From Clostridiales bacterium (GTDB lineage Bacteria; Bacillota; Clostridia; Oscillospirales; Oscillospiraceae): a DNA stretch of 34,808 nucleotides. The notes beneath the pieces were generated by a model that was given only the letters and a program-made list of their open reading frames with translations, was not told the origin of the DNA and made no database searches. Shown piece after piece: positions 1-34,808 of this stretch. Numbering within the stretch: position 1 is the first letter of the stretch; every line of letters begins with the position of its first letter. The translations under genes were made by a program, and so were the position numbers. The stretch lies in assembly GCA_014799565.1 (NCBI GenBank), contig JAAVHT010000014.1:52377-87184 (forward strand). Reading direction: 5' to 3'.

Positions 1-885
1 CAGGTGGCGGCGGGCCGCTGGGACTGCGCCCTGGTGCTGCCGGAGGACTTTGAGGCGCGGCTGGCCCGGCGCGACACCTATGAGCTGTTCGCCCTGCTGA
101 TAGGGCCCGGTTCCACCGTCTACCCCATGGTGCGGGAGACGGTGACAGCCTGCGTGGCTGAGCTGACTGCCCCCGGCGTGGCGGAGGATTATCTGGTGGA
201 CAGCGGCATCCTGGATCGGGAGGGGGCCAACCAGGCACGGCCCCGATTGGAGGAGTCGCTGCTGGATCAGGAGCGGGTGCTGGTGTCCATGGAGACGGTG
301 GATGGCCGGCCATTGGATCCCATTGCCTTGGCGGACAGTGGGGTGGACGGACTGCTGGCGGGATTGATTGCCATTGTGCTGTCCATTTGGGCGCTGTTCA
401 CCGCCATGGATCTGGGCCGATGGCTGGACAGCCCCTTTGCCCGTCGGCTGCGCCCCCTGCGGGGGATGACGGCGCTGCTTTTGCCCCGAATGGCGGGGGC
501 TCTGCTTCCCGCCCTGTGTTCCGGGGCGCTGGCTCTGCTGGCTTTGGAGCGGCCATGGGCCTGCCTTCTGCCGCTGACGGCCTACCTGATGTTCTGGGGG
601 GCGCTGGCCCTGGTGCTGGCTCGGTGTAGGGCAGTGTGGAGCGCCCTGCCGGCGGTGGTGCCCTTTGTGCCGGTGCTGGCGCTGCTGCTGTCCCCGGTGC
701 TGATCGACCTGTCCCTGCTGTTCCCCGCTCTGGCCCCGGTGGTGCGGTGGTCGCCCGTGTCCCTCTACCTGCGCTCCTGCGGCGGGAGCTGGGGGGATGG
801 ACTGATCCTGGCCGCTGTTGGGATTGTGATACCGGCGGCGTTGTGGATGGCCGACCGGTGCGTGAAGCAAAAGGAGCCGGGATAA
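1..885 (+). CDS. ABC-2 type transporter permease, C-terminal part (5' truncated by window)
   Basis: The reading frame is open from the first base of the window, so the gene starts upstream. The visible part begins with an extracytoplasmic-looking soluble segment of about 110 residues. Five hydrophobic segments follow, at roughly residues 113-136, 155-182, 184-206, 209-242 and 265-286, and then a short basic tail. A large exported domain followed by a membrane bundle is the architecture of ABC-2 family permease subunits that work with a separate ATPase in export of lipids, peptides or drugs. No ATPase is visible because upstream DNA is missing. The gene ends 8 bp before a strong hairpin and converges with the GH112 gene. 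The family call rests on topology, not on a recognised signature; the substrate cannot be told. Confidence 0.6.
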   Translation, partial: QVAAGRWDCALVLPEDFEARLARRDTYELFALLIGPGSTVYPMVRETVTACVAELTAPGVAEDYLVDSGILDREGANQARPRLEESLLDQERVLVSMETVDGRPLDPIALADSGVDGLLAGLIAIVLSIWALFTAMDLGRWLDSPFARRLRPLRGMTALLLPRMAGALLPALCSGALALLALERPWACLLPLTAYLMFWGALALVLARCRAVWSALPAVVPFVPVLALLLSPVLIDLSLLFPALAPVVRWSPVSLYLRSCGGSWGDGLILAAVGIVIPAALWMADRCVKQKEPG

Positions 886-892
886 AAGAAAA

Positions 893-931
893 AGCGCCCG
901 CTTATCCAATATGGATAAGCGGGCGTTTTGC
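893..931. terminator. bidirectional intrinsic terminator
   Basis: A 13-bp perfect stem (arms 895-907 and 913-925) with a 5-base loop is flanked by A-rich sequence on the left and TTTT on the right. It lies between the convergent permease tail and the GH112 gene and can serve both strands. Confidence 0.9.
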
Positions 932-935
932 GTCT

Positions 936-3110
936 TTACTGCTGGATTTCGAACCACTTGATTTCGTTTGCCGCCAGATGCAGGGGGAAGCTCTTTCCGT
1001 TATCCGTCCAGACGGTGGTGGACTGGGGTTCGTAGGTGTTGTTCACCACGCAGAACTTGCCGTTGGCCACAAAGGTGTGAACCTCCACGTTTTCGTTGGA
1101 GGAGAACCAGCGCAGCAGGTCGTCCTCCCCGTGGGCCGCCCACAGGATGGCCCGGTAGAGCAGGCGGCTGTTGGCAAAGCTGTAGGGCAGGCCGGACAGG
1201 TACACGCCCCGGCCCTGACCATATTCATTCACCGCCAGCAGAACCTCTTTTTCCCGCTGGATGAGCACCTGAGCACCCTCCAAGGCGTAGATGTTCCGCC
1301 CGCCCTGGCCGAAATCTACCTCGCCCGGGCAGTCGGCCAGGATGAAGTGATCGGGATGTTCGTCCCAGTTGTATTTGTCGTAGCCCAGGGTGAAGCCGGT
1401 CTCCTTTTCCACCCCCAGCACGCCGGAAAGCTGGAGATAACGGCCCTGGTACTGGTGCCCAGCGGGCTCACCTACGCCGATGAGGCCGCCGCCGCTGTGT
1501 ACAAACCGTTTGACAGCGGCGGAGATGTCCGGATTCTCCCAGACCGCGCCGCCGGTGTGGGCGGTGTCGCCGTTGCCGATGTTCAGCACCACGTCCACTC
1601 CGTCCAGCACGTGAGGGTCAGCCTTGACCTCGTCAAAGCTGAGGAAGCGCACGTCGAAGGGCGCGCCGGACAGGGCCTCGATCACCCCGGCATAGGCATA
1701 GTTCTGCTTGTGGTACAGGGCGTGATGCACCATGTGGCAGCCCCAGGAACGGGCGCGGCCCCAGCTGTTGAGCACCGCCACGGTCTTAACGCAGTAGGGG
1801 GTCGTCCCCTTGATGTTTTCGTACAGCTCCCGGAACTCATTGCACACGCTTTCCACGTAGTCCAGGAAGTCGGGGAATTGGCAGGCCAGCTTCAGGTAGC
1901 CGCCGTAACCGATGCGGTCAATAGGCTTTCGCAGGATGGCCCGGCGGGCGGTGACCCAGTTTTCCTTGGCCTCCCGCACCGGGTCGCCCCCCTCATGGAA
2001 GGTGTCGGGGAAAAAGTAGGGCAGGAAACGGCCCTCGGTATATTTTACCGCCCCGGAAATGTCCGAGATGAGCCGCAGGGTGGAGCCGTTGCCCACGCTG
2101 CCCACCACCGCGTCCAGCCCGATGGACTTGAACTCGTCCAAATACGGTTCGGTGCCGATCCAGTGGTCGCCCAGGAACATCATGGCCTCTTTGCCCAGCT
2201 CATGGGTGATGTCCACCATTTCCTTGGCCAGAGCGGCCACCTCCCGGCGCTGGAAGGCCATGAAATCCTTGTATTCTTTGCTGGGAACCCGGTACTGGTT
2301 GTTGTAATACCCCTGGTCGATGATGAACTCGGGGCGGAATTTGTACCCGGCTTCCTTTTCAAACTTCTCCAGGATATAAGGGGACACCGAGGCGGAGTAG
2401 CCGTACCAGTCCACGTACTTCTCCCGCTTCAGCTCGTCGAAAATGAGGGTGAACTGGTGGAAGAAGGTGGTGTAGCGGATCACATCCACGTAGGGGTGGT
2501 CGGCAATAAACTTGCGCAGCCGCTCCATGGTGAAAGCGTGGGTCTTGGGCTGGCGCACATCAAAGGTGATCTGGTGCTCAAAGTCCTTCCAGTCGTTGGT
2601 GACGGCGTTGTACATATGCACCGGATCCCAGATCAGGTAGGCCAGGAAGCTGACGGTATAGTCGTGGAACGCCTCGGCCGCGTCGATGACCACGCATCCC
2701 GTCCCCTCGTCATACCGCCAGGCGGCGGGGGGAAGGGGCTGCCCTGTGGTGCGATCCATGACCTCCCACCAGCGCTTGATGTCATCCCGGGTGTTCACCT
2801 GCAAAAGCTCCGGGCTGATGCCCCGCATCAGCGGGATGGACAGCGCGCCCCCGGCCGCGGTGTGGAAGCCGGTCATGATATAGCACTGCTGCACCTCGTC
2901 CGGGTTGGCTTTTGCCCAGGCGTTGTCCTTCCGGGTGGTGTAGTAGGTGGAGTAGACCTTGGCGTCCACACCCTTCAGCGCTTCCGGGTAGTCGGTGCCG
3001 TCGCAGTCGCGAATGGCGTCCGCTCCCCAGCGCTTCAGGAGTTCCAAAGTCTCGGGAACCACGTCCACATCGGTGGGGATGGTAACGCGGCCCTTGCGAT
3101 TTTCTTCCAT
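936..3110 (-). CDS. lnpA: 1,3-beta-galactosyl-N-acetylhexosamine phosphorylase (GH112)
   Basis: This 724-residue protein phosphorolyses galacto-N-biose and/or lacto-N-biose (Gal-beta-1,3-GalNAc/GlcNAc) to galactose 1-phosphate plus N-acetylhexosamine in the cytoplasm. It is recognisable along its length as glycoside hydrolase family 112, including LLKRWGADAIRDCDGTD near residue 25, YTVSFLAYLIWDPV at 151-164, and FLGDHWIGTEPY at 312-323. Asp315 in that last motif aligns with the general-acid aspartate of the Bifidobacterium longum enzyme. The C-terminal third carries the glutamine-amidotransferase-like and beta domains typical of the family. The start has a good AGGAGA site and lies 15 bp after the upstream permease, so it is the last gene of the SBP-permease-permease operon. 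Whether it prefers GNB, LNB or beta-1,4-galactosyl-rhamnose (a rarer GH112 activity) cannot be fixed by eye; the nahK and galE neighbours favour GNB/LNB. Confidence 0.95.
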   Translation of the reverse strand: MEENRKGRVTIPTDVDVVPETLELLKRWGADAIRDCDGTDYPEALKGVDAKVYSTYYTTRKDNAWAKANPDEVQQCYIMTGFHTAAGGALSIPLMRGISPELLQVNTRDDIKRWWEVMDRTTGQPLPPAAWRYDEGTGCVVIDAAEAFHDYTVSFLAYLIWDPVHMYNAVTNDWKDFEHQITFDVRQPKTHAFTMERLRKFIADHPYVDVIRYTTFFHQFTLIFDELKREKYVDWYGYSASVSPYILEKFEKEAGYKFRPEFIIDQGYYNNQYRVPSKEYKDFMAFQRREVAALAKEMVDITHELGKEAMMFLGDHWIGTEPYLDEFKSIGLDAVVGSVGNGSTLRLISDISGAVKYTEGRFLPYFFPDTFHEGGDPVREAKENWVTARRAILRKPIDRIGYGGYLKLACQFPDFLDYVESVCNEFRELYENIKGTTPYCVKTVAVLNSWGRARSWGCHMVHHALYHKQNYAYAGVIEALSGAPFDVRFLSFDEVKADPHVLDGVDVVLNIGNGDTAHTGGAVWENPDISAAVKRFVHSGGGLIGVGEPAGHQYQGRYLQLSGVLGVEKETGFTLGYDKYNWDEHPDHFILADCPGEVDFGQGGRNIYALEGAQVLIQREKEVLLAVNEYGQGRGVYLSGLPYSFANSRLLYRAILWAAHGEDDLLRWFSSNENVEVHTFVANGKFCVVNNTYEPQSTTVWTDNGKSFPLHLAANEIKWFEIQQ

Positions 3111-3125
3111 AGATTGATTCTCCTA

Positions 3126-3971
3126 TCAGCCCTTGACACCGCCGCCTGTTACTCCGGCAATGATCTTTTCAGACATAAAGATGTACAGCAGGAAGGTGGG
3201 CAGGAATACGATGATGACCGCCGCGAACATACCGCCGTACTGCCCGGTGTACTTCATGGAGTTGATGATGTTCAGCAGCCCCACACCCACAGGAGCCATC
3301 GTCTCGCTGTTGGTGAAGATCAGAGCCATGAAGAACTCGTTCCACACGGACATGAAGTTGAAGATGGTGACGGTGATGACGGCGGGCTGTACCAAGGGAA
3401 GCATGATTTTCAGGAAGGTTTTTGGCGCGCTGCACCCGTCCAGATAGGCCGCCTCCTCATAGGTGCGGGACAGGGTGGAGAAAAAGTCCAGCAGGTAAAT
3501 GGTGGTGTAGGGTACCCGCATCATGATATACAGTGCCATCAGCAGCACCCGGCCCTTGATGCCCCACTGGATGGACAGGGAGTAAATGGGCATGATGACC
3601 ATGATGATGGGCACGCTCATGGCGATGACCAGACCAATGCGCAGGGCCTTGCCGCCCAAGAAGTTCCAGCGGGACAGCACATAGGCCGTCGGGGCGGAGA
3701 TGGCCAGCACTCCGAAGCAGGAGACCACGGAGTAAAGCAGGGAGTTGCCGAAGAACACGGAGACATTTTGGGCGTTCCACGCCGTGGCGTAGTTCTCAAA
3801 GTGAAAGCCGCTTGCAAACTTGAAAATCTGGCCGGAGAAGATCTCCCGGGAGGTGGACAGACTGGCTCCGATGATCCAGCCCAGCATCACCGCGGTAAAG
3901 GCGACCCAGACAACGACGATCAAATAGCCGGGCAGAAGGCGGGCCTCTTTTTTCCAATTGATCTTTTTCAT
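3126..3971 (-). CDS. CUT1 carbohydrate ABC transporter permease (MalG/LacG-like)
   Basis: A 281-residue inner-membrane permease with six hydrophobic segments. The EAA loop is visible as YEEAAYLDGCSAPKTFLKIM at about residues 189-208, the cytoplasmic helix that docks on the ATPase. The C-terminal MSEKIIAGVTGGGVKG end is typical of MalG-type subunits of CUT1 importers. The start codon has an AAGGAGGG site overlapping the stop of the upstream permease (12 bp gap), indicating translational coupling. No ATPase gene is in the operon, so a shared MsmK-type ATPase encoded elsewhere is likely (known for clostridial CUT1 systems; here inference). The GH112 gene downstream points to a Gal-beta-1,3-HexNAc disaccharide as substrate. 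Confidence 0.93.
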   Translation of the reverse strand: MKKINWKKEARLLPGYLIVVVWVAFTAVMLGWIIGASLSTSREIFSGQIFKFASGFHFENYATAWNAQNVSVFFGNSLLYSVVSCFGVLAISAPTAYVLSRWNFLGGKALRIGLVIAMSVPIIMVIMPIYSLSIQWGIKGRVLLMALYIMMRVPYTTIYLLDFFSTLSRTYEEAAYLDGCSAPKTFLKIMLPLVQPAVITVTIFNFMSVWNEFFMALIFTNSETMAPVGVGLLNIINSMKYTGQYGGMFAAVIIVFLPTFLLYIFMSEKIIAGVTGGGVKG

Positions 3972-3983
3972 GCCGCTCCCTCC

Positions 3984-4877
3984 TTAATATTCCAGGTCGC
4001 TGCCCTTGAAGAGCCACTCGGTGATGAGGTACACCACGATGATGATGAGCGTCAGCACCACGCCTACCGCCGCGCCGGCCCCGGCGTCGCGGGTGATGAT
4101 GTTCTTGCCGCCGAACACCATATCATATAGGTAGACCACCGGCACAATGGTGGACGTTTCCGTGTCGATGGGGGAGAACATCTTTGTCCAGAGGAAGAAG
4201 GTGGTGGTGTTGATGCTCCAGAAGGTGATGGAGGTCTTGATAACGCCCTTGAGCAGGGGCAGGGTGATGCGGGTGAACTGCTGCACCTTGCCCGCGCCGT
4301 CGATGGTGGCGGCCTCGAAGAGATCCTGGGGAATGCCTTCGATGCCGCTGATGTAGATCAGCATATAGTAGCCGACGCTGCCGAAAATGAAGGCGGCGGT
4401 CATGGCCCAGAATTTTAAATCGGTTCCCAGCCAGCGGATCTTCTCTCCGCCGAACAGCTTGACGAGTTCATTGAGCAGACCGTAATCATAGTTGAAAATG
4501 TACTGGATCCACATGGTGGCCAGTGCCACGGCGCTGATGATATTGGGCATATAGATGGCGGCTCGGAAGAATTTTTTGCCCCGGATGCCGCTGGTGATGA
4601 CTACCGCCATCAGCATGGCCAGCGCCAGAGAGATCAGTCCGCCGACGAACCAGATCAGCAGCATATTCTTCATGGAGGTGATAAAGCCGGCGCTGCCGAA
4701 GATTTTCAGGTAATTGCCCAGGCCGTTGAAACTCCAGTCCGCTGTGGTGGCGGTGACGCTCTCCACGGCGAAGAAGCTCATGACCACGGTGCGGCACACG
4801 GGATAGACAAACATGATCAGCAGGCACAGCACAGCAGGCAGGCAAAACCAGAAGATCATTGCCTTGTTTTTTTTCAT
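3984..4877 (-). CDS. CUT1 carbohydrate ABC transporter permease (MalF/LacF-like)
   Basis: A 297-residue permease subunit with a basic N-terminus and about six membrane segments. It has an EAA loop (LFEAATIDGAGKVQQFTRIT, about residues 203-222) matching the MalF/UgpA branch. It forms the heterodimeric channel with the MalG-like partner directly downstream. The start is supported by an AAAGGAG site 9-10 bases upstream. It is separated from the solute-binding protein gene by 86 bp that hold a strong hairpin, which probably lowers permease expression relative to the binding protein. Substrate assignment to galacto-N-biose/lacto-N-biose is by operon context only. Confidence 0.93.
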   Translation of the reverse strand: MKKNKAMIFWFCLPAVLCLLIMFVYPVCRTVVMSFFAVESVTATTADWSFNGLGNYLKIFGSAGFITSMKNMLLIWFVGGLISLALAMLMAVVITSGIRGKKFFRAAIYMPNIISAVALATMWIQYIFNYDYGLLNELVKLFGGEKIRWLGTDLKFWAMTAAFIFGSVGYYMLIYISGIEGIPQDLFEAATIDGAGKVQQFTRITLPLLKGVIKTSITFWSINTTTFFLWTKMFSPIDTETSTIVPVVYLYDMVFGGKNIITRDAGAGAAVGVVLTLIIIVVYLITEWLFKGSDLEY

Positions 4878-4911
4878 AAAGCCCTCTCCTTTCTAAGCTG
4901 GGATATAAAAA

Positions 4912-4939
4912 GCAGGCGGCGCCGTGGGGCGCCGCCTGC
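4912..4939 (-). terminator. intra-operon hairpin between SBP and permease genes
   Basis: A 12-bp GC-rich perfect stem (arms 4912-4923 and 4928-4939) with a 4-base loop. On the minus strand it is followed by TTTTTATA. It lies just after the SBP stop and before the permease. It is likely a leaky terminator or 3' stabiliser giving excess binding protein, a common arrangement in sugar ABC operons. Confidence 0.75.
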
Positions 4940-4963
4940 CAGCGCGGTGTGGGTTGGGCGTTC

Positions 4964-6277
4964 TTATTTGTACAGGGCGTCCAGGGCGGCGCAGAAGTCG
5001 GCGCCGGTGGCGTACTTGCCCTCGAACAGCTCGACGCACATGGACTTGATGGTGGGCTGCAGATCAGAATTGGCGTTGATGCCGGCACACCAGGTCATGG
5101 GCTTGTCGGCAGCCAGCAGGGTCTCGATGGTGCCGGTCAGGGCGGCGGGGGCGGTGTTGCGGCTGTCGGCGGGGATCTGAGCGGCCTCGGTGGCCATCTT
5201 CTGGTCGAACTCGCCGGTGGTCAGGAAGATGATGAAGTCAAACGCGGCCTGGGCGTTCTCGCTGTAGGAGGTGACGGCCAGGGAGTTGGCGCCGCCGTAA
5301 GCGGAGGTGTTCTCCACGCCGCCGTCCACGGCGGGATAGTTGAACAGGCCCCAGTTCACCTCAGTGCCGGTGTTGTTGTTCACCTCGGCGGTGACATAGT
5401 TGGCGCACACGATCATAGCGGCCTGGCCATAGCCGATCTTGTTCTCGCTGCTGGGGAACTCGTCGGGGGCGCCGTCGGCCAGATAGCCGGCGTTCCTCAG
5501 GTCGATGATCTCCTGGGCGGCGATGACGGCGTCAGAGTCGCTCCAGCCGCCGTTCATGTCCAGCTCCTCGATCTTCTCCTCGCCCAGGTGGCGAACCAGC
5601 TGGTGATAGAAGGCGAAGTTGCAGTAGGCGCTGTCCTGGGCGACGGGGCCCACGCCGGAATCCTTCAGCTTCTGGCACACGTCCAGGAACTCGGCCCAGG
5701 TCTTGGGCTCGGCGGTGACGCCGGCGTTAGCAAAGGCGTCCTTGTCATAGAACACGCCGCCGACCTGGGGCTGCTCCACGATGGAGTTGAGGTAGCCCAC
5801 CCACTCGATGACCTGATTGTTCAGGCAGGCGTAGCTCCAGCTGTCGTAATTGACGGCCTTGGCCATATCGGTCAGATCCAGGATGTTGGGGTAGACATTG
5901 GCGATGCGCTGGTAGTCGTCCTCGATGATGTCGATGTTCTCCTTGGCCTCCAGGGCGGTGGACAGCAGCTGGTTCACGTCGCGGCCCTTGAACTCGATGT
6001 TCACCTTGGCGCCGGTCTGGGCCTCAAAGGCAGCGGCGGCCTCGGAGATGACATTGGCCTGGGGCTCGCCGGAGCTCCACATGGACCACATGGTCACGGT
6101 CACGCCCTCGTACTGCTTGTCGCCGCCCTCGGGCTGATTGGCGGGTTCGTTCTGGGTGGCGTCGGGAGTCTTGGTGGGGTCGGGAGACTTGCTCTCCTCG
6201 CCGGTCTTGCCGCTGCAGCCGGCAAACAGAGCCAGGACCATGGCAGCCGCCAGGATGATGCTGAGAAGCTTTTTCAT
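4964..6277 (-). CDS. extracellular solute-binding lipoprotein of a CUT1 sugar ABC transporter
   Basis: A 437-residue family 1 extracellular solute-binding protein. The start is set at 6277 (MKKLLSII...) because a GGAGG lies about 10 bases upstream; the in-frame ATG at 6298 would put that site inside the gene. The signal peptide ends in a lipobox, LFAGC, with Cys21 as the lipidated residue. A low-complexity Ser/Pro/Thr/Asn/Glu linker follows, then the two-lobed binding domain beginning around VTVTMWSMWSSGEP. It should capture the disaccharide outside the cell and deliver it to the two permeases encoded next. First gene of the minus-strand operon that ends with the GH112 phosphorylase, so galacto-N-biose/lacto-N-biose is the most likely ligand (inference). 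Confidence 0.93.
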   Translation of the reverse strand: MKKLLSIILAAAMVLALFAGCSGKTGEESKSPDPTKTPDATQNEPANQPEGGDKQYEGVTVTMWSMWSSGEPQANVISEAAAAFEAQTGAKVNIEFKGRDVNQLLSTALEAKENIDIIEDDYQRIANVYPNILDLTDMAKAVNYDSWSYACLNNQVIEWVGYLNSIVEQPQVGGVFYDKDAFANAGVTAEPKTWAEFLDVCQKLKDSGVGPVAQDSAYCNFAFYHQLVRHLGEEKIEELDMNGGWSDSDAVIAAQEIIDLRNAGYLADGAPDEFPSSENKIGYGQAAMIVCANYVTAEVNNNTGTEVNWGLFNYPAVDGGVENTSAYGGANSLAVTSYSENAQAAFDFIIFLTTGEFDQKMATEAAQIPADSRNTAPAALTGTIETLLAADKPMTWCAGINANSDLQPTIKSMCVELFEGKYATGADFCAALDALYK

Positions 6278-6298
6278 CTTTTGGTTCCTCCATTCCAT

Positions 6299-6546
6299 AT
6301 GATAACGGATGCGGCGGGGATAGCCCCGCCCTTACATCTCTAAAGGTAAACGGTTTTTTTTCAATTGGCAATTCGATTGTTGCTCGAGTTTTTATAGATA
6401 TTGCTTTATTTTACATTTTGACGCAAAACATGGGGATTGAGCGGGGGAGTTTTGGGCAAAATCTATGATTTCCCTTGCCGCCCTTTTCCGCCGCCTGGAG
6501 GAATCTGAAAAAAGAGGGTCGGGAGAGGTAAAATTTTTTTGGAAGG
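6299..6546 (-). promoter_or_regulatory. leader and probable regulated promoter of the sugar operon
   Basis: AT-rich divergent intergenic region. On the minus strand a TATAAA (6391-6396) is a plausible -10, but no good -35 lies 16-18 bp upstream. That is typical of promoters needing an activator such as the divergent AraC protein. The transcribed leader would contain a 7-bp GC stem (GGCGGGG/CCCCGCC, 6313-6330) about 36 bases before the SBP start. The exact promoter is not certain. Confidence 0.4.
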
Positions 6547-6575
6547 TTGCACAATGAGGAAAAAACCGCTATAAT
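6547..6575 (+). promoter_or_regulatory. sigma-A promoter of the AraC regulator gene
   Basis: TTGCAC (6547-6552), 17-bp spacer, TATAAT (6570-6575). The match is strong and lies about 60 bp before the GTG chosen as the start. An upstream in-frame TTG coincides with the -35 itself, so longer gene models that begin there cannot be translated from this promoter. Confidence 0.8.
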
Positions 6576-6636
6576 GAGATTTAATAAGTATATGACTCAT
6601 TTTGTGCAATCTTGCGGGAACTGGGGGAGAAACGCC

Positions 6637-7491
6637 GTGAGTACACATCAATATATTCTGGCGGATCGCGCTGCCCCTGGCGGCGTGGGGCACAGCCAGC
6701 CCCGGCTGCGCTATGTGTCCTGCGCTCACTACAGCAAGGACTGGGCCTCCCAGCTCCACTCCCACACCTGCGCGGAGCTGTTTTTCATCACCGGGGGCCA
6801 CGGCGATTTTCTCATCCGGGAGGAGCGCTTCCCGGTGGCGGTCAGCGATATGATGGTGGTGAACGCGGGCATCCCCCACACCGAGACCAGCCAGAACGGC
6901 AGCCCCATGGAATATGTGGTGCTGGGGGTGGAGGGCCTGGAAACCATCACGGACGCCAGCGGCTACACCCTGCTCCACCTGTTTGCGGAGGACGCCATCG
7001 ACGGCTGCCTGCGCACCCTGACCCAGGAGATCTGGGAGCCCCGGGCGGGGTGTGATGAGATCTGCCAGCGCCTGCTGGAAATCATCCTGCTGCGCCTGCT
7101 GCGGCGGGACGACTTCGCCCTGTCTGACGCGGCCCCCGCCGCCTCTGGCTCCAGCCGGGAGTGCAACCAGGTCCGGCGGTACATCGACAACCACTTCAAG
7201 GAGAACCTCACCCTGGATCAGTTGGCCGGACTGGCCCACATCAACAAATACTACCTTTCCCACGCCTTCCGCCGGGAGTTCAACATCTCGCCCATCAGCT
7301 ACCTGATCTCCCGGCGCATCCAGGAGAGCCGCTTCCTGCTGGCTGAGACGGATCACTCCCTGTCCCAGATCGCCCAGATTTTGGGCTTTTCCTCCCTGAG
7401 CTACTTTTCTCAGAGCTTCCGCCGTCAGGAGGGGATGAGCCCCATGGAGTATCGGAGGCGGAGGCGGGCCGGGAGCCGCGCGGAGGTATGA
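6637..7491 (+). CDS. AraC family transcriptional regulator
   Basis: A 284-residue regulator with an N-terminal cupin-like sensor domain (HSHTCAELFFITGG region) and a C-terminal pair of AraC helix-turn-helix motifs. These are seen in LTLDQLAGLAHINKYYLSHA and LSQIAQILGFSSLSYFSQSF, followed by the family end pattern GMSPMEYR. The start is taken as GTG at 6637 because GGGGGAG lies 7 bases upstream and the promoter -10 is at 6570-6575. In-frame ATGs at 6574 and 6592 lie at or just after the promoter and have no ribosome site. It is divergent from the disaccharide transporter operon and upstream of galE-nahK, so it likely senses the sugar and activates one or both (inference). Confidence 0.92.
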   Translation: MSTHQYILADRAAPGGVGHSQPRLRYVSCAHYSKDWASQLHSHTCAELFFITGGHGDFLIREERFPVAVSDMMVVNAGIPHTETSQNGSPMEYVVLGVEGLETITDASGYTLLHLFAEDAIDGCLRTLTQEIWEPRAGCDEICQRLLEIILLRLLRRDDFALSDAAPAASGSSRECNQVRRYIDNHFKENLTLDQLAGLAHINKYYLSHAFRREFNISPISYLISRRIQESRFLLAETDHSLSQIAQILGFSSLSYFSQSFRRQEGMSPMEYRRRRRAGSRAEV

Positions 7492-7526
7492 GGACAATTA
7501 TCTTGAAAAAACCAGCAAGAAAGCTC

Positions 7527-7555
7527 TTCTCATTTTTGGATCGTCCAGTTATAAT
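7527..7555 (+). promoter_or_regulatory. probable sigma-A promoter of galE-nahK
   Basis: TTCTCA (7527-7532), 17-bp spacer, TATAAT (7550-7555), about 75 bp before galE. The perfect -10 with a 4/6 -35 suggests moderate constitutive or activator-aided transcription. Confidence 0.6.
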
Positions 7556-7628
7556 AGGGAAAAGAGGCCGGAAAACTGTCCGCCCCTAGAAAGCCCTATC
7601 ATTTTATTGAGTAAAGGAGCGCGTTTGT

Positions 7629-8648
7629 ATGTCCATCTTAGTTTGCGGCGGCGCCGGCTATATCGGCAGCCACACCTGTGTGGAGCTTCTCAACGCGGGA
7701 TATGACGTCGTGGTGGCGGACAACCTGGTCAACTCCAGCGAGGAGGCCCTGCGCCGGGTGGAGAAAATCACTGGAAAGACCGTCCCCTTCATGAAGACGG
7801 AGCTGTGCCATGACGATGAGGTTGAGGCGCTGTTCGCCCAGCATCCGGACATCGACGCAGTGATCCATTTTGCCGGCCTGAAAGCGGTGGGGGAGAGTGT
7901 GGCCAAGCCCCTGGAGTACTACTCCAACAACCTCATCAGCACGTTGTATCTGCTTCAGGCCATGCGCCGCCACGGGGTGAAGAACTTTGTGTTCTCCTCC
8001 TCCGCCACGGTGTACGGAGACCCCGCCACCGTTCCCATCCGGGAGGACTTCCCCACCGGCGGCACCACCAACCCCTATGGCACCTCCAAGCTGTTCCAGG
8101 AGAAGATCCTGATGGACGTATGTGCCGCCGACCCTGAGCTGAACGTGGCCCTGCTGCGGTACTTCAACCCCATCGGCGCCCACGAGTCCGGCCTGATGGG
8201 GGAGGATCCCAACGGCATCCCCAACAATCTGGTGCCCTACATCGCCAAGGTGTCGGTGGGCCAGCTGGAAAAGCTCCACGTCTATGGCAACGACTATCCC
8301 ACGCCGGACGGCACCGGTGTGCGGGACTATATCCATGTGGTGGATCTGGCCCGCGGCCATGTGGCGGCGGTGAAGAAGCTGGAAGGCAAGTGCGGTCTGT
8401 TTGTGTGCAATCTGGGCACCGGCAAGGGCTACAGCGTGCTGGATGTGCTCCACGCCTACGAGAAGGCCTGCGGGAAGGAACTGCCTTACGTCATTGAGCC
8501 CCGCCGCCCCGGCGACATCGCCGTGTGCTACGCCGACCCCGCCAAGGCCAGGGAAGAGCTGGGCTGGGAGGCGCAGCTGGGCATTGAGGAGATGTGCGCT
8601 TCCTCTTATAAATGGCAGTCCATGAACCCCAACGGCTACAAAGGCTGA
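7629..8648 (+). CDS. galE: UDP-glucose/UDP-N-acetylglucosamine 4-epimerase
   Basis: A 339-residue extended short-chain dehydrogenase that interconverts UDP-galactose and UDP-glucose, and possibly UDP-GalNAc/GlcNAc. The NAD-binding GGAGYIGSH is at residues 7-15, the catalytic serine lies in VFSSSATVYG (about 121-130), and the catalytic pair is in the YGTSK motif (Tyr150, Lys154). Length matches GalE. An AAAGGAG site lies 9 bases before the ATG. It is followed by nahK after 52 bp on the same strand. In the bifidobacterial lnp pathway GalE acts with a GalT to move the GH112 product galactose 1-phosphate into glycolysis; no galT is visible here. Confidence 0.95.
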   Translation: MSILVCGGAGYIGSHTCVELLNAGYDVVVADNLVNSSEEALRRVEKITGKTVPFMKTELCHDDEVEALFAQHPDIDAVIHFAGLKAVGESVAKPLEYYSNNLISTLYLLQAMRRHGVKNFVFSSSATVYGDPATVPIREDFPTGGTTNPYGTSKLFQEKILMDVCAADPELNVALLRYFNPIGAHESGLMGEDPNGIPNNLVPYIAKVSVGQLEKLHVYGNDYPTPDGTGVRDYIHVVDLARGHVAAVKKLEGKCGLFVCNLGTGKGYSVLDVLHAYEKACGKELPYVIEPRRPGDIAVCYADPAKAREELGWEAQLGIEEMCASSYKWQSMNPNGYKG

Positions 8649-8670
8649 CCGTTCCCCAAAAATAGAGACA

Positions 8671-8685
8671 GGCGGTTCATCCGCC
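8671..8685 (+). other. small hairpin just upstream of the nahK ribosome site
   Basis: A GGCGG/CCGCC 5-bp stem with a TTCAT loop ends 1 base before the AGGAGG (8687-8692) of nahK. It could tune ribosome access or mark an RNA processing site; it is too short to be sure. Confidence 0.35.
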
Positions 8686-8700
8686 CAGGAGGTAAAGGAT

Positions 8701-9828
8701 ATGAGCATGGTACAGGCAGAGCAGACCTTGCAGGAAGTGCTGGCGGCCTACGATTTCGGCGGCAGCGTGGAGAAGATCGACCGCTTTGGAGAGGGCCACA
8801 TCAACGACACCTTCCGGGCAGATGTCCTTCTGGCGGATGGGAACTGCCGGAAAGTGATCGTCCAGCGGATCAGCCCTGCGGCCTTTAAGCAGCCGCAGCA
8901 GCTGATGGAGAACGTGGTCAACGTCACCGAGTATCTGGGCCGGGAGATCGCAAAGCTGGGTGGTGACCCCAGTCGGGAGACCCTGACTGTCATCCGAACC
9001 CGGGACGGCGGTCCCTGCGTCACCGACAGCCAGGGCGGTGTATGGCGGGCGGTTCGCTACGTGGAGGGGACGGTGTGCTATCAATCCGCCGAGACGCCGG
9101 AGTTGTTCGCCGCCTCCGGCCGGGCGTTCGGCCGCTTTCAGCGGCTGCTGCGGGACTACCCCGCTCACACCCTCCACGAGACCATCCCCCGCTTCCATGA
9201 CACGGAAAACCGGCTCCAGAACCTGAAGAACGCCGTGGCCGCCGACCCCCTGGGCCGGGCCAAGGAGTGCCAGGCGGATATCGACTTCATGCTGGCCCGG
9301 GAGAAGGACTGTTCCGCCGCCCTTCAGGCCCAGCGGGACGGGGTGCTTCCCCTGCGGGTCACCCACAACGACACCAAGCTGAACAACGTCCTCATGGATG
9401 CTGAGACCGGCGAGGCCCTGTGCGTCATCGACCTGGACACCGTGATGCCCGGACTGGCCATCAACGACTTCGGCGACTCCATCCGCTTTGGGGCCAACCA
9501 CAGCGCCGAGGACGAGCCGGATCTCTCCAAGGTGAACCTGGACGTGGAGCTGTTTGAGATCTACACCGCTGCCTTTTTGGAGGAGGCGGGGGACGCCCTC
9601 ACCGAGGCGGAGATCCGCTATCTCCCCTGGGGGGCCAAGCTGATGACGCTGGAGTGCGGCATCCGCTTCCTCACCGATTATTTGGAGGGGGACAGCTACT
9701 TCCATATCAGCCGACCGGGCCAGAATCTGGATCGGGCCCGCACCCAGTGCAAGCTGGTGGCGGACATGGAGGAGCACTGGGACGAGCTCAACGCCATTGT
9801 GGCAAAATACATCCCTAACCAGGCATAA
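8701..9828 (+). CDS. nahK: N-acetylhexosamine 1-kinase
   Basis: A 375-residue anomeric kinase of the APH/choline-kinase fold that phosphorylates GlcNAc/GalNAc at C1 with ATP. It closely resembles the bifidobacterial LnpB/NahK along its length: FGEGHINDTF near residue 29, RVTHNDTKLNN at 219-229 with catalytic Asp224, the metal-binding IDLDT at 243-247, and FGDSIRFGA followed by DLSKV. The start has an AGGAGG site 8 bases upstream. It is the second gene of a galE-nahK unit ended by a strong terminator. With the GH112 phosphorylase it completes the phosphorylase-kinase route that keeps the energy of the glycosidic bond. An alternative ATG two codons on is possible. Confidence 0.94.
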   Translation: MSMVQAEQTLQEVLAAYDFGGSVEKIDRFGEGHINDTFRADVLLADGNCRKVIVQRISPAAFKQPQQLMENVVNVTEYLGREIAKLGGDPSRETLTVIRTRDGGPCVTDSQGGVWRAVRYVEGTVCYQSAETPELFAASGRAFGRFQRLLRDYPAHTLHETIPRFHDTENRLQNLKNAVAADPLGRAKECQADIDFMLAREKDCSAALQAQRDGVLPLRVTHNDTKLNNVLMDAETGEALCVIDLDTVMPGLAINDFGDSIRFGANHSAEDEPDLSKVNLDVELFEIYTAAFLEEAGDALTEAEIRYLPWGAKLMTLECGIRFLTDYLEGDSYFHISRPGQNLDRARTQCKLVADMEEHWDELNAIVAKYIPNQA

Positions 9829-9836
9829 AAAACGCG

Positions 9837-9872
9837 AAAAAGGAAGGCCGGCGTCTGCCGGCCTTCCTTTTT
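9837..9872. terminator. bidirectional intrinsic terminator
   Basis: A 16-bp perfect stem (9837-9852 and 9857-9872) with A5 at the left base and T5 at the right base and a GTCT loop. It serves nahK on the plus strand and the convergent chemoreceptor gene on the minus strand. Confidence 0.95.
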
Positions 9873-9878
9873 GCCGCT

Positions 9879-11555
9879 TTATCGAATCATGCTGGGCCGC
9901 CTGAGACCGCCCTTCAGCTTGAATCTCTTCGTCTCGTCCTCCAGGAGGTGAACCTGCTCGAACAGCTCTGTGCTGACGGCAGCGGACTCCTCGCTGCTGG
10001 CGGAGTTGGTCTGCACCACAGAGGAGATCTGGCCAATGGCCTCGGACACCTGGGACAGGGATCCCGCCTCTTCCTTGATGGCCTCGGCGATGGTGGCGAT
10101 GGCGTCGTTGGACTGCACCACCAGCTCCTGGGTCTTTTTCAGGGAGCCGGACACCTCGTCCACGATCTCGGTGCCCCGCTGGGTGGCCTGGATGGAGTTT
10201 CCGATGAGATCCTTGGTGGCCTTGGCGGCCTCGTCGGATTTGGAGGCCAGGTTGCGCACCTCATCGGCCACCACGGCGAAGCCCTTGCCCGCCGAGCCCG
10301 CCCGAGCGGCCTCTACCGCCGCGTTCAGTGCCAGAATGTTGGTCTGGAAGGCGATGTTCTCAATGGTGGCGATGATCTTGCCGATCTGCTCGGAGGCGTC
10401 GGCGATATCCGCCATGGCGGCCACCATCTGCTCCATCTGCTGACTGCTCACCTGTACCTGCTCGCCGGTGAGGCGGGCGCTCTGCTGGGCCCCGGCGGCG
10501 GTCTGGGCGTTGCGGGTGGCGCTCTTGGACAGATCGTCCACCGTGGCGTACAGCTCCTGCACCGCGCTGGCCTGCTCGGTGGCGCCCTGAGCCAGGGCCT
10601 GGGCTCCGCTGGACAGCTGCTCGGCGTGGCCGCTCACCCGCTGCTCCGCCTGGACGATGTTGCCCAACGCGCCGGACACGGCGGCGGTAAAGCGATCCAG
10701 CGCCTCCTCAATGGACTGGAAGTCGCCGATGTAACGGATGGACGCGGCTACGTCGAAGTTGCCTCTCGCCAGTTCGTCCATCACCCGGTCAATGTCATCC
10801 ACATACTCATGGATGCGCTCCATGGACTGCTCCAAGGTTCGGGCCAGCTGCCCAAGCTCGTTTTTGGAGTCATAGTCAAAATTCAGCGTCAGGTTGCCGT
10901 CCTGAAGGGGCCGAACCTTCTCGGTGATGAGCAGCATCGGCTTGATGACGTAGTTCATCACATAGATGACCAGGCTGATGAGCGCGATGAGGTTCAGCAG
11001 CAGGCACACGACGGTGGAACCGTGCATGAGGCCGATGATGCCGCTCATTTTATCGGCATACTCATTGCTGAGAGCCTCGCCCCGTTCTACGACCTGATCC
11101 AGCAGGCCCACCAGCTTGGTCAGATTGGCCTGGATGGTGCTCTGAAAATACTGCCGGGCTTCATCGGGATTTTCCGCCAGCAGCTCCAGGGCGGTGCCCG
11201 CGGAGGCGTGGAGCTCCTTGTGAAGCGGCTCGATCTGGGCGCGCAGGGCGTTGACCTCGCTGTCGTTCAGATCAATGTCGCCGTACAGCCACTTGCCCAG
11301 CACGCAGCCGGTGTGATCCATGCTGCCGGTGAACTCCGTCCCGGCATACAGGGCGTTGCTCAGGTTGGTGGCCCACTTGTAGTGGGCCACCTCCGCCCGC
11401 TGGACTTGATCCAGCATGGACGTGGCCTGGACGCTGAGCTTCTGGGTGCCCTCAATGCGCAGAATGTTGGCGGTGGTCACGCCGCTGAACAGCAGCACGG
11501 CGATGATCGCGCAAATAACCCGGATCATAACGGATCTTCGAATGCTTTTACCCAT
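9879..11555 (-). CDS. methyl-accepting chemotaxis protein with CZB-like zinc motif in the sensor region
   Basis: A 558-residue transmembrane chemoreceptor: membrane segment at about 11-32, extracytoplasmic helical sensor at 33-178, second membrane segment at about 179-202, HAMP linker to about 260, and a cytoplasmic signalling domain. The highly conserved hairpin tip lies at 398-433 ([20 protein letters not shown] and following). The sensor shows the pattern of a CZB chemoreceptor zinc-binding domain: His58, the HTGCVLGKW block with His81/Cys84/Trp89, and LHKELH with His112/His116. That domain is known to bind zinc with a Cys/His set. The start has an AAGGAGG site. It is a single-gene unit with its own promoter and terminator. 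The ligand is unknown; zinc or oxidants are plausible from the family. Confidence 0.93.
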
Positions 11556-11589
11556 AGTATTCGATCCTCCTTAAAAATATCTTACTTCT

Positions 11590-11618
11590 ATTATATCGGA
11601 GAATTCTCCCAAACACAA
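11590..11618 (-). promoter_or_regulatory. chemoreceptor promoter with a palindrome in the spacer
   Basis: On the minus strand TTGTGT (11613-11618), 17-bp spacer, TATAAT (11590-11595). A 12-bp perfect palindrome, GGAGAATTCTCC (11598-11609), fills most of the spacer, the position expected for an operator. Confidence 0.7.
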
Positions 11619-11679
11619 TAGGAAAGTGGAGTGCGGTTTGTTTTTCCAGAAACACGCGGGGGAATGCGCAGACTGCCTA

Positions 11680-11708
11680 TTGACTTTCTGGATCTCCTAT
11701 GCTATTAT
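11680..11708 (+). promoter_or_regulatory. sigma-A promoter of the HAAS-HAAS-padR operon
   Basis: TTGACT (11680-11685), 17-bp spacer, TATTAT (11703-11708); the predicted start is near 11715, about 60 bp before the first gene. Confidence 0.75.
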
Positions 11709-11719
11709 CATTTTAACAT

Positions 11720-11740
11720 CTACTATAAAATTATCAGTAG
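11720..11740 (+). promoter_or_regulatory. inverted repeat at the operon start, candidate PadR operator
   Basis: CTACT and AGTAG arms separated by 11 AT-rich bases, immediately downstream of the predicted transcription start. The last gene of the operon encodes a PadR repressor, so autoregulation through this site is plausible; no binding consensus was checked. Confidence 0.4.
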
Positions 11741-11775
11741 AGAAAAATATAATAGTGGAGGGAGAGGATTTCCTG

Positions 11776-12633
11776 ATGAAGAAAGATTACATGGCCCGGC
11801 TGGAGCGGGCCGCCCGCTGGCGGCTGCCGCCCCAGGAGGCGGAGGACGTTATCGCCGACTACCGGGACATCGTGAGCACGCCCCCAAGGCCGGAGGAGGA
11901 GCTGCGCCGGGATGTGGGTGACCCCGAACAGGTCGTCAAGCTGCTGATGACCCCGCCCAGGGCGTATCGCATCTGGCTGGCGGTGTTCGCCGTTATGGCG
12001 GTGTGCATCCTGATCCCGGCGAATTGTCCCGTGCCCCTGTTCCTGCCCAGCAAATTTGGACTTATTTGGGTCTGTCTGTTCTCTCCCTATGTATACCTGT
12101 TCGTCCCCGGATTTCATATGTATCTCTGGTTTATGATCCCGGGGATTGTCCTGTCCCTGGTCTGGTTCCGCCCTCGGAAAGGCGAACCGAAAGCGCCCCT
12201 CCCCCGGCCTTTGATCGTCATCCTGATCGTAGAACTGGCCCTCATGGCGGCGGTGTGGTGGTGCTTCTATCAGTTCTCCCTGTACCCGGACGGCATCATG
12301 TTCCAGCCCGCTCTCATTACGCACTGGCTTGATGCCATGAACGGCTGGACAACGTCGCACAGCGCCTGGGCGGGTGACGCGCTGCAATGGGGCGGCATCG
12401 CTGTGGGCATTACAGGCGTCGTGGCTCTGGTGAAGGCCCGCACCAAAAACCGCCGCTGGCGGGCGGTGTACGTGATGAGCTTTGCCCTGATGATGCTGGC
12501 CTTTTGCCTGTTGAACCAGTACTCCTTTATGGACCCCTCAGGTGGTTTCGGGTCCATAGAGGCGCACACCCGGCAGTGCTGCACGGTCATCACCATCATC
12601 GGCCTAGTGGGAACGGGGGTGGCGCTGGTATGA
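11776..12633 (+). CDS. HAAS-domain (DUF1700-like) integral membrane protein, copy 1
   Basis: A 285-residue protein. The start at 11776 (MKKDYMARLERAARWRLPPQ) is chosen because GGAGGGAGAGG lies upstream and the paralogue downstream begins identically; a longer frame to 11626 would cover the promoter. The first 60 residues form the HAAS helical domain (a Y-x-D/A-R-L-E-R start and D-Y-R-D-I-V), typical of proteins encoded with PadR regulators. About six hydrophobic segments follow (near residues 68-83, 95-108, 115-130, 145-165, 205-220 and 230-245). The biochemical role is unknown; the family is usually a membrane stress or envelope sensor module. It overlaps the next gene by ATGA. Confidence 0.8.
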   Translation: MKKDYMARLERAARWRLPPQEAEDVIADYRDIVSTPPRPEEELRRDVGDPEQVVKLLMTPPRAYRIWLAVFAVMAVCILIPANCPVPLFLPSKFGLIWVCLFSPYVYLFVPGFHMYLWFMIPGIVLSLVWFRPRKGEPKAPLPRPLIVILIVELALMAAVWWCFYQFSLYPDGIMFQPALITHWLDAMNGWTTSHSAWAGDALQWGGIAVGITGVVALVKARTKNRRWRAVYVMSFALMMLAFCLLNQYSFMDPSGGFGSIEAHTRQCCTVITIIGLVGTGVALV

Positions 12634-13523
12634 AAAAGGATTACATGACCCGGCTGGAGCGGGCCGCCAGGTGGCGGCTGCCGCCCCAGGAGGCGGAGGA
12701 TGTCATCGCCGACTACCGGGACATCGTGAGCGACCCGCCCCGGACGGAGGAGGAGCTGCGCCGGGATCTGGGCAATCCAGGGGACGCGGTGATGCAGCTT
12801 ACTACGGTCAAACAGTATCGCATCTGGCTGGTGGTGTTCATCGCGTTGGCGGCCTGTCTGCTGTCGGCGGCGCTGGCTCCTCTGCCTATTTCTCCCACTT
12901 TTCGGCTGTTTCGCTGGTATGAGTGGGGCGGCGAATACCAGTGGGGCGCCCCGGAGTTTACCATCCTGACCGTCCTGCCCATACTCCAATTGACAGCTGG
13001 GGTTGTCCTGTGCCTGGTGTGGTTTCTCCGCCGGAGGGAGCAGACGAAACGCCCTCTTTCCAAGGGAATGATTTTCTGTGCGCTGCTGATGCTGGCGGCC
13101 ATTGCTCTGGGGTGGTGGGCGGCCTGGCGTATCTCCTCTGACCCGGATCAGTTTTTGACCACCTGGGTGGAGGACACCAACTTCATCGGCGAGGGCATTG
13201 GCGCCGCCTACTCGGGGAAATCGTCCTCTGCTGCCATGGCCATGAACCGTTGGCTGGAGTACGGCGGATGCACCCTGGCAGGCCTGGTGGGGACGGTTGC
13301 CCTGGTAAAAGCCCGCACCCGGGATCGCCGGTGGGCGGCGGTCTATCTTCTGGCCCTGACCTCGGCGGTGCTGGCTCTGGATGTGCTTGGGATGCTGTGG
13401 AATTTCTCAAGTTTCAACATCCTGAGGGAAACCATTCCCGAGGACTGGTTCCAGCCCTATCTGACACGGTACACTATTCTCACCGCTGTCGGCCTCGCGG
13501 GCGCGGGGGTGGCCCTATGCTGA
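12630..13523 (+). CDS. HAAS-domain (DUF1700-like) integral membrane protein, copy 2
   Basis: A 297-residue paralogue of the preceding gene, starting at the ATG that overlaps its stop (ATGA). The first 36 residues are nearly identical to copy 1 (MKKDYMTRLERAARWRLPPQ and on), while the membrane part has diverged: about six hydrophobic segments, with a shared GLVGTVALVKARTRDRRW stretch near residue 215. This is a tandem duplication with a conserved cytoplasmic helical domain and variable membrane domain. The shared N-terminus suggests both talk to the same partner, perhaps the PadR protein encoded next. The stop overlaps the padR start by 7 bases. Confidence 0.8.
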   Translation: MKKDYMTRLERAARWRLPPQEAEDVIADYRDIVSDPPRTEEELRRDLGNPGDAVMQLTTVKQYRIWLVVFIALAACLLSAALAPLPISPTFRLFRWYEWGGEYQWGAPEFTILTVLPILQLTAGVVLCLVWFLRRREQTKRPLSKGMIFCALLMLAAIALGWWAAWRISSDPDQFLTTWVEDTNFIGEGIGAAYSGKSSSAAMAMNRWLEYGGCTLAGLVGTVALVKARTRDRRWAAVYLLALTSAVLALDVLGMLWNFSSFNILRETIPEDWFQPYLTRYTILTAVGLAGAGVALC

Positions 13524-13828
13524 AAAAGGATCTCATCGAGCTGTGCCTGCTCCATCTGCTTGCCCAGGGGGATCAGTACGGCTACGAGCTGCTGAGACGG
13601 CTCCACGACGCCTTCCCCGACACCCAGGAGAGCGCTGTCTACGCCATCCTCCGGGGGCTGTGCCGGGAGGGGTGTTCGGAGCAGTATACGGGCGCGACCT
13701 CCGACGGCCCTGCTCGGAAGTACTACCGCCTGACCGATCACGGCATGGCCCGGTACGGCGAACTGATCAAGCAGTGGCGCTCCCTGCTGGGGGCGTTGGC
13801 GGAATTGGGGATCAATGAACCGCTTTGA
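13517..13828 (+). CDS. PadR family transcriptional regulator
   Basis: A 103-residue PadR-type winged-helix repressor. It has the characteristic start LKKDLIELCLLHLLAQGDQYGYELLRRL, the DTQESAVYAILRGLCREG recognition-helix region and the wing-end KYYRLTDHG. Its start overlaps the end of HAAS copy 2 by 7 bases, so it is translationally coupled. In most genomes padR precedes its HAAS/DUF1700 target; here it is last in the operon. The expected role is repression of this operon, relieved by membrane or ligand stress (inference from the family). Confidence 0.92.
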   Translation: MLKKDLIELCLLHLLAQGDQYGYELLRRLHDAFPDTQESAVYAILRGLCREGCSEQYTGATSDGPARKYYRLTDHGMARYGELIKQWRSLLGALAELGINEPL

Positions 13829-13835
13829 ATGGGCG

Positions 13836-13875
13836 CGAAAGGGCGCTCCGCCAGATCTGGCGGAGCGCCCTTTCG
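13836..13875. terminator. 40-bp perfect palindrome, terminator between convergent genes
   Basis: Bases 13836-13875 form a perfect palindrome (arms of up to 20 bp, AGATCT centre). It sits between padR and the convergent acyl-CoA dehydrogenase gene. There is no long T-run outside the stem, but the stem is exceptionally stable. Confidence 0.75.
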
Positions 13876-13903
13876 TAGTGCTATGATAGAAGGAAGGAAA
13901 AAT

Positions 13904-15046
<1,143 letters not shown>

Positions 15047-15110
15047 AGCGCATTATCCTTTCTTGAATTTATTTTGTGTCCGCTCATCCGGCGGGTATAG
15101 GTAACGCCAA

Positions 15111-16115
15111 TCAGCCGCGGGCCTTCTTGATCTCCTCGGTGAGGACGGGCAGCACCTCAAACAGGTTGCCCACCACGCCGTAGTCGGCCACGTCGAAGAT
15201 GGGGGCGTCGGGATCCTTGTTAATGGCGACCACCACGTCGGAGCTGCTCATGCCGGCGATGTGCTGAATCGCGCCGGAGATGCCGCAGGCGATATACAGC
15301 TTGGGGCCGACAGTCTTACCGGTCTGGCCCACCTGATGGGCGTGGGCGATCCAGCCCGCGTCCACAGCCGCGCGGGAAGCGCCGACGGTGGCGCCCAGCT
15401 CCTTGGCCAGCGCCTTGATGGGCTCGAAGCCCTCGGGGCCGCCCACACCGCGTCCGCCGGACACGATGATCTCAGCGCCCTCCAGATCCACGTTCTCGCT
15501 GTCCATCTCCTTGATGATCTCCAGCACCTGGGTGCGGATCTGCTCCTCGGCCACATGGATGTCCTCTTTCACGATCTCGGCCTTGCCCTCCACGGCGTCG
15601 CTCTTCTTGAACACGCCGGGACGGACGGTGCCGATCTGGGGACGGTGGTTGGGGCAGATGATGGTGGCCATCAGGTTGCCGCCGAAGGCGGGACGGGTCC
15701 ACGCCACGTTGCCGGTCTCTTCGTCCACGTCCAGCGCGGTGCAGTCGGCGGTCAGGCCGGTGTTCAGGCGGCAGGACACGCGGGGGCCCAGGTCGCGGCC
15801 GTTGTTGGTCGCGCCGATCATCATGCTGGTGGGGCCGTACTTCTCCACCAGGCTCACCAGGGCGATGGCGTAGGCGTCGGTGGTGTAGTGCTTGAACTCG
15901 GGGCCGTCCACCACGATGATCTTGTCAGCGCCGTGCTCATTGGCGGCCTTGACGGCCTCATCCACGCCGCTGCCGATGACGACGGCCACCAGCTGGCCGC
16001 CCTGCTTGCCCGCCATCATCTTGCCGGGGGTGAGCAGCTCGATGCCCACGTTTTTGGCGGTGCCGTCCTCGTTAGTCTCTACAAATACCCACAAATCTTT
16101 GGTCTTGGCTTCCAT
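15111..16115 (-). CDS. etfA: electron transfer flavoprotein alpha subunit
   Basis: A 334-residue EtfA. The N-terminal adenine-nucleotide-hydrolase-like domain spans about residues 1-190, with the TRPAFGGNLMATI stretch. It is followed by the FAD-binding domain with SGGRGVGGPEGF (about 209-220), VGQTGKTVGPKLYIACGISG and AINKDPDAPIFDVADYGVVGN. These match the FAD-binding signature of alpha subunits. It acts as heterodimer with EtfB, carrying electrons for the dehydrogenase encoded next. An AGGAGGGG site overlaps the end of etfB (14 bp gap). Clostridial Etf partnered with Bcd is usually bifurcating; that property is inferred, not seen. Confidence 0.95.
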   Translation of the reverse strand: MEAKTKDLWVFVETNEDGTAKNVGIELLTPGKMMAGKQGGQLVAVVIGSGVDEAVKAANEHGADKIIVVDGPEFKHYTTDAYAIALVSLVEKYGPTSMMIGATNNGRDLGPRVSCRLNTGLTADCTALDVDEETGNVAWTRPAFGGNLMATIICPNHRPQIGTVRPGVFKKSDAVEGKAEIVKEDIHVAEEQIRTQVLEIIKEMDSENVDLEGAEIIVSGGRGVGGPEGFEPIKALAKELGATVGASRAAVDAGWIAHAHQVGQTGKTVGPKLYIACGISGAIQHIAGMSSSDVVVAINKDPDAPIFDVADYGVVGNLFEVLPVLTEEIKKARG

Positions 16116-16129
16116 TGTGCTTCCCCTCC

Positions 16130-16933
16130 TTAAATAATGCTGGCGCCGCTGAGCAGCTCAAACAGCTTTTGGGCGCTGGCGCGGCCGTCCGACTCCTGGA
16201 TCTTCACGCCGCCGGTCTTGCGCTGGGGCACGAAGGTCTTCTTCACGTTGGTGGGAGAACCCTTCAGGCCGATGCGGGAGGAGTCGATGTCCGGGAACGC
16301 GTCGTCCCCCAGCACGGGGATCTCCGCCCGGTTGGCGGCCAGCTTGCGCTTGACGGTGGGATAGCGGGGATCCCACGCGGGCTTGGTGAAGGTGACGAGG
16401 CAGGGGAACTTCACGCCGATGATCTCGACGCCCTCTTCCACTTCCTTCTTTACCTTCAGCATATCCCCGTCCAGCTCGGCCTCCAGGCCGTAGGTGACCT
16501 GGGGATAGCCCAGATGCTCGGCGATCTCGGGGCCCACCTGGGCGGTGTCGCCGTCGATGGCCTGTTTGCCGCAGAAGATGGCGTCAAACTTGCCTTCCAG
16601 CTCCTCGATCTTCTTCACGGCGTTGTACAGGATATAGCTGGTGGCCAGGGTATCGGAGCCGCCGAAGGTTCGGCCGGACACCAGGTACGCCTTGTCAGCG
16701 GCGATGGACAAGCACTCCTTCAGCGCCGCGGTGGCCTGGGGCGGGCCCATGGACACGACCACGATCTTGGTGTCGGGGTTCTTGTCCTTGATGCGGGCGG
16801 CGGCCTCCAGGGCGTAGCCGTCGAAGGGGTTGACGATGCTGGGAACACCCTCGCGGATCAGGGTGTTCTTGACCGGATCAATTTTGATCTCGGTGGTGTC
16901 CGGCACCTGCTTGACACAGACCAATATGTTCAT
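16130..16933 (-). CDS. etfB: electron transfer flavoprotein beta subunit
   Basis: A 267-residue EtfB. The start at 16933 (MNILVCVKQVPDTTEI) has an AGGAGG site; the frame extends upstream to 16981 but that would run into the promoter region. The family hallmarks are the N-terminal VCVKQVPDT, NPFDGYALEAA, and GKQAIDGDTAQVGPEIAEHLG near residues 130-150 that binds the second flavin or AMP. First gene of the etfB-etfA-acd operon, behind a near-consensus promoter. This order differs from the classical bcd-etfB-etfA of Clostridium. Confidence 0.95.
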   Translation of the reverse strand: MNILVCVKQVPDTTEIKIDPVKNTLIREGVPSIVNPFDGYALEAAARIKDKNPDTKIVVVSMGPPQATAALKECLSIAADKAYLVSGRTFGGSDTLATSYILYNAVKKIEELEGKFDAIFCGKQAIDGDTAQVGPEIAEHLGYPQVTYGLEAELDGDMLKVKKEVEEGVEIIGVKFPCLVTFTKPAWDPRYPTVKRKLAANRAEIPVLGDDAFPDIDSSRIGLKGSPTNVKKTFVPQRKTGGVKIQESDGRASAQKLFELLSGASII

Positions 16934-16986
16934 GTTGCTTCCTCCTATCAGAATTGAGTGCGCTGTGGTATATAAATACAAATTCT

Positions 16987-17015
16987 ATTTTATATAGTTC
17001 GGGCTGGGGTGTCAA
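16987..17015 (-). promoter_or_regulatory. sigma-A promoter of the etfB-etfA-acd operon
   Basis: TTGACA (17010-17015), 17-bp spacer, TAAAAT (16987-16992) on the minus strand, about 50 bp before the etfB start. The strong match fits high expression of an energy-metabolism operon. Confidence 0.85.
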
Positions 17016-17093
17016 GTGCTTACTCGTTTATTTTTTGACAAATGAAAAAATGTGCAGAGTGGAGAGGGGGTATAAAAGGAGGAGACGGCCGGA

Positions 17094-17135
17094 ACCCAAA
17101 AAGAAGGATACACAAAGCGTGTCCTTCTTTTTGGT
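17094..17135. terminator. A/T-rich hairpin with T-runs on both strands
   Basis: CCAAAAAGAAGGA pairs with TCCTTCTTTTTGG, and the stem continues through ACAC/GTGT with a 2-base bulge around a short loop. It sits in the 283-bp gap between etfB and the next minus-strand gene, whose transcripts it would stop before the etf promoter. No gene is seen in this gap. Confidence 0.6.
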
Positions 17136-17201
17136 GGACGATTAGGTATAGCAAAATGAATCGATTTGTATGGGCAATACAGTAAATTACATGAAAAGAA
17201 G

Positions 17202-17234
17202 CGCATACCTGCCGGGCGGATGGGCAGGTATGCG
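17202..17234 (-). terminator. intrinsic terminator of the 17299-18429 gene
   Basis: A 12-bp perfect stem (17202-17213 and 17223-17234), followed on the minus strand by the T-rich CTTCTTTTC. It is placed 65 bp after the stop of the membrane protein gene. Confidence 0.7.
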
Positions 17235-17298
17235 TTCAATTTTGCCCTCCGTGTTGGAAGCAGCGAGGCCGCTGCCGCTGCAATACACAGGGCGGGGT

Positions 17299-18429
17299 CT
17301 ATTTCTTGTCCTCCTTGCCGAACAGATCCAGTTTGCGGAGGGGCTTAGAAGTGGCCTGCTTCCGTGCGGCCGTGCCCTCCGGATTCGGTTTTCGAGGGGG
17401 CTCAGCATTGACCTGTTCCCGTGAGGCCCAGGCATCCAGATTTTGAAGAAAATCATTGTTCTGAGCCCATTGCTCCCGCCGCTCCTTTTCCTGCCGCACC
17501 CAGGTTTCGCCGCGCTCGGACAAGCCCTTGATCGTGGCCTTGGCGGTTTCTGGAAGCGCCTGGTAAACGGGAATGCAGGCGCAGTAAAACAGTTTGCCCA
17601 TGATGAAATTGACGATGAAGTTTTTGATCAGGTCGATGATACCCGTGCTGTTGATGATCTCCATGAAAAGGGCTCCGGATTCCGCTTCCCGACCCATCCA
17701 GACCTGGACAAGGGAATAGACCGCTACGATCAGAAGGAATGGGGGCAGGGTTCCCGGTACTTTGAAATAACAGAGGTAGCATATCTTTCCTACCGCACTC
17801 TTTACGCTGTCCACACACTGATCCAAGAAGGACTTGTTTCCGCCGTCTTGGACGGAGTCCTCATAAGACTCCTTAAACGGGATCACTTTTTGGCAGAGAA
17901 GGCCGTACATGAAGGAGAAAAACACGATTGTCCCCGCAAAATAGGCCATACACGTGAGCAGCGCCTTGCCGATGGCGCGGAAGAAGCCGAGGAAAGTGCC
18001 GTCCAAATATCCAGCAGTCAGTTTGAAGAAGATAAACAGATCCGAAAAACGGCTGAGAAGGGAGTGCTCATTGCTGACATTGATGCCATCTCCGACGGCA
18101 AACATATCTTGGAACAGATACTTATAGAATTGCTGCAAACCTATGATGGAGCCGGCCAGAAGGCAGAGCGTGAGCAGCGTATAGACAATAAGGCTGTGCC
18201 TGCCGCTTTTCCCTTTTTTGCCCAGCAGGGAGCAGATCCCTGCCGACAGGCGCTCAATGAGCTGATACGCCCAATACCCCGTTTTGGAGCAGAATACATA
18301 AAAGGCCCGGTAGGCGCCGTTGTGCATTAGCTCCTCCATCTCGGCCCCTGTCCAGTATGGCGTGGAGTAAAAAAACAAGAAAAAAATGACCGTTGTAACC
18401 GCAAAAGTTTTCAAGAAATCTGCCAGCAT
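17299..18429 (-). CDS. multi-pass membrane protein of unknown function
   Basis: A 376-residue protein I do not recognise. Hydrophobic segments are at about 5-21, 79-98, 155-178, 227-245 and 262-290. Between them are polar stretches, and a charged 85-residue tail rich in Arg/Lys/Glu (RGETWVRQEKERREQW near 306-321) probably lies in the cytoplasm. The start has a GGGGTGAT site, matching the anti-Shine-Dalgarno extended region. It is the sole gene of a transcript that begins at a consensus promoter about 300 bp upstream and passes a terminator-like hairpin. Its promoter is back to back with that of the GHKL/NOV_C gene, which suggests shared control. Base composition is lower in GC than the metabolic genes to the left. 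Confidence 0.75.
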   Translation of the reverse strand: MLADFLKTFAVTTVIFFLFFYSTPYWTGAEMEELMHNGAYRAFYVFCSKTGYWAYQLIERLSAGICSLLGKKGKSGRHSLIVYTLLTLCLLAGSIIGLQQFYKYLFQDMFAVGDGINVSNEHSLLSRFSDLFIFFKLTAGYLDGTFLGFFRAIGKALLTCMAYFAGTIVFFSFMYGLLCQKVIPFKESYEDSVQDGGNKSFLDQCVDSVKSAVGKICYLCYFKVPGTLPPFLLIVAVYSLVQVWMGREAESGALFMEIINSTGIIDLIKNFIVNFIMGKLFYCACIPVYQALPETAKATIKGLSERGETWVRQEKERREQWAQNNDFLQNLDAWASREQVNAEPPRKPNPEGTAARKQATSKPLRKLDLFGKEDKK

Positions 18430-18606
18430 AGTATATCACCCCGTTTTTTCGGTTCATAATCCCCGCAGATATTGTCTGTTACTATATCACAAAAATAGTG
18501 TCTCCGCAACAGATCAAGCCATAAACCCCACACACTCCTGCCGGACAGCCGCAAGGAGCAGCTTCTCATCCTCGCCCCGGGCTTACTGTCCGTGGGCGCG
18601 GCAAGA

Positions 18607-18640
18607 AAAAAGACCGAAAGGATATGGAATCCTTGCGAAC
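18607..18640 (-). promoter_or_regulatory. terminator-like hairpin in the leader of the membrane-protein gene
   Basis: On the minus strand AAGGAT/ATCCTT form a stem, with partial pairing outside it (GGTTCG with CGGTC), followed by TTTTTT. It lies about 100 bp after the promoter and about 180 bp before the gene. The motif CAGGCGGAATGCGG lies further upstream in the same leader (18671-18684) and resembles motifs in the leaders at 23023 and 28832. Confidence 0.5.
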
Positions 18641-18733
18641 CGCATCACCTGCGCTCCGCAAAAGACCATACCGCATTCCGCCTGATATGAACTCGATATT
18701 CAAATAAGAGGGGCACTTTTGTTACTTGAAGCT

Positions 18734-18762
18734 ATTATAGCGGGAAAAACCCGGTATGTCAA
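18734..18762 (-). promoter_or_regulatory. perfect consensus sigma-A promoter for the membrane-protein gene
   Basis: TTGACA (18757-18762), 17-bp spacer, TATAAT (18734-18739): 12 of 12 consensus bases. The spacer contains CGGG-TTTTT-CCCG. Its -35 shares a 19-bp inverted repeat (TGTCAAGA-TTT-TCTTGACA, 18757-18775) with the -35 of the opposite promoter. Confidence 0.85.
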
Positions 18763-18769
18763 GATTTTC

Positions 18770-18798
18770 TTGACAAGCGAACCGCGATGTGGTATGCT
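18770..18798 (+). promoter_or_regulatory. sigma-A promoter for the GHKL/NOV_C gene
   Basis: TTGACA (18770-18775), 17-bp spacer, TATGCT (18793-18798). It is back to back with the minus promoter, with the two -35 boxes 7 bp apart inside one inverted repeat. Confidence 0.8.
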
Positions 18799-18831
18799 CT
18801 GCCCAAGTTAATAGCGGATCATGCTTATGCG

Positions 18832-18884
18832 GTCACGAATCTCTGCCGGCGGCAACGCCTCGGCCGGTGAGTCGTGACTTTTTT
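18832..18884 (+). promoter_or_regulatory. attenuator-like hairpin in the leader of the GHKL/NOV_C gene
   Basis: The outer stem GTCACGA/TCGTGAC (18832-18838 and 18872-18878) encloses a GC-rich inner helix and is followed by T6 (18879-18884). It lies between promoter and ribosome site (AAAGGGAG, 18902-18909). The same ten bases GCGGTCACGA open the hairpin in the leader of the 22385-22783 gene. Confidence 0.7.
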
Positions 18885-18916
18885 GCTGCTCAAATTTTGA
18901 TGAAAGGGAGAATTTT

Positions 18917-21900
18917 ATGTACGCGGAACTGATTGACCGGGAAATCGGACAGGTCTACCAGAAAGGCGTGGCCACCAAAATATTACAGGGGATGGATCGC
19001 ATCCGCAACGAGTTCGACGTGACCCAAGCGAGGCGCTGGCCTACGGAGCTTCTGCAAAATGCCAGGGATCTCAGTGAGTCCGGGCAGCCCGTCCGGGTGC
19101 GCATCGAACTGACCGAGGACACCGTCCGTTTTTCCCACAATGGAAAACCTTTTTCCGTGAAAGACATCCTGTCCATCGTCAACCAGGTGTCCTCCAAACA
19201 GCCTGGGGAGGGGGTGGGACAGTTTGGTACTGGCTTCATGTCCACCTTCCAGCTGAGTATGCAGGTGGACATTCGCTCCTATCTCAAGGACGGAACAGAG
19301 CCCTACAAACCCTTCCGAGTCTGCCTGGATCGGAGCGGCGTCAATCAGGAGGCCATTACCGCCGCCATTGCCCAGGCCCTGTCTGAACTGAAGGCGGCAG
19401 ATACCGCCCCGCCGGTGGAGGCGCTGACGCCTGATAAGCTGAACACCGAATTCCGCTATCACCTCCGAGACCAGCGCAGCCGAAAGACTGCCCGACTGGG
19501 GATGGAGGATCTGCGGCTCACCCTGCCCTATGTGCTGCTGTTCTCCCCGCAAATCGGGGAGGTGAAGCTGGTGTTCCAGACCGAGGACCGCCGCGAGACC
19601 ATCACCTTCCGCCGGGGCGGAAAAGAGACGCTGCTCAGGGGCCTGATCCGGCACAAAATCATGGTGGGCAGCCGCCGCAAGACCTATTTCACTCTGGAGC
19701 AGGAGGGGATCACCCTGGCGGCGGCATGGGATCAGAAGGAGGGATTTCTGCCCCTTCCGGCGCTGGCCCCCCGGCTGTATGTGGACTTTCCGCTGGTGGG
19801 CTCTGAGCGGTTTCCCTTTCCAGTGGTGCTCAACAGCTTGGCCTTGCGGCCCAACGAGCCCCGCAGCGGCGTCTCGCTGGCGGAGGCCGAGGAGTCGGTG
19901 GACGGCCGGCAGAACCGGACGCTGCTGGATCGGGCGGCGGCGCTGTATCAGGAATTCGTCTCCGCTCTGCTGGAGGTGGATCTCCGGGGTGGGGAGCACC
20001 TGATGACCATACCGCCCCAGGAGGAGCGCAAGGAGTGGTCCGCAGCTTGGGTTCGGACGCATCTCTACGACCGAATCTTTGATTTCCTGTCCCGACAGCC
20101 CGTTTTGCCCGTGGACGGTGCGCTCCACAGCTTATCAGAAGAGAGCATCCGGCTGGTGCGGTCAGAAACGGCAGAGCAGCGGGCAAGCCTGAGACAGCTC
20201 TGGCGGCAGCTGCAGGGGACGCTGATCCCGGAGGGAGAAACGGATTGGTATACCATATTTGCCGGATATCATCCGCCGGAGGGAAAATACATCACCATCC
20301 GGAGTGCGCTGGCGGGTGCAGCTGCCGCTGTTCGGCGCCTGCGCCCTGAGGTGGATCCGGCGGCGTGGCTGGCTCGGCTGTACGACCTGGGCATGGAGAC
20401 GGAGGAGACCGCCATCCGGGCCGGAGAGCTGACCCTGTTCCCCAGTCAGTGCCCGGAGGATCTGGCAGAGGGGCGGCTGTATACCGCCCGAGAGATTTTC
20501 ACCGATCCCGGCATCCCGGAATTGCTGAAGGACGCCGCGGAGGAGTTGGACAAGCTGGAAGAGTCGGGCTGCCTGGAGCTGCGGAAGCGGCTGCTGCACC
20601 AGGGCTTTTGCCCCCAAACGGCGCAGTTCCTCCCGGAATACAGCATCGCCGAACTCACCGACTACATCATCACCCGCAGCGACCGGGGTTTCCGGGTTCG
20701 CGGCTATGCCCAGCAGGTGGATTTCTACAATGAGACCTGGGCCAACGCATGGAGCCTGCTGTTGGCCTGCGGGCCGGACCAGGAGCTGTACGAGCTGTGC
20801 CGGACCGGCTGGAGGACACTGCCCGAGTACACCGGAAAAGCCGCGTCGGACGGAGAGCAGGAGTGGGGCGAGTCCGCCCGGTGTCTGCTGTCCTTCCTTT
20901 CGGCAGCCATTTTCCAGCCTCCCATGTTCGACCGGCGGATGTGGAGCAATGCCTGCCGGGGTGTATTGAATCTGTTATTGGAGCAGGTGCAAAGGGCAAA
21001 GACCCTGGATGCTTGGACGGAGGCCTTGAACAGCCGCACGCCCGGAACAGAGACGATTTCCTGGTTGGAGCGGTTTTACGCCAAGGCGGCTCAATACCTC
21101 CGGGTGTCCGAGCTGTACTTCACGCCCATCCTGCCCAACCAGTACGGGGTGTTCCGGGCCCCCAGTGACCTGAAGCTGGACAAAATCGAGGACGAGGATT
21201 TGAAGGCCGTTTCCATCTGCTTTAAAGAGGAGCAGTCGGAATGCGACGTCTCTGCGGTGCTGCTGGATCAAAGACTCCAGCTATCGGGCTGGAATCTGCC
21301 CGTGCTGGGTTCGGACGCGGTGGCCGCCGTCATCAACACCGCCCTCCAGCAATTCCTGGCCAACACCAGCCTGTCGGAAGCCCCGTTGGAGATCCAGGAG
21401 GCGTGCACCAGGTTGTTGGGCTGGATTCAGGAGCATCCCCTGCGGGCACAGCGCTGCTTCCCGGCCTTCTGCGGCGAGGAGGCTCAGATGAAGCTGCTCA
21501 CGCCCAGGGCCGCCGTCAGCCTGCGGAAAAAGGCGGATCGGTTCAACGAGCTGCTGGCCCTGGCCGGAACGGAGGATCCGGAGAGACTGATCCAGCTGGT
21601 TCAGGAGCAGGCGCTGAGTGTGCAGCCGCCGGAACTGTTTGAAAATTTCGATCCTGACAGCGGCATTCTGCTGGACGAGGACTGGATTGGTCTGGACAAC
21701 GAGACCAGAAATGACCGTCTGCGCCGGATTGGTGAGGCTGGGGAGCGCTGCGCCTACCAGGCTGTGGTGGATTACTTCGCCGGACAAGGACTCCAGGTGG
21801 AGATGAATGACGGCTCAAACGCCATTTTAAAGAATGAACTTTCGGGGCGTCAGGTCACAGTTTGCCGCCCCGACACCGAAGATTTCAAGCAGCCGGGGTG

Positions 21901-22219
21901 GGATATCTTCCTCCAGATCCAGGATGGTCTGGAGACAGCTTCTTATTTTCTGGAGGTCAAAACCCACACGGCCCGAAGCCGGGTACGCTCGCGTCTCCCA
22001 CTGTCGGATACCCAGATGCGGCAGGCTGCCAGCCTGGGCAGGCAGTACATCCTGCTGCTGGTTATCTACGACGAGGCGCGGGGTCAGGCGGTGGAGTTTT
22101 GCCCTTTCCGGGATATCCCCAGGCAGATCGCCGAGGGAACCCTGCGCAGCGCCAGCGGGCGGTTTGTGTTGGAGACATCCGGCCTGGACGGCACCACCCA
22201 GGATGTTGTTCCGGCCTGA
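18917..22219 (+). CDS. GHKL (sacsin/HATPase-like) ATPase fused to a NOV_C/DUF3883 nuclease-like domain
   Basis: A 1100-residue protein. The N-terminus is a Bergerat-fold ATP-binding domain: N-box-like ELLQNARD at 44-51, FSHNGKPF at 72-79 and GQFGTGFMSTF at 101-111. The long middle is not recognised. The C-terminal domain (about 940-1085) matches NOV_C/DUF3883, with PGWD (Asp996) and EVK (Glu1013, Lys1015) in the spacing of a PD-(D/E)XK nuclease core. The architecture is known from sacsin/NO VEIN-type proteins that turn up in bacterial defence regions; a defence role here is inference. The start has an AAAGGGAG site. It stands alone after a promoter and a terminator-like leader, back to back with the membrane-protein gene. 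Intact, with no frameshift. Confidence 0.85.
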   Translation: MYAELIDREIGQVYQKGVATKILQGMDRIRNEFDVTQARRWPTELLQNARDLSESGQPVRVRIELTEDTVRFSHNGKPFSVKDILSIVNQVSSKQPGEGVGQFGTGFMSTFQLSMQVDIRSYLKDGTEPYKPFRVCLDRSGVNQEAITAAIAQALSELKAADTAPPVEALTPDKLNTEFRYHLRDQRSRKTARLGMEDLRLTLPYVLLFSPQIGEVKLVFQTEDRRETITFRRGGKETLLRGLIRHKIMVGSRRKTYFTLEQEGITLAAAWDQKEGFLPLPALAPRLYVDFPLVGSERFPFPVVLNSLALRPNEPRSGVSLAEAEESVDGRQNRTLLDRAAALYQEFVSALLEVDLRGGEHLMTIPPQEERKEWSAAWVRTHLYDRIFDFLSRQPVLPVDGALHSLSEESIRLVRSETAEQRASLRQLWRQLQGTLIPEGETDWYTIFAGYHPPEGKYITIRSALAGAAAAVRRLRPEVDPAAWLARLYDLGMETEETAIRAGELTLFPSQCPEDLAEGRLYTAREIFTDPGIPELLKDAAEELDKLEESGCLELRKRLLHQGFCPQTAQFLPEYSIAELTDYIITRSDRGFRVRGYAQQVDFYNETWANAWSLLLACGPDQELYELCRTGWRTLPEYTGKAASDGEQEWGESARCLLSFLSAAIFQPPMFDRRMWSNACRGVLNLLLEQVQRAKTLDAWTEALNSRTPGTETISWLERFYAKAAQYLRVSELYFTPILPNQYGVFRAPSDLKLDKIEDEDLKAVSICFKEEQSECDVSAVLLDQRLQLSGWNLPVLGSDAVAAVINTALQQFLANTSLSEAPLEIQEACTRLLGWIQEHPLRAQRCFPAFCGEEAQMKLLTPRAAVSLRKKADRFNELLALAGTEDPERLIQLVQEQALSVQPPELFENFDPDSGILLDEDWIGLDNETRNDRLRRIGEAGERCAYQAVVDYFAGQGLQVEMNDGSNAILKNELSGRQVTVCRPDTEDFKQPGWDIFLQIQDGLETASYFLEVKTHTARSRVRSRLPLSDTQMRQAASLGRQYILLLVIYDEARGQAVEFCPFRDIPRQIAEGTLRSASGRFVLETSGLDGTTQDVVPA

Positions 22220-22231
22220 CGGTTCAGATGT

Positions 22232-22350
22232 CCAGCTATGCATACAGCATATCCGCGCAGGCTTTGTCAAAAAGTTCTGCATAGGGTTTCCTTCAGCTTG
22301 ACGCGCTTCTCCAGTCCCAGCGCTTGCAGGCCATTATACCATTCCTTTGG
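22232..22350 (-). pseudogene. possible C-terminal gene remnant after the 22385-22783 gene
   Basis: On the minus strand, after the small gene, one frame reads NGLQALGLEKRVKLKE and another reads YAELFDKACADMLYA and stops. Together these look like the tail of a protein split by a frameshift. No start or ribosome site is seen. It could be chance; nothing else is visible in the 165-bp gap. Confidence 0.25.
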
Positions 22351-22384
22351 GAGGGCAGAACCGCCCGCTAGGCTGAGTGAACTG

Positions 22385-22783
22385 TCATTCCCGCCCCGGA
22401 AGCCAGCTCGCAAATCGAAGCAGCCAGGGAGCTGCTCCCTCTGGAGCGCTGGCGAGCAGCTCTTCCGGGGATAACGGCTCTCCGTCCACGGCCAGTGAAC
22501 GCCGACCCCGGTTCCAGAGGATCAGCAGCCGATCCGGCGGTGTCAGAATGTCCACCCTCCGCCCTCTGGCGCGATATTCAAGCGCAGCCGCGTCCTCCGC
22601 TCCCCGGTAAAGGGAAACCATGTCCCCATTCGAACCAAACTCCATTTCGTAGTCCAGCCATAACTCATCTCCGGCCCGCAGTTCCACCGCGCCAAACAGG
22701 AGCCCATCCTTCCGGCTGTCAAGAGCCACAATCACAGCCCCTTCTGGGTTGTTTCTGAAAAACTTATTTTCTTGCATCCCCAT
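22385..22783 (-). CDS. small protein of the WN-x-G / VDG-x-x-SP paralogue group
   Basis: A 132-residue soluble protein with no family I can name. Its C-terminal half carries LLILWNRGRRSLAVDGEPLS (WNRG at 90-93, VDGEPLSPEE at 99-108). The same pattern occurs in the 184-residue protein at 23190 and the 238-residue protein at 29524. The N-terminal part (residues 10-60) is predicted beta-rich, with LWLDYEMEFGSNGD. The start has an AAAGGA site. It is a single gene after its own promoter and a hairpin leader, divergent from the paralogue at 23190. Function unknown; the short beta domain could be a binding module. Confidence 0.75.
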   Translation of the reverse strand: MGMQENKFFRNNPEGAVIVALDSRKDGLLFGAVELRAGDELWLDYEMEFGSNGDMVSLYRGAEDAAALEYRARGRRVDILTPPDRLLILWNRGRRSLAVDGEPLSPEELLASAPEGAAPWLLRFASWLPGRE

Positions 22784-22800
22784 CGTTTTTCCTTTCGCAA

Positions 22801-22842
22801 AATAAAATAGTCACGATTTCTCCGTTGGTGGAGAATCGTGAC
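22801..22842 (-). promoter_or_regulatory. attenuator-like hairpin in the leader of the 22385-22783 gene
   Basis: GTCACGATTTCTCC (22810-22823) pairs with GGAGAATCGTGAC (22830-22842) with one bulged base, followed on the minus strand by TATTTTATT. It opens with GCGGTCACGA as in the leader at 18829-18838. Confidence 0.7.
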
Positions 22843-22873
22843 CGCACTATGCTTGATCCAAATTTCTATGATA

Positions 22874-22903
22874 AGCATATCACGAAGAAAGCAGAACTGT
22901 CAA
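22874..22903 (-). promoter_or_regulatory. sigma-A promoter for the 22385-22783 gene
   Basis: TTGACA (22898-22903), 18-bp spacer, TATGCT (22874-22879) on the minus strand, divergent from the promoter at 22948. Confidence 0.75.
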
Positions 22904-22947
22904 GCACGATTTTTTGAGGAGGTGTTCGGAAAAATTTTTGAAAACCC

Positions 22948-22976
22948 TTGACAAACTTGCTGGACAGTGATATTGT
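22948..22976 (+). promoter_or_regulatory. sigma-A promoter for the 23190-23900 genes
   Basis: TTGACA (22948-22953), 17-bp spacer, TATTGT (22971-22976). The two divergent -35 boxes are 44 bp apart, exactly as in the pair at 28686/28741, and the DNA between them is similar in the two places. Confidence 0.8.
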
Positions 22977-23022
22977 CATACACAGTAAGAAGTGCTATAG
23001 GTTTTCAAGTGAATAGTTCTGT

Positions 23023-23095
23023 CAGGCGTTACGCGGCGGAACCGGAATGTGATTTCCAGGTGGGGTCACAAAGGGTTTTGTTGTTGCGCCTTTTT
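23023..23095 (+). promoter_or_regulatory. long leader hairpin 1 (CAGGCG...GCGCCTTTTT) upstream of the 23190 gene
   Basis: CAGGCGTTACGCGGCGG at the 5' side pairs imperfectly with a GTTGTTGCGCC 3' side; the inner part holds TGTGA/TCACA. T5 follows. It is terminator-like and shares the CAGGCGTnA(n)GCGGCGG opening and GCGCCTTTTT ending with the leader at 28832-28907. Confidence 0.65.
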
Positions 23096-23099
23096 GTTT

Positions 23100-23138
23100 C
23101 CCGTTTCCGGAAGTCACCCGGGGACGGGCTTTTCTTTT
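23100..23138 (+). promoter_or_regulatory. leader hairpin 2, terminator-like, upstream of the 23190 gene
   Basis: CCCGT/ACGGG outer stem and CCGG/CCGG inner stem, followed by TTTTCTTTT. This is the second of two tandem terminator-like structures before the gene; the copy at 28909-28950 has the same layout. Confidence 0.65.
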
Positions 23139-23189
23139 GAAGATCGGCGGTAAGACTTCTTGATTCTAAAAATTTTGGAGGTAAATATT

Positions 23190-23744
23190 ATGCAGATTGA
23201 AAAAATTATTAACAAGATCCAGCAGGACCCCGAGTTCAAAAGCGTGGATAAAGTCGTGATTTGTCTGAACAAGGAGTGTCCCTCCATGCTGGAAGATGCC
23301 TTCCTCCTTTCCGCAGAGGGGGAGCTTCAACGGATCATTGCGGAGTCCTGCATCAACGACGACCAGGCGGACGAAGCGGTGATCCGGTCGTCTGAGAGCG
23401 GGGACGACCTGGTGACCTTCCATGAGACCCGGACGAGTTCTTACAATTACCGTCCCAATGGGATTCGGGTGCATGATGAAGATATCCATTTCCCGTGTGT
23501 GGTATTCTGGAACAGCGGCAAGGAGCGCTTGACGGTAGAAGGCGAGTGGGTTTCCCCCGGCGACTATACGGCTATCCAGCAGATGGACATCAACAGCCCA
23601 GAGGCTCAGGAGGCACTGAAGGCACACCTGAACAGTCCGGAGGTTCAGGAGGGGATCAGGGAGGCACAGGAGATGTTCGAGGAGAAGGAGCGCGCGCTCG
23701 CGCGCGAGCGGGCCAAGAAGGCCGCCGAACAGGACGGGAGGTAA
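23190..23744 (+). CDS. WN-x-G / VEG-x-x-SPG paralogue with charged C-terminal helix
   Basis: A 184-residue soluble protein of unknown function. The start at 23190 is set by GGAGGT 7 bases upstream; a longer frame to 23160 would include that site. The middle carries VVFWNSGKERLTVEGEWVSP (WNSG at 107-110, VEGEWVSPGDY at 116-126). This is aligned over about 60 residues with the protein at 29524, where the preceding motif is also shared (VTFHE...NGIRVHDE versus VRFHA...DGLRIKED). The last 50 residues are a charged helix rich in Glu, Ala and Arg. The next gene starts 3 bases after the stop. The leader has two tandem terminator-like hairpins, so expression probably depends on readthrough. Confidence 0.75.
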   Translation: MQIEKIINKIQQDPEFKSVDKVVICLNKECPSMLEDAFLLSAEGELQRIIAESCINDDQADEAVIRSSESGDDLVTFHETRTSSYNYRPNGIRVHDEDIHFPCVVFWNSGKERLTVEGEWVSPGDYTAIQQMDINSPEAQEALKAHLNSPEVQEGIREAQEMFEEKERALARERAKKAAEQDGR

Positions 23745-23747
23745 GCG

Positions 23748-23900
23748 ATGGACGAGCTGAAGCTCTATTTTCCCCAAGCGGTTCTCAGTAATCTGTTCCT
23801 TGTGCTCCAGGAAACGGGCATGGGTAAGCTTCCCTTGGAACGAGCTGCCATCAAAGGCGAAAAAATATTCCAAGGGGTGAAGCCGGGGATGCATTTGTAA
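23748..23900 (+). CDS. small 50-residue protein, coupled to the preceding gene
   Basis: An ATG 3 bases after the upstream stop, with GGGAGGT overlapping that stop, opens a 50-codon frame reading MDELKLYFPQAVLSNLFLVL and on, ending KPGMHL. The ribosome site, coupling and terminator 40 bp downstream make it a real short gene. The first half has alternating hydrophobic residues (possible amphipathic helix or beta segment); the rest is basic. No family recognised. Confidence 0.7.
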   Translation: MDELKLYFPQAVLSNLFLVLQETGMGKLPLERAAIKGEKIFQGVKPGMHL

Positions 23901-23937
23901 CCCTGGAGCCACAGCCAATATGAGACGGTAAAGAATA

Positions 23938-23968
23938 AAGAGGGCGGGGATACCCGCCCTCTTGTTAT
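23938..23968 (+). terminator. intrinsic terminator of the 23190-23900 operon
   Basis: GAGGGCGGG/CCCGCCCTC (23940-23948 and 23953-23961) 9-bp stem with a GATA loop and trailing TTGTTAT. Confidence 0.8.
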
Positions 23969-24019
23969 ATGGAGCTTAATCGAGAAATCAGATTGCTGTC
24001 TCAGTCCATTTCATTAAAA

Positions 24020-24187
24020 TTAAAAACCAGGGCCGCGCTTTTTATAGTAAGGGCACGCGTTGTATCCTGGGAATCCTTTTTTGGGAGTTGAAACACGACA
24101 ATACTTTTTTTGGGAATCCCCAGGAACATCTTTGTTTTTTACATCACATCTGTCTTTGTAAACTGTGACGAATTTAAGATTGGGCAC
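24020..24187 (-). CDS. possible small Cys-containing peptide downstream of the radical-SAM-like gene
   Basis: A 55-residue frame starting at GTG (24187), 40 bp after the radical-SAM-like gene. It is rich in Lys, Pro and Gly with three Cys, ending KKGFPGYNACPYYKKRGPGF. GGAG lies 13 bases upstream, a weak fit. An alternative ATG frame of 17 codons overlaps its start. The composition looks coding-like, but evidence is thin. Confidence 0.3.
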   Translation of the reverse strand: MPNLKFVTVYKDRCDVKNKDVPGDSQKKYCRVSTPKKGFPGYNACPYYKKRGPGF

Positions 24188-24227
24188 TTCATTTTGTAAT
24201 CTCCGAAGTTTAATATATTTTAATTTG

Positions 24228-25280
24228 TCATTTTGTACAAAGTACAATCTCCGGACAAATCGGGCAGCCGCCCATGCAAGCCCTTTGATGTTCGCAGTCA
24301 GGACAGCTCTGCCTAAAATGTGCCCTGAAATCCTCAAAAGCAGGGCTATCCCAGGCCTCCTGGATGGTGTGGGTTCTCAAGTCTACAGCCCACTGTTGAT
24401 TTTGATTATCGAAACTGCATGGAAGCATTTTCATATCAGGGGTGATGTAGGCCGACCAGCGGCCGCCTTCGCAAGTATCGACACTATCCATATCAATGGG
24501 AAGCGATTGGGCAATCAGTCCTGGGATCGTGCAGGAGTCGAATCCGATTTTGCAGCTGTGTCCGCCCTTACACGCAAGGGAGAGGAACTCCCTCACCCGC
24601 GGATCATCCGCCCTGAGTACCTGTTGTTGACTGCCAAGACCGACCGGCTTGTGCAGCAAGAATACAACAGCATTGATGCCGGCCGGGAAACTGTGCGCTT
24701 TCAGTCGGGTAACTGCCTCTTCAATGGTTGCGTTGCTGACAACATAGTGAATGTTGGTTTTAACGCCGGCCTGAAGCAAATGATTGATGGCTTGCAAAGT
24801 ATAGGGGCTCCGATACCAGCTCACCGCCACTGCGCCGCAATATTTTTTGCAAAGCTGAGCAATCTCCGGAGTCATCCCCAGCCCGGATGTGGTGAAGTTT
24901 GGAACGATGTCCGCATGGCGGCAGAGTTCCAGAATTTCCTGAAACTGACCGTGCTGGTCGGGATCTCCACAGCCGCCCAACGCAATTTGATAGGTGTTTC
25001 CTTTACACTGTCGGACAATCTCCGCAAAATCCTCCAATGCCATGTTGGGGGCGCAGGAGTGGAGGCCGTCCTGATAGCACTCCACCCCGGCCTTCACGCA
25101 TAGACCGCTCTGTCCGTGTGCGCAGTGGCCCATGATACCTACATCCAGGAGCTCCGGAAATGACGCCATAAAAGGATCCTGAGCAGTCTCCACCCCATCG
25201 TTGATCACACCGGATCGCATATAGTATCCTGTTGCCCCGTCGAAGATTGATATAAAATTCCGATCCTTCCGCATCTTCAT
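24228..25280 (-). CDS. radical SAM-like / SPASM-domain protein
   Basis: A 350-residue protein with the layout of a radical SAM enzyme carrying an auxiliary iron-sulfur (SPASM-like) domain. After FPELLDVGIMGHC come cysteines Cys53, Cys61 and Cys68 in a CX7CX6C arrangement rather than the classical CX3CX2C. IALGGCGDPDQH (about 118-129) fits the glycine-rich SAM-binding position. The C-terminal third has DTCEGGRWSAYITPDMKMLP followed by Cys, then a cluster CPDCEHQRACMGGCPICPEIV plus Cys, typical of SPASM cluster ligands. Such enzymes often modify peptides. The upstream gene (21 bp away) encodes an MKIRTDFVTNSSSSSF protein, a possible substrate (inference). GGAGGGAG site present. Last well-supported gene of the operon from 28469. 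Confidence 0.8.
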   Translation of the reverse strand: MKMRKDRNFISIFDGATGYYMRSGVINDGVETAQDPFMASFPELLDVGIMGHCAHGQSGLCVKAGVECYQDGLHSCAPNMALEDFAEIVRQCKGNTYQIALGGCGDPDQHGQFQEILELCRHADIVPNFTTSGLGMTPEIAQLCKKYCGAVAVSWYRSPYTLQAINHLLQAGVKTNIHYVVSNATIEEAVTRLKAHSFPAGINAVVFLLHKPVGLGSQQQVLRADDPRVREFLSLACKGGHSCKIGFDSCTIPGLIAQSLPIDMDSVDTCEGGRWSAYITPDMKMLPCSFDNQNQQWAVDLRTHTIQEAWDSPAFEDFRAHFRQSCPDCEHQRACMGGCPICPEIVLCTK

Positions 25281-25301
25281 GCAATGCGTCTCCCTCCAGC
25301 C

Positions 25302-25676
25302 TCAGTAGCTTAGATCGTCGTCAATAGCCGAAAAGATATCGGGGTCGGCGTCTTTCAATACATCCCACAGCTTACAAAACAAATCGGCATATTGATACTC
25401 ACAATCGTCGAAATCCACACTGCCATAGCGAATCGTTTTCCCTTGGGCCAGTGCTTGCCGAATGTCATCATGGGATTCTTCCGGCACATACCAGTAATCA
25501 AAGGCTTTCTGAATTTCGGCCTCGGAGCTGTCTGGTGTCAAAAAGACGTCTCCCAGCATATGATCCACAACGAATTTGAAAACAGCCTCCTTCTGTCTCT
25601 GACTGAACTCTCCCTTCTGCGTCAGGATAAAACTGCTGCTGCTGGAATTTGTGACAAAGTCGGTTCTGATTTTCAT
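25302..25676 (-). CDS. MKIRTDFVTNSSSSSF-type protein of unknown function
   Basis: A 124-residue acidic protein whose first 16 residues, MKIRTDFVTNSSSSSF, are a leader shared by many otherwise unrelated small proteins of Firmicutes (from memory; no function known to me). The remaining 108 residues are rich in Asp/Glu and aromatic residues. They include AFDYWYVPEESHDD and the tail FSAIDDDLSY. It lies 21 bp before the radical-SAM-like gene. Its AGGAGG (25712-25717) is 35 bases from the ATG, separated by a hairpin that may bring the two together. The conserved head and variable body resemble a recognition leader; a role as substrate of the neighbour enzyme is a hypothesis. Confidence 0.75.
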   Translation of the reverse strand: MKIRTDFVTNSSSSSFILTQKGEFSQRQKEAVFKFVVDHMLGDVFLTPDSSEAEIQKAFDYWYVPEESHDDIRQALAQGKTIRYGSVDFDDCEYQYADLFCKLWDVLKDADPDIFSAIDDDLSY

Positions 25677-25683
25677 GTTTCTG

Positions 25684-25717
25684 GAGCAGCGGCCTTTCGG
25701 CCTGCTCTACACCTCCT
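25684..25717 (-). promoter_or_regulatory. hairpin between ribosome site and start codon
   Basis: On the minus strand AGGAGG, four bases, then GAGCA-GGCC-GAAA-GGCC-gc-TGCTC (GNRA tetraloop, 2-base bulge), seven bases, ATG. If folded, the effective spacing is about 11 bases; if unfolded, the site is too far to work. Confidence 0.5.
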
Positions 25718-25737
25718 TATTTTTTGGTTAGCAATCA

Positions 25738-26109
25738 TCAGAATCTGTGGCATTTTGCGGGGGCGGATATCAAACGTCCCTGCGATAAGATGACGGAGCG
25801 CGTTAACAGAAAAATACCCCGTACATCATCTCCCAGGGCGTTGATGACAGGGACAATCGTGGGAAAGAGTACCGTCTTTCCGCTTTGCTCCGCCCGCAGG
25901 ATCTCCAAAATATAGTTCTGGGGAAACCGGGGATCTCCGATGTGGTGGAACGCCCCCTTTTCCCGCTCAAGTTCTGCAGCACTGCACAGGCTCAAATCCT
26001 TATAGGGCAGCAGCCAGCGATAAGGCATACTGGGCAGGTCTACGACGTCCGGCCCAAGCTGCTGCGCCGCGGTGGATTTTCCGCACCCGGTATAAGCGGC
26101 AATCAGCAT
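25738..26109 (-). CDS. P-loop NTPase/kinase-like protein, apparently C-terminally truncated
   Basis: A 123-residue protein beginning MLIAAYTGCGKSTAAQQLGP, a Walker A motif (GCGKST, residues 8-13) at the extreme N-terminus as in small P-loop kinases. The AAAGGAG site is good. The frame reads sensibly to DDVRGIFLL (about residue 100) and then continues into TRSVILSQGRLISAPAKCHR, which does not look like the family. Another frame over the same bases reads NALRHLIAGTFDIRPRK. I infer a deletion or recombination joint near 25810. It sits between a metallophosphoesterase gene and the MKIRTDF gene in one operon. Likely non-functional or altered. Confidence 0.6.
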   Translation of the reverse strand: MLIAAYTGCGKSTAAQQLGPDVVDLPSMPYRWLLPYKDLSLCSAAELEREKGAFHHIGDPRFPQNYILEILRAEQSGKTVLFPTIVPVINALGDDVRGIFLLTRSVILSQGRLISAPAKCHRF

Positions 26110-26152
26110 TTGATATCGCTCCTTTCAAGTGGGTTCAGCCACAGCCGCAAAT

Positions 26153-26902
26153 CTATGTCAGCTGGATCAGCTCCTGATAGAGGTAGATAAACTGCTCTCC
26201 AATGTGTCCGTCCATATGGTAATGCCCGAAGAACCAGTGTTGGAAGCGGCAGCGCTGTGCCACCTCGTCCAGGAATTCGGTCAGGTGGTCGGCCTTGTAT
26301 GCGCCTTTGCCCAGCTTATCCTGGATCGAGGTAGGGGCGCAGTGGGTGATAATGTAGTCCACCTGCCAGCTGGCGCGTTCCAGGTTGTCCCGCGCTCGGC
26401 GGCAGTCCTCCTGATCGGGCAGCTCCTCCTTCCACCAGGACTCGTGATTGACTCGAAAAAGGGCGTTTTGCCTGTATAGCGTTCGATAGCGCCACCTAAA
26501 GTTGGGGTCGTCACGCTCCAGAATACCGTCAGACACGTCGTGGCTGCTGGCTCCGCCCATGGTGAAAAAGCGAAGCCCCTCCAGCTCGTAGATCTCTCCC
26601 CGAAGCAGATGCAGGACAGAAGGGCGGATGGTCTGGACGCACCCTCCGTGCCAGGGTATGGTGGGATATTGCTTCAGAAGGTCGAAGTTCTCGTGGTTGC
26701 CGTCTACGAACAGGGTGGTGAACGGGCGGTTTTCCAGCCAGTCCAGCTCCTTCTGTTCCGCCTCCTTGCCGTCCCAGACAAAGCCAAAATCGCCGCAGAT
26801 AATCAGGTAATCTTCTTTGGTCAGGGCGTCCAGCTCGGGATAAAAGCCTGGCTCCAGGCGCTCGGTGAGCCCGTGGACGTCCCCGGTAATATAGATAGAC
26901 AT
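26153..26902 (-). CDS. metallophosphoesterase (calcineurin-like)
   Basis: A 249-residue enzyme with the binuclear-metal motifs of calcineurin-like phosphoesterases: GDVH at 7-10, GDFG at 37-40, GNHEN at 68-72, THCAP near 192 and GHYHMDGH near 226. The start at 26902 has AAAGGAG just upstream; the frame continues to a TTG at 26923 that would include the site. Likely a soluble phosphatase or phosphodiesterase; the substrate (protein, nucleotide or RNA) cannot be told. It lies 62 bp after a second, unrelated-looking phosphoesterase in the same operon, and 43 bp before the P-loop gene. Confidence 0.88.
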   Translation of the reverse strand: MSIYITGDVHGLTERLEPGFYPELDALTKEDYLIICGDFGFVWDGKEAEQKELDWLENRPFTTLFVDGNHENFDLLKQYPTIPWHGGCVQTIRPSVLHLLRGEIYELEGLRFFTMGGASSHDVSDGILERDDPNFRWRYRTLYRQNALFRVNHESWWKEELPDQEDCRRARDNLERASWQVDYIITHCAPTSIQDKLGKGAYKADHLTEFLDEVAQRCRFQHWFFGHYHMDGHIGEQFIYLYQELIQLT

Positions 26903-26964
26903 GATTGGCTCCTTTCCGTACAAAAAATCAGAATTTCACCGTTGGTTGGGGTGCGTTTGACAGA

Positions 26965-27789
26965 TCAATTGAGCTGCCCCGCCTCTTTATCGCGGTAATA
27001 CCCGGCGATGGCCCGCTTTGCTTTCGACAAATAGCTCTCCCGCTCGATATCACTATAAAACATTCCGCCCCCACAACCTGCCGAATAGACGAGGGCGCCT
27101 TCAACGTCCGGGCACGTCACCGTAAACTCCCAGGTATCCACACGGAGATATCCGATTTGACGTCCCTCCTTGTCAAAAGCGTCATACGTTTCCGGGAACG
27201 ACGGACAGGTCATCTCCAGGCGGATGTCACCCGGCTTGATCCGTCCGTAGGAGGCATCGCTGTATTCCTCGTCCCAGAAGGCAATAATCTCCTCCGCGCT
27301 GACGGGAGCCATGCCGTTGGCGTCCACCCCCACGTCCAGCCGCCGAAGGTTGTCGTGCCGGTTCCCTTCGTTGTAATGTGGCTTGTTGTGCTGGTGCCCG
27401 TGGAGATGGAAGGCGCCTTGGCGCATCCCGTTCCAGCTCAAAAGGGGATAGTGGCAGAGGATGAAGTACTGATTTTGCCAGCAGAGCTCAAAGTAATCCT
27501 TGACCCACACAAAGGCATCCTGGCGGAAGGACTTCTGGTCGGCAAATCCATCATGATTTCCCCGGATCAGGTATTTGCGGCCCTGAAGCTGTTCTAACAG
27601 CGCGTTGGCCGGGGAAGGCCCCTTCAGGGTGAAATCGCCCAGGATATAAATGTCATCCTCCGGCGATACCTTGGCGTTCCAGTTCCGGATCAGCGCCTCG
27701 TTCATTTCCTCCACCGTCTGGAAAGGACGCCGCTCATATTGGAGGACATTGCTGTGGTAAAAATGCGTGTCCGCGGTGAAATAGGTTAT
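26965..27789 (-). CDS. metallophosphoesterase with extra C-terminal domain
   Basis: A 274-residue protein of the calcineurin-like fold: TADTHFYHSN at 5-14, ILGDFTL near 50, RGNHDG near 78, LCHYPLLSW and LHGHQHNKPH. A C-terminal domain of about 100 residues follows, with VEGALVYSAGCGGGMFYSDI. This type is common on plasmids and phages of Firmicutes. The start is unusual. The only strong site (GGAGGAGGG, 27796-27804) is followed by ATA at 27787-27789, overlapping the upstream stop as ATAA. The TTG at 27807 lies in that ribosome site and has none of its own. I give the ATA position; the TTG start is the alternative. Confidence 0.85.
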   Translation of the reverse strand: MTYFTADTHFYHSNVLQYERRPFQTVEEMNEALIRNWNAKVSPEDDIYILGDFTLKGPSPANALLEQLQGRKYLIRGNHDGFADQKSFRQDAFVWVKDYFELCWQNQYFILCHYPLLSWNGMRQGAFHLHGHQHNKPHYNEGNRHDNLRRLDVGVDANGMAPVSAEEIIAFWDEEYSDASYGRIKPGDIRLEMTCPSFPETYDAFDKEGRQIGYLRVDTWEFTVTCPDVEGALVYSAGCGGGMFYSDIERESYLSKAKRAIAGYYRDKEAGQLN

Positions 27790-28469
27790 AACGTTTCCCT
27801 CCTCCAAGGTGCGGTATCAATCTCCGTGGCGGCTCCTGCGGCACAGGAAAGCTTGTTTTCACCGTATCCGAAAGCCACGTCCTGAGCCCCCTCGTTGACG
27901 ATCAGGATCGTTTTGACGTCCTCAGAGATCTTATAGGGCTCGATTCGATTGCGGTAAGGAAAATATCGAAAATCCACCCGGCAGACCCCGGCCGCATCTT
28001 CCACAAAATCTTGAATCAGGACGGAGTCCTGAAACATACCATAATGCACATAGGGCTCGACGCGCCGGACCGGCCCGCTCCGTCCGGCCCAGAGGGCGGA
28101 CAGGACAGTGGGGCCCGCGACGCGCAGGCACAGCACTCCGGAAACGTTGAGGGTTGACAGAGCGGCTTCCCGGTCCCTGTCCGCCTGTTCACGGGCACGG
28201 GCACAGTACTGCCAGAACTCCGAGGGCAGGCCCGGCAGTTCCGGGGCTGGTAGGGAACTCGCCTTGCGGCCCAGCTCCTCCGAACGCAGATGGTACAGAC
28301 TGCCGGATTGGGTTTCCAACAGAATGCCGCGCTCTTCCTCGGCTATGCGGACGATGGCCGAGGTGTGGACCTGCATCCCATCCGGCAGTTTGGGGTGGCC
28401 TGACACGATGCCGTGGGCCAGAAGGGCAGAACCGTGGGCCTTTAAGTACCAGGAAAACAGCGTAGGCAT
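27786..28469 (-). CDS. unrecognised protein, first gene of the six-gene operon
   Basis: A 227-residue soluble protein. The N-terminal 65 residues (HGIVSGHPKLPDGMQVHTSA, then GILLETQSGSLYHL) look like a small beta domain. A helical middle region is followed by a beta-rich C-terminus with TILIVNEGAQDVAFGYGENK. That last part is faintly like the WN-x-G / VDG motif of the three paralogues in this island, with asparagine and glycine kept but tryptophan lost. The start has a GGAGGTG site. It follows a promoter and a long terminator-like leader, and its stop overlaps the start region of the phosphoesterase gene. No function can be given. Confidence 0.7.
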   Translation of the reverse strand: MPTLFSWYLKAHGSALLAHGIVSGHPKLPDGMQVHTSAIVRIAEEERGILLETQSGSLYHLRSEELGRKASSLPAPELPGLPSEFWQYCARAREQADRDREAALSTLNVSGVLCLRVAGPTVLSALWAGRSGPVRRVEPYVHYGMFQDSVLIQDFVEDAAGVCRVDFRYFPYRNRIEPYKISEDVKTILIVNEGAQDVAFGYGENKLSCAAGAATEIDTAPWRRETL

Positions 28470-28548
28470 GATGCACCTCCAAACTTATTTTCTGATCGAT
28501 TCCACACAATTTTGCAGTTGGTTTTTTGCCGACCTCACGGACAAAGTG

Positions 28549-28607
28549 AAAAAACGGCCACAAAACCCGTCAGGCAAAGGCATCGCCTGACCAGAATCTG
28601 TAACCGC
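28549..28607 (-). promoter_or_regulatory. attenuator-like hairpin in the leader of the 28469 operon
   Basis: On the minus strand GCGGTTACAGATTCTG, then GTCAGGC/GCCTGAC as the apical stem, then GGGTTTTGTGGCCG pairing back with many G-U pairs, then TTTTTT. The opening GCGGTTACAGATTCT resembles GCGGTCACGATTCT of the leader at 22845. About 85 bases separate the hairpin from the gene. Confidence 0.7.
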
Positions 28608-28662
28608 ATAACGCATGGTTCGATATTTTGTTGCCTTCCTAGAAGCTTTAAGTACTATGTCT

Positions 28663-28691
28663 AAAATAGCATACCCCAATCCGCCTGTCAA
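28663..28691 (-). promoter_or_regulatory. sigma-A promoter of the six-gene operon
   Basis: TTGACA (28686-28691), 17-bp spacer, TATTTT (28663-28668) on the minus strand, divergent from the promoter at 28736. A TATGCT overlaps the end of the spacer, as in the related promoters. Confidence 0.75.
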
Positions 28692-28735
28692 GCTCCGAGT
28701 AAAAAGATGTGTTGTGAAATTTTTTGATTTTCCCC

Positions 28736-28764
28736 TTGATATCGGCTGAGGCGTCATGTATACT
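28736..28764 (+). promoter_or_regulatory. sigma-A promoter of the 29005-30240 transcript
   Basis: TTGATA (28736-28741), 17-bp spacer, TATACT (28759-28764). The bases after the -10 (CTGCTCAA) resemble those after the -10 at 18793 (CTGCCCAA). Confidence 0.75.
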
Positions 28765-28831
28765 CTGCTCAATCGAAGAAAAGCGGCGCTTTATTCGACT
28801 GTAAAACTTCATAGTTGGTATTTGAGGACGT

Positions 28832-28907
28832 CAGGCGTGAGCGGCGGTTTCAAATACGATCTCCTTTTGCTGGATCGTATTTTGAACATGGCTGCTGCGC
28901 CTTTTTT
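28832..28907 (+). promoter_or_regulatory. long leader hairpin 1 (CAGGCG...GCGCCTTTTTT)
   Basis: CAGGCGTGAGCGGCGG pairs with GGCTGCTGCGCC. Inside, TTCAAATACGATC pairs with GATCGTATTTTGAA (one bulge), with a TCCTTTTGCT-type loop. T6 follows. It shares ends with the leader hairpin at 23023-23095. Confidence 0.7.
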
Positions 28908-28908
28908 C

Positions 28909-28950
28909 GGTCTGCCTTAGGAGATCACTCCGAAGGGCAGGCCGTTTTTT
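28909..28950 (+). promoter_or_regulatory. leader hairpin 2, terminator-like
   Basis: GGTCTGCC/GGCAGGCC outer stem and GGAG/CTCC inner stem around ATCA, followed by GTTTTTT. Second tandem terminator-like structure, same position as the one at 23100-23138. Confidence 0.75.
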
Positions 28951-29004
28951 ATGAAGCCGGCCCGGAGGCCGCGTAAAATGAAATTGAAAGGAGTATGATC
29001 GAAC

Positions 29005-29375
29005 ATGACGGACAGCTGCATTCAACAGATCCTGGGGAAGATTTCCGCGGAGGGTATTCCGCTCAAGGAGCCGCTGCTCCTGAAGGAGAAACACCCTTGC
29101 AAGAGGAGATGTACCTGAAAACCGAGGAGGGACGCAAAACCCTGGACGGTTCATCTTTACTTTATGCAAAGGAACTGCGGCTCGGAGTCAGCCTGTCCAG
29201 GAGCTGCGCAAAGGAACAAATCTTTCAGCCGATGGAGCGGCGGAGTGAGGAACTGGCCGAATACCGTCAGGCCAGATGTGTGTTCCGCAAAAATCCGGAT
29301 CCCGCCAAACCGGTGGTGATCGCAGACATCGGTGCAGAGGCCATCCGGATGGACACCCCGCTGAAAAATTCCTGA
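29005..29375 (+). pseudogene. frameshifted small gene
   Basis: An ATG at 29005 with AGGAG about 11 bases upstream opens a frame with good codon use (IQQILGKISAEGIPLKEPLL) that stops after 37 codons. From about 29095 the adjacent frame takes over with normal codon use (EEMYLKTEEGRKTL to IADIGAEAIRMDTPL) and stops at 29375. One base missing in the CCC near 29093 would join them into a protein of about 123 residues. No family recognised. Either a pseudogene or a sequencing error; programmed slippage is less likely because no slippery heptamer is seen. Confidence 0.5.
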
Positions 29376-29523
29376 TCCCAGCGGGGGACTTGTTACAGAC
29401 AAAAAATTCCCCCGGATCTCTATATAGTTCTGGTTTATGGGACTTTACTCGTGGTAGAATGAGCTCAATGATCCAAGTGTCAGTTTCCGCAGTACACATT
29501 TTATGTTGAAAGGAAGACGGAGC

Positions 29524-30240
29524 GTGGACGTGCAGATGTTGAAAAAGATGGCTGCCAAATGCAAGCGGAAGCCCGAAATCGCCAGCGCCGGGGCATTTTT
29601 GCTGGTCGGAGTCGATCGGGATGCCATCGGCATGGGAGATGGCGGTGCCCTGATCCGGGCGGGTCAGGACAGCAAATGGAAGGTGTGTGTCCTGAATATG
29701 TTCAACTGCGACGGCACAGACGACGACATAGACGTTATTGTGGACGACGACCTCTACGATGACGAGCCGGACGAGGACGAGCTTTGGGAGGAGCAGAAGG
29801 AAGCGGCGGATTGCCAGCTCACGTATTTCGGGCAGGGTGCCAACGTGCGTTTTCACGCCCACGAGAACCGCACTGGTGACGGCCTGCGCATTAAGGAGGA
29901 TTTCGCCTCTGTGGATCGGGGGGACGGTGAGCGCGAAATCCCGATCGTGTACTGGAACACGGGCCGCAGTCCCGTCAAGGTGGACGGTGCGCAGATTTCT
30001 CCGGGTGAGTGCCGCATCTCTTTCCCCGACGACGCCTCCCGGGTGCGGCGCAGGGCGTTGAAACAGGAGCAGGACAAGTGCCTGACGGACTGGGTCAAAC
30101 GGTATTCCGAAGAGCAAAAGCAGGCCGAACTGGACGCGGTAACAGAGCAGATCATGGAGTTGAAGCCGGACTGGACAGAGGAACAGGCCCACATCGCCGC
30201 CCGGATGTTCCTGAACCAGAAGTATGGCCGGAACACGTAA
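29524..30240 (+). CDS. WN-x-G / VDG-x-x-SPGE paralogue with acidic segment
   Basis: A 238-residue protein of unknown function. GTG at 29524 is chosen because AAAGGAAG lies about 9 bases upstream; ATG at 29503 and internal ATGs at 29536 and 29548 are alternatives. Residues 1-60 form a mixed alpha/beta part, and 63-95 are very acidic (DGTDDDIDVIVDDDLYDDEP). Residues 105-165 then carry the shared module VRFHA...GLRIKED...IPIVYWNTGRSPVKVDGAQI, matching the protein at 23190. A helical tail with charged residues follows, as in that paralogue. The PARG-like remnant begins in the same frame directly after the TAA stop. Confidence 0.72.
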   Translation: MDVQMLKKMAAKCKRKPEIASAGAFLLVGVDRDAIGMGDGGALIRAGQDSKWKVCVLNMFNCDGTDDDIDVIVDDDLYDDEPDEDELWEEQKEAADCQLTYFGQGANVRFHAHENRTGDGLRIKEDFASVDRGDGEREIPIVYWNTGRSPVKVDGAQISPGECRISFPDDASRVRRRALKQEQDKCLTDWVKRYSEEQKQAELDAVTEQIMELKPDWTEEQAHIAARMFLNQKYGRNT

Positions 30241-30459
30241 CTGGCGGCAGATAGATGTGATACCTGTGCCGCCCCTAACCTGCGGGAGCGGCCTAACAAC
30301 GCCATGAATCCGGGGCAGGGCGCCGCGCTCAAGCTGTCTGACGCGGAGCTTTTGGCGATCCATAGGGCCCGGGGACAGAAGATCCTCCAAATTGCCGCTG
30401 CGCACGGGACAGACACGCTGATCCTGGGCGCCTTCGGCTGCGGAGCGTTCCAAAAACAA
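30241..30459 (+). pseudogene. C-terminal fragment of a microbial PARG (TIGR02452-like) gene
   Basis: The frame directly after the previous stop reads TCAAPNLRERPNNAMNPGQG, then LSDAELLAIHRARGQKILQI, then LILGAFGCGAFQ. These are the conserved stretches of the TIGR02452 / microbial poly(ADP-ribose) glycohydrolase family (about 270 residues when complete), which removes ADP-ribose. Only about 70 residues of the middle-to-C-terminal part remain. There is no start, and the frame runs into an A/T-rich hairpin where the conserved continuation should be. A decayed remnant, cut on both sides. Confidence 0.65.
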
Positions 30460-30498
30460 AAAATCCGCTTGAAATCTTGCGATTTCAAGCGGATTTTT
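30458..30498. terminator. bidirectional terminator-like hairpin
   Basis: AAAAATCCGCTTGAAATC and GATTTCAAGCGGATTTTT form an 18-bp perfect stem with a TTGC loop, A/T runs on both sides. It cuts the PARG-like remnant. Confidence 0.85.
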
Positions 30499-30548
30499 GT
30501 AATGCGTTGACGAAAAAGATGCACCGAACGATAAGTCCGCAAAAAGGG

Positions 30549-30585
30549 GAAATCGACAAATTTCTTGTCGAAATTTGTCGATTTC
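30549..30585. repeat. 16-bp inverted repeat next to the tRNA remnant
   Basis: GAAATCGACAAATTTC (30549-30564) and its exact complement (30570-30585) around TTGTC. It directly abuts the tRNA 3' end at 30588; it may be a tRNA terminator stem or recombinase arm site. Confidence 0.6.
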
Positions 30586-30587
30586 AC

Positions 30588-30632
30588 TGGTGGACGATAC
30601 AGGACTTGAACCTGTGACCTCCCGCACGTCAA
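30588..30632 (-). tRNA. 3' half of a tRNA (att-site-like remnant)
   Basis: On the minus strand the bases read as the 3' half of a tRNA: loop TTGACGT, GCGGG strand, AGGTC variable loop, T-arm ACAGG-TTCAAGT-CCTGT, acceptor strand ATCGTCC, A73 and encoded CCA. The 5' half is absent: the DNA beyond 30632 does not supply the D-arm or the GGACGAT partner strand. If read as an anticodon loop, the anticodon would be GAC (Val), with G at position 37, which is unusual. Retained tRNA 3' ends mark integration sites of tyrosine-recombinase elements. Confidence 0.65.
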
Positions 30633-30640
30633 CGCCGGGA

Positions 30641-30997
30641 GAAAACTTTTCCGTGTTATTTATGGTGCTTTTTAATTGTTTCTGTTCGGTTTTAATTGCT
30701 TTATGGTGTCGTTTAACAGCATGGTTTCCACGTATTCCATGCGTGTCTGTGGTCAGTTATGTGGTCAAAGCCACAGACAGAGTTTCTTACACGGAAAACT
30801 CTGCCACAATTTTCACCGATGGATTGCACCAGTGTCTACAAAGAAGAACTCTCCTCAGAGGGGGTAATCCCTGCGTGGGCCGGGTTCGCCGGGTTCTATG
30901 CGTTCGCCTGCTGGAGGTAAAACTCGCTCTCCTCTACCCGAAGCACAAAATCGTACTCCAACCGAGTAGCTTTGGAAGGAACGATGTTATACCGTTT
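30641..30997. other. gene-poor, AT-rich stretch
   Basis: No frame with a ribosome site and normal codon use is seen on either strand. The DNA is less GC-rich than the flanks and may be decayed mobile-element sequence. Confidence 0.5.
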
Positions 30998-31163
30998 AAG
31001 AACCTGTATTCACAGCTGAGAATGCCGGATGGGCGAGGGGTTTTTACGCCAAGTGAGGCCAATTTTCGCGGGTATACTTGTGTGTATGGCAAGAAAATTT
31101 AACGAAATTTGGCGGGAAAAGACCCGCCCACACGGCGTATTGAGGTTGTGAATACAGGTTCTT
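30998..31163. mobile_element. 166-bp MITE-like element with 16-bp perfect terminal inverted repeats
   Basis: AAGAACCTGTATTCAC (30998-31013) is repeated exactly inverted at 31148-31163. The inside has no coding frame. TTA occurs at both edges and could be a target duplication or part of the ends. The size and ends fit a miniature inverted-repeat element mobilised by an IS elsewhere. The right end lies 3 bp from the stop of the DUF362 gene. Confidence 0.6.
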
Positions 31164-31165
31164 AT

Positions 31166-32677
31166 TCACTGCCTGGTTTCAACAAGCTCCGCATTTTTCA
31201 GCACAATCCCATACAGGCCGCTGGCAACAAGGTAGTTTCCCCGGCACACAACATGGTCACCGACAGATACCTTTTCATAGAAATCGTCCGAGTTGAACAC
31301 ACAGAGGACATAGCATTTCCCGCTCTCTGCATCGGACAGCTCAATGGACGGCTTGCTGTGTACGTCCGGCCCTACCTTTGTTGCGATACCGGATACTTCA
31401 AAGCGGTGTCCGGAATATGTGCTCTCAGAGGCCTCAAGATTGCTGTCAAAGGCCTCGTACAATTCTTTTGCGTCCACGGGAGCGGTTTGCGGAAGCACCG
31501 GCAAATAGTCAAATTCGATCGTCCGCATATCCCCGCCTGTGGGCTGCTTGGGGTAATCCTGCAGCTGGTGCTCCATGATGGGTTCCTCCTCATTTTGAAT
31601 TTGTGTATGATCGTCAATGTTGATTAAAATGTAGTCCTTGCTGCCCAACCCGATCTCCTGGCCATAGTCCAGGGTGTGCTGCCCGTTCAGCGATTCGATG
31701 CGCTGGATCAGCGCCTGCCCGTCCGGTGCGGCATAGACCAGATCCACACACGCCTGATCCAGCGCCACCGGGTCCAGAGAGGCCAGAATGCCGATGTCCG
31801 CCATCTCCGGCTCCCTCGGATTCGCCATGCAGTCGCAGTCTACGGACAGACGGTTCATGACGTTGATGTAGAGGATATTATCCCCGCAGTAATCCGCCAC
31901 TGCCTTGGCCGCTTCCGCCATGGATTCCAAAAAATCGTCTTGGGCGGCTCCGCCGAAGGAAAGCCACGCTGTATCCGCCGCGCCCGCTGTGTGGATACGG
32001 TTTTTTCCAGCCGAGGAGGCATAGCCGATGGACATATTTTTGATGGCCCCGCCGAAGCCGCCGTTCAGGTGCCCTTTGAAGTGGGACAGCACCACCTGGA
32101 AGTCAAAGTCCGCGAAGTGCGCGCCCACGCGGTCTGATTGGAGATGCCTTCCGCCTGTGACCGGGAGCTCCATGTCGTCATATTCGTCCATGATGACCAC
32201 CGGCGCGATCGCCGTGAAGCCGTGATCCTCCGCAATCTGATAGTGCATGGCGGTGCTGGACCTGCGGCCGCCCACCGCCGTGTTGCACTCCACGATGGTG
32301 CCGTTGATGCTCTGCACAAAATCCCCGATAAGCTCTGGGCGCAGATAGTTGTTTTGGGCATCTCCTTCGCCGGTGGAGATCTTGACAGCCACGTTTTCCC
32401 CAACGGCGGGCCGTCCGAGGGCCTCGTAGACCGCGATCAATCCCTCCGGGCTGATTTCGGAGGTGAAATAGACCACTGGCCGGCCATCGTTTTCGTCGGG
32501 TGGCGCTTCAGTATCCGCAGCCCCTGGCGGCGTTTCCACCGCGGCTGTCGGATTATTGGCAGGTACTGCGCTTTCAGAGCTATTCCCAGACACGGGATTC
32601 CCGCCCGGTCCACAGGCGGCAAGCAGCAGCATGATGAGCGCCAAAAGAATCGAAATGAAGTTTTTTATACCGGACAC
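31166..32677 (-). CDS. DUF362-domain lipoprotein with C-terminal OB-like domain
   Basis: A 503-residue secreted lipoprotein. The start is a GTG at 32677, 3 bp after the permease stop. The signal peptide ends in the lipobox LLAAC (Cys22), followed by a Ser/Pro/Thr linker to about residue 65. The DUF362 domain spans about 68-350 and shows SHFKGHLNGGFGGAIKNMSI, SAGKNRIHTA and ILASLDPVALDQACVDLVYA. After an Asn/Glu-rich linker, residues 380-500 resemble an OB-fold of the tRNA_anti-like type (FEVSGIATKVGPDV, VGDHVVCRGNYL). DUF362 proteins are linked to iron-sulfur and redox roles, but the function is unknown. Last gene of a minus-strand cluster. Confidence 0.85.
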   Translation of the reverse strand: MSGIKNFISILLALIMLLLAACGPGGNPVSGNSSESAVPANNPTAAVETPPGAADTEAPPDENDGRPVVYFTSEISPEGLIAVYEALGRPAVGENVAVKISTGEGDAQNNYLRPELIGDFVQSINGTIVECNTAVGGRRSSTAMHYQIAEDHGFTAIAPVVIMDEYDDMELPVTGGRHLQSDRVGAHFADFDFQVVLSHFKGHLNGGFGGAIKNMSIGYASSAGKNRIHTAGAADTAWLSFGGAAQDDFLESMAEAAKAVADYCGDNILYINVMNRLSVDCDCMANPREPEMADIGILASLDPVALDQACVDLVYAAPDGQALIQRIESLNGQHTLDYGQEIGLGSKDYILINIDDHTQIQNEEEPIMEHQLQDYPKQPTGGDMRTIEFDYLPVLPQTAPVDAKELYEAFDSNLEASESTYSGHRFEVSGIATKVGPDVHSKPSIELSDAESGKCYVLCVFNSDDFYEKVSVGDHVVCRGNYLVASGLYGIVLKNAELVETRQ

Positions 32678-32680
32678 CCC

Positions 32681-33592
32681 CTATATCAGCAAATTGGTAA
32701 CCATTCCAGTGAGGAATGCGAACAGGACCGTAAACAGGAGATAGGCGGCAAACCGTTTGACGCCCAGTACGATTTTCAGCGCCCCCAGATTTGTGATTTT
32801 CGTGGCCGGGCCAGTGATCATGAACGCTGCCGCGCTGCCCAGGCTCATCCCCTGTACCATCCACTGCCGCAGAAGGGGGATCGTGCCCCCTCCGCAGGCG
32901 TAGAGCGGCACGCCCACGGTCGCCGCCATCAGCACGCCCCACGCCCGATTTCCGCCGAAGGCCGCAGTGACGGCATCCTGGGGAACATAGCGCTGGAACA
33001 GGGCGGAGAGCAGCACCCCGAAAAGGAAATACAGCCCCGTCGCCTTCACGTTGCGCCCGAAGCTTTTCAAATAGCGCATCAGCAGGTTCGGATCCGTGTC
33101 GTGGCTTTCCCGCTCCGTAAAGCCGATGAAGTTGAAGAACGGCCTGTCCCGGTAAAGGAAATGAACCGCCAGTCCCGCCGCGCAGCCGCACAGAAAGCAG
33201 GACACGATACGTACTGTCAGTACCGTGGCACCCAGCGCGGCGCTGTAGACGATGAGCTGCGGATTGAGTAAAATGGAGGCCATCATGAACGCCGCCAGCC
33301 AGTCATCCCGCATCCCCTGCCGGGAGAAGGACGCGGCAATGGGGATCGTTCCGTACATACACAGCGGGCTTGCGATGCCCAGAACGCAGGCGGGGATGAT
33401 GCCGAACACGCCCCATCGCCTGCTGTTGATTTTCCCGAAGGCGGCGTGAATTTGGTCTTTCGCAAACACGGAGATCAGGGAGCCGATGGCCATTCCGATG
33501 ATCCAGTACCAGAAAATCTGCGACAGCTGGACCTCAAAATAATACCAGAGATAAATCAGCTCCCGTTTTAGGATATTCCAGATCATGGCCAT
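32681..33592 (-). CDS. DUF318/ArsP-type permease
   Basis: A 303-residue integral membrane protein with about eight hydrophobic segments. It has the two family hallmarks, once per half: LGIASPLCMYGTIPIAAS (about residues 71-88) and VGVPLYACGGGTIPLLRQ (about 228-245). Each has a cysteine and a GTIP core. This is the pattern of PF03773 (YraQ, ArsP). ArsP members export trivalent organoarsenicals using conserved cysteines; the substrate here is not known. The ribosome site is weak (AATGGA just before the ATG), and a second ATG lies two codons on. Encoded between the amidohydrolase (23 bp gap) and the DUF362 lipoprotein (3 bp gap), so likely co-transcribed. Confidence 0.85.
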   Translation of the reverse strand: MAMIWNILKRELIYLWYYFEVQLSQIFWYWIIGMAIGSLISVFAKDQIHAAFGKINSRRWGVFGIIPACVLGIASPLCMYGTIPIAASFSRQGMRDDWLAAFMMASILLNPQLIVYSAALGATVLTVRIVSCFLCGCAAGLAVHFLYRDRPFFNFIGFTERESHDTDPNLLMRYLKSFGRNVKATGLYFLFGVLLSALFQRYVPQDAVTAAFGGNRAWGVLMAATVGVPLYACGGGTIPLLRQWMVQGMSLGSAAAFMITGPATKITNLGALKIVLGVKRFAAYLLFTVLFAFLTGMVTNLLI

Positions 33593-33615
33593 TCCATTAT
33601 TTCACGAGCCGTCCA

Positions 33616-34608
33616 TCAGGTCAAGTGGAAGATCCGTTCCACATTGCCGTGGGCGATCTTCTCTTTGAGCTCCGCGTCGATCGGGTACTGCTCCAGGAAC
33701 GAACCGGCATTTTCCGTATTGGGCACGAAGGGGTAATCCTGCCCCCAAAGGATATGGTCCGGGTTCAGCACCTTCAGGCAGAGGTCAAAATCCTCCTCAA
33801 AGAACATTCCGGACGGATTGGTGTAGACATTGTTCCAGAAGTAGTACTTCATGTCGTGCCGCAATCCGGTGATCTGAGGCCGGAGTCCGCCGCCCATGCG
33901 CCGGAGGAAATAGGGCAGCGTCTCGCCCCAATGGCCGATGATGATTTTCAGCTCAGGCAGCTTGTCGAAGATACCCGACAGGATCAGACGCATCAGGTGT
34001 ATTCCGGTATCGTAGTGCCAGCCGATGGAAAAAGTAGAGAAATTGGAGGCGGTCATGGCGTTCCAGCTTCCGGTATAGTAGCGTTCTGTGACCTCGGCAC
34101 TGGGATGACCTGGGTGGATATAGATGGGTACGTCCAACTCCGCCGCCTTTGCGAAAATGGGCAGGAACCGCTCATGATCCAGAAACTCGCCGTCGGCAGG
34201 GCCGTCGATCATCCAGCCCACCAGCCCCAGTTCCTTGACGCACCGCTCCAGTTCGGCGGCAGCGGCGGCGGGATCGTCCACCGGCAGGACGGCATAACCA
34301 TACATACGGCCCGGATGCTGGAGAACCGCCTGGGCGAGATGGTCGTTTGCTATCCGGCAATAGGTTACCGCGTCTTCCTCTTTGCGCAGATGCATGGGGG
34401 AATTGCCGCCGTAGCCGATGATCTGCGCAGTGATCCCGCTGCGGTCCATTGCTGCAAGGCGCTTCTCCCCCAGCTCGCCCAGAACGCCGGCATCGGCGTG
34501 AGAAGGTGTCTGCGGAGGGGTGTTTCCTGATCTGGCCGCTTTGGCCTGGGCGCAGTATGCGTCTACTTCTGGCACTGTATAGTGCTCTTCTACTGTGATG
34601 ATTTTCAT
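33616..34608 (-). CDS. amidohydrolase of the ACMSD/gamma-resorcylate decarboxylase type
   Basis: A 330-residue TIM-barrel metal enzyme (Amidohydro_2). The metal ligands are in family positions: Glu7 and His9 in VEEHY, His165 in IYIHPGHP, His226 in IIGHWGET and Asp291 in ILWGQDYPF. An E-x-H start, rather than H-x-H, is the mark of the non-oxidative decarboxylase and hydratase branch that acts on aromatic or enol carboxylic acids. A GGAGGG site precedes the ATG. It follows the NmrA-like gene by 15 bp. Substrate unknown; a decarboxylase next to an NAD(P)-binding protein and an exporter suggests a small detoxification unit (inference). Confidence 0.88.
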   Translation of the reverse strand: MKIITVEEHYTVPEVDAYCAQAKAARSGNTPPQTPSHADAGVLGELGEKRLAAMDRSGITAQIIGYGGNSPMHLRKEEDAVTYCRIANDHLAQAVLQHPGRMYGYAVLPVDDPAAAAAELERCVKELGLVGWMIDGPADGEFLDHERFLPIFAKAAELDVPIYIHPGHPSAEVTERYYTGSWNAMTASNFSTFSIGWHYDTGIHLMRLILSGIFDKLPELKIIIGHWGETLPYFLRRMGGGLRPQITGLRHDMKYYFWNNVYTNPSGMFFEEDFDLCLKVLNPDHILWGQDYPFVPNTENAGSFLEQYPIDAELKEKIAHGNVERIFHLT

Positions 34609-34623
34609 GCTGAATCCCTCCGT

Positions 34624-34808
34624 TTACTTGTGTGGAATGCCCGCGCGGTCCAGCTCCCGGCGTACACCCTCCTCAAAGGAAGTCGGCTCGCGGCCCAGCA
34701 GCCATGTCAGCACATTGGCATTCCCGGCGATGCCGTAGCGGCTGTAGGTGTCAGCCAGCGCGCGCCAGGCTTCCATGCCGTAGCTGTCCGTGCAGTGGAC
34801 GAACTGCA
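34624..34808 (-). CDS. NmrA-like NAD(P)-binding oxidoreductase, C-terminal part (truncated by window)
   Basis: The last 60 codons of a minus-strand gene whose start lies beyond the window. The end reads AWRALADTYSRYGIAGNANV, then LTWLLGREPTSFEEGVRREL. The pattern L-G-R-x-P-x-S-F-E near the C-terminus is typical of atypical short-chain dehydrogenases of the NmrA/NAD(P)H-binding group (quinone-reductase-2 like). It lies 15 bp upstream of the amidohydrolase gene in the same direction, so it is likely the first visible gene of that operon. The cofactor-binding N-terminus is not in view, so the family call is tentative. Confidence 0.6.
   Translation of the reverse strand, partial: QFVHCTDSYGMEAWRALADTYSRYGIAGNANVLTWLLGREPTSFEEGVRRELDRAGIPHK

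Follow-up and report, generated by a model that had tools for sequence, protein, structure and literature searches.

We asked whether six transcripts of one gene island in a Clostridiales genome are switched on together through their RNA leaders. The window (the whole stretch of DNA that was analysed, 34,808 nt) carries six sigma-A-type promoters in this island, arranged as three divergent pairs. A consensus scan of positions 17000-31000, scoring each site by its consensus match out of 12, detected 18 promoter-like sites, compared with 6.6 (sd 2.9) in shuffles. The six outward promoters were the six best sites (10-12 of 12) and the remaining twelve scored 9, confirming the back-to-back arrangement described in an earlier note on this DNA:

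18734..18762, minus strand: promoter of arm A4, TTGACA-17-TATAAT, 12 of 12
18770..18798, plus strand: promoter of arm A1, TTGACA-17-TATGCT
22874..22903, minus strand: promoter of arm A2, TTGACA-18-TATGCT
22948..22976, plus strand: promoter of arm B1, TTGACA-17-TATTGT
28663..28691, minus strand: promoter of arm A3, TTGACA-17-TATTTT
28736..28764, plus strand: promoter of arm B2, TTGATA-17-TATACT

Two 44-bp cores between the -35 boxes had also been considered similar. This likeness was not significant: 17/44 positions were identical, an ungapped identity reached by 483 of 2000 dinucleotide shuffles, and the gapped score was reached by 191 of 2000. In the first module the core is only 7 bp. The DNA cores were therefore rejected as shared elements, as shuffles were often equally alike.

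Folding revealed a strong terminator hairpin with a T-run before the first gene in 6/6 arms, and a second terminator after the first in both right-hand arms (B1 and B2), both in agreement with the earlier note:

18606..18681, minus strand: terminator hairpin and T-run of A4, -30.6 kcal/mol, overlapping the conserved hairpin (described below) at its 3' arm
18831..18885, plus strand: terminator hairpin and T-run of A1, -25.7 kcal/mol
22797..22843, minus strand: terminator hairpin and T-run of A2, -19.8 kcal/mol
23024..23096, plus strand: first terminator hairpin and T-run of B1, -31.4 kcal/mol
23100..23138, plus strand: second terminator of B1, without the conserved hairpin, -19.0 kcal/mol
28549..28607, minus strand: terminator hairpin and T-run of A3, -32.9 kcal/mol
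28833..28907, plus strand: first terminator hairpin and T-run of B2, -34.7 kcal/mol
28908..28950, plus strand: second terminator of B2, without the conserved hairpin, -24.7 kcal/mol

The fold z-scores were -1.84 (A1), -3.95 (A2), -2.33 (A3), -1.40 (A4), -2.99 (B1) and -6.35 (B2). A simple terminator scan, covering simple stems with loops of 3-8, found 11 sites versus 14.2 in shuffles, so hairpins were not enriched by that scan; of the structures in the six leaders it listed just two, namely the second B1 terminator and an inner hairpin of A3.

One hairpin motif of 24-25 nt, with the layout NNYC, A-N bulge, GC, loop of 4-5 nt, GC and GGNN, is common to the six leaders. It consists of a covarying 4-bp stem, the A-N bulge, a GC/GC stem and a small loop, and carries the invariant signature CA.GC(4-5 nt)GCGG. 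We regard it as a putative antiterminator:

18666..18690, minus strand: conserved hairpin of A4, with a 7-bp outer stem
18814..18837, plus strand: conserved hairpin of A1
22837..22861, minus strand: conserved hairpin of A2
23017..23041, plus strand: conserved hairpin of B1
28599..28623, minus strand: conserved hairpin of A3
28826..28849, plus strand: conserved hairpin of B2

The earlier note had sorted the leaders into two sets, one marked by GCGGTCACGA/GCGGTTACAG and the other by CAGGCGT..GCGGCGG. These sequences are present at the positions given there, but the division into separate sets did not hold, as a single motif fits all six leaders; arm A4, for which no motif had been reported, also carries the common motif and hairpin at 18690-18666 on the minus strand. 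In the six window leaders 36/36 pair cells were paired, and RNAalifold recovered the same structure from them unprompted. We then searched both strands of 603 kb for each hairpin, using a profile made from the remaining five; the number of non-members scoring as high was 0 for A1, 1 for A2, 10 for A3, 7 for A4, 17 for B1 and 44 for B2.

A covariance model built on the six leaders, when run against the own genome (2.5 Mb, 78% complete), ranked those same six highest (23.1-29.3 bits, next 18.7). When the window-only model was run across 42 genomes of the genus, 4 matches at E<=0.1 fell in genomes other than the own, and all four precede homologues of genes behind window leaders; this run listed 5/6 own and 4/9 sister leaders. 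A search of this kind had been proposed for the six leaders, and it did find homologues in two sister genomes, G410 and G454, among the 41 genus genomes searched besides the own. Rfam offered no counterpart: the window gave 0 matches at the gathering score, and E-value mode also gave none at the leaders.

By one rule applied to all, 15/15 leaders from the three genomes combine a T-run with a promoter scoring 9-12, and 15/15 carry the motif on the transcript strand. A model R1 run on 400 family genomes (own included) gave matches in 17 genomes at E<=0.1, with 17 non-own loci; 17/17 family matches had a promoter score of 8 or less, 3/17 had a T-run and 0/17 had both. Model R2 was run in 40 of the 42 genus genomes, two with 7% contamination being left out, and gave 77 matches at E<=1, 13 of them known leaders. 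Among 35 others assessed, the promoter score was 8 or less in all and one had a T-run. As this run missed 2/15 leaders (B2 and G454_B1), its sensitivity is limited and the genus may hold further leaders. The strict motif occurred 22 times in 755 kb of examined DNA, namely in the 15 leaders and at 7 other places, where promoter scores did not exceed 7 and 3 places had a T-run. The decamer GCGGTYACRR alone was not informative, being found at 35 places in the own genome versus 67 for its reversed control. A pattern including both terminator arms matched the window only among the 400 family genomes; one viral match was taken as an AT-rich chance hit. Of ten candidate places, L117:1490 (12.9 bits, promoter 6/12) was judged not to be a leader.

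We aligned the six window leaders with the nine from G410 and G454. The 15 rows have 8 invariant columns and 90/90 paired cells, with five pair types at the outermost position (GC:5 CG:3 UG:3 AU:2 UA:2). Cells changed on both sides numbered 15 versus 4.8 in shuffles, and the covariation score was 0.490 versus 0.203, each value reached by 0/500 shuffles, although the covariation is inflated by relatedness, as a single genus, represented by three genomes, supplied all 15 leaders. There are only six short pairs, three of them invariant and only two with both-side changes; the number of pairs with both-side changes was reached by 447/500 shuffles and the number of pair types by 344/500. The same two counts were reached by 260 and 59 of 500 shuffles for the six window leaders alone, and by 90 and 235 of 500 for five rows picked for having a 7-bp stem. 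The orthologous B1 leaders preserve a stem of 7 bp even though both of its arms have changed. Thus, the sister-genome leaders covary with the window's six, as the earlier note would lead one to expect.

The 3' arm of the conserved hairpin (GGNN) doubles as the first part of the terminator's 5' arm in 15/15 leaders, indicating from sequence and folding that the two structures are mutually exclusive. In structure prediction 15/15 leaders adopt the terminator state (A3 when folded complete). The conserved hairpin alone is weak (-0.7 to -6.5 kcal/mol), and forcing it costs 4.8-11.6 kcal/mol in the window's six leaders and 1.7-11.5 kcal/mol in the nine sister leaders. Mutually exclusive hairpins and a covarying antiterminator are what a trans-regulated attenuator in general would show, and both are found here, the covariation within the limits given above. 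We consider it probable that the leaders form a new terminator/antiterminator family, off by default and opened by a trans-acting factor, whose regulon includes a TmtA-like protein. The earlier note likewise centred on a coordinated regulon that a shared factor opens by antitermination, and this is the best-supported reading.

In the proposed mechanism, a strong sigma-A promoter would start each transcript and an intrinsic terminator about 65-140 nt on would stop it, so that by default only a short leader RNA would be made. Immediately ahead of the terminator the leader is able to form the 24-25-nt hairpin, which would lose to the terminator when unaided. The factor acting in trans would most probably be an RNA-binding protein; it may read the CA.GC....GCGG face and the bulge and hold the emerging hairpin, thereby blocking the terminator and letting polymerase enter the genes. 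As the same site lies in all six arms, the common hairpin suggests that one factor switches on the whole set together, the TmtA-like protein included. The regulator was not found; the one CAT-RBD protein (on another contig) and the one ANTAR protein that score above cut-off in the own genome are both encoded away from the island, with no motif near either.

The second terminators are the point that a local antiterminator does not explain. They are present in 6/6 B-type leaders of the three genomes, none with its own conserved hairpin, at -16.9 to -29.1 kcal/mol and with the T-run at motif +101 to +119. They may need a second event, may be leaky, or may be passed by a factor that travels with polymerase. 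The last option leads to processive antitermination, in which the hairpin would be a loading site, as lambda boxB, the LoaP hairpin and canT are, for a polymerase-modifying factor that carries the enzyme past this terminator and later ones, and its overlap with the terminator a side effect. Read-through at several terminators is known for LoaP (in excerpts of PMC12691694), and Tn916 canT acts processively (in excerpts of PMC11658703). LoaP, too, uses a small leader hairpin ahead of terminators, but the hairpin it reads is of the UNCG type (PMC12691694, same excerpts), a loop found in 0/15 leaders here. Moreover, the island hairpin shares its 3' arm with the terminator throughout, and a mere loading site needs no such overlap. 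We judge processive antitermination unlikely.

Antitermination by a locally bound factor, the reading we prefer, has well-known relatives. The earlier note knew no described system with this layout; the open-access literature searched does not contradict this, but the logic of an antiterminator over a terminator is well known from RAT and ANTAR control. The island leaders would work like either and yet lack the defining features of both. At the RAT sites of BglG/SacY/LicT, a short leader hairpin overlaps an intrinsic terminator, and protein binding stabilises the hairpin to give read-through (excerpts of PMC1489936, PMC3369931). As there, the island hairpin overlaps the 5' part of the terminator; RAT, in contrast, has 29-30 nt and two conserved bulges, compared with 24-25 nt, one 2-nt bulge and CA.GC....GCGG here. 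The RAT core sequence is GATTGT.AC, and it was absent from six loci (the window, L109 and L116-L119). A Pfam scan found no CAT-RBD among 10 island proteins, the 123-aa and 126-aa ORFs lying outside it. ANTAR proteins (EutV, NasR, AmiR) likewise act on leader RNA with a terminator before the first gene, and one factor serves several operons. The target RNA of EutV forms two small hairpins, each with a hexanucleotide loop whose positions 1 and 4 are important (excerpts of PMC3369931). The island leaders, in contrast, have one hairpin with a 4-5-nt loop, and A1 and A2 leave only 5-8 nt of RNA before it.

The genes behind the leaders are diverse:

17299..18429, minus strand: gene after A4, 376-aa protein with a 26% identical homologue in G410
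18917..22219, plus strand: gene after A1, 1100-aa sacsin-type ATPase with a NOV_C domain, PADLOC TmtA
22385..22783, minus strand: gene after A2, encoding a 132-aa protein whose G410 and G454 homologues are 70-71% identical
23190..23744, plus strand: gene after B1, encoding a 184-aa protein whose G410 and G454 homologues are 53-54% identical
27786..28469, minus strand: first gene after A3, 227-aa protein with homologues of 49% (G410) and 61% (G454)
24228..27807, minus strand: further genes behind A3 on the same strand, encoding two metallophosphoesterases, a P-loop protein, a small FVTNSSSSSF protein and a radical SAM/SPASM enzyme
28995..30240, plus strand: genes after B2, ORFs of 126 aa and 245 aa

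The A1 product matched NF047352 (8.1e-20), PF13020 (2.6e-05) and PDLC03967 (1.7e-101); its PADLOC TmtA match spans residues 6-580 and includes the N-terminal ATPase. Judged by these matches it is a TmtA-like, predicted anti-phage defence protein; TmtA we take to be the Tiamat system. The genes downstream of A3 are probably co-transcribed, and one of the two metallophosphoesterases also matches the PADLOC candidate PDC-S10. Homologues of the 132-, 184- and 227-aa proteins in G410 and G454 each stand behind a leader of the same family. The 126-aa ORF has homologues in both genomes and the 245-aa ORF a 36% homologue in G410, where no such leader was observed ahead of the helicase, 245-aa-type and 376-aa-type genes. 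The 376-aa protein had no family match, and profiles of the 184- and 227-aa families gave no significant match to solved structures. No relatives were found for the 132-aa protein in the genome and viral contigs searched, for the 1100-aa protein in genome contigs, phages or 59 other relatives, or for the 184-aa protein in 299 other family genomes. Three small-protein alignments had no match in viral contigs, the 138-aa G454 homologue none in phages and the 174-aa one none in plasmids. For a leader linked to the radical SAM gene, 32 viral loci gave no match and three family loci gave only weak matches (16.8 bits or less).

A bolder version, possible yet doubtful, is that an undescribed RNA antiterminator class with its own regulator controls mobile defence modules and that an infection-linked factor opens them all. 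If so, the promoters would always be on with terminators holding the genes, a host or phage factor would bring defence within one transcription time, and scattered modules of sister species would be a regulon joined only by a 25-nt RNA. On the preferred reading too, a motif with as few as eight invariant bases can mark a regulon absent from Rfam. A compact covarying antiterminator before diverse genes at several loci also provides a 25-nt bait for fishing out the regulator, and hence a handle on which signal opens the island.

Terminator-based RNA-level control of anti-phage genes is little known, and the nearest case found in literature excerpts was AbiF-RCd22. The C. difficile AbiF gene has a sigma-A promoter and gives both a terminated ncRNA, RCd22, which neutralises the AbiF toxin, and a longer transcript made by read-through (excerpts of PMC12373285). 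The island shares the sigma-A promoter and the short terminated RNA followed by a defence gene. On this precedent, the short leaders could themselves be the product, as abundant RNA antitoxins neutralising an island protein, with the genes expressed by leaky read-through. However, one motif precedes genes without visible relation (the ATPase, the 376-aa protein, small proteins), before which a toxin-specific RNA would not be shared; neither the abiF motif (RF03085) nor any other Rfam family matched the leaders, and the competition with the terminator would be left unexplained. We consider this reading improbable. A Tiamat gene under such a leader was not found in the open-access literature searched, excerpts of PMC12629846 on Tiamat included.

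Very little speaks for the motif as a DNA operator for a repressor or activator: an imperfect inverted repeat does lie downstream of all six promoters, but it lies anywhere between 5 and 59 nt from the predicted start, U-G pairs (at pair 6-20 in 10/15 leaders) and the one-sided bulge break the dyad as DNA, and it is joined to the terminator, on the transcript strand, in every leader. It is scarcely credible that the leaders are alike only as duplicated modules whose constitutive terminators merely lower expression; some leader genes are indeed related to one another (weak BLASTP matches and alignments), but the inter-promoter cores have diverged while the hairpin persists despite changes in both of its arms, between orthologous leaders as well.

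The island of genes spans 17.3-30.2 kb of the window and contains three divergent pairs of strong sigma-A-type promoters, as the earlier note had proposed; these six promoters are the top six of 18 promoter-like sites in a consensus scan. Folding located a terminator hairpin ahead of the first gene in each of the six transcripts (arms A1-A4, B1 and B2), again in agreement with that note. It had also described the 44-bp cores between the promoters as similar, and comparison showed that these cores are not significantly alike.

Alignment of four leaders, and later of all six, identified one motif common to them: four nucleotides ending in C, then A-N, GC, four to five nucleotides, GC, and GG followed by two more. 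From the six-leader alignment only, RNAalifold returned the hairpin ...((((..((.....))))))... The outermost pair is G-C in A1 and A2, A-U in A3, U-A in A4, U-G in B1 and C-G in B2, and four leaders, whose loops have 5 nt, allow one extra loop-closing pair (GU in two, AU in one and GC in one). Since the hairpin was initially spotted by eye, independent testing was needed. In leave-one-out searches of both strands of 603 kb, the six hairpins ranked 1st to 45th. In their own genome (an assembly of 2.5 Mb, 78% complete, in 92 contigs), the six leaders took ranks 1-6 with a model built from the same six; the next match scored 18.7 bits, and the 800 bases read for it contain no T-run.

We further searched 42 genomes of the genus with R1, the covariance model of the six leaders, and obtained 4 matches at E<=0.1 outside the own genome, from two sister genomes, G410 and G454. 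All four precede homologues of the leader genes in the window: two stand before a homologue of the 132-aa gene, one before that of the 227-aa gene and one before that of the first B2 gene. Nine sister leaders were read: G454 has four and G410 five, in each case spread over two loci; a tenth candidate place among these loci was dropped as weak. The covariance search suggested in the earlier note yielded homologous leaders in two sister genomes, and these covary with the six. Identity to the sister homologues is 70-71% for the 132-aa, 53-54% for the 184-aa and 49-61% for the 227-aa protein. The divergent 132-aa/184-aa pair is retained in both G410 and G454; the 227-aa/B2 gene pair is divergent in G454, and in G410 the 227-aa-type and B2-type genes each stand behind a leader, about 4.8 kb apart. 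The two modules lie on separate contigs in each sister genome, and their neighbouring genes, with translations judged by eye, differ between G410 and G454.

Across the 15 leaders, eight positions are invariant and 90/90 pair cells are paired, while sliding the partner by 1-3 columns left pairing in only 24-54% of cells. Cells changed on both sides numbered 15 versus 4.8 in shuffles, a count that comes from related sequences. Three of the six hairpin pairs are invariant and just two change on both sides; the number of pairs changed on both sides was reached by 447/500 shuffles and the number of pair types by 344/500, so that neither goes beyond shuffling. In five rows picked for a longer stem (three orthologous B1 and two A4-type leaders), the outer stem extends to seven pairs; pairing is intact in each of the 45 cells that make up the nine pairs, and four of these pairs have changes on both sides. 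The 3′ side of the hairpin is also under selection for terminator pairing. The terminator helix starts after column 7 in 15/15 leaders, and the hairpin 5′ arm therefore lies outside the terminator, so that covariation of this arm is evidence for the small hairpin itself.

In all 15 leaders the motif is followed by a terminator whose 5′ arm begins inside it, and the GGNN arm folds into the terminator in 14 of them, as it does in full-length A3. By itself the small hairpin reaches -0.7 to -6.5 kcal/mol, and imposing it on the fold carries a penalty of 4.8-11.6 kcal/mol for the leaders of the window and 1.7-11.5 kcal/mol for the others. According to these folding energies, the terminator should win over the hairpin without help.

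All 15 leaders carry a promoter scoring >=9/12 within 120 nt before the motif and a T-run within 100 nt after it, which we took as the leader rule. None of the 17 family matches has such a promoter, and 3 own a T-run. With R2, the later model used over the genus, 77 matches were listed, 29 of them outside the judged set; all 35 non-leader matches judged, part of them with 90 nt upstream for the promoter, fail the rule, and one has a T-run. The strict motif occurs 22 times in 755 kb of DNA, comprising the 15 leaders and seven other sites with promoter scores <=7, three with a T-run. The genus R2 search missed 2/15 known leaders, and the count of 3/42 genomes with leaders is therefore a lower bound.

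Taken together, the leaders are most likely explained by regulated antitermination: the terminator would form by default, and a trans-acting factor would hold the small hairpin to give antitermination. The data directly show promoter-like sequences, terminators as judged by folding, the conserved hairpin, its overlap with the terminator and its covariation; such a factor, conditional read-through and joint control of all arms are what we infer. Processive antitermination is the rival favoured by the second terminators. A second strong terminator stands behind the first in six leaders (B1, B2, G410_B1, G454_B1, G454_B2 and the G410 leader at 13892), and no convincing one was identified in the other nine, four of which (A1, A4, G410_A2 and G454_A2) have weak second sites of -8.8 to -16.6 kcal/mol in a crude search. 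No conserved motif was found at the second terminators of B-type leaders, and a second terminator without the motif is the main feature unexplained by plain occlusion. We also considered leaders acting as RNA antitoxins in the manner of AbiF-RCd22, the motif as a DNA operator, and plain duplication of the modules.

The element resembles LicT/BglG RAT and ANTAR leaders in its logic, but tests for defining features of those targets were negative, and the UNCG loop by which LoaP hairpins are known is also absent. An Rfam match to a known unrelated RNA, which the earlier note held would refute its reading, was not obtained with the leaders, and no leader of this kind was found in the literature searched, which covers part of the literature only. 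The own genome encodes one CAT-RBD antiterminator (L109, G000:C66) and one ANTAR protein (L110, G000:C17) above cut-off; neither is near the island, and one of them may be the regulator.

Behind A1 stands the gene for a sacsin-type ATPase, which carries a NOV domain at its C terminus and strongly matches PADLOC TmtA, which we take to be the Tiamat system. Tiamat is listed among anti-phage systems in PMC12629846. Neither G410 nor the G454 stretches compared yielded the 1100-aa TmtA-like gene. Downstream of A3 lie a P-loop protein, two metallophosphoesterases, an FVTNSSSSSF protein and a radical SAM/SPASM enzyme, and one of the metallophosphoesterases matches the PADLOC candidate PDC-S10 (4.8e-13). 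The 132-, 184- and 245-aa proteins (genes 22385-22783, 23190-23744 and 29503-30240) appear to have in common a domain around WNxG..VxG..SP, for which no known family was matched. Four further features were as follows.

Reading frames in the window and in G410
25738-26109, minus strand: P-loop protein, 123 aa; its match to a 272-aa G410 homologue (73%) is confined to residues 1-94 of the latter
28995-29375, plus strand: first B2 ORF, two overlapping frames (ATG 28995, 126 codons; ATG 29005, 37 codons)
G410 locus L118, 14108-16933, minus strand: helicase, 941 aa, with DrmD and DpdE model matches, adjoining leader modules
G410 locus L116, 8657-9736, plus strand: 359-aa protein, 26% homologue of the 376-aa protein (17299-18429)

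The P-loop protein may be a shortened copy. Homologues of the first B2 ORF are longer in G410 and G454, and frame disruption or an assembly error is possible. The G410 helicase has an ordinary promoter, with no leader hairpin seen before it; likewise, no leader was seen before the 359-aa gene, which adjoins the 132/184-aa module of that genome. The matches to the TmtA, PDC-S10 and DrmD/DpdE models suggest that the regulon may serve defence, most of its genes being without an assigned function.

The radical SAM/SPASM gene (24228-25676, minus strand) directly follows a small protein beginning MKIRTDFVTNSSSSSFI, which had no NCBIfam or PHROGs match and none above the Pfam cut-off. This pair also occurs in viral_contigs elements (L071-L073), with a 77% identical radical SAM protein, adjoining genes that by eye resemble serine recombinases, and in family genomes (L107, L108) with variant NSSS motifs. 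On Agrobacterium and Rhodobacter plasmids, radical SAM relatives lie near SMEK genes and, in Rhodobacter, also near DUF3883 genes. The enzyme and small protein are perhaps an uncharacterised peptide-modifying pair.

A perfect 11-bp direct repeat, TGGTGGACGAT, lies on either side of the island (17132-17142 and 30588-30598). Five further window sites match it with one mismatch, giving 7 in total versus 0.66 expected. The right-end copy makes up the tail of a tRNA-like fragment on the minus strand (30591-30637), which scores 14.3 bits, under the gathering score of 29. The repeats may be what is left of the attachment sites of an integrated element.
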